Source: Citreicella sp. C3M06 (GTDB taxonomy: Bacteria; Pseudomonadota; Alphaproteobacteria; Rhodobacterales; Rhodobacteraceae). Taken from it: a stretch of 64,000 nt of DNA. Below the pieces are notes generated by a model, which was not told the DNA's origin, did not search any database, and saw only the letters and a program-made list of their open reading frames with translations. Every line of letters begins with the position of its first letter. The stretch's first letter is position 1. Shown here in pieces: positions 1 to 64,000 of this stretch. Position numbers and translations under genes: made by a program. The stretch is from NCBI RefSeq assembly GCF_018860705.1, contig NZ_JAHKQA010000047.1, forward strand, positions 186,001-250,000, given 5' to 3'.

Positions 1-507
1 ATTCCGCTCAACTCGCCCGAGCCCTTCGACAGCATCAAGGCGGTGCGCGACGCTCTGCCCCACGAGGCGCTGGTCGGGGCGGGCACCGTCACCACGCTGG
101 CCGATGTCGACAGGCTGGATGCCATCGGCGCCGATCTGGTGGTGATGCCCCATGCCGATACCGCGGTGATCGGCGCCGCCGCCACCAAGGGCATGATCTG
201 CATTCCCGGCATCGCCACGCCAACCGAAGCCTATGCCGCGCTTCATGCCGGGGCGCGCGGGCTCAAGGTGTTTCCCGCCGAGCTTGTCGGCCCCGCCGCG
301 ATCAAGGCGATCCGCACCATCCTGCCCGTGGGCACGCGGCTGTTTCCGGTGGGTGGCATCACGCCGGGCACCATGGCCGATTTCCTGCCCGCCGGGGTGG
401 CCGGGTTTGGCCTTGGCTCGGCGCTGTATAAGCCGGGCGATGACGTGGCGACGGTGCGCGCCAAGGCCGAGGGGTTTGTCACCGCTTGGGCCGCGCTTCA
501 GGGCTGA
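1..507 (+). CDS. dgoA: 2-dehydro-3-deoxy-6-phosphogalactonate aldolase, 5' end cut by the window
   Basis: C-terminal 168 residues of a KDPG/KDPGal-type class I aldolase; the start lies left of the window. The fragment begins with IPLNSP, typical of the galactonate-specific (DgoA-like) branch. It continues with GAGTV and with KVFPAE, whose Lys at fragment residue 89 is the expected Schiff-base lysine, and ends in the phosphate-binding VGGI and GLGSALY segments. The enzyme splits 2-dehydro-3-deoxy-6-phosphogalactonate into pyruvate and glyceraldehyde 3-phosphate in De Ley-Doudoroff galactose/galactonate catabolism. The last 10 bases overlap the convergent permease gene. Family assignment is firm; the galactonate rather than gluconate preference rests on the N-terminal motif and is an inference. 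Confidence 0.85.
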   Translation: MPLNSPEPFDSIKAVRDALPHEALVGAGTVTTLADVDRLDAIGADLVVMPHADTAVIGAAATKGMICIPGIATPTEAYAALHAGARGLKVFPAELVGPAAIKAIRTILPVGTRLFPVGGITPGTMADFLPAGVAGFGLGSALYKPGDDVATVRAKAEGFVTAWAALQG

Positions 508-2270
508 AGCGGCCAAATCAGCGGCGCGACCAGCACCGTGACCGCCCCGGCGATCAGGTTCATCGGCAATCCCAGCCGCAGGAAATCGGTGAACCTGTAA
601 CCACCGGCGTTATACACCATGGTGTTGGTCTGATAGCCGATCGGGGTGGCAAAGCTGGCGCTGGCCCCGAACATCACCACCACCACAAAGGCGCGCGGGT
701 CCAGCCCGAGCGTCTGGGCCACGCCCACCGCCACCGGCGTCATCAGCACCGCCACCGCGTTGTTGGTGACGATCTCGGTCAGCACCGAGGTCACCGCATA
801 GATCAGCGCCAGCGCCAGCAGCGGGCTGAGATGGCGCAGCGGCCCCGAGATTGCCTCGACGATCAGCATCATCGCGCCGCTGCGCTCCATCGCGGTGCCC
901 AGAACCAGCATCCCCACGATCAGCAAGAGCAAACGCCCGTCGATGCTGCCCAGCCCCTCGTCGGCCTCGACGCAGCCGGTCAGCAGCACAATGGCCGCGC
1001 CGATGATCGCCAGCGGCAGGATCGGCGCCAGCTCCAGCGCCGCGCCGACCACCACCAGCGCCAGCACCGCCAGCGCAATCGGCGCGCGGCCACGGCGAAA
1101 CGCCCGCGCCTGCATCGGCGCCAACAAGACCAGATCCTCGTCGCGGGCGAGCCGGGCGATATCCTCGCCCGCGCCATCCAGCAGCACCGTATCGCCGGGG
1201 CGCAGATGCAGCGCCTCATCCGCCAGATCGACCGAGCTGCCGTGCCGGTGCACCGCAATCGGATAGACCCCGTGGCTGCGCCGCCAGCCAAGGCTGGCAA
1301 AGCGCCGCGTGCGGGTCTTGATCAGCGCCTCGACGATCTGATGGCGCCGCGCCGTGGCGGCCTGCGTGCCGGAAATCGCAAGGCTCTTCGAGCCGTCGCG
1401 AAAGCCTGCGATTTCGGTATCCGGGGCGTGCAGCACGATGCGATCCCCCGCCGCTAGCCGCGCCTCGCCGATCTCGCGGCGCAGCGAGACATCGGCGCGG
1501 ATCAGGTCGACCAGCCGGGTGCCGGGGCGGCGGAATTCGGACACATCGGCGGGGCTGCGCCCGATCAACGGCGAGCCCACCGGCACGAACAGCTCGACCT
1601 GCCAAGAGCGCGCCGCGCCGCCGCGCATCTGCGCCAGCGGCGTGCGCTCGGGCAGGAAACGCGGCGCGGCCAGCGCCAGAAAGCCGCCGCCGACCAGCGC
1701 CAGCACCAGCCCGAGCGGCGCGATTTCCAACAGCGCAAACGGTGCCAGCCCCTGCTGGCGCGCCACCCCGTCGACCAGCAGGTTGGTCGAGGTGCCGATC
1801 ATCGTACAGGTGCCCCCCATGATCACCACGTAGCTGAGCGGCATCAACAGCCGCGAGGCGCTGGTGCCCAGCTGGCGCGACAGCGCGAACACCACCGGGA
1901 TCAGGATCATCACCACCGGCGTGTTGTTCATGAAGGCCGAAGCAATTGCGGCCAGCACGAAAAACGCCAGCACCGTGCGGCGCGGGCGACGCTCCATGCC
2001 GCGGCCAAGCGCCCCTGCCATGGCTTCGAGCACGCCGGTGCGCACCAGCGCGGCGCTAAGCACGAACATCGCGCCAATGGTGGCGGGCGCCGGGTTTGAC
2101 AGGGCATTCAGCACATCCTCGACCTGAACGAGGCCAAGGACCAGCGCCACCGCGACCCCGGCAAGGGCCACCACCTCGGCGGGAAAGCGTTCCACCGTGA
2201 ACAGCGCAAACACACCGCCCACCAGAAGCATCGCCCCAAGGGGCGCATAGGAACCGGGATCAAAAAACAT
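498..2270 (-). CDS. SLC13-type anion permease with internal RCK_C domains
   Basis: 590 residues, a full-length member of the divalent anion:Na+ symporter (SLC13/CitT/ArsB-like) group. Two hydrophobic blocks (about residues 1-200 and 385-590) flank a soluble middle holding two TrkA-C/RCK_C-like repeats (about 220-290 and 305-375). Conserved small-residue stretches such as NNTPVVM in the first block and TEIVTNNAVAVL in the second are the Asn-rich substrate/Na+ hairpins of the family. The substrate cannot be read from sequence; sulfate or dicarboxylate are usual for this RCK-containing branch. Transcribed toward the aldolase gene, with a 10-bp tail-to-tail overlap. Confidence 0.85.
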   Translation of the reverse strand: MFFDPGSYAPLGAMLLVGGVFALFTVERFPAEVVALAGVAVALVLGLVQVEDVLNALSNPAPATIGAMFVLSAALVRTGVLEAMAGALGRGMERRPRRTVLAFFVLAAIASAFMNNTPVVMILIPVVFALSRQLGTSASRLLMPLSYVVIMGGTCTMIGTSTNLLVDGVARQQGLAPFALLEIAPLGLVLALVGGGFLALAAPRFLPERTPLAQMRGGAARSWQVELFVPVGSPLIGRSPADVSEFRRPGTRLVDLIRADVSLRREIGEARLAAGDRIVLHAPDTEIAGFRDGSKSLAISGTQAATARRHQIVEALIKTRTRRFASLGWRRSHGVYPIAVHRHGSSVDLADEALHLRPGDTVLLDGAGEDIARLARDEDLVLLAPMQARAFRRGRAPIALAVLALVVVGAALELAPILPLAIIGAAIVLLTGCVEADEGLGSIDGRLLLLIVGMLVLGTAMERSGAMMLIVEAISGPLRHLSPLLALALIYAVTSVLTEIVTNNAVAVLMTPVAVGVAQTLGLDPRAFVVVVMFGASASFATPIGYQTNTMVYNAGGYRFTDFLRLGLPMNLIAGAVTVLVAPLIWPLQP

Positions 2271-2531
2271 GGAAGCACCCGCTGCATCGCCGCGCTGGAA
2301 CGCGCCACCGGCAAGGCGCAGATCCGCGCCCCCGAGGGCGGCGCGAAGTCCGGCTCGCAGTATGCCACGGCCCGCGCGCGCCGCCTATTGCCTCACGATA
2401 ATTTTTTCAACGCCCTGCCACGCGCCGAAACGTGAACATCGGGCGATTTGACTTTACCGGCGCTGGCGTGACAGTCACGCTCATCGACAACATGCGCCCT
2501 GGCTGCGCCTTCTCCCCCGAGGTTCTTTCGC

Positions 2532-3857
2532 GTGTTCGAATCGTTCTTCCCCAAGCCGAAACTGTTCTTTGTCTCTGCGCTGATCTGGACGGCGCTCGGA
2601 ATGCTGCTGTGGTACGGCCCCGGAGACAGCATCGGCGCGGCGTTGGGGTTCGATCTGCCCGAAACCGGCGATCCGGTGGTCGGGATCTCGTATTTCTACA
2701 CCCCGTCCTTTCTGTGGTTCTACGTGGTCTATATCGTCTGGGTGGCGCTGTTCGCGGCGGCGTGGTTCATCCTGAGCCCGCACCCGTGGCAACGCTGGTC
2801 GATCCTTGGCTCGGCCTTCATCCTGCTGACCACCTATCTGGGCGTGCAGGTCAGCGTGGCCATCAACAACTGGCGACGGCCGTTCTTTGACCAGTTCCAG
2901 ACGGCGCTGTCGGGCGATGGCACGGTGAGCGCCGCCGATCTGTACGGGCTGTTGGTGATCTTTGCCGAAATCGCCATGATCGCCACGCTTGTCTTTGTGA
3001 TCACACGGTTTTTCGTCAGCCATTACGTGTTTCGCTGGCGCACCGCGATGAATGATTTCTACATGTCGCGCTGGCCGCGCATCCGCAAGATCGAGGGTGC
3101 GTCGCAGCGGGTTCAGGAAGACACCATGCGCTTTGCCACCATCATGGAGGGGCTCGGCGTGTCGGTGGTCGATGCGGTGATGACGCTGATCGCGTTTTTG
3201 CCGGTGCTCTGGAGCCTGTCGCAATATGTCACCGAATTGCCGCTGGTCGGGGTGATCCCGCATCCGCTGTTCATCGCGCTGATGTTCTGGGCGGCGTTTG
3301 GCACCGGGCTGCTGGCGCTGGTGGGCATCCGGCTGCCGGGGTTGGAATTCCTCAACCAGCGGGTCGAGGCGGCCTATCGCAAGGAACTGGTCTACGGCGA
3401 AGACGATGCCAGCCGCGCCAGCCCACCCACCGTCACCGAGCTGTTCGGCAATGTGCGGCGCAACTATTTCCGGCTGTATTTCCACTATATGTATTTCAAC
3501 GTGGCGCGAGGGCTGTATCTTCAGGCCGACAATATTTACGTCAATATCATCCTCGTGCCGACCATCGTGGCGGGCCAGATCACGCTGGGGCTGTGGCAGC
3601 AGATCCTGACCGCCTTCGGGCAGGTCAGCAACGCCTTTCAGTTTCTCGTCAATTCATGGACCACGATTGTCGAGCTGCTGTCGATCTACAAGCGCCTGCG
3701 CGCCTTCGAGGCCGCCTTTCGCGGCGAGGAGCTTTCGGGCATCGAACAGACCCCCGAAACCGGCGGTATCGTGCCCCCGCCCGCCGATCCCGAACCGGGC
3801 GCGGGCGGGCATCAGCGCACCCATGGCGTCAGCACATCAGGCCCGCGCCGCGGCTAG
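2532..3857 (+). CDS. SbmA/BacA-like peptide antibiotic transporter
   Basis: 441 residues with a GTG start preceded by a GAGG ribosome-binding site. The protein is an integral inner-membrane SbmA/BacA-family transporter: about seven or eight hydrophobic segments, the family block NNWRRPFFD at about residues 115-123, [15 protein letters not shown] in the middle, and a C-terminal segment ending in [12 protein letters not shown]. SbmA/BacA proteins use the proton gradient to import proline-rich and glycine-rich peptides and are needed for chronic host infection in some rhizobia. The roughly 35-residue C-terminal tail beyond the family length is proline-rich and probably unstructured. It stands alone between divergent and convergent neighbours. 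Confidence 0.88.
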
Positions 3858-3869
3858 CCGGGCGGGCGC

Positions 3870-5036
3870 TTACCCCAGTGCCCGCCGCAGCATGGTCCCC
3901 GCGAGTTCGGCATCAAACGGCGCCGGGTTGGCGACGGCGCAGGGGTCGCGCAGCGCCAGCGCGACAACCTCGTCCAGCCGCGCCTCGTCCACCCCCAGCG
4001 GGCGCAGAGAGGCCGGGATGTCCAACGTATCGCGCAGCGTTTCAAGCCAGTCGATGACCGCCTGCGCCCCTTGCCCCGGCAGATCCAGCAGCCGCGCCAG
4101 TTCGGCCAGCCGGGCCTCGGCTGCGGGCATGTTGAGCGCGGTGACATGCGGCATCAGGATCGCGTTCAGCAACCCATGCGGCAGATCATACACCGCCCCC
4201 AGCGAATGGCTGAGCGCATGCACGCCGCCCAGCCCCTTTTGCAGCGCCACGCAGGCCATGCCCGAGGCGATCAGCATGTCGGCGCGCGCCGCCAGATCGG
4301 TGCCATCGGCAAAGGCGCGCGGCAGGGCATCCTTGATCATCCGCAGCGCCTGAAGCGCCAGCCCGTCGGCCATCGGGTGAAAATTCGGGGTGATCCATGT
4401 TTCGAGCGCGTGGCACAGCGCATCCATCCCGGTGGAGGCGGTCAGCGCCGGGGGCAGGCCCACGGTCAGCTCGGGGTCGAGAATGGCGATCTGCGGCATC
4501 ATGATCGGGTGAAAGATGATCAGCTTGCGATGCGCCGCGCTGTCGGTGATGATCGACGAGCGGCCAAGCTCGGACCCGGTTCCGGCGGTGGTCGGGATGG
4601 CGATGACCGGCACGGTCCGGCTGGTATCGACCCGCGTCCAGTTGTCGCCGATGTCTTCGAAATCCCAGATCGGGCGGCTCTGGTGCACCATCAGCGCCAC
4701 CGCCTTGGCCGCATCCAGCGCCGAGCCACCGCCAAAGGCGATCACCGCGTCATGGCCCCCGGCGCGAAACGCCACGACGCCCTGTTCCACCGAAACGCCG
4801 GTGGGGTTGGGCTGCACCTCGGCAAACACGCCATGCGCCATGGCGGCATCCTTCAGCACCGCCAGCGCGGCCTGCGCCGGGGGCAGCGGCAGCAACCCCT
4901 CGTCGGTAACAAACAGCGGGTTGCTTGCGCCCAGCTCGCGCAGCGCGGCGGGCAGATCGCTCAGGCGCCCGGCGCCAAAGCGGATAGCGGTCGGCCAGGA
5001 CCAGCTACGATCGGGGGGGCAGGATGTGTCCAGCAT
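3870..5036 (-). CDS. Iron-containing alcohol dehydrogenase
   Basis: 388 residues, the normal length for group III Fe-dependent alcohol dehydrogenases. The NAD-binding signature GGGSALDAAKA lies near residue 100, TTAGTGSELG near 150, and the metal-site region GMDALCHALETW and HSLGAVYDLPHG carries the expected His residues. It follows the glutamine-synthetase-like gene by 11 bp on the same strand, so the two are almost certainly cotranscribed. With a gamma-glutamyl ligase-like partner and a PuuR-like regulator next door, it may oxidise or reduce an aldehyde/alcohol from amine or amino-alcohol breakdown; that role is inference. It is soluble and cytoplasmic. Confidence 0.88.
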   Translation of the reverse strand: MLDTSCPPDRSWSWPTAIRFGAGRLSDLPAALRELGASNPLFVTDEGLLPLPPAQAALAVLKDAAMAHGVFAEVQPNPTGVSVEQGVVAFRAGGHDAVIAFGGGSALDAAKAVALMVHQSRPIWDFEDIGDNWTRVDTSRTVPVIAIPTTAGTGSELGRSSIITDSAAHRKLIIFHPIMMPQIAILDPELTVGLPPALTASTGMDALCHALETWITPNFHPMADGLALQALRMIKDALPRAFADGTDLAARADMLIASGMACVALQKGLGGVHALSHSLGAVYDLPHGLLNAILMPHVTALNMPAAEARLAELARLLDLPGQGAQAVIDWLETLRDTLDIPASLRPLGVDEARLDEVVALALRDPCAVANPAPFDAELAGTMLRRALG

Positions 5037-5047
5037 GGGGTCTTCCG

Positions 5048-6361
5048 TCAGAAAAGCTCGATATAGCGTTTGATTTCCCAGTCCGAGACGTGGCGCAGGT
5101 AATCCTGCACCTCGAAGCGGCGCGAGCGAACCCAGTGATCGACAAAGGTATCGCCGAGCAACTGCCGCGCGGTGGTCGAGGCCTCCAGCCGGTCTGCCGC
5201 CTCGATCAGATCGCGCGGAAAGCGCTGCGCTGGCTCTGGCGTCACGTCATAGGCGCTGCCGGTGGTGGGTGGCGGCGGGGTCAGCCCCTGTTCGATGCCG
5301 TGCAAACCGGCGGCAAGGCACAGCGCCATCACCGCATGGGGGTTGCTGTCGGCGGCGGGCACGCGGAATTCGATGCGCGTCGCCTCGGGGGTGTCGTTGA
5401 CGATGCGCACGGCGCAGGTGCGGTTCTGCACCCCCCAGCTGGCCCATGTCGGGGCCCATGCGCCGGGCACGAGGCGCTTGTAGGCGTTGACGGTCTGCGC
5501 GGTGAGCACCAGCATTTCGGGCATCAGCTGCAACAGCCCGGCCAGAAAGGCATGGGCGGTCTGGCTCAGCCCGTCGGGCGCGGCAGGGTCGCTGAACGCC
5601 GGGCCGTCCTTGTGCAGCGAAATATGGAAATGCCCCGATTGCCCCGACAGGCCGGGATCGAGCTTTGACATGAACACGCTGGTCAGCCCTTGGCGCGCAA
5701 AATACGCCCGCGCGAAATTGCGGAACAGCGCCGCATCATCGGCGGCCTTGAGCCCCTTTGCCACCGCCAGCGGCGCTTCGAAACAGCCCGGCCCCAATTC
5801 GGTGTGCAGGCTGTCGAGCCCGATATCGAGCGTCTCCATCACCGCGCGCAGCCCGTCGAACAAATCGCCATGGGCGGCGGCGGATTGCAGCGAATAGGTG
5901 CGGTTGTTCTTGGCGAAATGGTCCAGATCGCGGTAGTTTTTCGCGCGCAGGCTGTCCGGAGTCTCGGCCAGCAGGAAGAATTCATATTCGAACGCAGCGG
6001 TGACCTCGAAGCCCATGGCGGCGGCTTTGTCCAGCTGCCGCGCGGCCTGATTGCGCGGCGAGAGCACGCCGTAATCGCCGGTGAAATCGGCGATCATCAG
6101 CCCGGCATCGGGGCCAAAAGGCCAGCGGCGCAGCGTGTCGGTATGGATCTTTGCCGGGCGGTCGATATAGGTGCGATGATCGTCCCATTGCACTTCGGCG
6201 CTGTCCCACGCGTGGATCACATCGCAGAAACTATAGCCCTTGTCGGCCAGTTTCGCGGCTTTGCGCCCCTGCATCAACTTGTGGCAGAACAGCCCGTCAA
6301 GGTCGAACAGCCCGACATGCATATCCTTGAAGGCGCTCATTTCTGGCAGGTCTGCTGTCAT
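5048..6361 (-). CDS. Glutamine synthetase family ligase (PuuA/GlnT-like)
   Basis: 437 residues from the ATG at 6361, chosen because the upstream sequence has AAGGAC about 10 bases before it and because the extra 40 in-frame residues look non-coding. Glutamine-synthetase core: FEYEFF (metal-binding Glu), GHFHISL (the GS signature His), NAYKRLVPGAWAP and RTCAVRI (ATP/Arg site). The protein is shorter and more divergent than housekeeping GlnA, which points to the gamma-glutamylpolyamine synthetase or other amine-ligating branch. It heads an operon with the Fe-alcohol dehydrogenase and is divergent from an XRE-cupin regulator, the same arrangement as puuA/puuR. The amine substrate is unknown. Confidence 0.85.
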   Translation of the reverse strand: MTADLPEMSAFKDMHVGLFDLDGLFCHKLMQGRKAAKLADKGYSFCDVIHAWDSAEVQWDDHRTYIDRPAKIHTDTLRRWPFGPDAGLMIADFTGDYGVLSPRNQAARQLDKAAAMGFEVTAAFEYEFFLLAETPDSLRAKNYRDLDHFAKNNRTYSLQSAAAHGDLFDGLRAVMETLDIGLDSLHTELGPGCFEAPLAVAKGLKAADDAALFRNFARAYFARQGLTSVFMSKLDPGLSGQSGHFHISLHKDGPAFSDPAAPDGLSQTAHAFLAGLLQLMPEMLVLTAQTVNAYKRLVPGAWAPTWASWGVQNRTCAVRIVNDTPEATRIEFRVPAADSNPHAVMALCLAAGLHGIEQGLTPPPPTTGSAYDVTPEPAQRFPRDLIEAADRLEASTTARQLLGDTFVDHWVRSRRFEVQDYLRHVSDWEIKRYIELF

Positions 6362-6530
6362 GCTGTGGCTCGGTCCTTGTTGCAAAATCTGCCCTGACGC
6401 TAGGCGCGGGATGCGCAAAACGTCAACACCTGTGCAATAGATTTGCATCCCACGCAAATTCCCTGCCGCTTTTCTTTGCATTATACCGCCCGCACCTTAG
6501 CCTTTCCCGGCGCAGACAAAGGATTCCGGC

Positions 6531-7190
6531 TTGAGCAAGACAGACCCCCCAGACGTCGACCGGCTGCGGCGCGACCACGCCGAGGCCTTTGAACGGCGCA
6601 GCGTCGCGGTCAGCCCGATGCCGATGGAGCAGCGCCTTGGCCGGGTGATCCGCCACACCCGCCAGCAGCTAAAGCTGACGCTGGCGGATCTGGCCGCGGT
6701 GGCGCAGGTTTCGGTGGCGATGCTGTCGCGGCTGGAAACCGGGCAGACCTCGGCCTCGCTCGACGTGCTGATCCGCATTGGCGGCGCGTTGGGGATCGAG
6801 CTGTCAGAGCTGTTCCGCCTTGCCGAAACCCGCCCCGGCGCGGCGCAGCAGATGAAAGCCGCCGATCAGCCCGAGGTGGTGCGCACCGGCACCCGCCACG
6901 GCCATGCCTACCGGCTGCTCAGCGGGCAATTCGGCGGGCGGCGGCTGTTCGAAAGCTACCTGATCGACATGAAGGACGATGCCGCCCCCTATGCCCGCTT
7001 CCAGCATCCGGGGCAGGAGTTCCTGTATATGCTGACCGGGCGAATGCGTTACCGCTCGGGCGACGAGCTGTTCGTGATGGAGCCGGGGGATTCCCTGACC
7101 TTTCTGGCCGAGGTGGTGCACGGGGTCGAAGAGATGCTCGACCCGCATGTGCAGTTCATCAGCGTGCTGGTCGAGCCTGCGGCGTCATGA
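6531..7190 (+). CDS. XRE-family regulator with C-terminal cupin (PuuR-like)
   Basis: 219 residues starting at TTG. The N-terminal helix-turn-helix (about residues 35-90, with LADLAAVAQVSVAMLSRLETG) is of the Cro/C1 type. A C-terminal cupin domain (about 140-215, with HPGQEFLYMLTG and EPGDSLTF) would sense a small ligand. This two-domain plan is that of PuuR and related regulators of polyamine or amino-acid use. The gene is divergent from the glutamine-synthetase-like gene with 169 bp between the starts, so it probably regulates that operon. Its last 32 bases overlap the end of the convergent membrane-protein gene. Confidence 0.88.
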   Translation: MSKTDPPDVDRLRRDHAEAFERRSVAVSPMPMEQRLGRVIRHTRQQLKLTLADLAAVAQVSVAMLSRLETGQTSASLDVLIRIGGALGIELSELFRLAETRPGAAQQMKAADQPEVVRTGTRHGHAYRLLSGQFGGRRLFESYLIDMKDDAAPYARFQHPGQEFLYMLTGRMRYRSGDELFVMEPGDSLTFLAEVVHGVEEMLDPHVQFISVLVEPAAS

Positions 7191-8766
7191 CGGCGACACG
7201 ATCGCCGGGGCCGGGGTGCACCGCGAACAGCGTCATGCGGCCTTGCCGGGCGATGGGCCTCAGCCGCGGGTCGGCGGGATCATGGGCATCGAACAGCAGC
7301 GCATAGTGATATTTGCGCTGCCAGTCGCGGGCGAATTCGGGCGCAGCGCCGGTCAGGAAGATCGGCGGCAGATCCGGGTCGTCCGGTGACAACGCCCGGC
7401 GCAGGTCGATGGAAAACAGCGCCGGGTGGGCGTGATCGGCCCATTGCGGTTTCAGGCTCAGCGCGTGAACGCCTTGAAACAGCGTCGGCACATAGACATC
7501 GCGCCGCGCCACCAGCAATGCCTGCGCGTGGTGGAACAGCCGGTCGTTTTCCATGCCCGGCGCGCGCAGCGGTAGAACCCGCGCCCCCGCCGGCAACGAC
7601 TCGGCGATGCTGTACATGTCTTCGATATCGGCGGAATAGCGCGCCGCCATCCGGTCGAAATACAGCCCACGCCCGGCGATCAGCACCGCGAACACCGCCG
7701 CCAGCAGCCAGCCGCCGCGCGGCGAAAGCCTCTGCCATGTGGTTCCGGCAAAGATCGCCGCCAGCAGCAGCACCGGCGCGCGGATATCGACCAGCGCCAC
7801 CCCGTTGAGCCATTGCGGTGCCAGCACCGACACCGCCGCCAGCGCAATCACCGCCCCGCGCATCCGCGCATCGAGTACAAGGCGCGGCCCGCTGCGGGCA
7901 AACAGCCGCAACCCCAGAAGCCCCAGCAGGCAGGTTGCCGCGAGGCCCAGCAGGTTGATCGGGTCGGACAGCGCGGCATCGGGGCTGAGCAGCAGATGCC
8001 GCCAGCGCAGCAGCCAGCCCTTCAGCGTCAGCCAGCTGGTAAAGCTGCCGGAGGCGGCGGGCGGCGCGCGCAGTGTCGAGACGATCAGCCAGCCCAGCGG
8101 CAGCACAAACGGCAGCGCCAGAGCAAACCGGCGCGCAAACCCGCGGCCGCGCGCCTCGATCAGGGTCTGCACCTCGCGGCCCAGCACCATGGCGGCAAAG
8201 AAGGCGAAGGCAAAGAAATGCGCCAGATACAGCGCCAGCGCCACCGGCACGAACACCGCCACGCGCAGCCATGTGGCGCGCGGCTCCAGATGCAGCCACA
8301 GCATCAGCGCATACAGCCCGAACGGCAGCGACCAGACGAAATTCTGAAACCCGAACAGAAACGCCATGTTGTAGACCACAAGACCAACCCCGGCGGACCA
8401 CAGCGTCCAGCGGCCATGCAGGTAGCGCGCCAGCACCATGGTGCCCAGCACGAGGTTCAGCGCCGCGCTGGCCATCACCAGCCCGGCAAAGCGTTCGACC
8501 TCGGTTGGATGCCCCAACCCCTGCCAGAGCAGATCGGCGGCGGAATTGGGCACCAGCGCAAAGGCATAGCTGAAATATTGCGCCATCGGGCCATCGCTGG
8601 CCGTGGCCGCCAGATGCAGCCGGGCGATATGGTTGGGCAGATCGACCAGCGGCAGATGCGCGTGGCGCAGCAAGGGCAGAACCGTGCAGAGCAGCACGAA
8701 CCCCAGCGCCAGCGCCGCCGGGTTGAGCGCGACGCGCCCCCGCAGCATTGCGGCGGCGGCGATCAT
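7159..8766 (-). CDS. Polytopic membrane protein, probable GtrC-like glycosyltransferase
   Basis: 535 residues with about ten predicted membrane segments and a hydrophilic C-terminal third. I recognise no catalytic signature, but an early loop reading PLVDLPNHIARL is acidic/basic in the way of the first periplasmic loop of GT-C-fold transferases. It overlaps the GT2 gene by 4 bases and is the last gene of a methyltransferase-gtrA-GT2 operon. In gtrABC cassettes the third gene is a large strain-specific membrane glycosyltransferase that moves the sugar from the lipid carrier onto a surface polymer, so this position suggests that job. The role is inference from context. Confidence 0.6.
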   Translation of the reverse strand: MIAAAAMLRGRVALNPAALALGFVLLCTVLPLLRHAHLPLVDLPNHIARLHLAATASDGPMAQYFSYAFALVPNSAADLLWQGLGHPTEVERFAGLVMASAALNLVLGTMVLARYLHGRWTLWSAGVGLVVYNMAFLFGFQNFVWSLPFGLYALMLWLHLEPRATWLRVAVFVPVALALYLAHFFAFAFFAAMVLGREVQTLIEARGRGFARRFALALPFVLPLGWLIVSTLRAPPAASGSFTSWLTLKGWLLRWRHLLLSPDAALSDPINLLGLAATCLLGLLGLRLFARSGPRLVLDARMRGAVIALAAVSVLAPQWLNGVALVDIRAPVLLLAAIFAGTTWQRLSPRGGWLLAAVFAVLIAGRGLYFDRMAARYSADIEDMYSIAESLPAGARVLPLRAPGMENDRLFHHAQALLVARRDVYVPTLFQGVHALSLKPQWADHAHPALFSIDLRRALSPDDPDLPPIFLTGAAPEFARDWQRKYHYALLFDAHDPADPRLRPIARQGRMTLFAVHPGPGDRVAVMTPQARPAR

Positions 8767-9791
8767 CGCGCCATGCTTTTCAGGGGCGGCGCGGCGCGGG
8801 TGGCGCCGTCATGGCTGGCGATCTCGTCGATGATGTAGCGCGGGCGGCGTTTGGTTTCGTGGTAGATCTTGCCGACATATTCGCCGATCACCCCCAGCGC
8901 GATCAGATGCATCCCGCCCAGCAGGCTTAGCGGCAGCACGATCGACGCCCAGCCCGGAGTGGTGCGCCCCATGGTCCATTCGACAAAGCTCCACAGGCCA
9001 AAGCCAAAGGCCAGCCCCGCCACCAGCATCCCGGCCAGCACGATCATCCGCAGCGGCTTGACCGAGAACGAGGTCAGCCCCTCGATGCCAAGCGAGAGCA
9101 TCTTGCCAAGGCTGTACTTGCTTTCGCCCTCGGAGCGGGCGGCGCGGTCATAAAGCACGATCTCGGATTGAAAGCCCAGATCGCGCACGAGGCCGCGCAG
9201 GAACAGGTTGCCCTCGCCGTAAGCGGCCAGCGCGCTCAGCGCCTTGCGGCTCATCAGGCGGAAATCGGCGTGATCCTGCAGCAGATCAACGCCAAGCCGG
9301 TCCAGCAGCGCGTAATAGGCGCGGGCCGAGCGGCGCTTGAACCATGTGTCGCTGTCGCGCCGGTCGCGCACCCCGAACACGATCTCGGCGCCGCGCCGGT
9401 AGGCGCCCAGCATCTCGGCAATCGCCGCAGGGTCGTCCTGAAGATCGGCGTCCATGCTGACGACCACCTCGGTCTGTGCCTGCATCAATCCGGCAAGCAG
9501 CGCGGTCTGGTGGCCCCGGTTGCGGGCAAGGCGCAGGCCCTGCACCGGCAGCGTGGTGCGGGCGCGCTCGATCAGCTCCCATGTGCGGTCGTTCGAGCCG
9601 TCATCGACCAGCAGCAGCCGCAGCGGGCGGGTCAGCTGCCCCTGCCCGAGCAGATCGTCATTAAGCGCCTCAAGCCGACGGAACAGAGGCGGCAGCGCGG
9701 CTTCCTCGTTGTGGCAGGGCACGACAATCGTCAGCTCGGGCACCGCGCGCAAAGCGGCGGGCGCGGGGTCAATGGCTTGCAAATACGACAT
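8763..9791 (-). CDS. GtrB-like family 2 glycosyltransferase
   Basis: 342 residues from the ATG at 9791; longer in-frame starts would run through the upstream gtrA gene. GT-A catalytic domain (about residues 20-250) with VVPCHNEE at the N-terminus, the DADLQDDP metal-binding motif and QDHADFRLMSR, followed by two C-terminal membrane helices (about 255-330). This is the DPM1/GtrB architecture that loads a sugar from a nucleotide donor onto polyprenyl phosphate at the inner membrane. It overlaps gtrA by 23 bp upstream and the membrane protein by 4 bp downstream, so the three are translationally linked. Confidence 0.9.
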   Translation of the reverse strand: MSYLQAIDPAPAALRAVPELTIVVPCHNEEAALPPLFRRLEALNDDLLGQGQLTRPLRLLLVDDGSNDRTWELIERARTTLPVQGLRLARNRGHQTALLAGLMQAQTEVVVSMDADLQDDPAAIAEMLGAYRRGAEIVFGVRDRRDSDTWFKRRSARAYYALLDRLGVDLLQDHADFRLMSRKALSALAAYGEGNLFLRGLVRDLGFQSEIVLYDRAARSEGESKYSLGKMLSLGIEGLTSFSVKPLRMIVLAGMLVAGLAFGFGLWSFVEWTMGRTTPGWASIVLPLSLLGGMHLIALGVIGEYVGKIYHETKRRPRYIIDEIASHDGATRAAPPLKSMAR

Positions 9792-10161
9792 GGCGGGCTC
9801 CGAAAAAGACAATGGCACTGTAAAGGCACACGCCCGCCGCCTGCGCGGGCAGATAGGGCAAGCCCTGCGCAAGCGCCCCGGCGACCAGAGACAGGCTGAT
9901 GCCAAAGGCAACCAGCACAAGCGCGCCGTAGGCGACAAGGCTGCGCCGCACGGCGCCGCGATGGCGGAAGGTCCAGCGCCGGTTGAGTTGATACGAGATC
10001 AGCCAGCCGCACAGGTACCCGGCCGCGTTGCTCGCCGTCAGGCCAAGGCCAAGCCCCAGATGCAGCGCGGCAATCAGCGCCAGCCCGAAACCGGTGTTGA
10101 CCAGCCCGACAGCGCCATAGCGCCAGATCTGGCCGGTCAGAGGCGTGGCGGCGGCGCTCAT
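9769..10161 (-). CDS. GtrA-family membrane protein
   Basis: 130 residues, four hydrophobic segments, the size and pattern of GtrA proteins: an N-terminal WRYGAVGLVNTGFG and a middle GWLISYQLNRRWTF. GtrA members are thought to flip polyprenyl-phosphate-linked sugars to the periplasmic side. Its 3' end overlaps the GT2 start by 23 bp and its start lies 3 bp from the methyltransferase stop. Family assignment is strong; the exact sugar is unknown. Confidence 0.88.
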   Translation of the reverse strand: MSAAATPLTGQIWRYGAVGLVNTGFGLALIAALHLGLGLGLTASNAAGYLCGWLISYQLNRRWTFRHRGAVRRSLVAYGALVLVAFGISLSLVAGALAQGLPYLPAQAAGVCLYSAIVFFGARHVVFASH

Positions 10162-10164
10162 CGG

Positions 10165-10860
10165 TCAGCCCCTTTGCGCATAGGCGGCGTATTGCCCGCC
10201 AAGCGGGCACCAGCGCAGGGCGTTTTCCAGCCCCCGCAGCCGGGCCAGCGCGCGGGGAAAGAACACATGGTGATCGACCTTCGGCGCGTCCCAGCCCGCC
10301 GCGACCATACGCGCGCGCATCTCGCCCGATCCGATCAGCACGGCATTGGCATCGAACGGGCAGATCCGCACCGCGTGGCGGGTCAGCGGGTTCAGCGGGT
10401 TGTGTTCAAAGATCACCAGCCGCCCGCCGGGGCGCGTCACCCGGCGCAGTTCGCTTAGCCAGCGCAGATGTTCGGCCTCGGGGATGTGGTGGAACACGCA
10501 GGCGGTAAAGCTGATGTCAAAGCTGCCATCGGGGGCGGGAATGCCGCCCGCACCGATCAACAGCTGCGCCTCGCGCGCGCCGTGCAGACGCTGCGCGGCG
10601 GCAAGGCTTTGCGCCGACACATCCGCCGCGCTGATCTTCGAGCCGGGGAAATATTTGCGCAGGCCGGGCAACGAGTTGCCCATGCCGCTGCCGAAATCGA
10701 GGATCTGCGGGTCGCTATAGCCCCAGCCCCGCGCCATGCGGGCCAGTTCGCGGATCTTGTACTCGGCGAAATAGCCCGGGGTTTCCCCCGACAGGCGAAT
10801 GCTTTGGGCGTGCTGCGCGGCGTACTCGCCAACATAACTGTCGAATTCTGCGTCAAGCAT
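10165..10860 (-). CDS. SAM-dependent class I methyltransferase
   Basis: 231 residues from the ATG at 10860, selected because GAAGGA lies 6 bases upstream; the longer in-frame reading has unlike composition. The Rossmann motif I is ILDFGSGMGNS (about residues 54-64), motif II has SAADVS, and a later FEHNPLNPLT matches small-molecule or lipid/sugar methyltransferases of the Methyltransf_11/12 group. It is the first gene of the four-gene gtr-like operon, so it may methylate the sugar, polyprenyl lipid or polymer handled there. That link is inferred from position only. Confidence 0.8.
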   Translation of the reverse strand: MLDAEFDSYVGEYAAQHAQSIRLSGETPGYFAEYKIRELARMARGWGYSDPQILDFGSGMGNSLPGLRKYFPGSKISAADVSAQSLAAAQRLHGAREAQLLIGAGGIPAPDGSFDISFTACVFHHIPEAEHLRWLSELRRVTRPGGRLVIFEHNPLNPLTRHAVRICPFDANAVLIGSGEMRARMVAAGWDAPKVDHHVFFPRALARLRGLENALRWCPLGGQYAAYAQRG

Positions 10861-11110
10861 GCCGTGTCCTTCGGAAATTGGCGGGCGAGTACGGGTATCG
10901 CCCCGAACTTGGGCGAGAGTTTGTCGCATCGCGGGTGAATTCATGCGCCCGCCGCCGCTGCCTTTGCGGGGACTTGCCGGCTGCCCGGCGGTGGCGGGGT
11001 CGCGTTTCGCCATGCACTGAGCGCATGGCGGCAAGACCCAGCGTTCGGTGGTGCTGCGACGCAGCATGCCCTAGATTCGAGGCAACAAAGATTCTGCACG
11101 GAGCGCCGCA

Positions 11111-11299
11111 ATGGCCCATCTCGACCTGACCCACTTCCCCCGCGTCCACTTCAACCCGTTTGGCTTTTTTGCCCGGTTTGGCAAAGCCTTCAGCGAAGCG
11201 CTGCACATGAGCCGCGTCGCGGAAGATGCCATGGCACGCGGCGAAACCGGTGAAGCACTGCACAAGACCCTGCAGCGCGAGTGGAATGCTCTCAACTGA
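11111..11299 (+). CDS. Small conserved-looking protein, 62 aa, function unknown
   Basis: 62 residues with GGAGCG about 6 bases before the ATG. The sequence has a Phe/Pro-rich start (FNPFGFFARFGKAF) and an amphipathic Arg/Glu-rich second half, with no membrane segment or metal motif. I do not recognise a family. It is divergent from the methyltransferase operon and followed by a strong GC hairpin, which supports a real transcript. Confidence 0.5.
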   Translation: MAHLDLTHFPRVHFNPFGFFARFGKAFSEALHMSRVAEDAMARGETGEALHKTLQREWNALN

Positions 11300-11314
11300 T
11301 CGGCTTGCCACTCA

Positions 11315-11342
11315 GCGGGGCCGCTATACTGTCAGGCCCCGC
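11315..11342 (+). terminator. GC hairpin after the small gene
   Basis: Perfect 8-bp inverted repeat GCGGGGCC/GGCCCCGC with a 12-base loop, 15 bases after the stop at 11299. There is no T-run, so it may end transcription only partly. Confidence 0.5.
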
Positions 11343-11613
11343 CTGTGCCGTCTTGTTGCGTAGGCGCTGATCGCGCCGCCGTCGCGCCGCGCAAGACCGG
11401 ATCAACGCAAGCGACCACGATCAGCCCGCGCCCGGCCGCAGCGCCAAAGCGCTACGGGCCAAGGCGCTGATCAAAGACATGACCTCCCCTCCCTATTCCC
11501 CCGGTTGTGACCGGCGCTGATCCGTCCTCGGGCGCGCCTTGTGCGTCGTGGCAACGTGGCGTGGCCACTGGCGGCGCTTGCAAGGCTTGCCAGCGCCGGG
11601 GTGCGCTCCTATA
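11343..11613. other. Non-coding interval before parDE
   Basis: Together with the hairpin before it, this makes 344 bases without a gene between the 62-aa gene and parD. The sequence is GC-rich and contains no convincing gene. The right end carries a TATACT -10-like element at 11611-11616 that probably belongs to the parDE promoter. Confidence 0.4.
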
Positions 11614-11624
11614 CTACTCAGTAG
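11614..11624 (+). promoter_or_regulatory. Palindrome in the parDE promoter, candidate autoregulatory operator
   Basis: CTACTCAGTAG is a perfect 11-bp palindrome overlapping a TATACT -10-like element and 20 bases before the parD ATG. ParD antitoxins repress their own operon by binding such sites; the assignment here is inference from position. Confidence 0.5.
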
Positions 11625-11643
11625 CACCAACGGGAGGCACACC

Positions 11644-11913
11644 ATGTCCGTCAAGGCTTCGGTTTCCATGTCCGACCAGCAAGATGCCTTTGTCCGGGCG
11701 CTTGTGCAGCAAGGTCGTTTTGCCAGCGCCAGCGCGGTGGTGCAGCGCGGGCTGGATCTGCTGCAACAGGAGACCGAACGCGAGGCGGCGGAACTGGCCG
11801 CGCTGCGCGCCTTTTTCACCGAGCGCGCCAATGGCCCGTTCGATGACACCGAGACCGCCCGCAGCGCCGCGCAAGACATGATCGCCCGCAAACGCGCCGC
11901 GCATGGTCTATGA
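11644..11913 (+). CDS. parD: ParD-like type II antitoxin
   Basis: 89 residues from the ATG at 11644, which follows GGGAGG by 5 bases. The N-terminal part (SVKASVSMSDQQDAFVRALVQQGRFASASAVVQRGL) reads as a ribbon-helix-helix domain, followed by a Glu/Ala-rich C-terminal arm that would wrap the toxin. This is the standard ParD/CopG-like plan at the usual length. It overlaps parE by 11 bp, so toxin translation is coupled. It neutralises ParE by direct binding and represses its own promoter. Confidence 0.85.
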   Translation: MSVKASVSMSDQQDAFVRALVQQGRFASASAVVQRGLDLLQQETEREAAELAALRAFFTERANGPFDDTETARSAAQDMIARKRAAHGL

Positions 11914-12250
11914 GATCCGGCGCGCGGTTGCCTGCCGCCGGGATCTCGAGTCGATCTTCGACCATCTGCTGAACGCTTACGGCGATCTGGGCGCATCGCC
12001 GCAGGAGGCCTTTGATCAGGCGGTGAACCGTCTGCACGGCATCGAAGAGGACATCGACGCGCTGGCCCGCCAGCCGCATCAGGGCACGCTGTGGCCCGAG
12101 GTGATGGACGGTCTGCGCTGGGTCACCCGGCGCCGCGCGATCTTTTACTTTCGCATCGACGAGACCGCCCGGCGCATCGACCTTCTGGCGGTGTTCTTTG
12201 GCGGGCAGGATCACAAGGTGCAGATCCTTGCGCGGATCCGGCAGGGCTGA
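11903..12250 (+). CDS. parE: ParE/RelE-fold toxin
   Basis: 115 residues of the RelE/ParE superfamily: an N-terminal YEIRRAVACRRDLESIFDHL helical hairpin, a central GLRWVTRRRAIFYF strand pair and a C-terminal IDLLAVFFGGQDH strand. ParE toxins inhibit DNA gyrase. It starts inside the end of parD (11-bp overlap). The pair sits alone among housekeeping genes, as expected for a small stabilising module. Confidence 0.85.
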   Translation: MVYEIRRAVACRRDLESIFDHLLNAYGDLGASPQEAFDQAVNRLHGIEEDIDALARQPHQGTLWPEVMDGLRWVTRRRAIFYFRIDETARRIDLLAVFFGGQDHKVQILARIRQG

Positions 12251-12388
12251 CCCCGATTCCGCCCCGCGCGGGTGCATCAGCCCTTGCGCCACGATCGGCG
12301 CGATTTTCCGATGACACGCAGAGATTTGAGGGATTGGCGCGGCCCCCGGCGCGGCGTTACATCGGCGCAGTTTTGCGAAAGGATCGAT

Positions 12389-13600
12389 ATGAACCGCTGG
12401 GCCGTCCTAGGCAATCGCGGCTACCCGAGTTTTCTGGCGGCGCTGTTTTTCAACGGGCTGTCGGTGCAGGTGCAGACCGTCGCCGTGGGCTGGCAGCTTT
12501 ACGAGCTGACCGGCGATCCGATGGATCTGGCATGGGTCGGGCTGTCGCAATTCCTGCCGGCGCTGGCGCTGGTTCTAATCACCGGGGCTGCCGCCGACCG
12601 CTTTCCCCGGCGCAGGCTGATGGGGATCTGCCTTGGCGTGATGGCGGCGATTTCGATGGGCTTTCTGTGGCTGACGCAGGCGGGGCAGCTGTCGGCCGGA
12701 TATGTGTTTGCGCTGATGGCGCTGTTTGGCGCCGCGCGGGCGTTCTATAACCCGGTGCGCCAGTCGCTGGCCCCCAACCTGGTAATCGCCCGGCATCTGC
12801 CCGCCGCGCTGGCGCTGAACAGCTCGGCCTTCAAGATTTCGATGATCGTCGGGCCGGTGCTGGGGGGCATCCTGTATGGCCTCGCGCCGGGGCTGGCCTA
12901 TGCGGTGGCGGGGGCGGCATCGCTGGTGTCGGTGGGGCTGGTGTTGCTGGTGCCAAAGCCGAAGCACAGCGGCGCCCCCCGCAAGCAGGGCCGGGACGAG
13001 CTGACCGCTGGCATTCGGTTCATTCTGGCGCAGCCGATCCTGCTGGGGGCGATCTCGCTCGATCTGTTCGTGGGGCTGGTGGGAGGCGCGATTGCGCTGT
13101 TGCCGGTCTATGCCAGCGATATCCTTGGCACCGATGCCACCGGACTTGGCATCCTGCGCGCCGCCCCGGCGGTGGGGGCGATCATCGTCGGAGGCTGGCT
13201 GGCATCAAAGCCCATCACCGGCGGCGCGGGGGCCAAGCTGTTCTGGTCGATCGCGGTGTTCGGCATCGCTACGGTGGTGTTCGCGCTGTCGGCCAACCTG
13301 TGGCTGTCGGCGCTGGCGCTGGCGGTGCTGGGCGGGGCCGACATGATCAGCGTGGTGATCCGCGCCTCGCTGGTGCAACTGAACACGCCCGATGGGCTGC
13401 GCGGGCGGGTCAACGCGGTGAACGTGCTGTTCATCGGCGCCTCCAATGAGCTGGGCGCGTTCCGGGCGGGCAGCATGGCGGCGTTCCTTGGTCCGGTGGT
13501 GGCGGTGGCAGCGGGCGGCGTTGCCGCGCTGGCGGTCTGCGCCGTGTATCTGCGGCTGTTCCCCGGCCTGCGCCGCGCCGACCGGCTGGGGCCCGATTGA
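12389..13600 (+). CDS. MFS exporter of the EntS-like branch
   Basis: 403 residues from the ATG at 12389, preceded by GAAAGGA. Twelve hydrophobic segments are visible; the A-loop DRFPRRRLMGI between helices 2 and 3 is the MFS signature, and QSLAPNLV and GLRGRVNAVN match the EntS/DUF894-type efflux branch. Such proteins export siderophores, drugs or other small molecules by proton antiport. No partner genes are nearby, so the substrate is open. A non-coding interval with a repeat element follows. Confidence 0.85.
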   Translation: MNRWAVLGNRGYPSFLAALFFNGLSVQVQTVAVGWQLYELTGDPMDLAWVGLSQFLPALALVLITGAAADRFPRRRLMGICLGVMAAISMGFLWLTQAGQLSAGYVFALMALFGAARAFYNPVRQSLAPNLVIARHLPAALALNSSAFKISMIVGPVLGGILYGLAPGLAYAVAGAASLVSVGLVLLVPKPKHSGAPRKQGRDELTAGIRFILAQPILLGAISLDLFVGLVGGAIALLPVYASDILGTDATGLGILRAAPAVGAIIVGGWLASKPITGGAGAKLFWSIAVFGIATVVFALSANLWLSALALAVLGGADMISVVIRASLVQLNTPDGLRGRVNAVNVLFIGASNELGAFRAGSMAAFLGPVVAVAAGGVAALAVCAVYLRLFPGLRRADRLGPD

Positions 13601-14019
13601 GCTGATCGCCCATGCGGCCCGCACCATGCCTGACAGCCGTGCCGTCACATCACATACGCTGGCGCGGGGCGGCGGGGCCGAGGGGGCGCTGCCCCCGCCC
13701 TGCGGGCCCCCCGGAGTTAATCTGGCAAGATGAAGGGCGCGGCTCTGCAACAAGCCCAACGCGCGGCCGTATCGTTCCACCGGCCCCAGTTCCCCGCCGC
13801 TGTGCTAGATCACCTTCAGTGCCTCGCCAGGCCTTTTGGTGACATTGCCCCCCCATGGCTGGAGCGCCACGACAACATCAGGATGGGGGGCGTGAAGCTG
13901 GCGGACGTCTTGTGTTTGGCGGTGCCGCTCGGCGTAGGTATCGGGGTGGTGCCAACGCGCAACAGGGCGTCGAGGTCACCGTGACGCGCCTATCCCATGG
14001 GCTCGCCGCTTGAAGAGGG
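13601..14019. other. Non-coding interval with repeat element
   Basis: No intact gene. It carries the Rhodobacterales-type repeat at 13681-13735 and then sequence of unclear origin running up to the decayed P450 locus. A leftward reading of about 55 codons near 13820-13985 looks weakly protein-like but lacks a start and any family signature. Confidence 0.4.
13681..13735. repeat. Intergenic GC element, Rhodobacterales type, copy 1
   Basis: Runs GGGGGCGCTGCCCCC, then a GC-rich spacer, a CCCCCCGGAG core, a short AT-rich step and AAGATGAAG. The same order occurs at 24711-24760. I recall this element as abundant between genes of Rhodobacteraceae genomes; its role is unknown. Confidence 0.7.
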
Positions 14020-15083
14020 GGAGCCATGTTTGACCACGGCGCGTTTAGGGCGCGCCAGCCAGAGCATGCGGCGCAACCGGGCATTGCCGTTCTCAGCATC
14101 GCGGATACATCGAGGCGCGGCGCGGCTTGATTGTCGAGATAGATGCCGATCCGGTCGGCAAAGGGCAAGCTGTTCAGGCCGCCCCCAAAGGGCGCCCGGT
14201 CGCGCGAGCGTGCCGAGAAATGGCATTCGAACGGCTTGCCTTGCCGGTGCAAAGCCCAGGCCATTGCCAGCACCGGCGTCATGCCGATTCCGCCGCCAAA
14301 CAGGATACTTTGCGCGGCGGCCTTCTCCTGCGGGAAATTGTTGCGCGGCGAGCTGATCGCCATCGCCCTACCGGGCGCAAAACGCGCGTGCATGGCGATG
14401 GAGCCACCGCGCGATTTCGGCTCTTTGTGCACAGCGATCCGGTAGGCCGCTGCGGTGTCATTGATCAGCGAATACTGCCGCACCAGCCCGTCGCGGATAT
14501 GCCCATCGATGTGGGCGCCGGGGCTTGCCTTGGGCAGCGGGCGCCTTGCGTCGAGGTCAGCATCAGCGCCAAGATACCTGCCGCGACCTGCTCGCGCGCC
14601 GCAGCCCTGACGCAGTGCCTCGTGCACCGCAGAGCGGCAAAGATCCGGGTTGTCGCGCAGCCTGTCCCAATCCGCAGGATTTTGCGACAATTGAGAGATC
14701 GGCTGGACGGTGAGCGAAATCGTCGGATCGATGTCATCGCGGAGCGCAAAGGGTGCGAGATCGACATCCAGCTTGCCCGGATCGAGCAGATCAAGGATGC
14801 AGTAGGTCCAGTTGCCCGGCTTCGGCGTATCAGGGTTCACCTGACTGCTGATGAGGGCGCGCATTTTCTTTTTGGCCGCGACCGGCTGCGTCCCACGCTC
14901 GTTCCTAACGCCCAGAACGTCAAAGGCCGCTGCGGCCCATTTCAGCGTGTTCTCCTTGTCGAAATCCGGCAGCCCGACCAATTGCGACACGATCATGGGC
15001 GGCAGATGCTGCGACTGGTCCGAGACCGCGATAAAGGTCACCTGACCGGTGGCGTCGCGAAACCGCGCTTTCCAGCGGTTCAA
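14020..15083 (-). pseudogene. Decayed P450-reductase fusion (CYP116B-like) with IclR residue
   Basis: A leftward frame reads through fragments of several proteins. After a short IclR-effector-like piece (RFRDATGQVTFIAV) comes a P450 stretch with VSQLVGLPDFDKENTLKWAA, and later TISL, SQNPADWDRLRDNP and AVHEALR, which correspond to helices up to the K-helix region. The heme loop with its Cys is missing. The reading then passes through a frameshift (VAAGILALMLTS lies in another frame) into a reductase: PGAHID, GLVRQYSL (flavin motif), SRGGSIAMH, FGGGIGMTPVLAMA (NAD motif). The C-terminal 2Fe-2S domain is absent. The order matches self-sufficient CYP116B enzymes. It cannot be functional as a monooxygenase. 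Confidence 0.75.
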
Positions 15084-15119
15084 GTCGGCGCAGCAAGCTG
15101 AGGCGTCAGGAACCCGGTT

Positions 15120-15267
15120 CGTATTGGCGATCGCTGCGCGATGGCGCTGCTGCGAGGGGCATGAGGGAATGATGCGCCTGCAACGCCGTCATCCCGGCCA
15201 GCGCGGCGAGATCCTTGACGCCAAGCGGTCTTTCAGAGCGTTCAAAGGCGCGCAGCCCGTCATAGGC
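15120..15267 (-). pseudogene. Fragment of an IclR-type helix-turn-helix domain
   Basis: The leftward frame reads AYDGLRAFERSERPLGVKDL, then AALAGMTALQAHHSLMPL, the spacing of an IclR N-terminal winged helix (Leu-rich first helix, then LAALAGM...A.H). It ends at a stop after about 50 codons. The next gene fragment to its left begins with an IclR effector-like piece, so a regulator gene appears to have been broken and mostly deleted. Confidence 0.45.
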
Positions 15268-15407
15268 CCGGATCCCCCTTGCGGGTGTCCAGTTCGGTCA
15301 GCTGTTTTGGACCCGATCCTGATGTATGTGCCATGACGCGCCCGATCCCGTGCTTTTCCCAGCGCCAGCCCGGCCCCCGGATTTTGCAACACTCGGGGGC
15401 CGTGCGT

Positions 15408-17054
15408 TTAAAGGTCGGTCAATGTGCCAAGATAGGCTTCGGCGGCGAATCCGATGGTTTCCGACAAGGTGGGATGGGGGTGAATGGTCAGGCCGATGTC
15501 TTCGGCATCCGCGCCCATCTCGATCGCGAGGGCGATTTCGGCGATCAGATCGCCCGCATGTGGCCCGACGATCCCGGCGCCAAGCACCCTGCCGGTGTCG
15601 GGATCAAAGATCAGCTTGGTCACCCCGTCATCGCGGCCCAACGACAGCGCACGCCCGGATGCCATCCATGGGAACTTGCCGGTTTTCACCTTTATCCCCT
15701 TTGATTTCGCGTCATTTTCCGTCAAGCCGATCCAAGCGACCTCGGGGTCGGTATAGGCCACAAAGGGGATGCAGGTCGCGTCGAACGCCGCCTTTTCGCC
15801 GCAGGCCACCTCGGCGGCGACCTTCGCCTGATGCACCGCCTTATGCGCCAGCATCGGTTGCCCGACCACATCCCCGACGGCGAATATATGCGGCTGGCCG
15901 GTCTGCATCAGCGCGTTCACCGGCAGGAACCCGCCCGCATCCATCGCAACGCCCGCCGCTTCGGGGGCGAGTGTCGCGCCATTGGGCCGCCGCCCCACCG
16001 CGACCAGAATCCGGTCATAGGCGAGGGTTTGCACGCCCTCTGGCCCCTCCAGCGTCGCGGTCAGGCTTTCGGCCGCCTCGACGCGCGTGACCTTGGTGCG
16101 GGTGCGCAGCGTGTAGGCTGCCTCGAGCCGCTTGGCCAAGGGTCGGACGATATCGGCATCAGCGCCCGGTATGATCTGATCCGCCAGTTCGACGATGTCG
16201 ATGTCACTGCCAAGCGCGGCATAGACCTGAGCCATTTCCAGCCCGATGATGCCGCCGCCGATCACCAGCATGCGCTTGGGGATCTCGGCGAGGTCCAGCG
16301 CGCCGGTGCTGTCGATGATGCGGGGATCCTCGGGCAGGAACGGCAGGCGCACGGGCTCGGACCCGACCGAGATGATCGCCTGATCGAACCCCAGATCCAG
16401 CCCGCCGTCGGCGGTATCGACACGCAATTGATGCGGCCCGGTGAACTGCGCGGTGCCGCGAATGAGCCGCACCTTGCGGCGCTTTGCCAGCCCCGCAAGC
16501 CCGCCCGTCAGGCGCCCGACGACGCCATCCTTGAAGGCGCGCAGCTTGTCCAGATCGATCGCAGGGGGCGCAAACCCCATGCCATGTTCGGCGGCCGCCA
16601 TCGCATCGCTGCTCAGTTTCGCCATATGCAGCAGGGCCTTGGACGGGATGCACCCGACATTGAGGCAGACCCCGCCAAGACTGGCGCGCGGATCGATCAG
16701 CACCACGTCGCGCCCCAGATCCGCCGCGCGAAACGCCGCCGTATAGCCCCCCGGCCCGGCCCCGATCACCACCAGCGAGGCGTGATCGGCTGCCGCCGCT
16801 GCCGCCTGAGCGATCGCCCCTGTCGCCTCGATCCGCATGATCAGGCTGCCTTCGCTGACGCGCTCGCCTTCGGTGACGAGGATCTCGGTGATTATTCCGG
16901 CAACCGGGCTGGGAATATCCAGCGTCGCCTTGTCGGATTCCAGCATCAGGATCAGGTCATCCACCGCGACCACATCGCCCACGGCGACCGCGATTTCGAT
17001 GATCGGCACCTCGTTGAAATCGCCGATTGCCGGGATCAGAATATCTGTTGTCAT
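15408..17054 (-). CDS. lpdA: Dihydrolipoyl dehydrogenase (E3) with N-terminal lipoyl domain
   Basis: 548 residues. Start at 17054 (MTTDIL), with GAGGG a few bases upstream, rather than the GTG/ATG 12 bases earlier. Residues 1-80 form a lipoyl domain with the lysine in ESDKATLD. Then comes a full flavin disulfide reductase: FAD motif GAGPGGYTAA, redox pair in GGVCLNVGCIPSKALL, NAD motif GGGIIGLEMAQ, FAVGDVV, and the C-terminal interface HPHPTLSE. It reoxidises dihydrolipoamide in the pyruvate dehydrogenase complex. Last gene of the aceE-E2-E3 operon, 8 bp after the E2 stop. Confidence 0.95.
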   Translation of the reverse strand: MTTDILIPAIGDFNEVPIIEIAVAVGDVVAVDDLILMLESDKATLDIPSPVAGIITEILVTEGERVSEGSLIMRIEATGAIAQAAAAAADHASLVVIGAGPGGYTAAFRAADLGRDVVLIDPRASLGGVCLNVGCIPSKALLHMAKLSSDAMAAAEHGMGFAPPAIDLDKLRAFKDGVVGRLTGGLAGLAKRRKVRLIRGTAQFTGPHQLRVDTADGGLDLGFDQAIISVGSEPVRLPFLPEDPRIIDSTGALDLAEIPKRMLVIGGGIIGLEMAQVYAALGSDIDIVELADQIIPGADADIVRPLAKRLEAAYTLRTRTKVTRVEAAESLTATLEGPEGVQTLAYDRILVAVGRRPNGATLAPEAAGVAMDAGGFLPVNALMQTGQPHIFAVGDVVGQPMLAHKAVHQAKVAAEVACGEKAAFDATCIPFVAYTDPEVAWIGLTENDAKSKGIKVKTGKFPWMASGRALSLGRDDGVTKLIFDPDTGRVLGAGIVGPHAGDLIAEIALAIEMGADAEDIGLTIHPHPTLSETIGFAAEAYLGTLTDL

Positions 17055-17062
17055 CACCGCCC

Positions 17063-18301
17063 TCACACCGACAACCGGCGGAAATCGCCAAGGATCGTTG
17101 ACACATGCGCAAGGAAGCGCGCCGCAAGAACCCCGTCCACGACGCGGTGATCCCAGCTCAGGCTGAGCGGCTGGATCAGGCGCGGCAGGAATTGCGCGCC
17201 GTCCCAGACCGGCTGGATCGCCGCCCGCGTCATGCCCAGTATCGCAACCTCGGGCGCGTTGATGATCGGGGTAAAGCCCGTGCCGCCAACGCCGCCGAGC
17301 GAGGAAATGGTGAAGGTCGCGCCCTGCATATCGCTGGGTTTGATCTTGCCCGTCCGCGCGGCGCTGGCAAGGTCAGCCATCTCGGCCGCGATCTCGCGCA
17401 GGCCCTTCTGGTCGGCCTGCCTGATCACCGGCACCACCAGCCCATCGGGCGTATCGGCGGCAACGCCGATGTTCCAATAGCGCTTCATCACCAAGCTGTC
17501 GCCATCGAGCGAGGCGTTGAATTTCGGGAAGGCCTTCAAGGCCGAGACCACCGCTTTGACGGTAAAGGCCAGCATGGTGAGCTTGGCCGCGTCGCTCGCC
17601 TCGGCGTTCAGCGTCTTGCGAAAGGTCTCCAGATCGGTGACATCGGCGGCGTCGAAATTGCAGACATGCGGGATGATCAGCGCATTGCGCGCCAGAGCGG
17701 GGCCGGAGAGTTTGGCGATCCGCGACAGGGGCTGGCGATCAACCGGGCCGAATTTAGCAAAATCGACCTGCGGCCAGTCGGGCAGACCCGCCGTGGCAGA
17801 GGGCGCGGCCAGGGTTTCCGCCCCTTTGGTCAGTTCGGCTTTCACGAAGGCTTCGACATCTTCGCGCAGGATCCGGCCTTTTGGCCCGGTTCCCGCAATC
17901 CCCGCAATCGCCACGCCAAGGCTGCGCGCAAATTTGCGCACCGAGGGCGAGGCGTGGGCGGGCGCGCCCGTTTCGTGCATCTGCGGTGGCAGCGGCGCCT
18001 TAGTCTCTGGCGCGAGCGGCGCCGGGGCGTGCTTTGACGGCGCAGGCGTTATCATGCTGCCCTCGCTTTCCAGTCGCAAGATCAGCGTGCCTTGGCTCAC
18101 CTTGGTGCCTTCGGCCAGTTCGATTGCCGCGATGCGCCCCGCCTGCGGGCTGGGGATGTCCAGCGTCGCCTTGTCGGATTCCACGATCAGGATGATGTCT
18201 TCCGCCGCGATCACATCGCCCACCGACACCGGAATTTCGACCACGGGAACGTCGGAGAAATCGCCGATATCGGGGACGTGAATGTCGATCGTTTGTGCCA
18301 T
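17063..18301 (-). CDS. aceF: Pyruvate dehydrogenase E2, dihydrolipoamide acetyltransferase
   Basis: 412 residues from MAQTID at 18301, which gives a 6-base spacing to GAGGGGG; the ATG two codons earlier touches the ribosome-binding site. One lipoyl domain (residues 1-80, ESDKATLD), a Pro/Ala linker, a peripheral subunit-binding domain (about 125-160, PSVRKFARSLGV) and the catalytic core ending with SLSWDHRVVDG, whose His-Asp is the acyltransferase site. Only one lipoyl domain is present, against three in E. coli AceF. It transfers acetyl groups to CoA. It sits 11 bp after aceE. Confidence 0.93.
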   Translation of the reverse strand: MAQTIDIHVPDIGDFSDVPVVEIPVSVGDVIAAEDIILIVESDKATLDIPSPQAGRIAAIELAEGTKVSQGTLILRLESEGSMITPAPSKHAPAPLAPETKAPLPPQMHETGAPAHASPSVRKFARSLGVAIAGIAGTGPKGRILREDVEAFVKAELTKGAETLAAPSATAGLPDWPQVDFAKFGPVDRQPLSRIAKLSGPALARNALIIPHVCNFDAADVTDLETFRKTLNAEASDAAKLTMLAFTVKAVVSALKAFPKFNASLDGDSLVMKRYWNIGVAADTPDGLVVPVIRQADQKGLREIAAEMADLASAARTGKIKPSDMQGATFTISSLGGVGGTGFTPIINAPEVAILGMTRAAIQPVWDGAQFLPRLIQPLSLSWDHRVVDGVLAARFLAHVSTILGDFRRLSV

Positions 18302-18312
18302 GCTCATCCCCC

Positions 18313-20973
18313 TCAGACCAGCCACGGCGCGTTCGGCGCGGGCTCGATCCCCATGTCGCCCATGGCGCGCGACAGGATCGAAGCGTCGATGTCGCCGCTG
18401 CGCAGCAAGGCCTCGATTGCACCAAGGGCGACATGCTGGCGATCCACCTCGAAGAAGCGGCGCAGCGCCTTGCGGCTGGCAGAGCGGCCAAAGCCGTCGG
18501 TGCCAAGGATCGTCATCCGCGTGTCGAGATAGGGCGCGATCTGCGCGGGAACGGCGCGGACATAATCGCTGGCGGCGATGATGGGCGCGCACCCGGGCAG
18601 CAGGGTTTCCACATGCGAAACGGTTGGCGTGCCAAGCCGCGCGCGGCGCTCGGCCTCGGCGGCGTCGCGGGCCAGTTCGCTGAAGGATGTGACCGAATAG
18701 ATGTCGGACGCAATGCCGTAACCCGCCAGAAGATCTGCCGCCGCGATCACCTCGCGCAGGATCGTGCCAGAGCCAAGCAGCCGCACCCGCGGCCCCGTGT
18801 CGCCGCGGCTGTCGAACAGATACATGCCCTTGATGATATCCGCCTGCGTGCCGTCTTTCAGGCTGGGCTGGGCGTAATTCTCGTTCATCACGGTGATGTA
18901 GTAAAATTCGTCGCGCTTCTCATCCATCATCCGGGTCATGCCGTGATCCATGATCACCGCCAGTTCACCGGCGAAACACGGATCATAGGCCCGGCAATTG
19001 GGCACGGTTGCCGCCATAAGATGGCTGGAGCCGTCCTGATGCTGCAAGCCTTCGCCCGACAGGGTGGTGCGCCCCGCCGTCGCCCCGAACAGGAACCCGC
19101 GGGCGCGTTGATCGGCGGCGGCCCAAATCAGATCGCCAACCCGCTGGAAGCCGAACATCGAATAGTAGATGTAGATCGGCAGCATCTCGGTGCCATGGGT
19201 CGAATAGGCCGTCGCCGCCGCTGTCCACGAGCTGAGCGCGCCGGCTTCGGTGATGCCTTCTTCAAGCAGCTGCCCGTCGGTGGATTCCTTGTAATACATC
19301 ATCGACCCGGCATCTTCGGGCTCGTAGGTCTGGCCTTTTGGCGCGTAGATCCCGACCTGTCGGAACAGGTTTTCCATGCCGAAGGTGCGCGCCTCATCCG
19401 CGACGATGGGCACGATGCGCGGGCCGAAGGCCTTGTCGCGCAGCAGCCCGCCCATCATCCGCACCGCTGCCATGGTGGTGGACATCTCCTTGCCCTCGGC
19501 CATGATCGCGAACTTTGCGTAGGCGTCCAGCGCCGGGCGCTGCGGGGCGGGCGCATCGGCGACAAGCGGGCGGCTTGGCAGATAGCCGCCAAGGCTGGCG
19601 CGCCGCTGCTGAAGGTATCTGATCTCGGCGCTGTCCTCGCCGGGATGAAGGAATTCAAGCGCCTCGACCGCCTGATCCGACAGCGGCAGCTTGAACCGGT
19701 CGCGGAAGTTCTTCAGCGCTTCGATATCGAGCTTCTTGGCCTGATGAGCGATCATCCGGGATTCCCCCGCCCCGCCCATGCCGTAGCCCTTTTTCGTCTT
19801 GGTCAGGATCACCGTCGGGCGGCCCTGATGCGCCTTGGCGGCGGCAAAGGCGGCGTAGAGCTTCTTCAGATCATGGCCGCCCCGCTTCAACTGGTGGATT
19901 TCCTCATCCGACATATGCGCGACCAGCGCCGCCGTCGCCGGATCGGCGTCAAAGAACTTGGCGCGGTTGTAATCGCCGGCCTTGGACCCAAGGTTCTGGT
20001 ATTCGCCATCCACCGTTTCGGCAAAGCGGCGCAGCAAGACGTTGTCGGTGTCGCTGGCGAACAGGGTATCCCATTGCGACCCCCACAGCACCTTGATCAC
20101 ATTCCAGCCCGCGCCGATGAACAGGGATTCCAGTTCCTGAATGATCTGCCCATTGCCGCGCACCGGCCCATCGAGGCGCTGCAAGTTGCAATTCACGATG
20201 AAGGTCAGGTTATCCAGCCCCTCGCGCGCGGCGAGGGTCAGCCCCGCGATAGATTCCGGCTCGTCCATTTCGCCATCGCCAAACACCCCCCAGACATGGC
20301 GCTCTTGGGTGTCGGCCAGCCCGCGCGCTTGCAGATAGCGCATGAAGCGGGCCTGATAGACCGCAGACAGCGGCCCGATCCCCATGGAGCCGGTGGGCAA
20401 TTGCCAGAATTCATTCATCAACCACGGATGCGGATAGGAGCACAGGCCATTGCCCGGCTCTTCCTGACGGTAATTGGCGATATCGTCCTTGCTCAGACGG
20501 CCTTCGAGAAAGGCGCGGGCATAGACGCCGGGCGCGGAATGGGGCTGAAAATACACCAGATCGCCGCCGAAACTGTCGGTTTTGGCGCGGAAGAAATGGT
20601 TGAAGCCTACCTCGAAAATCTCGGCAGCCGAGGCGTAAGAGGCGATATGCCCGCCCAGTTCGCCGTACGCCTTGTTGGCGCGCACCACCATCGCCAGCGC
20701 ATTCCAGCGGATCATTGCGGTGAGGCGTTCCTCCATCTCCTGATCGCCGGGATAGGCGGGCTGGCGCGCAAGCGGGATGGTGTTGCGATAGGCCGAATAG
20801 GGCAGGCCGGAAGTGGTCACGCCAAGGCGATGCGCATGATCCTGAACCTGGCGCAGCACGAATTGCGCGCGATCCGCGCCGCAGGTCTGGGTGATCGCCT
20901 CGAAGGCGTCAAGCCAGTCGGCGGTCTCGACGGGGTCTTGATCGGGACGTGCTTTGGAAACGGATGTATTCAT
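18313..20973 (-). CDS. aceE: Pyruvate dehydrogenase E1, homodimeric type
   Basis: 886 residues, the length of the single-chain (AceE) E1. The thiamine diphosphate motif begins at GDGEMDEPES and ends with NCNLQRLDGP. Other family marks are SYPHPWLMNEFWQ, GYGMGGAGE and the C-terminal GTDGFGRSASR. It decarboxylates pyruvate and acetylates the E2 lipoyl group. First gene of a three-gene operon and divergent from an Lrp/AsnC regulator. Most Rhodobacterales use a two-chain PdhA/PdhB E1, so this homodimeric set may be an additional or replacement complex (established for the families; presence of another set elsewhere is unknown). Confidence 0.95.
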   Translation of the reverse strand: MNTSVSKARPDQDPVETADWLDAFEAITQTCGADRAQFVLRQVQDHAHRLGVTTSGLPYSAYRNTIPLARQPAYPGDQEMEERLTAMIRWNALAMVVRANKAYGELGGHIASYASAAEIFEVGFNHFFRAKTDSFGGDLVYFQPHSAPGVYARAFLEGRLSKDDIANYRQEEPGNGLCSYPHPWLMNEFWQLPTGSMGIGPLSAVYQARFMRYLQARGLADTQERHVWGVFGDGEMDEPESIAGLTLAAREGLDNLTFIVNCNLQRLDGPVRGNGQIIQELESLFIGAGWNVIKVLWGSQWDTLFASDTDNVLLRRFAETVDGEYQNLGSKAGDYNRAKFFDADPATAALVAHMSDEEIHQLKRGGHDLKKLYAAFAAAKAHQGRPTVILTKTKKGYGMGGAGESRMIAHQAKKLDIEALKNFRDRFKLPLSDQAVEALEFLHPGEDSAEIRYLQQRRASLGGYLPSRPLVADAPAPQRPALDAYAKFAIMAEGKEMSTTMAAVRMMGGLLRDKAFGPRIVPIVADEARTFGMENLFRQVGIYAPKGQTYEPEDAGSMMYYKESTDGQLLEEGITEAGALSSWTAAATAYSTHGTEMLPIYIYYSMFGFQRVGDLIWAAADQRARGFLFGATAGRTTLSGEGLQHQDGSSHLMAATVPNCRAYDPCFAGELAVIMDHGMTRMMDEKRDEFYYITVMNENYAQPSLKDGTQADIIKGMYLFDSRGDTGPRVRLLGSGTILREVIAAADLLAGYGIASDIYSVTSFSELARDAAEAERRARLGTPTVSHVETLLPGCAPIIAASDYVRAVPAQIAPYLDTRMTILGTDGFGRSASRKALRRFFEVDRQHVALGAIEALLRSGDIDASILSRAMGDMGIEPAPNAPWLV

Positions 20974-21110
20974 TCTGGCCTCCTGCCTTGGGCGAAGTGT
21001 CGCTGAAAATCCGTGGTGAAGCTGGCCAATCTTGCCATGGTTTTTCGATTTTTTAGCTGATATCTGTCGTGTTTGGCGGCATTACGCCCCAAATGAACCA
21101 GGATTTCAGT

Positions 21111-21575
21111 ATGGCCCACAAGCTCGACGAAACCGATCTGAAGATCCTGCGAGAGCTGCAAAACAATGCCCGCCTGTCGCATCACGAGCTGAGCGAGCGC
21201 GTCGGCCTGTCGCCCTCGCCCTGTTCGCGGCGCATCCGCATCATGGAGGGCAACGGCATCATCAACGGCTATGGCGCCCGCGTCGACGAGCGCAAGCTGG
21301 GCTTTGCCATGAGCATCTTTGTCTCGGTGAAACTGGATCGGCAGATCGACGACCGGCTGGTCAATTTCGAACGTGACATCGCGCTCTGCCCCGAGGTTGT
21401 GGATTGCTGGTTGATGACCGGCAACCGGGATTATCTGCTGCGCATTTCGGTGCGCGACCTTGAAGAGTTCGAGAGCTTTCTCACCGCCCGTCTGACCAAG
21501 ATTGCCGGTGTGGCCTCGCTGGAATCCTCGATCCCGATCCGGCGCGTCAAAAGCGGGCAAGCGCGGTTGCGCTGA
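21111..21575 (+). CDS. Lrp/AsnC-family regulator
   Basis: 154 residues from MAHKLDE at 21111; two in-frame upstream ATGs are possible, but the family normally starts just before LDETD. N-terminal helix-turn-helix (about residues 5-55, LDETDLKILRELQNNARLS, then ELSERVGLSPSPCSRRI) and a C-terminal RAM domain (about 65-145). Lrp-type regulators act as dimers or octamers and sense an amino or keto acid. The gene is divergent from aceE with 137 bp between the starts, so control of the pyruvate dehydrogenase operon in response to pyruvate is a reasonable inference. Confidence 0.9.
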   Translation: MAHKLDETDLKILRELQNNARLSHHELSERVGLSPSPCSRRIRIMEGNGIINGYGARVDERKLGFAMSIFVSVKLDRQIDDRLVNFERDIALCPEVVDCWLMTGNRDYLLRISVRDLEEFESFLTARLTKIAGVASLESSIPIRRVKSGQARLR

Positions 21576-21830
21576 GCCCTGCCGCCGTTGATCCGCGGTC
21601 GGGCTGCGCTCTCGATCATCCTTGGGTCAGCGAGCGGACGCCTTTTTAAGGCAGCCACAGGAATGGATGTTCAGCCACCTCATACCTCGCCCGGTTGTGC
21701 CAATGGCGGGGCCAGCGCCACGCCCAGCACCACGGCCTGCCCGGCAATAGCCGACGCAGATTTCACCATGTTGAACCCGGGCTTCGGCCCTGCGGCGAAA
21801 GCCGGGTTGCATGGACAAGAAAAATCGCAA

Positions 21831-21864
21831 ATGTCATACTTCGCATCGCACGCCTGTATGAGAA
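21831..21864 (+). promoter_or_regulatory. Two TGTCATAC/GTATGA sites before gntR, candidate operators
   Basis: ATGTCATACTT (21831-21841) and CTGTATGAGAA (21854-21864) match the perfect palindrome TTGTATGACAA seen upstream of kduI at 8 and 9 of 11 positions. They lie around the start region of the GntR gene, fitting autoregulation. Inference from sequence repetition. Confidence 0.5.
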
Positions 21865-22631
21865 GTAAGCCCGCCAGAATGGATACGCCAGCAAAGCCGC
21901 GCCGTAGCCCTCGCCCGGCCTCCGGGCGCACCCTTGTCGAAAAGGTGCGCAAGACGCTGCACAAGCAGATCCTGTCGGGCAGCTATCCGCCGGGCGCGCG
22001 CCTGCCGAGCGAGGCGCAGTTGACCCGCGACTTCGGCGTCAGCCGGACGGTGATCCGCGAGGCCGTCGCCTCGTTGCGCTCCGATGGGCTGGTCGAGCCG
22101 CGTCAGGGTGCTGGGGTCTTTGCGCTGACACCACCAACGCCGGTCGATCTGCCGTTCCAGAACATCGACTTCGTGCGGATTTCCTCGATGATCGAATTGC
22201 TAGAACTGCGCACCGCGGTGGAATGCGAAGCCGCCGCGCTGGCGGCGCAGCGCCGGTCTCCGGCGCAGGAAGAGCGGATCATCAGCGCCCTGCACGAGGT
22301 GGCCCGCGCCGCCGCCGCGGGCGAACCCACGGTCGAGGCGGATTTCGCGCTGCATCTCGCCATCGCCGAGGCCACCAACAACCCGCGCTTCGGCGATTTC
22401 CTGTCGATGCTTGGCTCGAACCTGATCCCGCGCAAGGCACTGAGCGATGCCACCCCCGACCCCGCGCCCAAGGAGTATCTTGAGCTGATCTGCAACGAGC
22501 ACCAGATCATCGTGAACGCCATTCTCGATGGCGACGAAGACGCCGCCCATGCGGCGATGCGCCAGCATCTCAAGAGCAGTCAGGCGCGGTATCGCGCCAT
22601 TCTGCGGGCCGGATCCGCCGGGCTATCCTGA
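21858..22631 (+). CDS. FadR-subfamily GntR regulator of uronate catabolism (predicted)
   Basis: 257 residues from the ATG at 21858 (ATGs at 21831 and 21879 are alternatives). Winged helix at about residues 20-90 with LPSEAQLTRDFGVSRTVIREAVASL, the GntR signature, and an all-helical FCD ligand domain (about 110-240) with the metal-type residues in DFALHLAIAEATNN and the late NEHQIIVNAI. It is 55 bp upstream of kdgF and within 5 kb of kduD/kduI. Matching near-palindromes before gntR, kdgF and kduI suggest it represses all three and is released by a uronate-derived ligand. Confidence 0.88.
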   Translation: MRSKPARMDTPAKPRRSPRPASGRTLVEKVRKTLHKQILSGSYPPGARLPSEAQLTRDFGVSRTVIREAVASLRSDGLVEPRQGAGVFALTPPTPVDLPFQNIDFVRISSMIELLELRTAVECEAAALAAQRRSPAQEERIISALHEVARAAAAGEPTVEADFALHLAIAEATNNPRFGDFLSMLGSNLIPRKALSDATPDPAPKEYLELICNEHQIIVNAILDGDEDAAHAAMRQHLKSSQARYRAILRAGSAGLS

Positions 22632-22640
22632 GGCCGGAAT

Positions 22641-22651
22641 ACGTCATACAT
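22641..22651 (+). promoter_or_regulatory. Candidate GntR operator before kdgF
   Basis: ACGTCATACAT matches TTGTCATACAA at 8 of 11 positions and lies 36 bases before the kdgF ATG. Confidence 0.4.
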
Positions 22652-22686
22652 CTTTTCGAAACAGACCTGACAATGGAGAAAACAGC

Positions 22687-23007
22687 ATGAGCGAGCCGGT
22701 CCAAAGCTTTCCCGAGATCTCTCCCGGCCCCGGCGTCTTGCGCCAGGTTCTGGCGGATGCACCCGAACTGATGGTGGTCTCCTTCCGCTTCGAGGCGGGC
22801 GCTATCGGCGCGTTGCACGACCACCCGCATGTGCAATCGACCTTTGTCGAAAGCGGGCGGTACCGGTTCTTCCTTGACGATGAGACCTTCGAAGTCGGCC
22901 CCGGCGACAGTTTCGTCATCCCCTCGGGCGCGCGGCACGGCTGCGAATGCCTCGAAGCGGGGCGGCTGGTGGATTGCTTCACCCCGCGCCGCGACGATTT
23001 TCTGTAA
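22687..23007 (+). CDS. kdgF: KdgF-like cupin, unsaturated uronate linearising enzyme
   Basis: 106 residues from the ATG at 22687 with GGAG upstream. Single-domain cupin with the metal-ligand motif HDHPHVQSTFVESG (His44, His46, Gln50 and later His84) and the C-terminal FTPRRDDFL that is typical of KdgF. KdgF speeds conversion of 4,5-unsaturated galacturonate or mannuronate, released from pectin or alginate oligomers, to linear 5-keto-4-deoxyuronate. That is the substrate of KduI, encoded 3 kb away. It directly follows its likely regulator. Confidence 0.88.
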   Translation: MSEPVQSFPEISPGPGVLRQVLADAPELMVVSFRFEAGAIGALHDHPHVQSTFVESGRYRFFLDDETFEVGPGDSFVIPSGARHGCECLEAGRLVDCFTPRRDDFL

Positions 23008-23097
23008 GCATCCCTGCTGGCGCGGGGGTGCCCTGCGCCATTGGCGGATCATCGCACAACGGCACGACCATTCGCAGAGCGGCGCGGCCCTGTCATT

Positions 23098-23133
23098 CGC
23101 GTGATGCGATAGCGGCCGCTTTCGCATCACGCG
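23098..23133. terminator. Long perfect hairpin between convergent kdgF and gli
   Basis: CGCGTGATGCGA pairs perfectly with TCGCATCACGCG around a 12-base loop that itself contains GCGGCCGC. It lies in the gap between two convergent genes and can act in both directions. No long T-run is present. Confidence 0.6.
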
Positions 23134-23211
23134 CGGTTGCTGGCAGAGCGCCCGGCCCATCGCCAAAGCAGCGCGGGGATCAGGACCGGGCTGCCTGCGC
23201 CGGGGCTGTCG

Positions 23212-24072
23212 TCATGCCGGACCAAAGCCGTAAAGCGCGCGCGGCGTGTCGACCAGCGCCGCGCGGCGCGCTGCATCATCCGGCAGCCACGACATGGCCA
23301 GATCAAGCAGATCTGCGTCGTCGGGGTAATCCTCGCTGCGCTGCGCGCCGTTGTGCGGCCAGTTGGTGCCCCAGACGATGCGCTCAGGCGCGTGGGCGCC
23401 GATCTCGCGGGCCACCGCGCCGATGTCGGCAAAATCCGGGCCGCCGCTGCGCGAGCTTTCATAACAGGCCGCGAACTTGAACCAGCAGCGCCCGGTGTCG
23501 ATCAACCGCTTGATCACGGCGATATGGGCCGGGGTCGCACCGTCAAGGATCTTGGCGTGATGGTCGAGCACCCAGCGCGATTTCAGCGCGGCAAGGCGCG
23601 GCTCTAGCGCCACAAGTGCCGAGCCGTCGAATTGCACCGCCATCATCCAGCCCGCATCGGCGGCGATGGCATCCACCGCTTCGAGCGCGTCAAGCCCGAC
23701 GGCCCCGCCCGGAAGATCCATGATCCGCGCCCCGACGATGCCGCCATCCGACAGGCGGGCGATCTCTGCCTGCGGCGTATCAGGCGAAATCGCCGCAACG
23801 CCCCGGGCGCAATCGCCCATCGTCGCAAGGCAGGCCAGCAGGTTGGCGCTGTCGGTGCCATGGGCGTTGCCTTGGGTGATCACAACCGATTCCAGCCCCA
23901 GCCAGCGCATCGTCTCGCGGTACATATCGGGCGTGGGCAACGGGTCGGCGGGGCGGCCAAGCCCATCGCCGCGCATGGCAAAGCCCGGCAGATACATATG
24001 CATCTGCGTATCGACGGCGCCCTTGGGCATGGCTGTACGCGGCGCGGATCCGGTCAATTTACGGGTGATCAT
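23212..24072 (-). CDS. gli: D-galactarolactone isomerase-like amidohydrolase
   Basis: 286 residues of the amidohydrolase superfamily (LigI/GLI cog3618 branch). Marks: GAVDTQMHMYLPG at the first strand, ITQGNAH, ARIMDLPGGAV, WVLDHHAK, WFKFAACYESSR and WGTNWPHN. These match D-galactarolactone isomerase, which converts the 1,5- or 1,4-lactone of galactarate made by uronate dehydrogenase. The usual first HxH is partly replaced (DTQMH), as in that family. Neighbouring kdgF, kduI and kduD support a galacturonate role, though uronate dehydrogenase itself is not in the window. Transcribed toward kdgF and separated from it by a hairpin. Confidence 0.85.
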   Translation of the reverse strand: MITRKLTGSAPRTAMPKGAVDTQMHMYLPGFAMRGDGLGRPADPLPTPDMYRETMRWLGLESVVITQGNAHGTDSANLLACLATMGDCARGVAAISPDTPQAEIARLSDGGIVGARIMDLPGGAVGLDALEAVDAIAADAGWMMAVQFDGSALVALEPRLAALKSRWVLDHHAKILDGATPAHIAVIKRLIDTGRCWFKFAACYESSRSGGPDFADIGAVAREIGAHAPERIVWGTNWPHNGAQRSEDYPDDADLLDLAMSWLPDDAARRAALVDTPRALYGFGPA

Positions 24073-25094
24073 GATATCTCCGGTGCAGAGCGTTCCGGGG
24101 CCTCGCCCAGATCTTTTCGGTTTTCACATGCGGGGCTGCCAGCCTGCATGGGCAAGAGCCATGGGCAGACGCTGGCGGTGTTCCTTTATTGGCCTCGACA
24201 GGATCTTGCAGGCGCTCTTGGTCTTCGCCGTTCAGCCCCGCCAGAGGCGAGCCTATATCGCCAGCTTCAGGGCCTTCAAGCCTGACGCCCGCGTTGCGGG
24301 TAGAACGTGCTGATGAGGATGGCTTCGAAGACGGCATGGTCCTCGGCGTGCCGGGCGATGTGGCAAGGCCGCCTCGGGCCCCCTCGCGCTGATCTTGGGC
24401 CCGCGCGCCTCGCTGGCCTCGTGGGGTGGCGATTGAGCTCTGGCGTGCCAACAAGCGCTTGGCGGATATCCCGGCGAGGGGAACTGTTCGAGACCCTCTT
24501 GTGGGCGTCGATTGGGCAATGGGGCGGCAGCAGAACGCCCTCGTCGCCAATCTTTGCCACCGATCCCGCGATGGAAGCGTCGATTGGCCTCGCCTGTGAG
24601 GGCGGTGTTGCCATCCGGGATCGCGAGAAGACTTCACCGACGCGCCAGACCTCGCCCCTATTCGATGCGAGGCTTTGAGGGTTTGGGCGCGAGTTTGTCA
24701 TCCACGCCGACGGGGGGCGCTGCCCCCCAAGCCCCCCGGGATATTTCAGGCCAGAAGAAGGGGGTGGCGTCAGCTCTCGCCGGAGGGCATCAGCCTGTCG
24801 GAGGTGTTCTATTCGTGGATCTTGGCGTTGGCAGGGATCAGGGCCTCGCCCGCGAGGGAGGTTTGCACCAAGGCGTTGCCGGGCTTGGCAGCGAATGGCC
24901 CGCGCCCGTGGTCGGGCGCGCGGGGCCAGATTGCGCCGGGTTCTGCGCCCCCGGGCATCACGCACATCGGATTGGCGCTGAACAGGTCGCACAAGACGGG
25001 GGGGCGCGGTTCGGGGTGGGCGCTCCTGTCCGCAGATGCGGCCGCATATTTCAGGCAGTCATATGATAGGTTCGCAGGGTCTTACTGCAAATGG
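24073..25094. other. 1-kb gene-poor interval
   Basis: Between the start of gli and the end of kduD no frame has convincing coding signs. The only recognisable element is the repeat at 24711-24760. The interval is GC-rich, has several overlapping low-quality reading frames and may be the scar of a lost gene. Confidence 0.5.
24711..24760. repeat. Intergenic GC element, Rhodobacterales type, copy 2
   Basis: GGGGGGCGCTGCCCCCC, spacer, GCCCCCCGGGATATTTC, then GGCCAGAAGAAG. It has the same order of parts as the copy at 13681-13735 and the ATATTT step usual for the element. Confidence 0.75.
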
Positions 25095-25095
25095 A

Positions 25096-25115
25096 CCCCG
25101 CCAGCGCCAGCGGGG
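25096..25115 (-). terminator. Hairpin downstream of kduD
   Basis: CCCCGC and GCGGGG pair around an 8-base loop, 25 bases past the kduD stop. No strong T-run on the minus strand. Confidence 0.5.
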
Positions 25116-25139
25116 CCTTTGCCTTATCTCGCGCAGCGA

Positions 25140-25880
25140 TCAGCGCGCCAGCCAGCCGCCATCGACGTTCAGCACCGCGCCGGTGATGTAGCCAGCAGCG
25201 GGCGAGGCCAGAAATGCTGCTGTGCCGCCGATATCGGACGGATCGCCCCAGCGCCCGGCGGGAATGCGATCTAGGATCGCTCTGGAGCGCTCCGGATCGT
25301 CGCGCAGCGCCTCGGTGTTGTTGGTGGCGATGTAGCCCGGTGCGATGGCGTTCACGGTGATCCGGTGCGGCGCCCATTCGTTGGCGAGGATCTTTGTCAC
25401 CCCCGCGACCCCGTGTTTGGACGCCGTATAGGCGGGCACCCGGATGCCGCCCTGAAACGACAGCAGCGAGGCGATGTTGACCACCGCCCCCGGCGTGCCT
25501 TCCGCGATCAGCGCCTTGCCGAACGCCTGACAGGTGAAGAACAGCGCCTTGAGGTTGACGTCCATCACGTCATCCCAGTCGGTCTCGGAATACTCGACCG
25601 ACTCCGCGCGGCGGATGATGCCGGCATTGTTGACAAGAATGCTGTAGCCCGCCCCGTCGAAGACATCTTTCGCTGCCATCGGGTCGGCGAAATCCAGCAG
25701 CAGTGCGTCTGCCGACCCGCCTGCCGCGGTGATCGCGGCGACGGTCTCGTCGCAGGCGCGGCGCCCTGCGCAGACCACATGCGCGCCTTGCCCTGCCAGC
25801 GACAGGGCGATGGCCTGCCCGATGCCGGTATTGGCCCCCGTCACCAGCGCGCGGCGACCTTCCAGAGAAAATGGTCCCAT
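25140..25880 (-). CDS. kduD: 2-dehydro-3-deoxy-D-gluconate 5-dehydrogenase (KduD)
   Basis: 246 residues, a classical short-chain dehydrogenase. Cofactor motif TGANTGIGQA (residues 14-23), NNAG at 84-87, catalytic Ser138, Tyr151 and Lys155 (YTASK), and the C-terminal GAVLNVDGGWLAR typical of KduD. It reduces 2,5-diketo-3-deoxygluconate to 2-keto-3-deoxygluconate after KduI. Its ATG overlaps the kduI stop (TAATG), so it is translated by coupling. A hairpin follows the gene. Confidence 0.92.
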   Translation of the reverse strand: MGPFSLEGRRALVTGANTGIGQAIALSLAGQGAHVVCAGRRACDETVAAITAAGGSADALLLDFADPMAAKDVFDGAGYSILVNNAGIIRRAESVEYSETDWDDVMDVNLKALFFTCQAFGKALIAEGTPGAVVNIASLLSFQGGIRVPAYTASKHGVAGVTKILANEWAPHRITVNAIAPGYIATNNTEALRDDPERSRAILDRIPAGRWGDPSDIGGTAAFLASPAAGYITGAVLNVDGGWLAR

Positions 25881-26704
25881 TACATCAAGTCCTTGGGTTG
25901 AATGACATCCATGTCGGTGAAATCGACGTTATCGCCCGCCATCGCCCAGATAAAGCTGTAGGCGCCGATCCCCGCCCCGGAATGCACCGACCAGCTGGGC
26001 GAGATCACCGCGTCTTCGTTGGCGACGAACAGGTGGCGGGTTTCCTGCGGCTCGCCCATCAGGTGCAGCACGCGGGTGGTCTCCTCCATGCCCCAGTACA
26101 GATAGGCCTCCATCCGGCGGTCGTGAATGTGGCTGGGGATGGTGTTCCAGACCGAGCCCTGCTCGAGCGTGGTATAGCCAAGGATCAGCTGGCAGCTTTG
26201 CATCACCTGCGGGTGGATGAACTGCTGGATGGTGCGCTTGTTCGCGGTTTCCGGCGCGCCCAGCTGCAGCTTGACGCAGTCCGCCACAGTCACCAGCCGC
26301 GACGGCAGCGCCCGGTGCGCCGGGGCCGAGGTGATGTAGAACCGCCCCGCGCCTTCGAAGGTCACCGCGCCGCTGCCCATTCCAAGATACAGCACATCGC
26401 CGCAGTTCAGCCGGTAGGTTTCGCCCGCGGCGCTGACGGTGCCGGTCTCGCCGATGTTGACGATGCCCATTTCGCGCCGGTCAAGAAAGCTGTCGGTCCC
26501 GGATTGCGCCACCTTGTCCAGCGTCAGGCTGCCACCCGCAGGCACCGCGCCGCCAAGGCTGAAGCGGTCGTAATGGGTGTAGATCAGGCGGATTTCACCG
26601 GGTGCGAACAGCCCCTGCCCGAGAAAATGCGCCCGCAGCGCCGCGGTATCCATGCCCTTGGCGTGCTCTGGGTGGACGGCGTGGCGGGTTTCGACGGTCA
26701 ACAT
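25880..26704 (-). CDS. kduI: 5-keto-4-deoxyuronate isomerase (KduI)
   Basis: 274 residues from the ATG at 26704, with AAAGGA 7 bases upstream. Double cupin with zinc ligands His192, His194, Glu199 (IPSHIHDRRMEAYLY) and His241, matching the ligands of E. coli KduI shifted by four. It isomerises 5-keto-4-deoxyuronate to 2,5-diketo-3-deoxygluconate in pectin and alginate catabolism. It heads a kduI-kduD operon with a perfect TTGTATGACAA palindrome 87 bases upstream and is divergent from the ugp operon. Confidence 0.95.
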   Translation of the reverse strand: MLTVETRHAVHPEHAKGMDTAALRAHFLGQGLFAPGEIRLIYTHYDRFSLGGAVPAGGSLTLDKVAQSGTDSFLDRREMGIVNIGETGTVSAAGETYRLNCGDVLYLGMGSGAVTFEGAGRFYITSAPAHRALPSRLVTVADCVKLQLGAPETANKRTIQQFIHPQVMQSCQLILGYTTLEQGSVWNTIPSHIHDRRMEAYLYWGMEETTRVLHLMGEPQETRHLFVANEDAVISPSWSVHSGAGIGAYSFIWAMAGDNVDFTDMDVIQPKDLM

Positions 26705-26790
26705 CTGGCGTCCTTTCTGCGTGTCGCGATGGCCCAAAGTGGCGGCGCGGCCAGCGCCTTGGGCGCGTGTTGAACGATGGCTGTCACAAC

Positions 26791-26801
26791 TTGTATGACA
26801 A
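26791..26801 (-). promoter_or_regulatory. Perfect palindrome TTGTATGACAA upstream of kduI
   Basis: An 11-bp palindrome of the TTGTnnnACAA kind that FadR-type GntR regulators often bind. Related sites occur before gntR and kdgF, so it is the likely operator of the nearby GntR protein. Binding is inferred. Confidence 0.6.
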
Positions 26802-26931
26802 ATCAATGGGCCCAAAGGCGGGGCGGCGCAAACCGGGGCCGCCGTGCAGAGATCTGCCATGACGGCGGGCGGGCGGGCCGCCGATGGCCCCGCCCGCGCC
26901 GCGCAGGCACCGGGGCGCACACGATGGAAAA

Positions 26932-26960
26932 CTGTCATGCATTGGTCATGGTGCCGTTAC
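26932..26960 (+). promoter_or_regulatory. Pho-box-like triple repeat upstream of ugpB
   Basis: Three 7-mers at exact 11-base steps: CTGTCAT (26932), TGGTCAT (26943) and CCGTTAC (26954), each separated by 4 bases. This is the geometry of PhoB boxes (CTGTCAT plus 4 bases). It starts about 100 bases before the ugpB ATG, fitting phosphate-starvation control of glycerol-3-phosphate uptake. Confidence 0.65.
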
Positions 26961-27059
26961 AGACGCGGCCTAGGCGGTGGTCTTCATGGGGGCCCACCCC
27001 CTTGAACCCATTCCCGCCTGCCCCGTCGCGGCAAGGCCTCCAACCACCGGAGACTCTTC

Positions 27060-28370
27060 ATGAAACAGGTCATCCAGTTCACCGCCGCTGCCAGCCTGAC
27101 GCTGAGCGCGCAGGCCGCATGGGCCGAAACCGACATCACATGGTGGCACGGTATGGGCGGCCATCTGGGCGAGGTCGTTGGCGAGATCGCCAAGGGCTTC
27201 AACGAAAGCCAGGACGATTACACCATCACCCCGGTGTTCAAGGGCTCGTATGAGGAAACCCTGACCGCCGCCATCGCCGCCTTCCGCGCCGGTGAGCAGC
27301 CCAACATCGTGCAGGTGTTCGATGCCGGCGCCGCCACCGTGATCGGCGCGCAGGGCGCCACCATCCCGGTGCAGGATCTGCTGGAACAGAACGGCGTCGA
27401 TTTCGACATCACCGATTATATCGCCGGGGTGCGCTATTTCTACGCGGGCAGCGACGGCACCATGATCGGCATGCCGTTCAACTCGTCCTCGCCGGTGCTG
27501 TATTACAACCGCGACGCGCTGGCGAAGGCCGGTGTCGAGGCCCCGGCGACCTATGAAGAATTTGCGCAGATCGCCCCGGCGATCAAGGAGGCCGGCTATA
27601 CCCCGCTGGTGCAGACGCACCTACCGTGGGAATTCGTCGAGAACTTCCACTCGCGTCACAACCTGCCGTTCGCGACCAACAACAACGGCTATGACGGTGC
27701 GAGCGACACCAAGATCCTGATCAACTCGCCCGAGATGAAGATGCATTTCACGCAGGTGAAGCAATGGCTCGACGATGGGCTGTTCGGCTTCTACGGAACC
27801 TCGTGGGATGACAACAAGGCGCATTTCACCGATGGCGATGCGGCGATGTACATCGGCTCTTCGGGCGATTTCGGCGGTCTGACCGCGCTGGACCTGCCCT
27901 TTGGCTGGGCCTCGACCTACCTGCCGCACTGGGCCTCGATCACCGACGAGGGCTACCAGTCCTTCATCGGCGGCGCGGCGCTGTTCGCCATGTCGGGCAA
28001 ATCGGCCGAAGAGAACGCCGCCTCGGCCGCGTTCTTCCAGTACCTGACCTCGCCCGAGGTGCAGTACATGTGGCACCGTGAAACCGGCTATGTGCCGGTC
28101 ACCGAAGCCGCTTATGAACTGGCCAAGTCGGATGGCCACTACGACCGTTTCCCCGCCGCCGAAACCGGCATCAAGCAGCTGATGCTGCCCGCGGGCGACA
28201 ACACCCAAGGCTACCGCATGGGCTTTTACGTGCAGATCCGCGACGTCGAAAACCGCGAGCTGTCGCGCTTCCTGAACGGCGACATCAGCGTCGACGAAGC
28301 GCTTGCCAACATCGAAGCCGAAGGCAACCAGCTGCTCGAGCGTTTCGCCGCGAGCATGGCCAACAACTGA
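27060..28370 (+). CDS. ugpB: sn-Glycerol-3-phosphate ABC transporter, substrate-binding protein
   Basis: 436 residues with a Sec signal peptide (about residues 1-21, ending AQAAWA). The mature protein matches UgpB: ITWWHGMGG near the start, FNSSSPVLYYN, FVENFHSRHNLPFATNNNG, IGGAALFAMSG and WHRETGYVPVTEAAY. It binds glycerol-3-phosphate or glycerophosphodiesters in the periplasm. First gene of ugpBAEC, with an intercistronic hairpin after it that likely raises its yield over the membrane subunits. Confidence 0.93.
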   Translation: MKQVIQFTAAASLTLSAQAAWAETDITWWHGMGGHLGEVVGEIAKGFNESQDDYTITPVFKGSYEETLTAAIAAFRAGEQPNIVQVFDAGAATVIGAQGATIPVQDLLEQNGVDFDITDYIAGVRYFYAGSDGTMIGMPFNSSSPVLYYNRDALAKAGVEAPATYEEFAQIAPAIKEAGYTPLVQTHLPWEFVENFHSRHNLPFATNNNGYDGASDTKILINSPEMKMHFTQVKQWLDDGLFGFYGTSWDDNKAHFTDGDAAMYIGSSGDFGGLTALDLPFGWASTYLPHWASITDEGYQSFIGGAALFAMSGKSAEENAASAAFFQYLTSPEVQYMWHRETGYVPVTEAAYELAKSDGHYDRFPAAETGIKQLMLPAGDNTQGYRMGFYVQIRDVENRELSRFLNGDISVDEALANIEAEGNQLLERFAASMANN

Positions 28371-28389
28371 AGCCCGCAAGACTGACACG

Positions 28390-28414
28390 AACGGCGGCCC
28401 CCGTGGCCGCCGTT
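28390..28414 (+). other. Intercistronic hairpin between ugpB and ugpA
   Basis: AACGGCGGCC and GGCCGCCGTT form a perfect 10-bp stem with a 5-base loop, 20 bases after the ugpB stop. Such hairpins protect the upstream mRNA or attenuate readthrough, giving more binding protein than permease. Confidence 0.65.
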
Positions 28415-28439
28415 CCCCGTTTGCAAGGAATGCCCAACC

Positions 28440-29321
28440 GTGAAACGCGCCGCTTTCGACAATCGCTGGCTGCCGATCTTGCTGCTGTTGCCGCAGCTTT
28501 CGATCATCTGCCTGTTCTTTTACTGGCCCGCATGGCAGGCGCTGCGCTCGTCGTTCTTTCTGCAGGACCCGTTCGGCTTTGGCGAAACCTTTGTCGGCTG
28601 GGCCAATTACACCCGGCTGTGGACCAGCAGCGAATACCTGAAAAACGCCGGCTTCACCGCGATCTTTTCGCTGTCGGTGACGGGTCTGTCGCTGGCCATC
28701 GCGCTGCTGCTGGCGGTCAAGGCCGACACGGTGCTGCGCGGCGCCAAGACCTATCGCACGCTGCTGATGTGGGTCTATGCGGTGGCACCGCCAATGGCCG
28801 GGTTCATTGCGCTGATCCTGTTCAACCAGCGCTGGGGGCCGATGACCGACTTCTTCGCGATGTTCGGCTGGGACTTGCAGGTGCGGCTGGATTACTTTGA
28901 CACAGGCTTTGTCATGGTCGTTGCCTCGGTCTGGAAACAGATCCCGGTGAACTTCATCTTCTTCCTGTCGGGTCTGCAATCCATCCCGCGCGCGGTGCGC
29001 GAGGCGGCGCTGATCGACAATGCCTCCGGGTTCAGCCGGTTCTGGACCGTCACCTTTCCGCTGCTGGCGCCGACCGGGTTCTTCCTGCTGATCATCAACA
29101 TCACCTATTCGCTGTTCGACACCTTCGGGCTGATCGACACCATCCTGCGCAACAACCCCGGCGATAACCCGGTGACGCTGGTCTATCAGGTCTATCTTGA
29201 CGGGTTCCGCGGGCAGGACATCGGCGGCAGCTCGGCGCAATCGGTGGTGCTCATGGTGCTGGTGCTGGCGCTGACGATCATGCAATTCCGCCTCGTCGAG
29301 CGGCGCATCCATTACACCTGA
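28440..29321 (+). CDS. ugpA: Glycerol-3-phosphate ABC transporter, permease UgpA
   Basis: 293 residues from a GTG with AAGGA upstream. Six membrane segments and the cytoplasmic EAA loop (about residues 185-205, REAALIDNASGFSRFWTVTFPLL). It pairs with UgpE to form the channel. Family match is to the MalF-type sugar/glycerol-3-phosphate permeases, and the neighbours fix it as UgpA. Confidence 0.92.
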   Translation: MKRAAFDNRWLPILLLLPQLSIICLFFYWPAWQALRSSFFLQDPFGFGETFVGWANYTRLWTSSEYLKNAGFTAIFSLSVTGLSLAIALLLAVKADTVLRGAKTYRTLLMWVYAVAPPMAGFIALILFNQRWGPMTDFFAMFGWDLQVRLDYFDTGFVMVVASVWKQIPVNFIFFLSGLQSIPRAVREAALIDNASGFSRFWTVTFPLLAPTGFFLLIINITYSLFDTFGLIDTILRNNPGDNPVTLVYQVYLDGFRGQDIGGSSAQSVVLMVLVLALTIMQFRLVERRIHYT

Positions 29322-29328
29322 GGTTCCC

Positions 29329-30219
29329 ATGGCCGACCTGACCCAGACCGCCCCCGCCCGGACCACACGCAGCCCCATTCGCTGGGCGTCCGTGCTGGAC
29401 CACGCCATCCTGATCGCTGGCGCGGCGCTGATGATCGTGCCGCTGCTGATGATGCTTCAGATGAGCACGATCCCCGATGCGCAGGTGATGCAGCACGGCC
29501 CGTCGTTGCAGATCGGCGGTGAATTCTGGGACAACCTCCGCAAGGCGCTGTTCCAGTCCATGAGCTTTTCCGGCGAAACCACCGGCCTTACGATGTTTCG
29601 CAACTCGTTGATCCTTGGGCTTGGCTTTGCCATCGGCAAGATCGTCGTAGCGATGCTCGCGGCCTATGGCATCGTGTATTTCCGCCTGCGCTTTGCGACG
29701 CTGGCGTTCTGGCTGATCTTCACAACGCTGCTGCTGCCGCTCGAGGTGCGCATCGTGCCCAGCTACGAGATCACCCAGAAGCTGGGCCTGCTCAACAGCT
29801 GGACCGGCCTGATCGTGCCGCTGATCGCCTCGGCCACGGCGACCTTCTTCTTCCGGCAGTATTTCATGTCTGTCCCCGAAGAGCTGGTCGAAGCCGCAAG
29901 GATCGACGGCGCTGGCCCGGTCCGGTTCTTCATCGACATCCTCGTGCCGCTGTCGCGCACCATGATCGCGGCGATGTTCATCATCATGTTCGTCTATGGC
30001 TGGAACCAGTATCTGTGGCCGCTCATGGTTTCGACCCAGGAAGACAAGGTGACGCTGGTGCAGGGCATCAAGCAGATCACCCAGAGCCTCGAGGGCAACC
30101 ACATTCCCGAATACGGCCGCTCGAACGTGCTGGCGCTGCTGGCGGTGCTGCCGCCGGTGCTGGTGGTGCTGTTCTTCCAGCGCTGGTTCGTCAAGGGCCT
30201 CACCGAGTCCGACAAGTAA
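29329..30219 (+). CDS. ugpE: Glycerol-3-phosphate ABC transporter, permease UgpE
   Basis: 296 residues, six membrane segments, MalG-type. The EAA loop is at EELVEAARIDGAGPVRFFIDILVPL and the C-terminus has YGWNQYLWPLM and QRWFVKGLTESDK, typical of UgpE. It begins 7 bp after the ugpA stop. Forms the second half of the transmembrane channel. Confidence 0.93.
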   Translation: MADLTQTAPARTTRSPIRWASVLDHAILIAGAALMIVPLLMMLQMSTIPDAQVMQHGPSLQIGGEFWDNLRKALFQSMSFSGETTGLTMFRNSLILGLGFAIGKIVVAMLAAYGIVYFRLRFATLAFWLIFTTLLLPLEVRIVPSYEITQKLGLLNSWTGLIVPLIASATATFFFRQYFMSVPEELVEAARIDGAGPVRFFIDILVPLSRTMIAAMFIIMFVYGWNQYLWPLMVSTQEDKVTLVQGIKQITQSLEGNHIPEYGRSNVLALLAVLPPVLVVLFFQRWFVKGLTESDK

Positions 30220-30243
30220 GCCCTGCGGCAAAGGAAACCGAAA

Positions 30244-31287
30244 ATGGCAAATGTAACGCTGAACCAGATCCGCAAGGTCTATGGCAACGGGTTCGAGGCA
30301 GTCAAACCCTGCTCGTTCCGCATCGAGGATGGCGAATTCCTTGTTCTTGTCGGCCCGTCGGGCTGCGGCAAGTCCACCCTGCTGCGGATGATCGCCGGGC
30401 TGGAAGACATCACCGAAGGAGAGCTTTCCATCGGGGATCGGCTGGTCAACACCGTCGATCCCGCCAACCGCGACATCGCGATGGTGTTCCAGAACTACGC
30501 GCTTTACCCGCATATGACGGTGCGCAAAAACATCGGCTACGGGCTGAAGAACCGCAAGACCCCGCCCGCCGAGATCGCCCGCAAGGTCGATGAGGCGGCG
30601 GCGATGCTGAACCTTGGCGCCTATCTTGATCGCAAGCCCTCGCAGCTGTCGGGCGGGCAGCGCCAGCGCGTCGCCATGGGCCGCGCCATCGTGCGCGACC
30701 CGGCGTTGTTCCTGTTCGACGAACCGCTGAGCAACCTTGATGCCAAGCTGCGCAACCAGATGCGCATCGAGATCAAGGCCCTGCAACGCCGCCTTGGGGT
30801 GACGTCGATCTATGTCACCCATGATCAGGTCGAGGCGATGACCATGGCCGACCGCATCGTGGTGCTCAACGGCGGCGTCATCGAACAGATCGGCACCCCG
30901 TCCGAGATCTATCATTCGCCGAACTCGACCTTTGTCGCCAGCTTCATGGGCGCGCCGCCGATGAACCTTGTAAAGGCGCAGCTGGATGAGGGCACGGTGC
31001 GGCTCGATTGCGGCACCGCCGTGATGGCCGCGCCCGCCGGGCGATCCGGCCCGGTCACGCTGGGCATCCGCCCCGAGGACGTGCGCATTGGTTCGGGCGC
31101 GGCACGCTTCGATATCGCCCTGATCGAAGAGCTGGGCGCCCACCGCCTGCTGCATGGGCAGGTTGCGGGGCAGCCGTTTACCGTTCACGTCGCCAAGGAA
31201 ACGCAGGTCAGCCACGGCCCGCAGCCCATCGAACTGCCGCCGGCGGCGATGGCGCTGTTCGATACCGCCACGGGGGCGCGGCTATGA
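30244..31287 (+). CDS. ugpC: Glycerol-3-phosphate ABC transporter, ATPase UgpC
   Basis: 347 residues. Walker [11 protein letters not shown]-loop [12 protein letters not shown], signature [14 protein letters not shown], Walker [16 protein letters not shown] and switch His in THDQVEA, followed by a C-terminal TOBE-type regulatory domain (about 240-347). This is the MalK/UgpC class. Its stop overlaps the start of the following hydrolase gene (ATGA), coupling the two. Confidence 0.93.
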
Positions 31288-32285
31288 TCGCTGTCGTCGA
31301 TGCCCTGCCGCTGGTGAGCGACGCCGAGCGCGCGCAGCTTTTGTCCGCCCCGCGCAGCGCCGAGGCCCATCGCGAGCTGATGGCACAGGTGCCCGCGATG
31401 CGTATGGTGCAGACCGGTGGCAGCGCCCATCCCGGCCCCCTGCCCGCGACGCTTTCGGTGGTTGCATGGAACGTCGAGCGCTGCCTGTTCCCCGAGGCCA
31501 GCGCCGAGCATCTGCGCCCGCTTGCCCCCGATGTGGTGCTGCTCTCCGAGGTCGATCACGGCATGGCCCGCAGCAAACAGCGCCATACCACCGCCGCCAT
31601 GGCCGAGGCGCTGGACATGACCTATGCCTTTGGCGTCGAATTTCACGAGCTTGACCTTGGCGGCCCGACGGAACGGGCTTTCTGCGAGGATGATTTCAAC
31701 GCCTGCGGCTGGCACGGCAACGCCATCCTGTCCAAGGTGCCCTTCGAACGTGTCACGCTGATCCGGCTGGACGATCATGGCCACTGGTATTCTGCCGAAG
31801 TCGGCGCCGATCCCGAACAGCCCCGGCTGGGCGGGCGCATGGCGCTGGCCGCTGTCCTCGCCACACAGGAGGGGCCGGTCTGTGTCGTCTCGACCCATTT
31901 GGAAAGCAACGCCGATGGCGCACACCGGGCCGGGCAGATGCAGATCCTGCTTGATGGCATCGACGGTTTCGCCCCCGGTATCCCGGTGCTGATCGGCGGC
32001 GATCTGAACACCGGCAACCACGTTCCGCCGGATTTCGACTGGCGCGGCGAGCCGCTGTTCGACCTCGCCCGCCAGCGCGGCTATTCGTGGGACTTCACCG
32101 CCGATGGCATGACGACCCGCCCCAGCCTCATCACCCCCCATCCGGGCCGGGTGATGAAGCTCGACTGGTTCGCCGGGCGCGGCTTTGCGCCGCTGGATCG
32201 CAAGGTGATCGCGTCGGTTGCCGCCGATGGCACGCCGCTGTCGGATCACGATGCCGTCTGGTGCCAACTGCGCCGCGACAGTTGA
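31284..32285 (+). CDS. Endonuclease/exonuclease/phosphatase-family hydrolase in the ugp operon
   Basis: 333 residues from the ATG at 31284 inside the ugpC stop. EEP-fold metal and catalytic residues are all present: Asn63 (AWNVE), Glu89 (LLSEVDHG), His205 (STHLES), Asp240 and Asn242 (GGDLNTGN), and Asp321-His322 (LSDHDAVW). No signal peptide is seen, so it is cytoplasmic. Given the operon, it may cleave imported glycerophosphodiesters as UgpQ does elsewhere, but with an unrelated fold; sphingomyelinase-like or nuclease activity remain possible. The function is inferred from context. Confidence 0.82.
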
Positions 32286-32303
32286 ACAAAGCTGGCGCCG
32301 CGG

Positions 32304-33644
32304 TCAGTCGTGGGACCAGAGCGCCAGCTTGCGATCGACGGTCTTGCGCGACACGCCAAGCCGGCGCGCCGCCTCGGCCCGGTTGCCGCCGCATTGCGAC
32401 AGGATGTGCAGCATATGCCGCTGCATCACCAGATCGAGGCTTTCGATCGCCGCCGCACCGGTGACGCTGCCCTGCCCGGCAAATTCCTCGGGGAATTCGC
32501 CAAGAATGACCGAGCGTTCCAGCATATTGCGCAGCTCGCGCACATTGCCGGGCCAGTCATAGCGGCGCAGCTTCATCAGCGTGCCGTCATCCAGCGCCAG
32601 CCCCGTCATCCCCAGCGTGGCCTGAAACTGCGACAGGAACAGCGCCGCAAGGTCGGTGATGTCTTCGGAGCGTTCGCGCAGGGGGGGCATCTCGATGCGC
32701 ATGATGTTGATGCGGTGCCACAGGTCGGCCCGGAATTTGCCCGCCGCCACCAGCGCCGGAAGGTCGGCGTTGGTGGCAAAGACAAAGCGCAGATCCAGCG
32801 GGATTTCCCGCTCGCCGCCCTCGGGGCGCAGGCGCTGGTCTTCGAGCACCCGCAGCAGCGCCGCCTGAAGCGGTTCGGGCATCTGCGCCACCTCGTCAAG
32901 AAACAGCGTGCCGCCATCGGCCAGCAGCAGCAGGCCGGGGCTGGGCCGCTCGCGCCCTTCGACGGTGCCGAACAGTTCGGGCACGATGCGATCGGGCGCG
33001 ATGGCGGCGCAGTTCACCGCCACGAAGGGCCGCTCGCGCCGCGCCGAGAGCTGGTGCAAATGGCGCGCCGCCAGCTCCTTGCCGGTGCCGCTTTCGCCGG
33101 TGAACAACACCGGGGTCGGCAGCGGGGCAAGCTTTTCCAGCATGGCGCGCACCGCCAGCATCGGATCGGACTTGCCCAGCAGCTTGCCCGCGCCGCTGCC
33201 ACCGGCGTGCAATTCGCGCCGCAACAGCGCGTTGTCGCGCCGCAGCACCCGGCGATCAAGCGTGCGCGCCACCGCGCCAAGGATCTGGTTGGCGCGAAAC
33301 GGCTTCAGCACGAAATCCCCGACCCCGACCCGCAGCGCGGCAATCGCCGTATCCAGATCGGCATAGGCGGTGATCAGGATGGTCTCGGAGAACAGTCCCA
33401 GACGGCGCTGCTCTTCGAGCCATTGCAGCCCGGTGCGCCCCGGCATGATGTTGTCGATGATCACCAGATCGAAATGCCCGGTATCGAGCATCCGCGAGGC
33501 TTCGGCGGGCGATCCGGCCTGTTCCACCCGCTTGACCCGCGGGCCAAGGATCTTGGTCAGGAAATTGCGCATCCCCGGCTCGTCGTCGATCACGAGGATC
33601 GACGCGCCACCAAGTTTCCCGCCGTATTCGTCCTTGTCGCTCAT
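32304..33644 (-). CDS. NtrC/HupR-like response regulator lacking the GAFTGA loop
   Basis: 446 residues. Receiver domain (about 14-125) with acidic pocket Asp20-Asp21, phosphoacceptor Asp64 and Lys114. AAA+ domain (about 150-385) with Walker A GESGTGKE (183-190) and Walker B LFLDE (247-251). A Fis-type helix-turn-helix closes the protein (about 400-446, [16 protein letters not shown]). After ELFG (223-226) the normal GAFTGA loop is replaced by a short [11 protein letters not shown], so it should not contact sigma54. It lies 13 bp after the 41-aa gene at the end of the formate dehydrogenase operon. No histidine kinase gene is in the window. Confidence 0.9.
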
Positions 33645-33657
33645 GGCCGCCTTCGTG

Positions 33658-33783
33658 TCAGTCGACCCTTACGTTCGGGCTGGAATACACCTCTTGCGAG
33701 GAGAACCCGAGCGATTCAAGCGTGAAATAAGCGCCGACGCCGATGATGACGATGGCGACAAACCCGCTGAGCATGGCTTTCAT
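33658..33783 (-). CDS. 41-aa single-span membrane peptide of the fdh operon
   Basis: ATG at 33783 with a strong AAGGAGG 9-10 bases upstream and a TGA at 33658-33660. It starts MKAMLSGFVAIVIIGVGAYF, one membrane helix, followed by a short polar tail ending SPNVRVD. It lies between fdhC and the response regulator gene, in the same direction. I know no family name; position suggests an accessory subunit or assembly factor of the membrane-bound dehydrogenase. It is below the size usually called automatically. Confidence 0.7.
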   Translation of the reverse strand: MKAMLSGFVAIVIIGVGAYFTLESLGFSSQEVYSSPNVRVD

Positions 33784-33829
33784 GAAAAACACCCTCCTTG
33801 AGGGGACATAGTCGTTGTGAGGCATGGCG

Positions 33830-33850
33830 AAAGGCCCGCGCGGGGCCTTT
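33830..33850 (-). terminator. Hairpin between fdhC and the 41-aa gene
   Basis: AAAGGCCC and GGGCCTTT pair around a 5-base loop just past the fdhC stop. Lacking a T-run outside the stem, it probably attenuates rather than ends transcription into the peptide and regulator genes. Confidence 0.55.
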
Positions 33851-33864
33851 CTTGGGCGTAGCGG

Positions 33865-35088
33865 TTACTCGGCGGGATCGGTCCGGATCTTGCCCGGCTT
33901 TTCTTCCTTGATCTCGTCAAGCCACAGCGAGTGGTGCTGGTGCGCCCAGTTCTCATCCACAAGGCCAGAGCCCATGGCATCATAGGCGCCTTCCATGCCC
34001 AGCGTGCCGATGTAGATGTGGCCAAGGATCACCGCCATCATCAGGAAGGCCACGATGGCGTGCCAGAGCTGCGCAAATTGCATTTCCTCTTGCGGGGCAA
34101 GGTTCACCGGCAGCGCATCAAAGCCGAACCAGCCCGGAACGCCCCAACCGTTCAGCACCTCGAACGTGTGCGAAAACAGCGGCAGTTCGAACGGGAACAG
34201 CAGCGAGATCCCGGAGACCGAAACCGAAGCGCCCAGCACGATCACCGACCAGAAGATGATCTTTTGCCCGGCGTTGAATTTCTTGGCGGGCGGGTGGTTG
34301 TTGCCGATGATGCCACCGGCCTGCTTGAACCATGTGATGTCGGTCTTGTCGGGAATATTGTGCCAGACCCACATCACGAACACCATCGTAAGGGCAATCA
34401 TGAAGGCCCAGCTGACGTTGTTGTGGATGAACTTCGAGCCGGTGAGCAGCACCGAGTTGAACTCATGACCAAAGGCAGGGATCAGGTATTTGCGCCCGAA
34501 CAGCGTGAACAGCCCGGTAAAGCCCAGCAGAATGAACGAGCCTGCCAGCACCCAATGCGCCATGCGTTCGATGAACTTGAACCGCAGCACCACGGTGCCG
34601 GCCTTGCCGCCATCGATGCGGATGCGCCCGCGGATCAGGTAGAAAACCGCCAGCACCGCAATCGTGCCCAGCAGCAGCCAGCCGCCATAGGTCCGCAGCG
34701 GCCCCTTGCGCAGGTTTTCCCACCAGATGCCGCCGGTCTGGATCAGCACATCGCCATTGGGGTTGATCGTGGAGTTGCGGATGTCGCCATCGTTAAAGCG
34801 GATCTGACGCCAGATATCGGAATCCGAAGCCCCCCCCAGCGGGCCCATGCCCGGCGCGCTCAGCGCGTCGCCGCCAAGATCTTGGCTGCGCACCGGGTTG
34901 GCGGGCTCTTCGCCGCGCTGGCGCGCGAGGATGTCTTCCAACGTCTGGCGCCCGGTGCTTGTGGCGGGGGAATCGTCGACGCTGGTGCCGGCGATGGGCT
35001 CGTCCGACGTGGGGTCGGTCTGCGCCGGGGCCGCCATCGGCAACGCCAGCAGCGTTAGGGTGAGTAGTGCCATCAGATGGCGCAGCAT
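33865..35088 (-). CDS. fdhC: Formate dehydrogenase gamma subunit, cytochrome b556
   Basis: 407 residues from the ATG at 35088 (GGGAGC upstream). An N-terminal signal-like segment (1-22, ending APAQ) and a roughly 100-residue periplasmic extension precede a cytochrome b core with four or five helices. Heme-ligand histidines sit in ERMAHWVLAGSFILLGFTG, FIHNNVSWAF, LWHAIVAFLMM and LGHIYIGTLG. It anchors the enzyme and passes electrons from the Fe-S subunit to quinone. The extension makes it longer than FdnI (about 220 residues). Confidence 0.9.
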   Translation of the reverse strand: MLRHLMALLTLTLLALPMAAPAQTDPTSDEPIAGTSVDDSPATSTGRQTLEDILARQRGEEPANPVRSQDLGGDALSAPGMGPLGGASDSDIWRQIRFNDGDIRNSTINPNGDVLIQTGGIWWENLRKGPLRTYGGWLLLGTIAVLAVFYLIRGRIRIDGGKAGTVVLRFKFIERMAHWVLAGSFILLGFTGLFTLFGRKYLIPAFGHEFNSVLLTGSKFIHNNVSWAFMIALTMVFVMWVWHNIPDKTDITWFKQAGGIIGNNHPPAKKFNAGQKIIFWSVIVLGASVSVSGISLLFPFELPLFSHTFEVLNGWGVPGWFGFDALPVNLAPQEEMQFAQLWHAIVAFLMMAVILGHIYIGTLGMEGAYDAMGSGLVDENWAHQHHSLWLDEIKEEKPGKIRTDPAE

Positions 35089-35256
35089 GGGAAGCTCCCT
35101 GGCATGTCGTTCGGAACGGCGCGGGGTCTGCATCGCAAACCCGGACACTGTGAAAATACGCGGCAGCGGCGAGGGTCTTCGCCGCTGCCCGGTTGCAGCA
35201 GATAGCGCCCTGCTGCGCGGCTGAAAGGGGGGCGACGCGCGCCCCCCGGCAAAGGC

Positions 35257-35850
35257 TTACGGAGCCTTCTTTTCATAGGCGGTGCCCCAGCCCCAGGCGC
35301 CCGAGCCAAAGCCGCGCGCCACGACGCGTTCGCGGTAGATCGCCGACACCATGTCGCCGTCGCCAGCGAGCAGGGCCTTAGTCGAACACATCTCGGCGCA
35401 GATCGGCAGCTTGCCCTCGGAGATCCGGTTGCGGCCATATTTGCGGAACTCGGCCTCAGAGCCGTTTTCCTCGGGGCCACCGGCGCAGAAGGTGCATTTG
35501 TCCATCTTGCCGCGGCTGCCGAAGTTGCCCGCTTGCGGGTACTGCGGCGCGCCAAACGGGCAGGCATAAAAGCAGTAGCCGCAGCCGATGCACAGATCCT
35601 TGGAATGCAGCACCACACCTTCGTCGGTCTGATAGAAGCAATCCACCGGGCAGACCGCCATGCAGGGCGCATCAGAGCAATGCATGCAGGCGACGGAAAT
35701 CGACCGTTCGCCCGGCTTGCCGTCTTCGATGGTCACGACCCGGCGGCGGTTGATGCCCCACGGAACCTCGTGTTCGTTCTTGCAGGCGGTGACGCAGGCG
35801 TTGCATTCGATGCAGCGTTCCGCGTCGCAGAGAAATTTAGCGCGTGCCAT
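35257..35850 (-). CDS. fdhB: Formate dehydrogenase beta subunit, four [4Fe-4S]
   Basis: 197 residues with four Cys clusters: CIECNACVTACK, CMHCSDAPCMAVCP, CIGCGYCFYACP and the split CTFC...CAEMC pair. It carries electrons from the catalytic subunit to cytochrome b. It is about 100 residues shorter than E. coli FdnH and lacks the C-terminal membrane helix, so it must be held by the other subunits. It starts 12 bp after the fdhA stop. Confidence 0.92.
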   Translation of the reverse strand: MARAKFLCDAERCIECNACVTACKNEHEVPWGINRRRVVTIEDGKPGERSISVACMHCSDAPCMAVCPVDCFYQTDEGVVLHSKDLCIGCGYCFYACPFGAPQYPQAGNFGSRGKMDKCTFCAGGPEENGSEAEFRKYGRNRISEGKLPICAEMCSTKALLAGDGDMVSAIYRERVVARGFGSGAWGWGTAYEKKAP

Positions 35851-35862
35851 GTGTGTCTCTCC

Positions 35863-38847
35863 TTACGCCGGCATGATCTTGCACAGGGTGGCCTTGGTTT
35901 CCTGCATCATGGTCACCGAGTCATAGCCATAGGTCTGTGCCGTGTTGGTGGATTCCCCCAACACGATGGGGTCGGCGCCTTCGGGGTAGTTGTCGCGCAG
36001 GTCCCGGCCTTCCATGTGACCGCCGAAGTGGAAGGGCATGAAGGCAACGCCCTCGCCCACCCGTTCGGTGACCATGGCCATGACCTGAATCCTGCCGCCC
36101 TCGGGGCCTTCGACCCAGACATTGGCCCCGTCGCGCACCCCAAGATTGTTGGCATCGCGCGGGTTGATCTCGATGAACATGTTCTGCTGAAGCTCGGCCA
36201 ACCACGGGTTGGACCGGGTTTCATCGCCGCCGCCCTCGTATTCGACCAGTCGGCCAGAGGTGAGGATGATCGGATAGTCCTTCGAGAAATCGTTCTTCTG
36301 GATCGACGCATACAGCGTCGGCACCCGCCAGAACGAGCGGTCGTCATAGGTGGGATAGTCTTCGACCAGATCGCGCCGGCTGGTATACAGCGGCTCGCGG
36401 TGCACTGGCACCGGATCGGGGAAGGTCCAGACCACGCAGCGGGCCTTGGCGTTGCCGTAAGGCGCGCAGCCATGCAGGATCGCAACGCGCTGGATGCCGC
36501 CCGAAAGGTCGGTCTTCCAGTTGACGCCGCCGATCTTGTCGGCCCAGTCCGACGGGTAGGGCCCGGTCTGCGATTGCTCGCCAAGCTCGGTGTCGGTCTC
36601 TGGGCGCGCCTCGAGATAGCCTGCGACATATTCGATCATGCCGCGCTCATAGGCGGTAAGATCCTTGTCCCAGCCAAGGTCGATCAGCATCTGCATGGTG
36701 AATTCGGGATACCCATCCTGAATTTCCGAGCCCACCGTGTAGGTGCCTTCGGCCAGCAGGTTTTCGCCGTCGCGCTCCACGCCAAAGCGGGCGCGGAACG
36801 GCAGGCCACCCTCGGCCACCGGCAGCGACAGATCATAGAGGTTGGCCGAGCCGGGATGGTTCATTTCCGGCGTGCCCCATGCGGGCCAGGGCATGCCGTA
36901 GAAATCGCCATCCGCCGGGCCACCATTGGCGCGCAGCGTGGTCTTGTCGAAGGTGTGCTGGTTCTGCATGTGCATCTTCATCCGCTCGGGGCTTTGCGCC
37001 GTATAGCCGATGGTCCACATGCCGCGGTTGAATTCGCGGGTGATGCTTTCGATGCTCGGAGTCTCGTCGTCCTCCATCTCGATGTTGCGCAGCATCCGGT
37101 CGGCAAAGCCGAACTTCTTGGCGAACTTCGTCATGATGATGTGGTCGGGCAGCGATTCAAACAGCGGCTCGACCACCTGCTCGCGCCATTGCAACGACCG
37201 GTTGGACGCGGTGACAGAGCCGCGCGTTTCGAACTGCGTCGAGGCCGGCAGCAGGTACACACCATCGGTGCGATCGTTCATCACGGCCGAAACGGTGGGG
37301 TGCGGATCGACCACGACCAGCAGGTCGAGCTTTTCCATCGCCGTCTTCATTTCCTTGAGACGGGTCTGCGAGTTCGGCGCGTGGCCCCAGAACACCATGG
37401 CGCGGGTGTTGTCGGGCTGCTCGATGTTCTCTTTCGCTTCCAGAACACCGTCGATCCAGCGCGACACGGTGATGCCCGACAGGCCCATCATGTCCTTGTC
37501 CTTGCCATCCTTGCCTTTCAGCGTGGCAAAGCGGCTCTTGAGCCAGTCGAGGTCTTCGTCCCAGACCCGCGCCCAATGCGCCCATGCGCCGGCGGTCAGG
37601 CCGTAATAGCCCGGCAGCGTGTCGGCCAGAACGCCAAGATCGGTCGCGCCCTGCACGTTGTCATGGCCGCGGAAGATGTTGGTGCCGCCGCCCGCGGTGC
37701 CCATGTTCCCCAGCGCCAGCTGAAGGATGCAATAGGCGCGGGTGTTATTGTTGCCGTTGGTGTGCTGCGTGCCACCCATGCACCAGATCAGTGTGCCGGG
37801 GCGGTTGTTGGCCAGCGTACGGGCGACGCGCTCAACTTGCGATTCCGGCACGCCGGTGACGCGCTCGACCTCGTCGGGGGTCCAGCGGGCGACCTCGGTG
37901 CGGATCTGATCCATGCCCCAGACGCGGGTGCGGATGAATTCTCGATCTTCCCAACCGTTTTCAAAGATGTGCCACAGGATCCCCCAGACCAGCGCCACGT
38001 CGCTGCCGGGCCGCATCCGCACATATTCGTCGGCATGGGCGGCGGTGCGGGTAAAGCGCGGATCGCAGACGATCAGCGGCGCGTTGTTCTGTTCCTTGGC
38101 CTTCAGCAGGTGCTGAAGCGACACCGGGTGCGCCTCGGCGGGGTTGCCCCCGATGATAAAGATCGACCGGCTCTTGTGGATGTCGTTGTAGCTGTTGGTC
38201 ATGGCGCCGTAGCCCCATGTGTTCGCAACGCCCGCAACCGTGGTCGAATGGCAGATCCGCGCCTGGTGGTCGACGTTGTTGGTGCCCCAGTAGGCGGCGA
38301 ACTTGCGGAACAGATAGGCCTGTTCGTTGCTGTGCTTGGCAGAGCCCAGCCAATAGACCGAATCCGGGCCGCTTTCCTCGCGGATCGACAGCATCTGGTC
38401 GCCGATCTCGTTGATGGCCTGATCCCAGCTGATGCGCTGCCATTCGCCCCCGACCTTCTTCATCGGGTATTTCAGGCGACGCTCGCCATGGGCATGTTCG
38501 CGCACCGATGCACCCTTGGCGCAATGGGCGCCAAGATTGAACGGGCTGTCCCAGCCGGGCTCTTGCCCGATCCAGACACCGCCCTGTACCTCGGCGATGA
38601 CCGTGCAGCCCACCGAACAATGGGTGCAGACGGATTTCTTGATCTCGATAGCGCCGGTGGCGGTGGCGGTGGCGGCGTTTGCCTGCTGCACCGTGCCGCC
38701 CGTCGCGGCGATGGCGGCAAGGCCGCCGATGGCCAGCCCCGAGCCACGCAGAAACGCGCGGCGATCGACCGAGGCATTGGCCACGTCAGACAGGAGTCCG
38801 GTCCGCTGGGGGCGTCTCGCAACCCCGTTGGTCTTTTTCCTCAACAT
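35863..38847 (-). CDS. fdhA: Formate dehydrogenase catalytic subunit, Cys form, Tat-exported
   Basis: 994 residues from the ATG at 38847 (GGGAG 8 bases upstream; a GTG three codons earlier is less likely). Tat signal DRRAFLRG at residues 28-35. Proximal [4Fe-4S] ligands Cys74, Cys77, Cys81 and Cys109. The active-site position is Cys199 in ARICHSTTVAGVANTWGYGAMTN, where E. coli FdnG has selenocysteine. The molybdopterin-binding domains and C-terminal dinucleotide-binding domain are complete. It oxidises formate to CO2 in the periplasm and feeds the quinone pool through fdhB and fdhC. Mo or W use cannot be told from sequence. Confidence 0.95.
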   Translation of the reverse strand: MLRKKTNGVARRPQRTGLLSDVANASVDRRAFLRGSGLAIGGLAAIAATGGTVQQANAATATATGAIEIKKSVCTHCSVGCTVIAEVQGGVWIGQEPGWDSPFNLGAHCAKGASVREHAHGERRLKYPMKKVGGEWQRISWDQAINEIGDQMLSIREESGPDSVYWLGSAKHSNEQAYLFRKFAAYWGTNNVDHQARICHSTTVAGVANTWGYGAMTNSYNDIHKSRSIFIIGGNPAEAHPVSLQHLLKAKEQNNAPLIVCDPRFTRTAAHADEYVRMRPGSDVALVWGILWHIFENGWEDREFIRTRVWGMDQIRTEVARWTPDEVERVTGVPESQVERVARTLANNRPGTLIWCMGGTQHTNGNNNTRAYCILQLALGNMGTAGGGTNIFRGHDNVQGATDLGVLADTLPGYYGLTAGAWAHWARVWDEDLDWLKSRFATLKGKDGKDKDMMGLSGITVSRWIDGVLEAKENIEQPDNTRAMVFWGHAPNSQTRLKEMKTAMEKLDLLVVVDPHPTVSAVMNDRTDGVYLLPASTQFETRGSVTASNRSLQWREQVVEPLFESLPDHIIMTKFAKKFGFADRMLRNIEMEDDETPSIESITREFNRGMWTIGYTAQSPERMKMHMQNQHTFDKTTLRANGGPADGDFYGMPWPAWGTPEMNHPGSANLYDLSLPVAEGGLPFRARFGVERDGENLLAEGTYTVGSEIQDGYPEFTMQMLIDLGWDKDLTAYERGMIEYVAGYLEARPETDTELGEQSQTGPYPSDWADKIGGVNWKTDLSGGIQRVAILHGCAPYGNAKARCVVWTFPDPVPVHREPLYTSRRDLVEDYPTYDDRSFWRVPTLYASIQKNDFSKDYPIILTSGRLVEYEGGGDETRSNPWLAELQQNMFIEINPRDANNLGVRDGANVWVEGPEGGRIQVMAMVTERVGEGVAFMPFHFGGHMEGRDLRDNYPEGADPIVLGESTNTAQTYGYDSVTMMQETKATLCKIMPA

Positions 38848-38982
38848 GGTTCTCACTCCCTGGTGGCAGGAACTGGGCCCTGCACCTTAGGTGGCTATTG
38901 GGTGGCGCGTGCAGTCGGGCGTTTCGCAACCAGTCGCAGCGTGCCGTGGTATCGAGGTCCGGCGAGGCCGGGCCTTCGGTCT

Positions 38983-39177
38983 TCAGAAACGCGCGGAGGC
39001 GTAATAGGCGCGGGTATGCGCCGTGTCCTGCATCTTGTCAGATGACAGGTCGGGTTCGGCCGGAGCGGCGTTCGCCTGCGATCCCGCAGTGGCCACGGCG
39101 ACGGCGGCAGCGGGCGCAACGGTGCCCGCGAGCTTGAGGAAATCGCGGCGGCTGTTGCCTTCGGTCTTTCCGGTCAT
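38983..39177 (-). CDS. Small Tat-signal protein of formate dehydrogenase operon (FdhX-like)
   Basis: 64 residues from the ATG at 39177, 8 bases after GGGGAGG (the TTG two codons earlier is disfavoured). A Tat motif SRRDFLKLAG lies at residues 8-17, then an Ala-rich hydrophobic stretch and a short polar tail with YYASARF. Such tiny Tat proteins regularly precede fdhA in this type of operon and are thought to help export or assembly. It lies 135 bp before the fdhA start. Confidence 0.8.
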   Translation of the reverse strand: MTGKTEGNSRRDFLKLAGTVAPAAAVAVATAGSQANAAPAEPDLSSDKMQDTAHTRAYYASARF

Positions 39178-39241
39178 GTGCAAGTCCTCCCCTGTTGGTT
39201 CCTTGCGGCAATGGCGCGCATGCGCCGGGTATGCGCGCGGC

Positions 39242-39850
39242 TCACGCTGCGCTCATTCGAAATGCTTCGGCCTCGATCTGCATGAAGCAGCGGCCCACGG
39301 TGCCCACGGGCACGTAGAACACCGAGCCCTTGGCGGCCTCGAGATCGGCAAAGAAATGCCCGGCCCAAGGCGCGATATGCTTGTTGAAAAACGTCCTTTG
39401 CTGATCGAGGCTGGCGGGGGCGCCAAAGCGGCCCACGATCATCGCGCCCATCATCTCCATCAGCGAGGCGATGTTGTCTTCGGGTTCGAACACGTTGTCG
39501 GCCCGCGCCAGCCCCCGCGCCGCCATATCCTGACGCAGCGCCGCCAGCGGCTTTTCGTTCAGGAACCCGGTCAGGTAATAGCTGGCATAGGGCAGCAGCT
39601 CGCCGCGCCCCAGCCCGATGAACAGGCGGTTGAATTCGCTTTGCACCGTGGCGGGGCGGGTCAGGCGCGCCAGCTTGGCCAGCGTCGCAATGCCCTGCCC
39701 CAGATCGCTGGCATCGCCGCTCAGCGTTGCGGTCTGGTCAAGCAACATGCGATCGGGCGGGCCGCTCAGCAGCAGGCCAAGGAAATTGTAGAGATCCGCG
39801 CGCAGGCGGTCTTCTTCGGCGATGCGGGGGGTCTGGGCCGGTTCGGTCAT
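39242..39850 (-). CDS. TorD/DmsD-family molybdoenzyme chaperone
   Basis: 202 residues, all helical in pattern. Family marks: RADLYNFLGLLLSGPPD at the N-terminus, EFNRLFIGLGRGELLPYASYYLTGFLNEKPL in the middle (the TorD E.xRLF..xxxxxPY.S block), EPEDNIASLMEMM and FFNKHIAPWAGHFFADLE. TorD chaperones bind the Tat signal and apo-enzyme while the molybdenum cofactor is inserted. Its start overlaps the DUF3306 stop by 4 bp. Expected client: FdhA. Confidence 0.9.
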   Translation of the reverse strand: MTEPAQTPRIAEEDRLRADLYNFLGLLLSGPPDRMLLDQTATLSGDASDLGQGIATLAKLARLTRPATVQSEFNRLFIGLGRGELLPYASYYLTGFLNEKPLAALRQDMAARGLARADNVFEPEDNIASLMEMMGAMIVGRFGAPASLDQQRTFFNKHIAPWAGHFFADLEAAKGSVFYVPVGTVGRCFMQIEAEAFRMSAA

Positions 39851-40401
39851 GCGGTGCCCTCTGTGTCGAACTGAAATGTCATCCGGCGCAGCCGGGGCGG
39901 GGCGAGGGCGTCGTCTTCGACGGGTTCAAACTCGGGCAGCGCGGCGGTCTGGATCGGCGGTTCGGGCGGGGTCGGATCATCTTCGATCTCTGGCTCTGGC
40001 TCGGGCAGCTTTTCGGCCACCTCGACCACCCGCTCGGCAAAGCCGCGACCGACCTGATAAAGCGTCGCGATCCCGTCCTTCACCACGGCGGCGTCGGTGA
40101 AATCGTCCTCGTAATCGTTCAGCCCATCAAGGCAGGCCAGCACCGGGTTGCTGCGCCACAGCGCCCGAAGCGCCCGCCGCTTGAGCCGCTGCGGCAGTTG
40201 CGCCGCCAGAAAGCGCCGCAGCTCTTCGCCGCCCACCAGCGTTTCGGGCTCGGGCAGGCCCAGCTCGGCCAGCAGCTCTTCATCGCTGCGCTCTGCCAGC
40301 GCCGCCTCGGTTTCAGCCTGCGCGCGGGCGGCCTGCGCCTGTGCCTCGGCCTGCTCTTCGGCGGCAACCGCCGCGCGCCGGTTTGTCCAGAAGCCGCTCA
40401 T
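39847..40401 (-). CDS. DUF3306 protein of formate dehydrogenase cluster
   Basis: 184 residues. Begins SGFWTNRRAAVAAEE, then a charged Ala/Glu/Gln-rich helical stretch, a conserved core with LKRRALRALWRSNPVLACLDGLNDYEDDFTD (the DUF3306 signature) and an acidic Pro-rich tail. DUF3306 genes accompany DUF3305 and fdh genes in many proteobacteria; the role is unknown, perhaps in enzyme maturation. It overlaps both neighbours by 4 bp. Confidence 0.85.
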   Translation of the reverse strand: MSGFWTNRRAAVAAEEQAEAQAQAARAQAETEAALAERSDEELLAELGLPEPETLVGGEELRRFLAAQLPQRLKRRALRALWRSNPVLACLDGLNDYEDDFTDAAVVKDGIATLYQVGRGFAERVVEVAEKLPEPEPEIEDDPTPPEPPIQTAALPEFEPVEDDALAPPRLRRMTFQFDTEGTA

Positions 40402-40964
40402 GACAGCCGCCGTTTCTGCAAGCTTGGCGAGGCGTAGACATCGCCCAGCCCACCGATCCGCGGATCGCCGATGCCATCCTCGACCTTGTCGATCCGGTCG
40501 CGGTGACGGCGGCGCTTGATGAATTCCTCATCCTCGTGGAAGCGCTCGACGAAATCGCGCACCCAAGCCTCGAGCCCCGGAGTCATCGCCACCTTTTCCA
40601 CCAGCTCTTCGCCAGTGTCACAGTAATCCTGCGCCTCATAGGGCGAGGCGGTGATCAGCAGCAGCTCGAACGGTTTATCCGGGTCGGGCATCGCGCGCAT
40701 CACCACGTAGACGCAGGGCACCTGCGCGCCAAGCCCATGCACATAGGCTTCGGTTTCGGCGCCGAACAGTTCCAGCGTCACGGTGCCGGCGTGAAATTCC
40801 ACCACCTCGCCGTCGCGGCGCAGCTCGCGCCAATCGGCCTCCGCTGCGCCGGGCAGGATCGCGGTGGCCTTCCAGCTGTGCTTGGCCCAACGGGTAACGC
40901 CCGGCTGTCGTTTGACCACGACGCCGATGGGCATGTTCCGGTAGGGGCGATCTGGATCGGTCAC
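40398..40964 (-). CDS. DUF3305 protein, GTG start
   Basis: 188 residues from the GTG at 40964, chosen because AAGGAG lies 5 bases upstream; the in-frame ATG at 41021 has no ribosome-binding site. The DUF3305 core includes MPIGVVVKRQPGVTRWAKHSWKA and VTLELFGAETEAYVHGL, followed by PSVYVVMR-like and TASPYEAQDY segments. First gene of the leftward fdh operon. Function unknown; always met with DUF3306 and a formate dehydrogenase in the clusters I know. Confidence 0.85.
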   Translation of the reverse strand: MTDPDRPYRNMPIGVVVKRQPGVTRWAKHSWKATAILPGAAEADWRELRRDGEVVEFHAGTVTLELFGAETEAYVHGLGAQVPCVYVVMRAMPDPDKPFELLLITASPYEAQDYCDTGEELVEKVAMTPGLEAWVRDFVERFHEDEEFIKRRRHRDRIDKVEDGIGDPRIGGLGDVYASPSLQKRRLS

Positions 40965-41306
40965 GGCATCTCCTTGCTCAGTGCCCAAATTGAAGGCTTT
41001 GACGACACCGCGAAAGGGCAATTAGCGCTCAGCTGTGAAATTTCCTTGACGGACGGACGATCTGGGCAGACTTGCGCACCCCGCGCGCGCCTGAGGGACA
41101 TTTTGTCCATCTTGAGTATTTTTGTCTGAATACGATGGCATACCGCCCACGCAAAAGCGACTTGCGAATCACCCTGATTCGGGGCCTTCCGGTGCTGTTG
41201 CGCGATCCTGCGAAGCCGGTTGCCCAAGCTTGGACAATCAGCCTAGCCTGCGCACAGACCACAGCCGAACGGGGCCAGAAACAGGCCTCAGCCAAGGGGA
41301 AAAGAC
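40965..41306. promoter_or_regulatory. Divergent promoter region of the two fdh operons
   Basis: 342 bases between the DUF3305 and ferredoxin-like genes with no gene. It holds GGACATTTTGTCC (41096-41108), a 13-base palindrome, and a GTATT...AATAC inverted repeat (41116-41133). No clear sigma54 -24/-12 element is visible, in line with a regulator that lacks GAFTGA. Confidence 0.55.
41096..41108. promoter_or_regulatory. Palindrome GGACATTTTGTCC, candidate operator
   Basis: Perfect 5-bp arms around a 3-base centre in the divergent fdh control region. A possible site for the NtrC-like regulator of the operon; untested. Confidence 0.45.
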
Positions 41307-43253
41307 ATGGCCAAGACGTTGATTACATGCGATTGTCTGGGCAGCCAGAGCATCGACGCCGCAGCGCTTGCGCAGGCCACCGGGCTGGATGTGCGCCCCC
41401 CCTGTTCGGCGCTCTGCACCAGCCAGATCGACCGCGCCGCCAAGGCGCTGAGCGGCGAGTCGGGCGAGGACGTGGTGCTCTGCTGCACCCAGGAAAGCCG
41501 CCGGTTCGAAGATCTGGCCGAAGATCTTGGCCTCGCCTTTCCTGCCCTTCTTGACCTGCGCGATCGGGCCGGATGGTCCGCCGATCCCGCGCCGAAACTG
41601 GCCAAAATGTCCGCCCTCGCCGCCGAGGCCCTGCTGCCCGCGCCGATGGGGCGGATGATGGATGTCACCTCGCACGGGGCCTGCCTTGTGCTGGGCGCGC
41701 CCGAGGATGCGCTGCCCGCCGCAGATCAGCTGAGCGATTTCCTTGCGGTGACGGTGCTGCTGGACAGCGGCGCCGAGATCCCCGACGCCCCCGGTTACGA
41801 CGTGATCACCGGCACGCTGCGCCGCGCCACCGGGGCGCTTGGCGCCTTCGACATTGCCATAGACGCGCTGCAAACCGTCGAGCCGGGCGGGCGCACCCCG
41901 ACCCTGACCGCCCCAAAAGATGGGGCGCGCAGCCAATGCGATGTCATTGTCGATCTGCGCCGCGCGCCGCCGCTGTTCCCGGCGCATGAAAAGCGCGAAG
42001 GCTACCTGCGCGCCGATCCCGGTCGCCCGGCAGCGGTGAGCGCGGCGGTGCTGGCGGCCTCGCATCTTGTCGGCACCTTCGAAAAGCCGCTGTATATCCG
42101 CGCCGATCCGCTGCTTTGCGCCCATTCGCGCGCCGGGCAGACCGGCTGCACCCGTTGTCTTGATCTGTGCCCCACCGGCGCGATCACCCCGGACGGCGAT
42201 CACGTCACCATCGATCCGCTGATCTGCGCCGGCTGCGGCGCGTGTTCCTCGGCCTGCCCGTCAGGCGCGGTCAGCTACGATGCGCCGCCCGTCGATCTGA
42301 CGCTGCGCCGGGTGCAGACGCTGGCCAGCGCCTATCTGGAGGCGGGCGGCGTGGCCCCCCGCCTGCTGGTGCATGATGCCCACGGCGCCGAGATGATCCG
42401 GCTGGCAGCGCGCCACGGGCGCGGCCTGCCCGCCGATGTGATCCCGATGGAGCTGCCGGTCATCGGTGCCTTTGGTCATGCCGAGGCGCTGGCCGCGCGG
42501 GCCGCCGGGTTCGCCGCGGTGACGCTGCTGCCGGGGCCGGGGGCCGACCGCGACGCGCTCGCGGCGCAAACCGCGCTGGCCAGCGCCATGACCGGCGGCA
42601 TCGACATCCTCGACACCCCGGACCCCGACGCGCTGAGCGATGCGCTCTACGCCGCAGAGCCCCCGGCCCCGAGCCATGCCCCGGTGCGCCCGATGGGCAG
42701 CCGCCGTCAGGTTGCGCGGCAAGCCGCCCGCGCCCTGAACCCCGAAGGCGGCACACTGCCGCTGCCCACGGGCGCGCCCTATGGCGCGGTGCTGGTGGAT
42801 ACCGACGCCTGCACCCTGTGCCTGTCTTGCGTCTCGCTGTGCCCGTCGGGCGCGCTGCTCGACAATCCCGATCTGCCGCAGCTGCGCTTTCAGGAAGACG
42901 CCTGCCTGCAATGCGGCCTGTGCGCCACCATCTGCCCCGAGGACGCCATCACCCTCGACCCCCGCATGAACCTCGACCCCAGCGCCCTGTCGCAAGAGGT
43001 GCTGAACGAGGAAGAGCCGTTTGCCTGCGTCGAATGCGGCACGCTGTTCGGGGTGAAATCCACCATCGATCGCATCACCGACAAGCTGCGCGACCACGCC
43101 ATGTTCGACGGAGACAAGCTGCGGATGATCCAGATGTGCGATGACTGCCGCGTCAATGCGCAGTATCACAGCGCCGGCAACCCGCTCGCCGGGCGCGAAC
43201 GCCCGCGCCCGCGCACCACCGACGACTACCTGTCCAAGCGCCGCGACCACTGA
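41307..43253 (+). CDS. Multi-cluster Fe-S protein of formate dehydrogenase cluster
   Basis: 648 residues. N-terminus with Cys-rich CDCLG, PPCSALC and LCCTQES; a first pair of [4Fe-4S] motifs at about 270-310 (CTRCLDLCPTGAI and CAGCGACSSACPSG); a second pair at about 507-545 (CTLCLSCVSLCP and CLQCGLCATICPED); and C-terminal CVECG...MCDDC that may hold a further metal. No membrane segment or signal is visible, so it is cytoplasmic. Such large ferredoxin-like proteins accompany fdh operons and may carry electrons for or to assembly. First gene of the rightward operon. Confidence 0.85.
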   Translation: MAKTLITCDCLGSQSIDAAALAQATGLDVRPPCSALCTSQIDRAAKALSGESGEDVVLCCTQESRRFEDLAEDLGLAFPALLDLRDRAGWSADPAPKLAKMSALAAEALLPAPMGRMMDVTSHGACLVLGAPEDALPAADQLSDFLAVTVLLDSGAEIPDAPGYDVITGTLRRATGALGAFDIAIDALQTVEPGGRTPTLTAPKDGARSQCDVIVDLRRAPPLFPAHEKREGYLRADPGRPAAVSAAVLAASHLVGTFEKPLYIRADPLLCAHSRAGQTGCTRCLDLCPTGAITPDGDHVTIDPLICAGCGACSSACPSGAVSYDAPPVDLTLRRVQTLASAYLEAGGVAPRLLVHDAHGAEMIRLAARHGRGLPADVIPMELPVIGAFGHAEALAARAAGFAAVTLLPGPGADRDALAAQTALASAMTGGIDILDTPDPDALSDALYAAEPPAPSHAPVRPMGSRRQVARQAARALNPEGGTLPLPTGAPYGAVLVDTDACTLCLSCVSLCPSGALLDNPDLPQLRFQEDACLQCGLCATICPEDAITLDPRMNLDPSALSQEVLNEEEPFACVECGTLFGVKSTIDRITDKLRDHAMFDGDKLRMIQMCDDCRVNAQYHSAGNPLAGRERPRPRTTDDYLSKRRDH

Positions 43254-43267
43254 CCTCAGGAGACCCC

Positions 43268-44341
43268 ATGACCGACGCCCCCACCCGCGACGCCATCCTT
43301 GCCGCGCTGAAAACCATCGACGACCCGGTGGCAGGCGGCGACATCGTTGCCAGCGGCGCGATGCGGGCGCTGAATGTTTCGGGCGGCGCGGTGCGCTTCG
43401 TGCTTGAAATCGCGCCCCGGCACGCCGCCGCCTATGACACCGCCAAGACACGCGCCGAAGAGGTGCTGCGCGCCCTGCCCGGCGTTGCCTCTGTGTCGAT
43501 CGTGATGACCGGCCACACCGAAAAGGCGCCGCCGCCCGATCTCAAGCCCCAGCGCGCCGCCGCCCCCAAGGGCCCGCAAAAGGTGCCCGGAATCGACCGC
43601 ATCCTTGCCATTGCCAGCGGCAAGGGCGGCGTCGGCAAATCCACCGTCTCGGCCAATCTTGCCGTGGCGCTGGCGATGATGGGGCGGCGCGTCGGGCTGC
43701 TCGATGCGGATGTCTACGGGCCAAGCCAGCCGCGGATGCTGGGCGTGTCGGGGCGGCCCGCGAGCCCCGATGGCAAGACCATCCTGCCGATGCGCAACCA
43801 CGGCGTGACGATGATGTCGATCGGCCTGATGACCAATGACGATCAGGCGGTGGTCTGGCGCGGCCCGATGCTGATGGGCGCGCTGCAACAGATGCTCTCG
43901 CAGGTGCAATGGGGGGCGCTTGACGTACTGATCGTCGATCTGCCGCCCGGCACTGGCGATGTGCAGATGACGCTGGCGCAAAAGGCGCAGGTCGACGGCG
44001 CGGTGATCGTGTCGACCCCGCAGGACGTGGCGCTGATCGACGCGCGCAAGGGCATCGACATGTTCCAGCAATTGCACGTGCCCATCGTCGGCATGATCGA
44101 GAACATGAGCACCCATGTCTGTTCCGCTTGCGGCCACGAGGAACATGTCTTTGGCCATGGCGGCGTCGCTGCCGAAGCGGCCAAGCTGGGCGTGCCGCTG
44201 CTGGCCGAGGTGCCGCTGGATCTGCAGATCCGGCTGGCCTCTGACGGCGGCGCACCCATCGCCATCAGCCAGCCCGACAGCCCGCAGGCGCAGGCGTTTC
44301 ACACCATCGCGCGCGATCTGGTGGCGCGGGGGGTCGCATGA
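43268..44341 (+). CDS. Mrp/ApbC-family Fe-S cluster carrier ATPase
   Basis: 357 residues. An N-terminal MIP18-like domain (about 1-85, DDPVAGGDIVASG) is followed by a deviant Walker A SGKGGVGKST (about 117-126), LLDADVYGPSQPRML and LIVDLPPGTGD. The C-terminal Cys pair in STHVCSACGHEEHVFG is expected to bind a bridging [4Fe-4S]. Mrp/ApbC proteins transfer clusters to apoproteins; in this operon the likely client is the formate dehydrogenase or its ferredoxin-like partner. The stop overlaps the next start (ATGA). Confidence 0.93.
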   Translation: MTDAPTRDAILAALKTIDDPVAGGDIVASGAMRALNVSGGAVRFVLEIAPRHAAAYDTAKTRAEEVLRALPGVASVSIVMTGHTEKAPPPDLKPQRAAAPKGPQKVPGIDRILAIASGKGGVGKSTVSANLAVALAMMGRRVGLLDADVYGPSQPRMLGVSGRPASPDGKTILPMRNHGVTMMSIGLMTNDDQAVVWRGPMLMGALQQMLSQVQWGALDVLIVDLPPGTGDVQMTLAQKAQVDGAVIVSTPQDVALIDARKGIDMFQQLHVPIVGMIENMSTHVCSACGHEEHVFGHGGVAAEAAKLGVPLLAEVPLDLQIRLASDGGAPIAISQPDSPQAQAFHTIARDLVARGVA

Positions 44342-45042
44342 GCACGCTGAGCTTTCCGCCGCTGATGTATGGCGAAGAGGTGAGCGCGGATGCCTTTTCC
44401 CATGCCTGCATGAAGGCGACCATGGGCTGCGATGCGGGCATGATCGCCCATGCCTTTGCCCCCAACCGGATGGAGGCGGCGCTGGTCTTTGCCCCCGAGG
44501 TGCCGTTGCGCCGCGCCATGGCGATGCTGCCGCTCTGCGGGGTCGGCTTTCAGAACGCGCTTGGCGCGCTGGCCCCACCCGAGGTGGCGGTGCATCTGGG
44601 CTGGGATGGCACGCTGTATCTGAACGGCGCGCGCTGCGGCGGGTTTCGCGCCATGGCCTCGGGGACAGACCCCGAGGTGGTGCCCGACTGGCTGGTCATC
44701 GGCGTCGCCCTGCCGCTCTGGCCTGAAACCGACCGCCCCGGCGACACGCCCGATCAGACGACGCTGTACGGCGAAGGCTGCCCCGACGTGATGCCGCCGC
44801 AGCTGGTCGAGGCCTGGGCGCGCCACACGCTGCACCATCTCAACAGCTGGGAACAGGACGGCCCGCGCGCGCTGCATGCCGATTGGCGCGGCCTTGCGCA
44901 ATCGCTCGGCGAAGACATCACCCAAGGCGCGGCCAGCGGCACTTTTGTCGGCGTCGATGAAGATTTCGGGATGCTGCTGCGCGATGCCGACGGCGACACC
45001 CGCCTGATCCCCCTCACCACCCTGCTGGAGACCGCCTCATGA
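44338..45042 (+). CDS. Biotin/lipoate protein ligase-like protein
   Basis: 234 residues of the BPL_LplA_LipB fold, with PEVPLRRAMAMLPLCGVG and HLGWDGTLYLNGARCGGFRA (the ligase GxxxNG-type loop) followed by a short C-terminal domain (DUF4444-like, from about 180: GEDITQGAASGTFVGVDEDFGMLLRD). Genes of this kind often sit in fdh/Mrp operons. The modified protein is unknown. It overlaps both neighbours by 4 bp. Confidence 0.75.
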   Translation: MSTLSFPPLMYGEEVSADAFSHACMKATMGCDAGMIAHAFAPNRMEAALVFAPEVPLRRAMAMLPLCGVGFQNALGALAPPEVAVHLGWDGTLYLNGARCGGFRAMASGTDPEVVPDWLVIGVALPLWPETDRPGDTPDQTTLYGEGCPDVMPPQLVEAWARHTLHHLNSWEQDGPRALHADWRGLAQSLGEDITQGAASGTFVGVDEDFGMLLRDADGDTRLIPLTTLLETAS

Positions 45043-45536
45043 GCCTGCACCTCGCCCGCGCCATCCATTTCGACGAAAGCGACATGCGGGTGTTTGCCAG
45101 CCCGGCGCGCACCGGCGAATGGTGCCTGTCCGGCGGGTTCGAGTTTTCCGACTGGACCGAGGCCGATCTGACCGGCAAAGCGCGGCAGGCCTTTTCCAAT
45201 GGCTGGCTCGGGCTGGAGACCTTTGGCCGGGTGACCTTTGTCGCGGTGACGCAGGTCGAGCCCGCCGAGTTTGACACACTGACCGATCTGCTGGCGCAGC
45301 ATTTCGTCACCTATTACGGCGCGCCCTCGGTCGATGCCGCCCGACCGGTCGCCGCCGAGGAACTGGCGCAGATGGCCGAGCTTTGTGCCGGGCACGCGCC
45401 CAACACCCTGCTGACCGTGGCGCGCGAGCTGACGCCATCGGGCGTGCGCGAGGCGTTCCGGGTGATCGAACCGCAGGCCGCCGAACTGGATCTGTTCGCC
45501 GTGCACGGCGCGCTCGACGATCCGCACGAGCACTAG
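45039..45536 (+). CDS. Conserved protein of the fdh operon (DUF6505-like)
   Basis: 165 residues, acidic, soluble, no metal motif. It begins SLHLARAIHFDESDMRVFA and has WCLSGGFEFSDWTEADLTGKA and FGRVTFVAVTQV. I recall this pattern as DUF6505, found at the end of such operons, but cannot confirm it here. Overlaps the ligase-like gene by 4 bp. Confidence 0.65.
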   Translation: MSLHLARAIHFDESDMRVFASPARTGEWCLSGGFEFSDWTEADLTGKARQAFSNGWLGLETFGRVTFVAVTQVEPAEFDTLTDLLAQHFVTYYGAPSVDAARPVAAEELAQMAELCAGHAPNTLLTVARELTPSGVREAFRVIEPQAAELDLFAVHGALDDPHEH

Positions 45537-45784
45537 AACCGGCAGGTGACATCGCCCATGTGACGGTTTCATCACAACCGGCGCGAAGAGGCCACGCTCA
45601 CCGGCGCGAGCTTTGCGGGGATCGGGCGTCGATCAGCCTGCCGCTGTGAGCACCAACGGCCAATCGCCCGCGATCCCCGAACCGTCGATGCAGGCCGCCA
45701 GCTGCGCACGCCTCAAGCCGGCCCCCTCCGATACCTCCTCCTCGGGTCCAAACCGCCGTCCCGCCATACAGCAGCGACGGGGCC

Positions 45785-46366
45785 TCAAAGCAGCCGGTCG
45801 AGCATCGCATCGACCATGAAGCCAACGGCCTCCCGCGCCTGATCGGGCGTTGCGCGAGCAACGTCGACGAGGGCAATCATCGCCTCCATTCCCGTGGCGG
45901 CGGACAGGCCGCGGACAAGCATCTCTGTCTGATCATCGGACAGCCCGGTGTCATGCTCCGACAAGGCGCGGCGAAACATGCTGATGCGGCGCGCCCCCCG
46001 GGCGGTCGCGTGGTTCTGCGCCTGCCAATCGCGCAGTGTCGCGGCGAGGAATTGCCGGAAGCCGGTTTCATTCTCGAGCGCAAGATCCAGAAAGTACAGG
46101 CAGATCGCCTTGAGCTTGCCGCGCAGGTCAGGCTGATCGCCGACGACGTCCTCGTAGGGCTTCACCGCAATGTCGAGCACCGCCTCTGCCACCAGCACAT
46201 CGGGGGTGGAAAAATAGCGATAGCTGGTCGCCTTGGACACGCCATTTTTTGCGGCGGCGGCGGCGACCGTGACGGGCTTGCCTTCCAGCAGCAGCTCCCG
46301 CGCACCATCCAGAATGGCCTGACGCGTGCGCGCGCGCTGTGAGGATCGGTCCGGGGAATTGGTCAT
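45785..46366 (-). CDS. TetR-family regulator
   Basis: 193 residues from the ATG at 46366 (GGAAGG upstream). Helix-turn-helix at about residues 10-60 with RQAILDGARELL and VSKATSYRYFSTPDVL, followed by an all-helical ligand domain. It is divergent from a cupin gene, with a GTCT...AGAC inverted repeat between them. It probably controls that gene and perhaps the oxidoreductase beyond. Ligand unknown. Confidence 0.85.
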   Translation of the reverse strand: MTNSPDRSSQRARTRQAILDGARELLLEGKPVTVAAAAAKNGVSKATSYRYFSTPDVLVAEAVLDIAVKPYEDVVGDQPDLRGKLKAICLYFLDLALENETGFRQFLAATLRDWQAQNHATARGARRISMFRRALSEHDTGLSDDQTEMLVRGLSAATGMEAMIALVDVARATPDQAREAVGFMVDAMLDRLL

Positions 46367-46401
46367 ACGGCCTTCCGTGCCCTGCGTTATATAGGACTCT
46401 T

Positions 46402-46416
46402 GTCTTATTTTGAGAC
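46402..46416. promoter_or_regulatory. Inverted repeat in the tetR/cupin control region
   Basis: GTCT and AGAC arms around TATTTTG, in the 95-bp gap between the divergent tetR and cupin starts. A likely TetR operator by position. Confidence 0.45.
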
Positions 46417-46461
46417 TCATGTATCATTTTAGTTGAACAGGGTCAAATACGGAGTATCGGC

Positions 46462-46917
46462 ATGACAACGCTTCCACGCACCTATGACGTTCTGAACATC
46501 CTGTTGAAGTTTCACGCCTTTCCCGAGGAGGTCGACGGCAAATACTGCCTTGTCGAATGTCTTGTCCCTGTCGGTGCCGGAGCGCCACCGAACCATCACG
46601 CAGGTGAAACCGAGGGGTTCTTCATTCTAGAAGGTCAGGTCGCCTTCAACATCGCCGGCGAGGATCGGCTCGCGGGGCCGGGCGACTTTGTTGCCATTCC
46701 CGACGGGGCCATGCACGCGTTTCAGGCCATCGGCGATGGACCGGCGCGGCTTTTGATCCTCAATGCTCCGGGGCAGATGCACAAGGCATTCTTCACCGGT
46801 ATCGGCACGGCGCTTCCGGACACTCAGACCACCCTGCCAGAGCCGTCCAAGCCCGATCTGGCCGCTGTCCTGAAGGTTGCGCAACAGGTGGGCATGACGA
46901 TCCCGGCGCCGCAATAG
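46462..46917 (+). CDS. Single-domain cupin protein
   Basis: 151 residues. Cupin motif 1 is PPNHHAGETEGFFILEGQ (about residues 34-52, with the His-His-Glu metal set) and motif 2 is GPGDFVAIPDGAMHAFQ (about 73-89). The substrate is unknown; quercetinase-like and small aldehyde-related enzymes share this form. Divergent from the TetR gene and about 300 bp before an oxidoreductase with which it may be coregulated. Confidence 0.8.
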   Translation: MTTLPRTYDVLNILLKFHAFPEEVDGKYCLVECLVPVGAGAPPNHHAGETEGFFILEGQVAFNIAGEDRLAGPGDFVAIPDGAMHAFQAIGDGPARLLILNAPGQMHKAFFTGIGTALPDTQTTLPEPSKPDLAAVLKVAQQVGMTIPAPQ

Positions 46918-47213
46918 GCCGATGTTAAGGCGCAAGGCGGGCGCAGGCTTGCTGCGCCTCATCAGGCGCTTTGCGCTGCCAGCCGGCCTTCGATGATGCG
47001 GGGGCGAGCGCCGGTGCGCCGAAGGGGTTGTTTGTCGACAAATGAGTGCCGTCGCGTCCGGCGGGCAGGATTGACGGCGTTTTCCGCTCGCTTCGGGCAG
47101 TGGCAGTGCTATCTGCATGCACCATACAGAGGAGGGCCGACAGCGCGCCCCGGCTCAGCCCGGCGCGCCGATCACCAACCCTCCTCGCGACACCGACTTT
47201 TGGAGACTGCAAA

Positions 47214-48326
47214 ATGGCGACCACCGGCAAGCAATTGTTCACGACATTGGACGCGGACGGAACGTTGACCGTCGCGATCGAAACCGTGTCCCTGCCAGAT
47301 CCGACCGGCAATCAGGTGCTGGTGAAAATGGAAGCGGCGCCGATCAACCCGTCGGACCTCGCCATTCTGGTCGGGGCGGCCGATATGGAAAATGCCAGCT
47401 ATTCGCCCGGCAAATTCGTCGCAAAAATGCCCGAGACAGCCAACGCGGGCTCCAAAGCGCGCCACGGGCTCAAGCTGCCAGCCGGGAACGAGGGCGCCGG
47501 AACGGTGGTCGCGGCTGGCGACAGCGACACGGCCAAAGCCTTGGTCGGACAGCGCGTTTCCTGTGTGCCGGGCAATGCTTACAGCCAGTATTGCCTCGCC
47601 GATGCGGCCATGTGCCTGCCGCTGGGCGATCATTCTGCCGAGGAAGGCGCAAGCGCTTTCGTCAACCCGATGACCGCGCTGGGGTTCGTCGAGAATGCCA
47701 AGATGGATGGGCAGGACGCGATCCTGCACACGGTCGGGGCCTCCAACCTCGGCCAGATGCTGACCCGCATCTGCAAGGAAGATGGCATCGGTCTGGTCAA
47801 TATCGTCCGCAAGGACAGCCAGGTCGACCTTCTCAAAGAGCTGGGCGCCACCCATGTCGTCAATTCCTCGGACAGCGACTTCATGCCCCAGCTGTGCGCT
47901 GCCATCGATGACACCGGCGCGTTTTATGGCTTTGATCCGGTTGGCGGCGGCCAGACGGTGGACACGGCCTTCAAAGCCATGGAGCAGGTCGCAGTCAGCC
48001 GGATGACAGAATATTCGCGCTATGGCTCGACCCAGCCCAAGCGCATGTTCATCTACGGGCGTCTGGACACGGGCCCCACGACCCTGTCGCCGAGCTACGG
48101 CTTTGGCTGGACCCTGTCGGGCTGGCTGCTGTTCCCCTTCCTGCAATCGGCTGGGCAGGACACCGTCAGCCGTATGCGCAAACGCGTGCGCGACAACCTC
48201 ACCACCACCTTTGCCAGCCATTACAAGACGCGCGTCAATCTTGAAGAGATGCTGACCAAAGAGGCCGTGACCGATTATCGCGCGATGAAAACCGGTGAGA
48301 AATACCTCGTTACGCCCTGGTCGTAA
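47214..48326 (+). CDS. Medium-chain (quinone oxidoreductase-like) dehydrogenase
   Basis: 370 residues from the ATG at 47214 (GGAG 9 bases upstream); the longer in-frame reading is non-coding in composition. MDR fold: N-terminal GroES-like domain with INPSDL and GNEGAGTVVAAG, then an NAD(P)-binding domain with HTVGASNLGQML and FDPVGGG. There are no structural-zinc cysteines, so it is of the zinc-free quinone-reductase/enoyl-reductase type. A clear terminator lies about 100 bases after it. Confidence 0.85.
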   Translation: MATTGKQLFTTLDADGTLTVAIETVSLPDPTGNQVLVKMEAAPINPSDLAILVGAADMENASYSPGKFVAKMPETANAGSKARHGLKLPAGNEGAGTVVAAGDSDTAKALVGQRVSCVPGNAYSQYCLADAAMCLPLGDHSAEEGASAFVNPMTALGFVENAKMDGQDAILHTVGASNLGQMLTRICKEDGIGLVNIVRKDSQVDLLKELGATHVVNSSDSDFMPQLCAAIDDTGAFYGFDPVGGGQTVDTAFKAMEQVAVSRMTEYSRYGSTQPKRMFIYGRLDTGPTTLSPSYGFGWTLSGWLLFPFLQSAGQDTVSRMRKRVRDNLTTTFASHYKTRVNLEEMLTKEAVTDYRAMKTGEKYLVTPWS

Positions 48327-48430
48327 GGCTCCGTCGCCGAAGTGGTCCGGTTGTGTCCGGGCTACTTCGGCATCAAATTGACCAGCAGCGGCGCGGGCAA
48401 GACTTGGCCTGCTGTACGCGCGCAAAGAGG

Positions 48431-48458
48431 AGCGCCAGCGAACCGGGCTGGCGCTTTT
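48431..48458 (+). terminator. Rho-independent terminator after the MDR dehydrogenase
   Basis: AGCGCCAGC and GCTGGCGCT form a perfect 9-bp stem with a 7-base loop, followed by TTT (TTTT including the last stem base). The best canonical terminator in the window. Confidence 0.8.
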
Positions 48459-48784
48459 CAAGGAACAATATGTGGCACGACCCGGTGGTGGTCGGTGCCA
48501 CAGCGCCGCGAGAAGGCATCTGAGCGCTGGCGCTGACCACGACCGCGCAAAGATCTCTGGCCCTTGCGTGCGTGGCGATACGCCCCTTGCGCTTGCGATG
48601 CGACGGGCGGGCGCTTGCGACCCAGCCTTTCCCGCATCAGGCAGCAGCAAATCTGCCTAAATCCTGTTGAAAATTACAGGGCTCACCCCGTCCCGATCTC
48701 CACAACCAACTGGCCCTGCGCAGCGCATCCGCCCCGAGCGTCACAGGTTCTGGGCGCGTCGCCCTCTGTTTGCTCTCAAAATAG

Positions 48785-48869
48785 AATCAAACATAACGAT
48801 CAGATCGAACGCACACCCCCGATCAGATCTGCCAAATGTGCACATAACGATTCATAATTAATCAAACAT
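48785..48869 (+). promoter_or_regulatory. Repeat-rich AT region upstream of the ureide operon
   Basis: Three words occur twice each: AATCAAACAT (48785-48794 and 48860-48869), ACATAACGAT (48791-48800 and 48842-48851) and GATCAGATC (48798-48806 and 48821-48829). Such repeats in an AT-rich island are typical of regulator binding sites, possibly of the operon's own GntR protein. Inference. Confidence 0.5.
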
Positions 48870-49035
48870 TGCATACACGAATATACTTTACGCAAAAATT
48901 GTGGCGACCTCGGGCGGTGGCCTAGCAAAGCTTCGCAGCGGCCCCCGGCCCGCCTTTGGTGAACTGCGAGACCAACAGGGGGTCACCCCCTGCCCCAAGA
49001 AAAAGAGTCTCGGACCGATCCAACAGGAGCTTGAA

Positions 49036-50643
49036 ATGACCATTTCTGCCTCGATCAAGGCGCTGAGCATCAGCGCGCTGATCGCCTCCTCGGCGGCCTT
49101 GCCCGCCATGGCGCAGTCGCGCAACGATGTGATCATTGCCGTGGGCGAACAGGGGCCGAACTCCCTTGACACCCAGACCCCCACATCAAACGACTACACC
49201 CGCATGGTGGCCTTGCAGGTCTATGACCGGCTGGTGAAACATGGCGTAAAGACGCTCGAAGACGGCACGCAAGTCTATGACAAGACCGTGGTTCTTCCCG
49301 AACTTGCCACCAGCTGGGAGGTCAGCGAGGATGGCAAGGAACTGACCTTCCATCTGCGTGATGACGCCACCTTTCACGATGGCTCGCCGGTCGAGGCCAA
49401 GGATGTCGAATGGTCCTTTGCCCGCGCCGTCGCCGCCGGGGGCTTTCCGCTGATCCAGATGGGCGCCGGGTCGATGACCGAGGCCGACCAGTTCGAAGCC
49501 GTCGACACCCACACGTTCAAAATTCATGTCCCCGATGGCAACAAGCTGGCGCTGCCGGATCTGACCACGCCGATCCCCATCGTGCTCAACTCCGACCTCG
49601 CGCTGGAACATGCCACCGAAGATGATCCTTGGGCGACCGAATGGCTGGCCAACAACACCGCCGGCGGCGGCGCCTATAATGTCGCGCGCTGGACGCCGGG
49701 CAACGAGATTGTCTTTCAGCGCTTTGACGACTGGAAGAACGGCGATCTGCCCGCGATGAAAACCGTGGTCTATCGCCAGATCGCCTCTGCCGGCACCCGT
49801 CGCGCCCTGCTGGAAAGCGGCGATGCGGATGTGTCCGTCGGCCTGCCCCCCAAGGATTTCGCCGAGCTAGGCGCAGGCGACAAGGTCAAGGTCATCGGCG
49901 TGCCCAAGCAATCGGCCATCGTGAACCTTGAGATGAACGTCACCATGCCGCCGTTCGACAACCCCTTGGTGCGCGAGGCGATGGCCTATGCCATTCCCTA
50001 TGATGCGATCATGGAAAACGCCTTTTATGGCCGCGCCACGCCGATGTATGGCGCCGACAGCACCGAGTATGACGCCGCATGGCCCGTGCCCAGCCCCTAT
50101 TCCACCGATCTGGACAAGGCCAAGGCGCTGCTGGCCGAAGCGGGCTATGCCGACGGGTTTGAAAGCACGATCTTTCTGGATTTGTCGCGCGCCACGGTGC
50201 GCGAACCGATTGCCCTGATGATCCAGCAGAACCTCAAGGAAATCGGCGTCGATGTGTCGATCGAAAAGGTGCCCGGCTCGAACTGGTTCTCCAAGATGTT
50301 GGAAAAATCCATGCCGATGGCGGTGACCAGCTTCCACGCATGGCTCGACTGGCCGGAATACCATTTCTACTGGACCTATTACGGCGCCAACAATTCGGTG
50401 TTCAACGTCGCCTCGCATGTGGATGACGCGCTGGATGCACAAATCCAGAAGGCCCGGTTTGAAACCGACCCCGATGCCTATGAGAGCGAAATCAAAAGCA
50501 TCATCGGCACCGTCATGACAGAGCTGCCCAAGATCCCGATCGCGCAGGATTACATGGACGTGGCGATGCAGAACGACATCGAAGGCTATGTCTACTGGTT
50601 CCACACCTTCCTTGATTTCCGCACCATCTCGCGCGCGGACTGA
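49036..50643 (+). CDS. Dpp-type ABC transporter, substrate-binding protein
   Basis: 535 residues from the ATG at 49036 (AGGAG 6 bases upstream). Sec signal peptide of about 26 residues ending PAMA. SBP family 5 fold: WEVSEDGKELTFHLRDDATFHDGSPVEAKDVEWSF, then PFDNPLVREAMAYAIPYD and DLDKAKALLAEAGY. This family binds di/oligopeptides, nickel chelates and other small solutes. Here the operon's amidohydrolases suggest a ureide or amide substrate. A hairpin follows the gene. Confidence 0.9.
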   Translation: MTISASIKALSISALIASSAALPAMAQSRNDVIIAVGEQGPNSLDTQTPTSNDYTRMVALQVYDRLVKHGVKTLEDGTQVYDKTVVLPELATSWEVSEDGKELTFHLRDDATFHDGSPVEAKDVEWSFARAVAAGGFPLIQMGAGSMTEADQFEAVDTHTFKIHVPDGNKLALPDLTTPIPIVLNSDLALEHATEDDPWATEWLANNTAGGGAYNVARWTPGNEIVFQRFDDWKNGDLPAMKTVVYRQIASAGTRRALLESGDADVSVGLPPKDFAELGAGDKVKVIGVPKQSAIVNLEMNVTMPPFDNPLVREAMAYAIPYDAIMENAFYGRATPMYGADSTEYDAAWPVPSPYSTDLDKAKALLAEAGYADGFESTIFLDLSRATVREPIALMIQQNLKEIGVDVSIEKVPGSNWFSKMLEKSMPMAVTSFHAWLDWPEYHFYWTYYGANNSVFNVASHVDDALDAQIQKARFETDPDAYESEIKSIIGTVMTELPKIPIAQDYMDVAMQNDIEGYVYWFHTFLDFRTISRAD

Positions 50644-50653
50644 CCCTGCCCTT

Positions 50654-50675
50654 GGGGGCGGCCCGCGTCGCCCCC
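50654..50675 (+). other. Intercistronic hairpin after the binding-protein gene
   Basis: GGGGGCG and CGCCCCC pair around 8 bases, 10 bases after the stop at 50643. Same arrangement as after ugpB; probably stabilises the binding-protein message. Confidence 0.6.
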
Positions 50676-50705
50676 TTCATGCCCTTTCCCGTTAGGAGCA
50701 GCCCC

Positions 50706-51398
50706 ATGACCTCGCATGTTTCGGGCCTTTATCCCTGGCCCTTCGACGGTGACTTGCGCCCAGAAAACACCGCCCTGATCATCATCGACATGCAGATCGA
50801 TTTCTGCGGCGTCGGTGGCTGGGTGCATTCGCGCGGGGTCGATCTGCGCAACACCCGGCGCGCCATTGCGCCGCTGCAAACCCTGCTGGACGTGCTGCGC
50901 CCCGCCGGGGTGACGATCATCCACACCCGCGAAGGCCACCGCCCCGATCTGAGCGACTTGCCCGCCAACAAGTTGTGGCGCTCGCAACAGCTGAACGGCA
51001 ATGGCATTGGCGCGCAGGGACCATTGGGGCGCTACCTGATCCGGGGCGAGCCGAACTGGGACATCATCCCCGAACTGGCCCCCGCCCCCGGAGAGATCAT
51101 CATCGACAAGCCCGGCAAGGGCGCCTTCATGGGCACCGATCTGGACACGGTGCTGCGCAACCGTGGCATCCGCAACCTGATGATCGCCGGGGTCACCACC
51201 GATTGCTGTGTGCAATCCACCCTGCGCGACGCCAATGACCGGGGCTTTGAATGCCTGCTGCTCGAGGATTGCTGCGGCGCCGCCACCCACGCCAACCATG
51301 ACGCACAGGTCGAGATGCTGCGCCTGTCCAACGGGCTGTACGGCTCGATATCGACATCGGGCGCGGTCATCGCCACCCTGACCGGAGCCGCCGCATGA
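50706..51398 (+). CDS. Biuret hydrolase-like cysteine hydrolase, paralogue 1
   Basis: 230 residues from the ATG at 50706 (TAGGAG upstream). Isochorismatase-fold amidohydrolase closely resembling biuret hydrolase BiuH: YPWPFDG at the start, IIIDMQIDFCG, HTREGHRPDLSDLPANK, RGEPNWDIIPEL, IDKPGKGAF and TTDCCVQST. The catalytic triad Asp28, Lys135 and Cys168 is intact with BiuH spacing. BiuH turns biuret into allophanate and ammonia. The stop overlaps the start of paralogue 2 (ATGA). The substrate may be a biuret relative rather than biuret itself. Confidence 0.85.
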   Translation: MTSHVSGLYPWPFDGDLRPENTALIIIDMQIDFCGVGGWVHSRGVDLRNTRRAIAPLQTLLDVLRPAGVTIIHTREGHRPDLSDLPANKLWRSQQLNGNGIGAQGPLGRYLIRGEPNWDIIPELAPAPGEIIIDKPGKGAFMGTDLDTVLRNRGIRNLMIAGVTTDCCVQSTLRDANDRGFECLLLEDCCGAATHANHDAQVEMLRLSNGLYGSISTSGAVIATLTGAAA

Positions 51399-52081
51399 CC
51401 GATTTTCCGCAAGTGAATTCAGCCCCCTACCCGTGGCCCTTTGACGGGCGGTTTGCACCCGCGAACACCGCCTTGATCATCATCGACATGCAGCGCGATT
51501 TCTGCGACCCCGATGGCTGGGTTGGCCAGCACGGCGCTGATGTGGCCCCGATGCGCGCCATGATCGCGCCGATCCGCGCGGTGCTGGACCGGATGCGCGA
51601 ACTGGGATTTCCGGTCATCCACACTCGCGAAGGCCACCGCCCCGATCTGGCCGATCTGAATGAAAACAAGCGCTGGCGCTCGGCGCGCGAGGGCGCTGAA
51701 ATTGGCACCACCGGCCCCTGCGGGCGGATGTTGACGCGGGGCGAGCCGGGCTGGGAAATCGTGCCCGAGCTGACGCCTTTGCCCGGCGAGCCGATCATCG
51801 ACAAGCCCGGCAAGGGCGCGTTTTACGCCACCGATCTGGAACAGATCCTGCACGCGCGCGGCATCCGCAACCTGATCTTTACCGGCGTCACCACCGATTG
51901 CTGTGTGCACACCACCATGCGCGACGCCAATGATCGCGGTTTTGAATGCATGTTGCTCGACGATTGCTGCGCCGCCTCGGCCCGGCATAACCACGCCGCG
52001 ATCCTGACGTTCACCACCATGGGCGACGGGCTGTTCGGCACCGTCGCGCCCTCGGCCCGGTTGTTCGAGGCGCTGGCATGA
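51395..52081 (+). CDS. Biuret hydrolase-like cysteine hydrolase, paralogue 2
   Basis: 228 residues, also of the BiuH group: PYPWPFDG, IIIDMQRDFCD, HTREGHRPDLADLNENK, RGEPGWEIVPEL, IDKPGKGAF and TTDCCVHTT. Triad Asp31, Lys137 and Cys170 is intact. In the central RGEPGW segment and in CGRMLTRG it is nearer the rhizobial BiuH pattern than paralogue 1. Two adjacent paralogues suggest a two-step or two-substrate scheme. Overlaps the permease start by 4 bp. Confidence 0.87.
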   Translation: MTDFPQVNSAPYPWPFDGRFAPANTALIIIDMQRDFCDPDGWVGQHGADVAPMRAMIAPIRAVLDRMRELGFPVIHTREGHRPDLADLNENKRWRSAREGAEIGTTGPCGRMLTRGEPGWEIVPELTPLPGEPIIDKPGKGAFYATDLEQILHARGIRNLIFTGVTTDCCVHTTMRDANDRGFECMLLDDCCAASARHNHAAILTFTTMGDGLFGTVAPSARLFEALA

Positions 52082-53091
52082 TCAAGCTGATCGCCAAGCG
52101 GTTCCTCAGCGCGCTGCCCAGCCTGATCGGGGTGATCATCGTCACCTTCGTGATCAGCCATTCGCTGCCCGGCGACCCGGCGGCCTATTTCGCAGGCCCC
52201 TCGGCCACGGCGGAATCGATCGCGGAAACCAAGGCGCGGCTGGGGCTGGACCAGCCGCTGCCAGTGCAATTCGTCGCCTATGTGGGCGATCTGATGCAGG
52301 GCGATCTGGGCCGCTCGTTCAATTCGGGCCAGCCGGTGCTGACCGACCTCATCCGCCGCCTGCCCGCGTCGTTCGAGCTGACGCTTTACGCGCTGGTGTT
52401 TGCGATTGTCGTCGCGGTGCCGCTGGGCCTGTGGGCGGCGGTCAATCCGGGGTCGTGGATCGACCATCTGTGCCGGGGCACGGTGACGGCGGCGGCGGCC
52501 TTCCCGTCGTTCTTTACCGCTCTGGTGCTGATTTTCGTGTTTTACTATAAACTTGGCTGGGCCCCGTCGCCCATCGGGCGGTTGGCGATCTACTTCCCGC
52601 TGCCCCCCACGATTACCGGCTTTTTCACCATCGACGCGCTGATCGCCGGGGATTTCGCCACCGCGCGCGCAGCGTTGGGGCAGCTTATCCTTCCTGCCAT
52701 CTCGCTGGGACTGTTCGCGCTGGCCCCGCTGGCGCGGATGACGCGCGCCTCGATGATCGGCGTGCTGGGCAGCGATTTCATCACCACCGCCAAAGCCGGA
52801 GGCCTGCCGCGCCGCACCATCCTGTGGACCTACGGGTTTCGCAACGCGCTGCTGCCGGTGGTCAATATCCTTGGCATGATCTTTTCCTTTCTGCTCGGGG
52901 CGAATGTGCTGATCGAACAGGTGTTTGGCTGGCCCGGCATCGGCTCTTACGCGGTCGAGGCGGTACTGACATCGGACTATGCCGCCATTCAGGGCTTTGT
53001 CGTGATGATGGCCATTCTCTACATCCTGCTCAATCTGGGCGTGGATATCCTCAACATGATCGTTGATCCAAGGGTGCGCTACGATGACTGA
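52078..53091 (+). CDS. DppB-type ABC transporter permease
   Basis: 337 residues, six or seven membrane segments. Family marks: KRFLSALPSLIGVIIVTFVISHSLPGDPA at the N-terminus, and the cytoplasmic loop ASMIGVLGSDFITTAKAGGLPRR before FRNALLPVVNILG. It forms the channel with the DppC-type partner. Overlaps both neighbours (4 bp upstream, 8 bp downstream). Confidence 0.93.
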   Translation: MIKLIAKRFLSALPSLIGVIIVTFVISHSLPGDPAAYFAGPSATAESIAETKARLGLDQPLPVQFVAYVGDLMQGDLGRSFNSGQPVLTDLIRRLPASFELTLYALVFAIVVAVPLGLWAAVNPGSWIDHLCRGTVTAAAAFPSFFTALVLIFVFYYKLGWAPSPIGRLAIYFPLPPTITGFFTIDALIAGDFATARAALGQLILPAISLGLFALAPLARMTRASMIGVLGSDFITTAKAGGLPRRTILWTYGFRNALLPVVNILGMIFSFLLGANVLIEQVFGWPGIGSYAVEAVLTSDYAAIQGFVVMMAILYILLNLGVDILNMIVDPRVRYDD

Positions 53092-53962
53092 CCAGATTGC
53101 CCATCCAGAGCCCTCGCGGCTGGCCAATATCTGGTCCGGCTTTGCCCATGCGATGAAAAGCAACCCGCTGACCGCCTTTGCCATGGCGCTGTTCTTGCTG
53201 TTCGTCATCGCCGCCGTGCTGGGGGAAACCATCGCGCCCTACGATCCGCTCGCCAGCACCGGGGCGACGCTGCAACCGCCCAGCTGGGCGCATCCCTTTG
53301 GCACCGACCAGCTGGGCCGCGACGTGCTGAGCCGCACCATCGTCGCCGCCCGCGTCGATTTCGGCATTGCCATCGCGGCGGTGTCGATCTCGTTCCTGCT
53401 TGGGCTCGGGCTGGGGGCGGCGGCGGGCTATTATGGCGGCTGGACCGACCGGATCGTGGGCCGCATGGTCGACACGATCATGGCCTTTCCGCTGTTCGTT
53501 CTGGCGATGGGGGTGGTGGCGGCGCTTGGCAACACGGTGTGGAACATCGTCTACGCCACCGCCATCATCAACCTGCCGTTTTACATCCGCTTTGCCCGCG
53601 CCGAGGTGAATTCCCGCCGCGATGCCGGTTTTGTCGAGGCCGCGCGCCTCAGCGGCAATGGCTCGGTGCGCATTCTGGCGGTGCATCTGGTGCCCAACAT
53701 CCTGCCGCCGATGATGGTGCAGGTGTCGCTGAACCTTGGCTGGGCGATCCTGAACGCGGCGGGGCTGTCGTTCATCGGGCTCGGGGTGCGCCCGCCGACC
53801 CCGGAATGGGGGATCATGGTGTCCGAAGGCGCCAATTACATCTTTTCGGGCGAGTGGTGGATCTTTTTCTTTCCCGGCATGGCGCTGGTGCTCGCGGTGT
53901 TCTGTTTCAACCTGCTGGGCGACGGGCTGCGCGACATCATCGATCCGAAAGGGCGCACATGA
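53084..53962 (+). CDS. DppC-type ABC transporter permease
   Basis: 292 residues from the ATG at 53084, which overlaps the DppB stop by 8 bp. N-terminal cytoplasmic segment, then HPFGTDQLGRDVLSR, the DppC hallmark, and the EAA loop RDAGFVEAARLSGNGSVRI. Second channel subunit of the importer. The stop overlaps the next start. Confidence 0.93.
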   Translation: MTDQIAHPEPSRLANIWSGFAHAMKSNPLTAFAMALFLLFVIAAVLGETIAPYDPLASTGATLQPPSWAHPFGTDQLGRDVLSRTIVAARVDFGIAIAAVSISFLLGLGLGAAAGYYGGWTDRIVGRMVDTIMAFPLFVLAMGVVAALGNTVWNIVYATAIINLPFYIRFARAEVNSRRDAGFVEAARLSGNGSVRILAVHLVPNILPPMMVQVSLNLGWAILNAAGLSFIGLGVRPPTPEWGIMVSEGANYIFSGEWWIFFFPGMALVLAVFCFNLLGDGLRDIIDPKGRT

Positions 53963-54930
53963 CCCCGTTGCTTGATATCCAGAACCTCAGCGTCGATTTC
54001 GCCACCCGTGACGGCACGGTGCATGCGCTGGAAAACGTCTCGTTCCAACTGGCGCGCGGCGAGACCATGGGCCTTGTCGGAGAAAGCGGCTCGGGCAAAT
54101 CGGTGTCGGCCTATGCGGTGATGCGGCTGCTGGGCGGCTCGGCGCGGGTGCGGGCGGATCGGATGATCTCGGGCGGGGTCGATTTGCTGACCGCCACCGA
54201 CGCCGAGGTCGCCGCCCTGCGCGGCAAGCGCATGACGATGATCTTTCAGAACGCCCGTTCGGCGCTGAACCCGATCCGCCCGATCGGGCAACAGATCGCC
54301 GATGTGCTGCGCGTTCACCGTGCCATGCCGCGGCGCGCCGCCAAACAGGCCGCCATCGCCGCCCTGGCCGAGGTGCGCATACCCGACCCCGAACGCCGCT
54401 ATCACGCCTATCCGTTCGAGCTGTCGGGCGGCATGTGCCAGCGGGTGATGATCGCGCTGGCCTTTGCCAGCGAGCCGGAACTGCTGATCGCGGATGAGCC
54501 GACCACTGGCTTGGATGTGACCACGCAGGCCGTCATCATGGACCTGATCCGCGAGAAATCCTCGCAGCGGCGCATGTCGACCATCCTGATCACCCATGAT
54601 CTGACGCTGGCGGCGGAATATTGCGACCGCTTCGCGGTGATGCACGCGGGCCATGTGGTGGAACAAGGCACCACTGCCGACATCTTTGAACGGGCAGCGC
54701 ACCCCTATACCGGCCTGCTGATGAAGGCGACGCCGCATGGCGCATCCAACCTGTCGGACCTTGCGGCGATCCCCGGATCGCTGCCCGATCTGCGCCGCGA
54801 TCTGCCGCCCTGCCGCTTTGTGCATCGCTGCGCGCACAGCGCCCCGGCCTGCGCCGCCGCCCTGCCGCGCGTGCCGCTAGAGCCCAGCCACGAGGTGTCC
54901 TGCCACATGCCATGGAAGGTTTCCGCATGA
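53959..54930 (+). CDS. DppD-type ABC transporter ATPase
   Basis: 323 residues from the ATG at 53959. Walker A GESGSGKS, signature LSGGMCQRVMIALA (Met-Cys in place of the usual Gln-Gln/Arg), Walker B LLIADEPTTGLD and switch THDLTLA. The C-terminal oligopeptide-transporter domain has CRFVHRCAHSAPAC, the family's Fe-S-like Cys motif. Partner of the DppF-type ATPase that follows. Confidence 0.92.
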   Translation: MTPLLDIQNLSVDFATRDGTVHALENVSFQLARGETMGLVGESGSGKSVSAYAVMRLLGGSARVRADRMISGGVDLLTATDAEVAALRGKRMTMIFQNARSALNPIRPIGQQIADVLRVHRAMPRRAAKQAAIAALAEVRIPDPERRYHAYPFELSGGMCQRVMIALAFASEPELLIADEPTTGLDVTTQAVIMDLIREKSSQRRMSTILITHDLTLAAEYCDRFAVMHAGHVVEQGTTADIFERAAHPYTGLLMKATPHGASNLSDLAAIPGSLPDLRRDLPPCRFVHRCAHSAPACAAALPRVPLEPSHEVSCHMPWKVSA

Positions 54931-55898
54931 GCGATCCGCTTCTTGAACTTGACGCCCTGCAAAAGATCTACCCCACCGGGTCGGGCCAGTTGCACGCGGT
55001 GGATGGCGTCAGCCTGACGCTGAACCGGGGCGAAAGCCTTGGGTTGGTAGGGGAATCCGGCTGCGGAAAATCAACGCTGGTGCGGGTGCTCGCCCGGCTG
55101 ATCGACCCGAGCGCCGGGGCGATCCGCATCGATGGGCAAAGCATCGGCGACATCCCCGCGCGGCGCTTTGGCACCCACCCGCAGCGCAAGCGCATTCAGG
55201 TGGTGTTCCAAGACCCGACCGATAGCCTCAACCCGCAGTTTCGCATCTTTGACAGCATCGCCGACCCGCTGCGCCGACTGGGCGGGCGCAAAACCCGCAC
55301 CGAGGTCAGCGACGCCGTGTACGAGGCCGCGCGCATCACCCGCCTGCCGCCCGAACTGCTGATGCGCTATCCCCACCAGCTATCGGGCGGCCAAAAGGCC
55401 CGCGTCGGCATTGCCCGTGCTATCATCTTGCGCCCCGATGTGCTGATCCTTGACGAGCCGACATCGGCGCTGGATGTGTCGGTGCAGGTGGTGATCCTGC
55501 AATTGCTGGGCGAATTGCGCGAAACGCTGGGCATGAGCTATCTGTTCGTCAGCCATGATCTGAACGTGGTCAAGCTGGTCTGCGACCGGGTGGCGGTGAT
55601 GTATCTGGGCAAGATCATAGAATGCGCCCCGGTGGATCAGATATTCGCGCGCCCCGCCCACCCCTATACCCGCGCGCTGCTCTCGGCCATTCCGGGGGCG
55701 CGCGACACCGCCCGCATCCGGCTGGACGGAGAGCCGCGCAGCCCCATCGACCCCGCCCCCAACGTCTGCCGTTTCTACGGGCGTTGCCCCATGGGTCAGG
55801 ATCTGTGCGCCCAAAAGGCCCCGCCCCTGACCAATATCGGCGCCCATTCCGCCGCCTGCCATTTCCGACTGGACACAAGACAAGAGGTGCTCGCATGA
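54927..55898 (+). CDS. DppF-type ABC transporter ATPase
   Basis: 323 residues from the ATG at 54927. Walker [11 protein letters not shown]-loop [12 protein letters not shown], signature [14 protein letters not shown], Walker [12 protein letters not shown] and switch SHDLNVV. The C-terminal Cys motif is [14 protein letters not shown]. The ATPase pair drives uptake. Overlaps its neighbours by 4 bp on each side. Confidence 0.93.
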
Positions 55899-57355
55899 GC
55901 CTGACCCATCAAGATTACGCCACCCTGTCCGCCGCCGAGATCGCCGAGGCGGTCGCGAGCGGCAAATATTCCGCTGCCGAGGTGAGCGAGGCCGCCATCG
56001 CCCGGATGGAGCTGACCGAGCCGCATCTGCACGCCTTCTGCAACCCCGCACCAGAGCTCGCGCGCAAAACCGCTGCCGCAATCGATGCGGCACGCGCGGC
56101 GGGTGAAACGCTGGGTCCGCTGGCGGGGGTGCCGGTGGGGATCAAGGATCTGGTCGCGACCAAGGATCTTGTCACCGCCATGGGCTCGACCATCTACCGC
56201 GACTTCCTGCCCGAAGACGACGATATCGTGGTCGAACGGCTAAAGGCCGCCGGCGCGGTGATCATCGGCAAGACCAACGTACCGGAGTTCGGCTACAGCG
56301 GCGTCGGCCACAACCCGGTGTTCGAAACCACGCGCAACCCGTGGAACACCGAATTGACGCCCGGCGGGTCCTCGGCCGGGTCGGGGGCATCGGTCGCGGC
56401 GGGGGTCACGCCTTTTGCCATCGGCTCGGATGGCGGCGGATCGGTGCGCATCCCCTCGGCCCATTGCGGGCTGGTCGGGGTCAAGGCGTCGATGGGCCGC
56501 GTGCCTTTGTGGCCCGGCTGCCGCGATGAACGCTTTCCCGGCGTATCCAGCTGGGAGAGCCTTGAACATATCGGCCCGATGGCGCGCACGGTATCCGACG
56601 CGGCCCTGATGCTGTCGGTGATCACCGGCCCTGACATGCGCGACCGCCACAGCATCCCGGCGGATGTGGACTGGCTGGAGGCGGCCAAGGCGGGCGATCT
56701 GCCCAAGCTGCGCATCGCCTTCAGCGAAGATTTCGGCTATCTGGCGGTCGACCCCGAGGTGCGCCGCGTGGTGCGCGAGGCCGCCGCGGTGTTCGAGCGT
56801 GATCTGGGCTGCGAGGTGGTCTCGGCCGATCCCGGCTGGAGCGATCCGGGCAATGATTTCTGGGGCCTCGTGCTGGCCGACAGCGACCTTGCCGGGATGC
56901 GCGCGTGGTTGCCCGAACACGGTGCCAACATGTCGCCGCATCTGGTGCAGATGTTACAGACCCGGCACGATGACGAGGCGCTGACCAATGCAAACATGGC
57001 CCGCAAAAAGCTGTGCAACATCGCGGCGCGGTTCTTTGGGCAGTACGATCTGCTGATCTCGCCGACGCTGACGGTGCCGCCCTTTGCGCTGCACATGCAG
57101 GGGCCGGAAAAGACCGAAGGGCGCATCGTCGATCCATCAGCCTGGCTGGGCTTCTGCTTTCCGTTCAACATGACCGGCCAGCCGGCGGCCTCGGTTCCGG
57201 CGGGGCTGACCAGCGATGGCCTGCCGGTGGGTTTGCAGATCATCGGGCGGCATCTGGACGACCCGCTGGTGCTGCGCGCCGCCGCCGCCTTCGAGACCGC
57301 GCGCCCGTGGTCGGCCCTGCGCCCGCCGTTGATCGACATGCTGGAAGGGGCGTAA
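55895..57355 (+). CDS. Amidase-signature hydrolase
   Basis: 486 residues from the ATG at 55895. Amidase-signature catalytic triad Lys84 (GIKD), Ser159 (PGGSSAG) and Ser183 (GGGSVRIP), spaced 75 and 24 residues as in active members. It resembles the GatA/aryl-amidase group rather than AtzE. It lies between the transporter and the atzG/atzE-like genes, so it likely acts on the imported compound or on a product amide. It is followed 3 bp later by the AtzG-like gene, which could be a small partner of this protein or of AtzE. Confidence 0.88.
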   Translation: MSLTHQDYATLSAAEIAEAVASGKYSAAEVSEAAIARMELTEPHLHAFCNPAPELARKTAAAIDAARAAGETLGPLAGVPVGIKDLVATKDLVTAMGSTIYRDFLPEDDDIVVERLKAAGAVIIGKTNVPEFGYSGVGHNPVFETTRNPWNTELTPGGSSAGSGASVAAGVTPFAIGSDGGGSVRIPSAHCGLVGVKASMGRVPLWPGCRDERFPGVSSWESLEHIGPMARTVSDAALMLSVITGPDMRDRHSIPADVDWLEAAKAGDLPKLRIAFSEDFGYLAVDPEVRRVVREAAAVFERDLGCEVVSADPGWSDPGNDFWGLVLADSDLAGMRAWLPEHGANMSPHLVQMLQTRHDDEALTNANMARKKLCNIAARFFGQYDLLISPTLTVPPFALHMQGPEKTEGRIVDPSAWLGFCFPFNMTGQPAASVPAGLTSDGLPVGLQIIGRHLDDPLVLRAAAAFETARPWSALRPPLIDMLEGA

Positions 57356-57358
57356 CCC

Positions 57359-57568
57359 ATGGCCCATACCGTTGACGACGCCCGCCGCGCGCTGGCTGCG
57401 CTTGGCTTTCACCCTGCCGCAGACCGTCTGCCTGCCATCGCCGCGATCCTTGATCAGAACGCGGCGGCGGTCAGCGTGGTGATGAACGCGCCGCTGCGCC
57501 CGGCTTGCGAAAACGCCCCGGTGTGGCGTGTGCCGGTCTGGGACCAAAGCGGAAAGGACACCGCATGA
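57359..57568 (+). CDS. AtzG-like small subunit (DUF4089)
   Basis: 69 residues, close to the length of AtzG (about 68). The pattern is that of DUF4089: two amphipathic helices, DDARRALAALGFHPAADRLPAIAAIL and a following Asn/Ala-rich helix, then a Pro-rich tail with PVWRVP. AtzG is a GatC-like small subunit required for a stable AtzE amidase. The stop overlaps the AtzE-like start (ATGA), which supports a complex between the two. Identity is by size, pattern and position. Confidence 0.75.
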   Translation: MAHTVDDARRALAALGFHPAADRLPAIAAILDQNAAAVSVVMNAPLRPACENAPVWRVPVWDQSGKDTA

Positions 57569-58977
57569 CGACCGCCTGGATCGACCTTTCCGCCCATGAA
57601 ATCGCGGCACAGGTCCGCAGTGGCACCATGACCGCGCGCCAATCGGTGCAGGCGGCGCTGGCGCGCCTGCGTGAAACCGACCCCGGCCTGATCGCATTCA
57701 CCACCGTGACCGAGGCCCGCGCCCTTGCCCGCGCCGATGCCATCGACGCACAGCTTGCCGCGGGGCAGGATCCCGGCCCGCTCACCGGCGTTCCCTTCGC
57801 GGTCAAGGATCTGGTGGATGTGGCTGGCGTGATCACGCGCGCAGGATCGAAGATCAACCTCGACAATGCCCCCGCAAGCGCCGATGCTCCGGTTGTCACC
57901 CGGCTGGAAGCGGCGGGCGGCATTCTCATCGGCGCGCTGAACATGGGCGAATATGCTTATGATTTCACCGGAGAAAACGCCCATGTCGGGTCCACCCGCA
58001 ACCCGCGCGACCCGTCGCGGCGCTCTGGTGGGTCATCGGGCGGGTCGGGCGCGGCGGTCGCCGCGGGCATGGTGCCGCTAGCCGTGGGGTCCGATACCAA
58101 CGGGTCGATCCGGGTGCCATCGAGCTGGTGCGGGCTGTTCGGGCTCAAGGCGACCTATGGGCGGGTGCCGCGCACCGGCACCTTTCCCTTTGTCGACAGC
58201 TTCGATCACATCGGCCCGATGGCGCGCTCTGTGCAGGATCTCGCCATCGCGCTGGAGGCGATGCAGGGCGTCGATGCAGGCGATCCGGCAAGCCAAGACC
58301 ACCCGCCCTGCCCGGCGCTGAGCACGCTTGAAACCGGCATCGACGGGCTGCGCCTTGCCCGCGGCGCCGGGCATTTCGCCCCCGCCCCCGGCCCCGCCAA
58401 GGACGCGCTGGATCGTTGCTGCGCCGCGCTTGGCATCACCGCCGAGATCACCGTGCCGGGCGTGGCCGAGGCCCGCGCCGCCGCGATGATCATCACCGCG
58501 GTCGAAGGCGCGGCGACGCATGTGGAATCGCTGCAAACCCGCCCCGAGGATTTTGGCGCCCCGATCCGCGACCGTCTGATCGCGGGCGCGCTGATCCCCG
58601 GCGTGGCCTATGTGCGCGCGCAGCGCCTGCGCCGCCAGTTTGCCGAAGATATGGCCCGCGTGTTCGAAAGCATCGATGCGATCCTTGTGCCCACCACGCC
58701 TTTTGCCGCGCCGCCCATCGACGATGACATGATCGTGGTGAACGGGCGGCCCGAGAATTACCGCGCCCATATCGGCCCCTATGTGCAGCCCATCAGCTTT
58801 ATTGGTCTGCCGGTGGTGTCGGTCCCGGTGCAGAACGCCGACGGGGCGCTGCCCATCGGCGTGCAGATCATCGCGCCGCCTTGGCGCGAAGACATCGCCC
58901 TGCGTATCGCCCGCGCGCTGGAAGCCTCTGGCACCTGCGCCGCCCCCACTGCCCAGATCAAAGAGACCACCGCATGA
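57565..58977 (+). CDS. AtzE-family amidohydrolase
   Basis: 470 residues. Amidase-signature triad Lys81 (AVKD), Ser157 (SGGSSGGSG) and Ser181 (NGSIRVP). It tracks 1-carboxybiuret amidohydrolase AtzE over its length: GSKINLDNAP, LNMGEYAYDFTGENAHVG, TYGRVPRTGTFPFV, FDHIGPMARS, the C-terminal YVQPISFIGLPVVSVPVQ and PPWREDIAL. AtzE removes ammonia from 1-carboxybiuret; HpxX of oxalurate use is a relative. No cyanuric acid hydrolase (AtzD) is in the window, so the natural substrate may be another ureide. Overlaps atzG- and atzH-like genes by 4 bp each. Confidence 0.88.
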   Translation: MTTAWIDLSAHEIAAQVRSGTMTARQSVQAALARLRETDPGLIAFTTVTEARALARADAIDAQLAAGQDPGPLTGVPFAVKDLVDVAGVITRAGSKINLDNAPASADAPVVTRLEAAGGILIGALNMGEYAYDFTGENAHVGSTRNPRDPSRRSGGSSGGSGAAVAAGMVPLAVGSDTNGSIRVPSSWCGLFGLKATYGRVPRTGTFPFVDSFDHIGPMARSVQDLAIALEAMQGVDAGDPASQDHPPCPALSTLETGIDGLRLARGAGHFAPAPGPAKDALDRCCAALGITAEITVPGVAEARAAAMIITAVEGAATHVESLQTRPEDFGAPIRDRLIAGALIPGVAYVRAQRLRRQFAEDMARVFESIDAILVPTTPFAAPPIDDDMIVVNGRPENYRAHIGPYVQPISFIGLPVVSVPVQNADGALPIGVQIIAPPWREDIALRIARALEASGTCAAPTAQIKETTA

Positions 58978-59372
58978 CCCGCGACGACATCAACCTGCCC
59001 GGCCCGCTGGCCGAAATCACCGCCGCCTTCAACCGTTATGAGGCGGCGCTGATCGGCAATGACGTCGAGGTGCTCGACGAGCTGTTCCTGATCGATGCGC
59101 GCACCATTCGCTATGGCATCGCCGAGAACCTCTATGGCCACGCCGAGATCGCGGAATTTCGCGCCTCGCGTCCCGCAACCGGGCATGAGCGCAGGCTGGA
59201 TCGCACGGTCATTACCTCTTATGGCAGCGATTTCGCCACGGCGATGACCCTGTTCCACCGGGGCGGCGGCGATCGCATCGGGCGGCAATCGCAGACATGG
59301 GCCCGCATCGATGGCAACTGGCGCATCGTCGCGGCCCATGTCAGCGTCATTCCAACCCCGGAGGCTGTATGA
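58974..59372 (+). CDS. AtzH/HpxZ-like protein (DUF3225)
   Basis: 132 residues, NTF2-like fold. Marks of DUF3225: NRYEAALIGNDVEVLDELFLID, IRYGIAENLYGHAEI, FRASRP, TVITSYGSDFATAMTLF, IGRQSQTWARIDGNWRIVAAHVS. AtzH of Pseudomonas has been reported to convert 1,3-dicarboxyurea toward allophanate; HpxZ belongs to oxalurate catabolism. The gene order AtzG-AtzE-AtzH matches both settings. Overlaps the AtzE-like and GntR genes by 4 bp. Confidence 0.88.
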   Translation: MTRDDINLPGPLAEITAAFNRYEAALIGNDVEVLDELFLIDARTIRYGIAENLYGHAEIAEFRASRPATGHERRLDRTVITSYGSDFATAMTLFHRGGGDRIGRQSQTWARIDGNWRIVAAHVSVIPTPEAV

Positions 59373-60058
59373 GCGACACACCCCCACCGCTGCGCCTTGC
59401 CCCCGGCGAAACCCGCACCGCCGCGCTGGTGCGCGAGCTGAGCGCGCAGATCGTTTCGGGCAAGCTGCCACCGGGGAAGAAACTGGACGAAGCCGCCATC
59501 GGCGATCTTTTCGGCCTGTCGCGCACCCCCGTGCGCGAGGCGCTGCGCGAGCTGGCGGTGATCGGTCTGGTCGAAACCCGCCCGCATCGCGGCGCCTATG
59601 TGGCCGAGGTCTCGACCGCGCAGATGATGGAAAAGTTCGAATTCATGGCCGAACTCGAAGGTCTGTGCGCCGGCTATGCCGCCCGTCGCATGACAGTGGA
59701 TGACAAGGCGCGGCTCGACAAGATCCACGATGGCGGCATGGTGCTGGTCGAACGCCGCGACCGGGCAGGATATCGCGCCCACAACACGATCCTGCACGAG
59801 GCCATCTATGAGGGGGCCCGCAACGACAGCTTGCGCGACGCCACCCTGTCGATCCGCCGCGCGGTGGCCGCCTTTCGCGCCGCGCAGTTCGATCTCAAGG
59901 AACGGATCGGCAATTCGCAGGTCGAACATGGGCTGATCATTGCCGCGATCCGCGCTGGCGATGCGGATCAGGCGAGCCAGCTGATGCGCCGCCATATCCT
60001 GACCGTGATGCAGGCCGCCGAGGCTTATCTGCGCGAAAAACGCGTGATCCCCATCTGA
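59369..60058 (+). CDS. GntR-family regulator (FadR/FCD) inside the operon
   Basis: 229 residues from the ATG at 59369, overlapping the AtzH-like stop. Winged helix at about residues 15-75 with KLDEAAIGDLFGLSRTPVREALREL and an FCD effector domain with EFMAELEGLCAGYAARRM, NTILHEAIYEGARN and the metal-type His residues in LRRAVAAFRAAQFD and QVEHGLIIAAI. Probably controls this operon from within, in response to an intermediate. It is the only regulator in the cluster. Confidence 0.9.
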   Translation: MSDTPPPLRLAPGETRTAALVRELSAQIVSGKLPPGKKLDEAAIGDLFGLSRTPVREALRELAVIGLVETRPHRGAYVAEVSTAQMMEKFEFMAELEGLCAGYAARRMTVDDKARLDKIHDGGMVLVERRDRAGYRAHNTILHEAIYEGARNDSLRDATLSIRRAVAAFRAAQFDLKERIGNSQVEHGLIIAAIRAGDADQASQLMRRHILTVMQAAEAYLREKRVIPI

Positions 60059-60073
60059 CAAAAGGCCCCAGCA

Positions 60074-60487
60074 ATGACCTCTTCTTCCCCCGACACCCTG
60101 CTGTTGGCCGTCTGCGGCGCGCATATGCGCGGCATGGCGCTTGAATCCCAGATGCAGAGCTGCGGCGCGCGCTATGACAGCGATGCGCAAACCGATGACA
60201 GCTATCGGTTCTACGCGCTGACCGCCAAGGACCCGATCCGCCCCGGCCTGATCCGGGGCATGCCGGGCAGCGGCGCGCCGATCGCGGTCGAACTGTGGGC
60301 GATCTCACCCGCCGGGCTGGGCAGGCTGATGAGTATGATCGACGCGCCCCTTGGCATCGGCACCGTGACGCTGTCCGACACGCGCCGGGTCAAAGGCTTT
60401 GTCTGCGAAGCCATCGCCGCCACGGCGGATGCGCAGGACATCACCGAGCTTGGCTCTTGGCGCCGCTTTCTCGCGACCCGAACATAA
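60074..60487 (+). CDS. Stand-alone C-terminal domain of allophanate hydrolase (AtzF-C)
   Basis: 137 residues matching only the C-terminal, gamma-glutamylcyclotransferase-like domain of AtzF: LLAVCGAHMRGMALESQM, YRFYALTAKDPIRPGLIR, APIAVELWAI, GLGRLMSMIDAPLGIGTVTLSDTRRVKGFVCE and DITELGSWRRFLATR. In known AtzF this domain follows the amidase in one chain. Here it is a separate gene placed 10 bp before the amidase gene. It has no amidase residues and likely assembles with the next product. Confidence 0.87.
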   Translation: MTSSSPDTLLLAVCGAHMRGMALESQMQSCGARYDSDAQTDDSYRFYALTAKDPIRPGLIRGMPGSGAPIAVELWAISPAGLGRLMSMIDAPLGIGTVTLSDTRRVKGFVCEAIAATADAQDITELGSWRRFLATRT

Positions 60488-60497
60488 AGGACCCCCC

Positions 60498-61913
60498 ATG
60501 ACCAATTCCCCTTGGGACCGCGCCACCGGCGCGCTGGATATCGCCACGCTCAAGGCCTGTTATGCCGATGGCCGCCTGACACCGGAAACCCTGATCGACG
60601 CGATTTATGACCGCATCGCCGCGCGCGGCGAGGATCACGTCTGGATTCACCTGATCGCGCGAGAGACATCAAAGGCGCGCGCCCGTGCGCTGATGGCCGA
60701 CCCTTGCGCCGTCGATCTGCCACTGTATGGCATCCCTTTCGGCATCAAGGACAATATCGATCTGGCGGGCCTGCCCACAACCGCCGCCGTGCGCGCCTGG
60801 GCCCGGATGGCCGACACCACCAGCCCCTTGGTGCAAACCCTGCTGGATGCGGGCGCCATCCCCATCGGCAAGCAGAATCAGGACCAGCTGGGCATGGGCG
60901 TGGTCGGCGTGCGCAGCGATTATGGCATCCCGCAATGTTGCTTTGACAGCCGTTACATCAGCGGCGGGTCGACCTCGGGCGGGGGTGTCAGCGTCGGTGC
61001 GGGGCTGGTCAGCTTTGCGGTGGCCAATGATGCCGCCGGATCGGGCCGGGTGCCCGCCGCGCTGAACAATATCGTGGGCTACAAACCAACGCCGGGGCTG
61101 ATCCCGCGGGCGCGGGCCTCATTGGCGGGGATGGTGGGCACCGAGAATTTCCTGACCCTGACCATGGCCGACAGCGTGCTGCTGACAAACCTGTGGTTCG
61201 CCTATGAGCCGAGCGATCCGTTTTCCAAACCGCAAGCCGATGGGTTTCGCATCACCACCAACCCCGCCCCCGACACGTTCCGTTTTGCCATTCCCGATGA
61301 GGCGACGCTGGACACCGATGGCGATGGCGACTCCGAACGGCTGTTTCGCGAAAACGTCGCGCGGCTGTGCGCGCTTGGCGGCACGGCGGTGCCGATCGAC
61401 ATGACGCCCTATCTGACAGCGGCCCGGATGCTGTATGACGGCCCGTTCATCGCGCAGCGCTATGCCAATTTTGGCGATAAGTTCGATGGCGACGAAGACG
61501 CGCTATGCCCCGCCACCCGCGAAATCCTGTCATGGGGGCGCAACTATACCGCCCGCGACGTGTTCAAGGCGCAATATGTCATTGCCGGCTACAAGCAGCA
61601 GATCCGCGCGCTGTTCAAGGATGTCGATCTGCTGGTCACGCCGACCTCGCCGTCGACCTATACGATCGAGGCGGTGCTCGCGGACAATATCGCGCTGAAT
61701 GCCAGAATGGGCACCTATACCAACTTTGTGAACCTGCTCGATCTGCCCGCCGTGTCGATCCCCGCAGGGTTTCGCAAAGATGGCATTCCGCTGGGCACCA
61801 TGCTGATCGGCCCGTCGCTGGGCGACGATCTGATTTGCCGCATCGGCGGGGCGCTGCATGCCGCACTTGGCATTGCGCCGGGGATAGCAGGCAGACCCGC
61901 GCCCGCCGCCTAA
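60498..61913 (+). CDS. atzF: Allophanate hydrolase amidase domain (AtzF-N)
   Basis: 471 residues from the ATG at 60498. Amidase triad Lys84 (FGIKD), Ser158 (SGGSTSGG) and Ser182 (AAGSGRVPA), at the same 74- and 24-residue spacing as AtzF. Other marks are NIVGYKPTPGLIPRA and FVNLLDLPAVSIPAG. It lacks the C-terminal domain, which is a separate gene just upstream. Allophanate hydrolase splits allophanate to ammonia and CO2. The 3' end overlaps the convergent HAD gene by 4 bp. Confidence 0.88.
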   Translation: MTNSPWDRATGALDIATLKACYADGRLTPETLIDAIYDRIAARGEDHVWIHLIARETSKARARALMADPCAVDLPLYGIPFGIKDNIDLAGLPTTAAVRAWARMADTTSPLVQTLLDAGAIPIGKQNQDQLGMGVVGVRSDYGIPQCCFDSRYISGGSTSGGGVSVGAGLVSFAVANDAAGSGRVPAALNNIVGYKPTPGLIPRARASLAGMVGTENFLTLTMADSVLLTNLWFAYEPSDPFSKPQADGFRITTNPAPDTFRFAIPDEATLDTDGDGDSERLFRENVARLCALGGTAVPIDMTPYLTAARMLYDGPFIAQRYANFGDKFDGDEDALCPATREILSWGRNYTARDVFKAQYVIAGYKQQIRALFKDVDLLVTPTSPSTYTIEAVLADNIALNARMGTYTNFVNLLDLPAVSIPAGFRKDGIPLGTMLIGPSLGDDLICRIGGALHAALGIAPGIAGRPAPAA

Positions 61914-62539
61914 GCCCAGCCCACGCCCAGCATCGGGGGAATGTCGCGCAGCCCGGAGATCTCCTGCGCACCGGGTTGTGGCAGTCCCAGAGCAGCAACA
62001 GCGAGCCCGGCAGCAAGCGCTGACAGCACCCCGGTGGCGCTGTCCTCGACCGCGAGAACCTGCGCTGGCGGCAGGCCGAGTGCGCGCGCGCCGCGCTCAT
62101 AGGGCTCGGGGTCGGGCTTGCCGTTGCGCACATCGTCCAGCGAGATCGACGTCGTCAACAGCTCGGCCACGCCAAGCGCCGCCAGATTGGCATCCACCAC
62201 CTGCCGCCCGGAATTCGACACCGCAACCTGCGGCACCCCGGCCTGTGCCAGCGCCCGGATCACCGCGACCGCATCGGGGATCTGGCAAAGCTCCTGCGCG
62301 CGCGCGACATAGCTGTTCTGGATCGCCTCCATCCATGCCGCGCCCGACAGCCCCTTGGGCAGATCCGGGGCAAGGGCGGCCCAGACATCCTGTATATGCA
62401 CCCCAAGGAACCGGTCGACCGGATCGTCACGCAGATCCAGCCCGTGCGACAGGCAAACGTCGATCAGCACCCGGTGGTGCAACGGCTCGCTGTCCACAAG
62501 CGTGCCATCGATGTCCCATGCCACACCGCGCAGCCTCAT
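61910..62539 (-). CDS. HAD-superfamily phosphatase
   Basis: 209 residues of the beta-phosphoglucomutase/phosphatase branch. Motif I DIDGTLVDSE, cap domain (about 16-85), motif II VSNSG, motif III Lys in NGKPDPEPYE, motif IV VEDSATGV. It dephosphorylates a small sugar phosphate or isomerises one. It overlaps the FGGY kinase by 4 bp and probably belongs to a carbohydrate operon that continues to the right of the window. Confidence 0.88.
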   Translation of the reverse strand: MRLRGVAWDIDGTLVDSEPLHHRVLIDVCLSHGLDLRDDPVDRFLGVHIQDVWAALAPDLPKGLSGAAWMEAIQNSYVARAQELCQIPDAVAVIRALAQAGVPQVAVSNSGRQVVDANLAALGVAELLTTSISLDDVRNGKPDPEPYERGARALGLPPAQVLAVEDSATGVLSALAAGLAVAALGLPQPGAQEISGLRDIPPMLGVGWA

Positions 62540-64000
62540 GCCCGCATGCCTTTCAGCCGCGCGTATAGCTCGTGATAGCGCGCATAGCCCGCATCATAGA
62601 CCGCGCGGTTTTCAGCCCGTGGCTGGATCAGCTCGGCGTTGGACACAAAGGCGGAAATCCCGTGCCAATCGGCCAGATCGCAGCCCACCGCAGCGGTCCA
62701 CGCCGCGCCAAGGCACGACCCCGGATGGCTGCCGAGCCGCTGCACCGGCGCGCCGATGATATCGGCGACGATCTGCATCCAGACCCCACTGGCCGCGCCG
62801 CCATCCGACACCAGAAAGCGTTGCGGCTCGTGCCCCATGTCGCGCAGCACATCGACGTGATGGCGCAGCGCATAGCCATAGCTTTCCAGCACCGCCCGCC
62901 ACAGATGGCCCAAGCTATGCGACAGGGTCAGGCCTTCGATCACGCCGCGCGCCGCAGGATCGTGGATCGGAGTCTTTTCGCCCAGAAAAAACGGCAGCAC
63001 GCTCAGATCGTCGGCCCCCGCAGCCACCGCATCAGCAAGGCGGTCCAGCCCTGCATGGGGGGACCCGCCGAAATCGCGCCCCTCGCAAAAGGTGCGCACA
63101 AACCAGTTCAGCACCGACCCGCCGGTCGACATGCAGCCGTTGGGCATGAACAGCCCCGGAATAAGATGGTAATCCAGATACAGCCGCGCATCGGGAACCG
63201 GCTGATCGGTCGCGGTCATCACATCGACCGCCCCGCCGAATTTCAGCAACACATCCCCCGCTTGCGTCACCCCGGCCCCCAGCGCCGAGGCGATCATGTC
63301 TGCCGCGCCCCCCGTCACCGGGGTTCCGACGGCAAGCCCGGTGGCGGCGGCGGCGGCGGCGCTTACATGGCCCTGCACCGCAGTGCTTTCGATCCGGGGC
63401 GGCAGCGCCTCCCACGGCACGCCGGTCATCTCGGCCAGTTCAGGCGACAGGGCTGCGGTGGCGATTTCGGTCACGCCCGCCTCCAGCGCCCAGTTCTGTT
63501 CCACGGTTTTCACCTCGGTCAGGCGCCAGTTGATGTAATCGTAGGATCCAAACACCGTGGCGATGCGCGCGTGGATGTCAGGTTCGTGCCGGGCCAGCCA
63601 GCGCAGCTTGGCCCCGACAAGCTGCTGGTTCACACCATTGCCAGCGCGGGCGAGAAACGCGTCCTCGTCGATCTCATTGCGCAGCTCGGTGACCTCGGCG
63701 CCGCAGCGCCCGTCGCTTTGCTGGATCGACGGGCGCAATACGGCGCCGTCCTCATCCAGTAGCACCACGGCGGGCAGCATCCCCGAAGTGCCGATGGCGG
63801 CGATCTCACCGGCCTCGCGCCCGGTTTCGGCCAGCAGCTCCGGCACGATCTCGCAGACGTTGCGCCACCAGTCGGCGGGGTCTTCTTCGGCCCAGCCCGG
63901 GTGGGGCGAGCGCAAGGTCACCGGGCGCGAAGCCACCGCAAGGATGCGGTCGGGCAATTCCAGCAGCAGGCCGATGGTCGAGGTGGTGCCAATATCAAGG
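62536..64000 (-). CDS. FGGY-family carbohydrate kinase, 5' end cut by the window
   Basis: 488 residues visible; the N-terminus reads LDIGTTSTIGLLLELPDR at the window edge, so the start lies just outside. Two-domain FGGY kinase: IGTSGMLPAVVLLDEDGAVL and YDYINWRL in domain 1, and GGAADMIASALGAG, KFGGAVDV, GGSVLNWFVRTFCEG, SHSLGHLWRAVLESYGYALRHHVD and VSDGGAASGVWMQIVADIIGAPV in domain 2. Xylulokinase- or gluconokinase-type; the sugar is not clear. Transcribed into the HAD gene with a 4-bp overlap. Confidence 0.9.
   Translation of the reverse strand, partial: LDIGTTSTIGLLLELPDRILAVASRPVTLRSPHPGWAEEDPADWWRNVCEIVPELLAETGREAGEIAAIGTSGMLPAVVLLDEDGAVLRPSIQQSDGRCGAEVTELRNEIDEDAFLARAGNGVNQQLVGAKLRWLARHEPDIHARIATVFGSYDYINWRLTEVKTVEQNWALEAGVTEIATAALSPELAEMTGVPWEALPPRIESTAVQGHVSAAAAAATGLAVGTPVTGGAADMIASALGAGVTQAGDVLLKFGGAVDVMTATDQPVPDARLYLDYHLIPGLFMPNGCMSTGGSVLNWFVRTFCEGRDFGGSPHAGLDRLADAVAAGADDLSVLPFFLGEKTPIHDPAARGVIEGLTLSHSLGHLWRAVLESYGYALRHHVDVLRDMGHEPQRFLVSDGGAASGVWMQIVADIIGAPVQRLGSHPGSCLGAAWTAAVGCDLADWHGISAFVSNAELIQPRAENRAVYDAGYARYHELYARLKGMRA

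Follow-up and report, generated by a model that had tools for sequence, protein, structure and literature searches.

The stretch of DNA analysed here (the window) covers 64,000 nucleotides of Citreicella sp. C3M06, and between its positions 49036 and 61913 lie 14 contiguous genes, all on the + strand. A preliminary description of this DNA had proposed an operon of thirteen tightly spaced or overlapping genes; the operon is confirmed, and the count is corrected to 14. Nine of the 13 junctions overlap (eight by 4 nt, one by 8 nt), and the remaining four are gaps of 62, 3, 15 and 10 nt. The operon is conserved beyond chance: its full 14-gene order is present in three other genomes or records of relatives, and a fourth relative, Falsigemmobacter, keeps a core of 11 genes. 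The pattern scan of genome contigs required an exact motif and may omit records close to the source genome. For Salipiger, one of the relatives, the available part of the main text of the strain paper makes no mention of allophanate, biuret or ureides (PMC5071866).

The first gene encodes SBP, a family-5 (Dpp-type) periplasmic binding protein of 535 aa (49036..50643; PF00496, 305.9 bits). It is followed by two isochorismatase-like cysteine hydrolases, IHL1 (230 aa, 50706..51398) and IHL2 (228 aa, 51395..52081), then by permeases of the DppB type (337 aa, 52078..53091; PF00528, PF19300) and the DppC type (292 aa, 53084..53962; PF00528, PF12911), and by ATPases of the DppD and DppF types (323 aa each, 53959..54930 and 54927..55898; both with PF00005 and PF08352). 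The importer does not reach the cut-offs of the Dpp models (90.6 against 1005 for DppA, 248.2 against 590 for DppB), and SBP passes no NCBIfam equivalog cut-off. These scores place the system in the Dpp superfamily and assign it no ligand.

Downstream lies Ami, an amidase-signature hydrolase of 486 aa (55895..57355) with the amidase motifs present; it matches PF01425 at 375.4 bits and PRK06169 at 424.5 bits, the latter under the cut-off of 506. The next three genes encode an AtzG-like small subunit (69 aa, 57359..57568), an AtzE-family amidohydrolase (470 aa, 57565..58977) and an AtzH/HpxZ-like protein (132 aa, 58974..59372). AtzE exceeds both of its cut-offs (TIGR02715, 583.6 against 425.75; PRK09201, 612.9 against 461) and has the AtzG gene directly upstream, so that an AtzEG pair can be recognized even though the small subunit is weak. 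Its own PF13318 score of 16.9 bits (E 0.0086) is under the cut-off of 24, and the earlier AtzG-like label holds through the position of the gene and through its Salipiger counterpart, which passes at 25.4. The AtzH-like protein scores 180.3 against NF033625 (cut-off 135), matches PF11533 and conserves Tyr22 and Arg46 of AtzH. A GntR/FCD regulator follows (229 aa, 59369..60058; PF00392, PF07729).

The last two genes encode the C-terminal domain of allophanate hydrolase as a protein of its own, AH_C (137 aa, 60074..60487; PF21986, 145.8 bits), and the amidase domain, AtzF (471 aa, 60498..61913). Alone, the amidase half scores 455.2 against PRK08186 and 409.7 against TIGR02713, under both allophanate-hydrolase cut-offs (487 and 511.05); joined to AH_C, it passes both (617.7 and 569.0). 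AH_C is likewise separate and 5' of AtzF in Salipiger, Roseivivax, a Rhodobacteraceae genome and Falsigemmobacter, and AtzF is split in Roseomonas too. This recurrence rejects a sequencing frameshift, and the split is genuine. Family and domain matches thus bear out the importer, amidase, AtzE- and AtzH-like proteins, regulator and split AtzF named in the preliminary description, and the joined AtzF and AH_C support its claim of a nitrogen operon ending at allophanate. The locus is very probably an allophanate-ending ureide operon.

The Falsigemmobacter core contains the importer, both hydrolases, the amidase and the split AtzF. Neither AtzG nor AtzH was found in its locus, and a search of the whole genome found no AtzE; nor does that genome hold another BiuH-grade match. 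This gene content implies that Falsigemmobacter can manage with IHL1, IHL2, Ami and AtzF. The Atz-like module is therefore an add-on, and its placement at the heart of the pathway is rejected.

IHL1 and IHL2 are 58% identical to each other and 60-62% identical to the source genome's own BiuH. To this extent they are the two BiuH-like hydrolases announced earlier, but both remain under the cut-off of 370 of the BiuH model NF050097 (326.1 and 346.1 bits) and lack Gln215. In all ten IHL1/IHL2 sequences the catalytic Asp36, Lys142 and Cys175 (BiuH numbering) are kept. The hydrolases also retain Phe41 and Lys145. Gln215, which binds the far amide in BiuH and is invariant in the 33 BiuH and 15 TrtA sequences compared, is replaced in every one of the ten: by Ser (four, the window among them) or Met (one) in IHL1, and by Gly in the five IHL2, again including that of the window. 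The substrate glutamine is supplied by the partner subunit, and a single-chain model would not show it. Tyr53 of BiuH is lost along with Gln215. Ala at position 147 is common to TrtA and nine of the ten sequences, and position 218 is Leu in eight of the ten, Ile in TrtA and Val in BiuH. Together, Ala147, Leu218 and the loss of Gln215 and Tyr53 suggest a longer or wider pocket. The seven signature residues of TrtA (Gln202, Glu160, Phe35, Asn41, Tyr187, Ile205 and Ala134) are all present in 15/15 TrtA-type sequences; the pair shares Ala134 (9/10 sequences) and, in one sequence, Ile205. Because IHL1 and IHL2 lack the Gln that holds triuret in TrtA, as well as E160 and Y187, they are not TrtA and, judged by these residues, are neither BiuH nor TrtA.

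The residue counts cover 62 of 68 sequences; those dropped (L034, L035, L064, L129_14276, L006 and L007) fall in none of the five groups; Cys174 is present in L035 and L064, there together with Asn145 and Glu215. Eleven matches of the homologue search came without a locus, namely the window's IHL2 and ten second matches in other genomes, and these ten (42-49% identity) were left out of the alignment. We regard the odds as evenly balanced that IHL1 and IHL2 represent a third, hitherto undescribed enzyme type of the biuret/triuret hydrolase family, with Cys174, no Gln215 and usually Leu218, acting as a pair on a new ureide nitrogen source.

A similarly altered hydrolase was found in three gut genomes directly 5' of a cut-off-passing BiuH and AtzF, partners of the sort that accompany TrtA. 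In another case, L051, neither BiuH nor AtzF lies within the 8 kb of the locus. The gut enzymes retain Tyr53 and Thr200, unlike IHL1 and IHL2. In topology tests whose groups were named after the first tree had been seen, which weakens them, a single origin of the Cys174 type was disfavoured (p-AU 0.021), while neither IHL1 and IHL2 as one clade (p-AU 0.094) nor IHL1 together with the gut type (p-AU 0.101) was rejected. The altered pocket of the gut hydrolases perhaps arose by convergence.

The source genome also carries a BiuH that passes NF050097 (413.6 bits; C79:258509). It lies outside the window, 10.6 kb past the operon end and about 20 kb downstream of IHL1 and IHL2; nearby are a cupin gene and, about 8 kb beyond the operon, the amidase domain of an AtzF. 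The Salipiger plasmid similarly combines the pair with a separate BiuH. A search for BiuH-grade matches found none that passes the cut-off in three genomes carrying the pair (G198, G199 and G201), and IHL1 and IHL2 might therefore be biuret hydrolases of another design.

For AtzD, we obtained no PF09663 match in the source genome, which is 96.14% complete, so that a copy might lie in the remainder; the control, pADP-1, was detected at 490.6 bits. This agrees with the earlier statements that AtzD is absent and that the entry compound is not cyanuric acid by the AtzD route. TrtA-type enzymes and AtzE occur in one locus in five cases (L047, L049, L050, L014 and L129; in L014 the two lie on opposite strands, about 7.5 kb from each other), and no AtzD was matched in the DNA of these loci. 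Beside TrtA stands a 527-533 aa 'regulator', of which two copies matched nothing in Pfam or NCBIfam and one copy nothing in the PDB. The product of TrtA is carboxybiuret, the substrate of AtzEG, according to the accessible part of the source (PMC7948467).

Among 55 loci of related importers, AtzF is nearby in 35, BiuH in 11, AtzE in 8, TrtA in 3 and AtzD in none, which makes AtzF the commonest neighbour of the clade among the genes looked for; no more than three candidates were scored in each genome in the SBP searches, and further copies may be missed. In 20 loci AtzF and the Dpp ATPase gene share a strand and lie within 300 bp of each other. The chance rate for AtzF near an importer is an estimate from region and genome size. 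Another 20 of the 55 have no AtzF, AtzE, TrtA or BiuH in their locus DNA, including three (L127, L135 and L169) with regions of less than 10.5 kb.

Several other readings of the operon have to be weighed. The entry compound might be a ureide that is not a polyurea, for instance a formyl or acyl urea, or a compound resembling hydantoin or an N-carbamoyl amino acid, from which IHL1, IHL2 and Ami would free a fragment ending as allophanate. The altered pocket would agree with any larger substrate. The importer of L144, the closest of the 55 (58%), seems to share an operon with an amidohydrolase, proteins of the Asp/Glu/hydantoin racemase and arylmalonate-decarboxylase families, and a relative of Ami, 1 kb after which the contig stops. 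Yet neither L144 nor L145, the loci of the two closest importers, has the pair or AtzF in its locus DNA, so that their substrate need not be the same, and AtzF is what most often accompanies the importer clade; we consider this reading unlikely, if plausible. That IHL1 and IHL2 are duplicated, specialised biuret hydrolases able to hold their substrate without Gln215 would fit their identity to BiuH, the five kept residues and the three genomes with no other BiuH-grade match. It is distinctly improbable in view of the residue counts at position 215 (48 of 48 BiuH and TrtA sequences against 0/10), of the separate BiuH in the source genome and on the Salipiger plasmid, and of the Gln215Ala exchange in BiuH, reported in the accessible part of the source to lower kcat/KM from 149742 to 357 (PMC5806882). 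Biuret, one of the entry compounds first considered, is thus weakened as such and rejected as the main substrate.

Oxalurate, another of those candidates, would require that AtzG/E/H form an HpxXYZ-like module and that the operon serve oxalurate or purine breakdown products. The AtzH-like protein does score as HpxZ, and in an AtzE tree with a very long outgroup AtzD-linked AtzE groups with HpxY, while the window AtzE joins neither; the tree thus favours neither carboxybiuret nor oxalurate as its substrate. Against it, HpxW, a gamma-glutamyltransferase, was found neither among the operon proteins nor in the annotated Salipiger operon, AtzF and AH_C should be superfluous, and the Falsigemmobacter core has AtzF and AH_C without AtzG/E/H; we hold oxalurate to be very unlikely. 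Finally, a peptide or general importer might adjoin unrelated hydrolases by accident; its subunits miss the equivalog cut-offs consulted, so that no ligand is assigned by score. Such an accident is barely credible given that genes overlap, that three relatives conserve the locus gene for gene and that AtzF is so frequent near related importers.

We favour a nitrogen-scavenging pathway for a compound longer than biuret, and give the whole proposal, with its substrates and order of steps, a probability of roughly 0.4. The Dpp-type importer would take up this ureide, for which triuret, or a triuret-like compound with a cap or substituent, is the likeliest candidate; Ami would strip a cap or act on a related amide, and IHL1 would cleave the terminal amide to yield carboxybiuret. 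From there, AtzEG could release the next ammonia and AtzH decarboxylate the resulting 1,3-dicarboxyurea to allophanate, or else CO2 would be lost and IHL2, in the usual place of BiuH, would form allophanate. AtzF and the separate AH_C protein would then convert allophanate to ammonia and CO2, and GntR may regulate the operon. The passage of a triuret-sized substrate through carboxybiuret is itself a tentative proposal, somewhat short of even odds. Decarboxylation limits carboxybiuret to a half-life of about 20 min, as given in the accessible part of the source (PMC7948467), and a carboxylated biuret, also suggested earlier, is for this reason better placed as an internal intermediate than as the imported compound.

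Among the closest known systems is, as far as its description was available, the triuret/biuret pathway of Herbaspirillum sp. BH-1 and Rhizobium leguminosarum 3841, with trtA, biuH, atzF and, in some genomes, trtB (PMC7948467). It shares two isochorismatase-like hydrolases in an operon with allophanate hydrolase, and carboxybiuret and allophanate as likely intermediates, whereas here neither hydrolase has a TrtA or BiuH pocket, and a Dpp-type importer, AtzG/E/H, an extra amidase and a split AtzF are present. The cyanuric acid operon atzDGEHF of Pseudomonas sp. ADP (pADP-1) has the same atzG-atzE-atzH order with allophanate hydrolase downstream; the operon described here differs in that no AtzD was found in its genome, that a hydrolase pair and importer lie upstream instead, and that its AtzE is only 48% identical to its counterpart. 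HpxX, the AtzE-family protein and HpxZ of the Klebsiella HpxWXYZ oxalurate cluster correspond to AtzG, AtzE and AtzH, but here AtzF is present and AtzE stands outside the HpxY branch. In beta-proteobacteria, atzG-atzE-atzH clusters beside allophanate hydrolase, ABC transporters and amidases have been described (Esquirol et al., 2018; PMC6219798), and the combination of Atz module and importer is to that extent less novel than first thought. However, the accessible part of that paper names no isochorismatase-like pair, and its allophanate hydrolase lies upstream, whereas AtzF here is split and downstream.

For AtzG/E/H clusters without AtzD, the accessible parts of the literature assign no source of carboxybiuret. 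Clusters that combine this module with TrtA-type or altered hydrolases suggest triuret-like compounds as such a source. The altered pocket, likely of repeated origin, gives the search for new urea-like compounds that serve bacteria as nitrogen sources a defined target. If the third enzyme type, the importer clade tied to AtzF and the AtzD-free TrtA-AtzE clusters prove true, they would amount to a second route of the triuret type, one in which biuret is bypassed.

The operon comprises 14 genes, all on the + strand (49036-61913), in the order SBP, IHL1, IHL2, DppB, DppC, DppD, DppF, Ami, AtzG, AtzE, AtzH, GntR, AH_C and AtzF, and lies in a genome of 5.0 Mb in 106 contigs, in which the window spans C79:186001-250000. 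SBP and DppBCDF form a Dpp-type importer, Ami is an amidase-signature hydrolase, and AH_C is the C-terminal domain of the allophanate hydrolase AtzF. Genes overlap at nine of the 13 junctions, by 4 nt in eight cases. Families were assigned via NCBIfam and Pfam profiles; the preliminary description had named them correctly, yet it had counted thirteen genes and graded IHL1 and IHL2 as BiuH-like, whereas in the profile search these two isochorismatase-like cysteine hydrolases (326 and 346 bits) fall below the cut-off of 370 for biuret amidohydrolase (BiuH).

The identical 14-gene order is found on plasmid pTPRO1 of Salipiger profundus (68-95% amino-acid identity), and the 14 genes are likewise present in Roseivivax sediminis (L062) and an uncultured Rhodobacteraceae genome (L063). 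AH_C is a separate gene in all three, which rules out a sequencing error as the cause of the split AtzF. When AtzF and AH_C were joined in silico, both allophanate-hydrolase cut-offs were passed, while the amidase half by itself lies below them. HAD phosphatase and FGGY kinase genes lie 3' of the operon on the opposite strand (61910-63999, -); they also follow it in these three relatives, and in Salipiger they adjoin sugar-transport genes.

Falsigemmobacter faecalis (L061) carries 11 of the genes, at 46-73% identity: SBP, IHL1, IHL2, DppBCDF, Ami, GntR, AH_C and AtzF. Only 74 bp separate its Ami and GntR matches, at the place expected for AtzG/E/H, and the best genome-wide match to AtzE (208 bits) is located at the Ami gene. 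The core thus consists of the importer, the two hydrolases, the amidase and the split AtzF, to which AtzG/E/H was added as a module, unless Falsigemmobacter has lost it.

We compared five IHL1 and five IHL2 with 33 BiuH and 15 triuret hydrolase (TrtA) type sequences, using the R. leguminosarum BiuH numbering of PMC5806882 and PMC7948467, with positions 53, 147 and 200 counted along our alignment. Asp36, Phe41, Lys142, Lys145, Thr171, Asp173 and Cys175 are kept in all ten, and all ten have Trp for Tyr47 and Cys for Val174. Tyr53 is replaced by Val, Ala, Ser or Gly, Ser147 by Ala (9/10) and Val218 by Leu (8/10). Position Gln215 is Ser in IHL1 (Met in that of Falsigemmobacter) and Gly in IHL2. 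Both BiuH and TrtA use a Gln from the partner subunit to hold the distal end of the substrate (PMC5806882, PMC7948467), and Gln215Ala lowers kcat/KM of BiuH from 149742 to 357 (PMC5806882). Unlike BiuH, TrtA has Ala at 147 and Ile at 218, and the outward place of its Gln is tied to that Ile (PMC7948467). Since TrtA tolerates A134S (PMC7948467), the Ala alone says little in the pair. Judged from these residues, the IHL1/IHL2 pocket would fit a substrate longer than biuret. Eleven listed E. coli plasmids (H88-H98) encode an isochorismatase-like hydrolase with 47.7% identity to IHL2.

The genome also encodes a BiuH above the cut-off (413 bits), which lies 10.6 kb beyond the operon end and thus ~20 kb 3' of the pair. 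It belongs to a conventional biuret locus (AtzF amidase domain, LysR, BiuH, cupin; L011:9026-12519, equal to C79:256025-259518 on the host contig), outside the window and 8-11 kb past the operon. This divergent AtzF amidase domain, the second in the genome, passes the cut-offs alone (607 over 487). In pTPRO1, BiuH is also found ~21 kb downstream of the pair; in genomes G198, G199 and G201 we found the pair and no separate BiuH. A search that found TrtA types in other genomes of the family returned three matches here, namely IHL1, IHL2 and BiuH, and no TrtA-type protein.

When a collection of 84,980 species genomes was scanned for the exact motif, 10 stretches were returned. Three of these are tandem pairs, from Falsigemmobacter, Roseivivax and one Rhodobacteraceae genome; the other seven genomes have one copy each. 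In three of the gut-type genomes, Avimonas (L054), Clostridia (L058) and Ruminococcus (L052), the altered hydrolase lies directly 5' of a BiuH above the cut-off, followed by a protein of ~145 aa, which is a cupin in L054 and L052, and by AtzF; a BMP-type binding protein precedes the cluster in L054 and L058. The Ruminococcus copy (L052:5720-6433, -) is probably broken, since it contains an in-frame TAG stop. In a fourth such genome, Treponema (L056), a BiuH-like piece, inside which the contig ends, adjoins the altered hydrolase; neither BiuH nor AtzF was found within the 8 kb of a fifth (L051). Like IHL1/IHL2, the gut copies have Cys174, Ala147, Leu218 and a small residue at position 215; unlike them, they retain Tyr53 and Thr200. 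In a tree built without the five signature columns they cluster with gut BiuH (96/85), apart from IHL1 and IHL2, and a topology test disfavoured a single origin of all altered types (p 0.021), with smaller unions not rejected and groups named after an earlier tree had been seen. The altered pocket therefore likely arose convergently in gut bacteria. The remaining two single copies (L055/L065 and L059/L064) combine Cys174 with Asn145 and Glu215 and are placed apart.

A TrtA type and AtzE share one locus in Terrarubrum (L047), Microvirga (L050), Paroceanicella (L049), Azospirillum (L014) and genome G285 (L129), with no match to cyanuric acid hydrolase (AtzD) within these five loci. The seven TrtA residues are common to all 15 TrtA-type sequences, and the L039 protein matches TrtA structure 6XIX (306 bits). 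Because TrtA produces carboxybiuret, which is deaminated by AtzEG (PMC7948467), these loci support the view that carboxybiuret connects an isochorismatase-like hydrolase to AtzEG. We found no prior mention of such clusters in the literature searched, which excluded most subscription papers. In three clusters, TrtA is accompanied by an adjacent 527-533 aa protein annotated as "regulator" (L047:8334-9935, L049:10190-11773, L050; the L050 copy 76% identical to that of L047). This protein has no Pfam or NCBIfam match (L047 and L049 copies) and no PDB match (L047 copy), and may be an enzyme of the triuret route that has yet to be described.

For the operon we infer a ureide substrate, which would be imported from outside. 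Ami might remove a cap, which is a guess, and IHL1 would yield carboxybiuret, to be converted to allophanate by AtzEG and then AtzH; alternatively, carboxybiuret would lose CO2 and IHL2 would form allophanate. AtzF with AH_C would release ammonia and CO2. Tyr22 and Arg46, described for AtzH (PMC6219798), are kept in the aligned AtzH of the window.

Relatives of the SBP (E <= 1e-110) occur in 30 of 385 class and 20 of 390 order genomes, own genome included in both counts. In the 55 other loci, compared over 6.6-20 kb each, we detected AtzF in 35, BiuH in 11, AtzE in eight, AtzH in seven, TrtA in three and Ami in two, and AtzD or the IHL1/IHL2 type in none; by chance, a given gene is estimated to fall within 20 kb of a 4-5 Mb genome in ~0.4-0.5% of cases. 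AtzF lies <300 bp from a Dpp ATPase gene on the same strand in 20 loci. AtzF, AtzE, TrtA and BiuH are all absent from 20 of the 55, three of which are short regions of 6.6-10.4 kb (L127, L135, L169). L136, L137, L149, L150, L154 and similar loci hold a minimal SBP-DppB-DppC-DppDF-AtzF unit with none of the upstream enzymes searched for; its neighbour is often a ~300 aa protein whose family includes a LysR regulator. The closest importer among the 55 loci (L144:2887-13758) sits with a GntR. There, genes for a hydantoin racemase family protein, for an amidohydrolase and for a member of the arylmalonate-decarboxylase family precede the importer and an Ami relative, so that another kind of ureide may yet be the substrate of the operon.

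Every enzyme family in the operon is already known, and atzG/E/H clusters with AtzF, ABC transporters and amidases have been published (PMC6219798). As far as our searches go, the new elements are the altered hydrolases, the conservation of their tandem arrangement, an Atz module that can be dispensed with and the link between the importer and AtzF.
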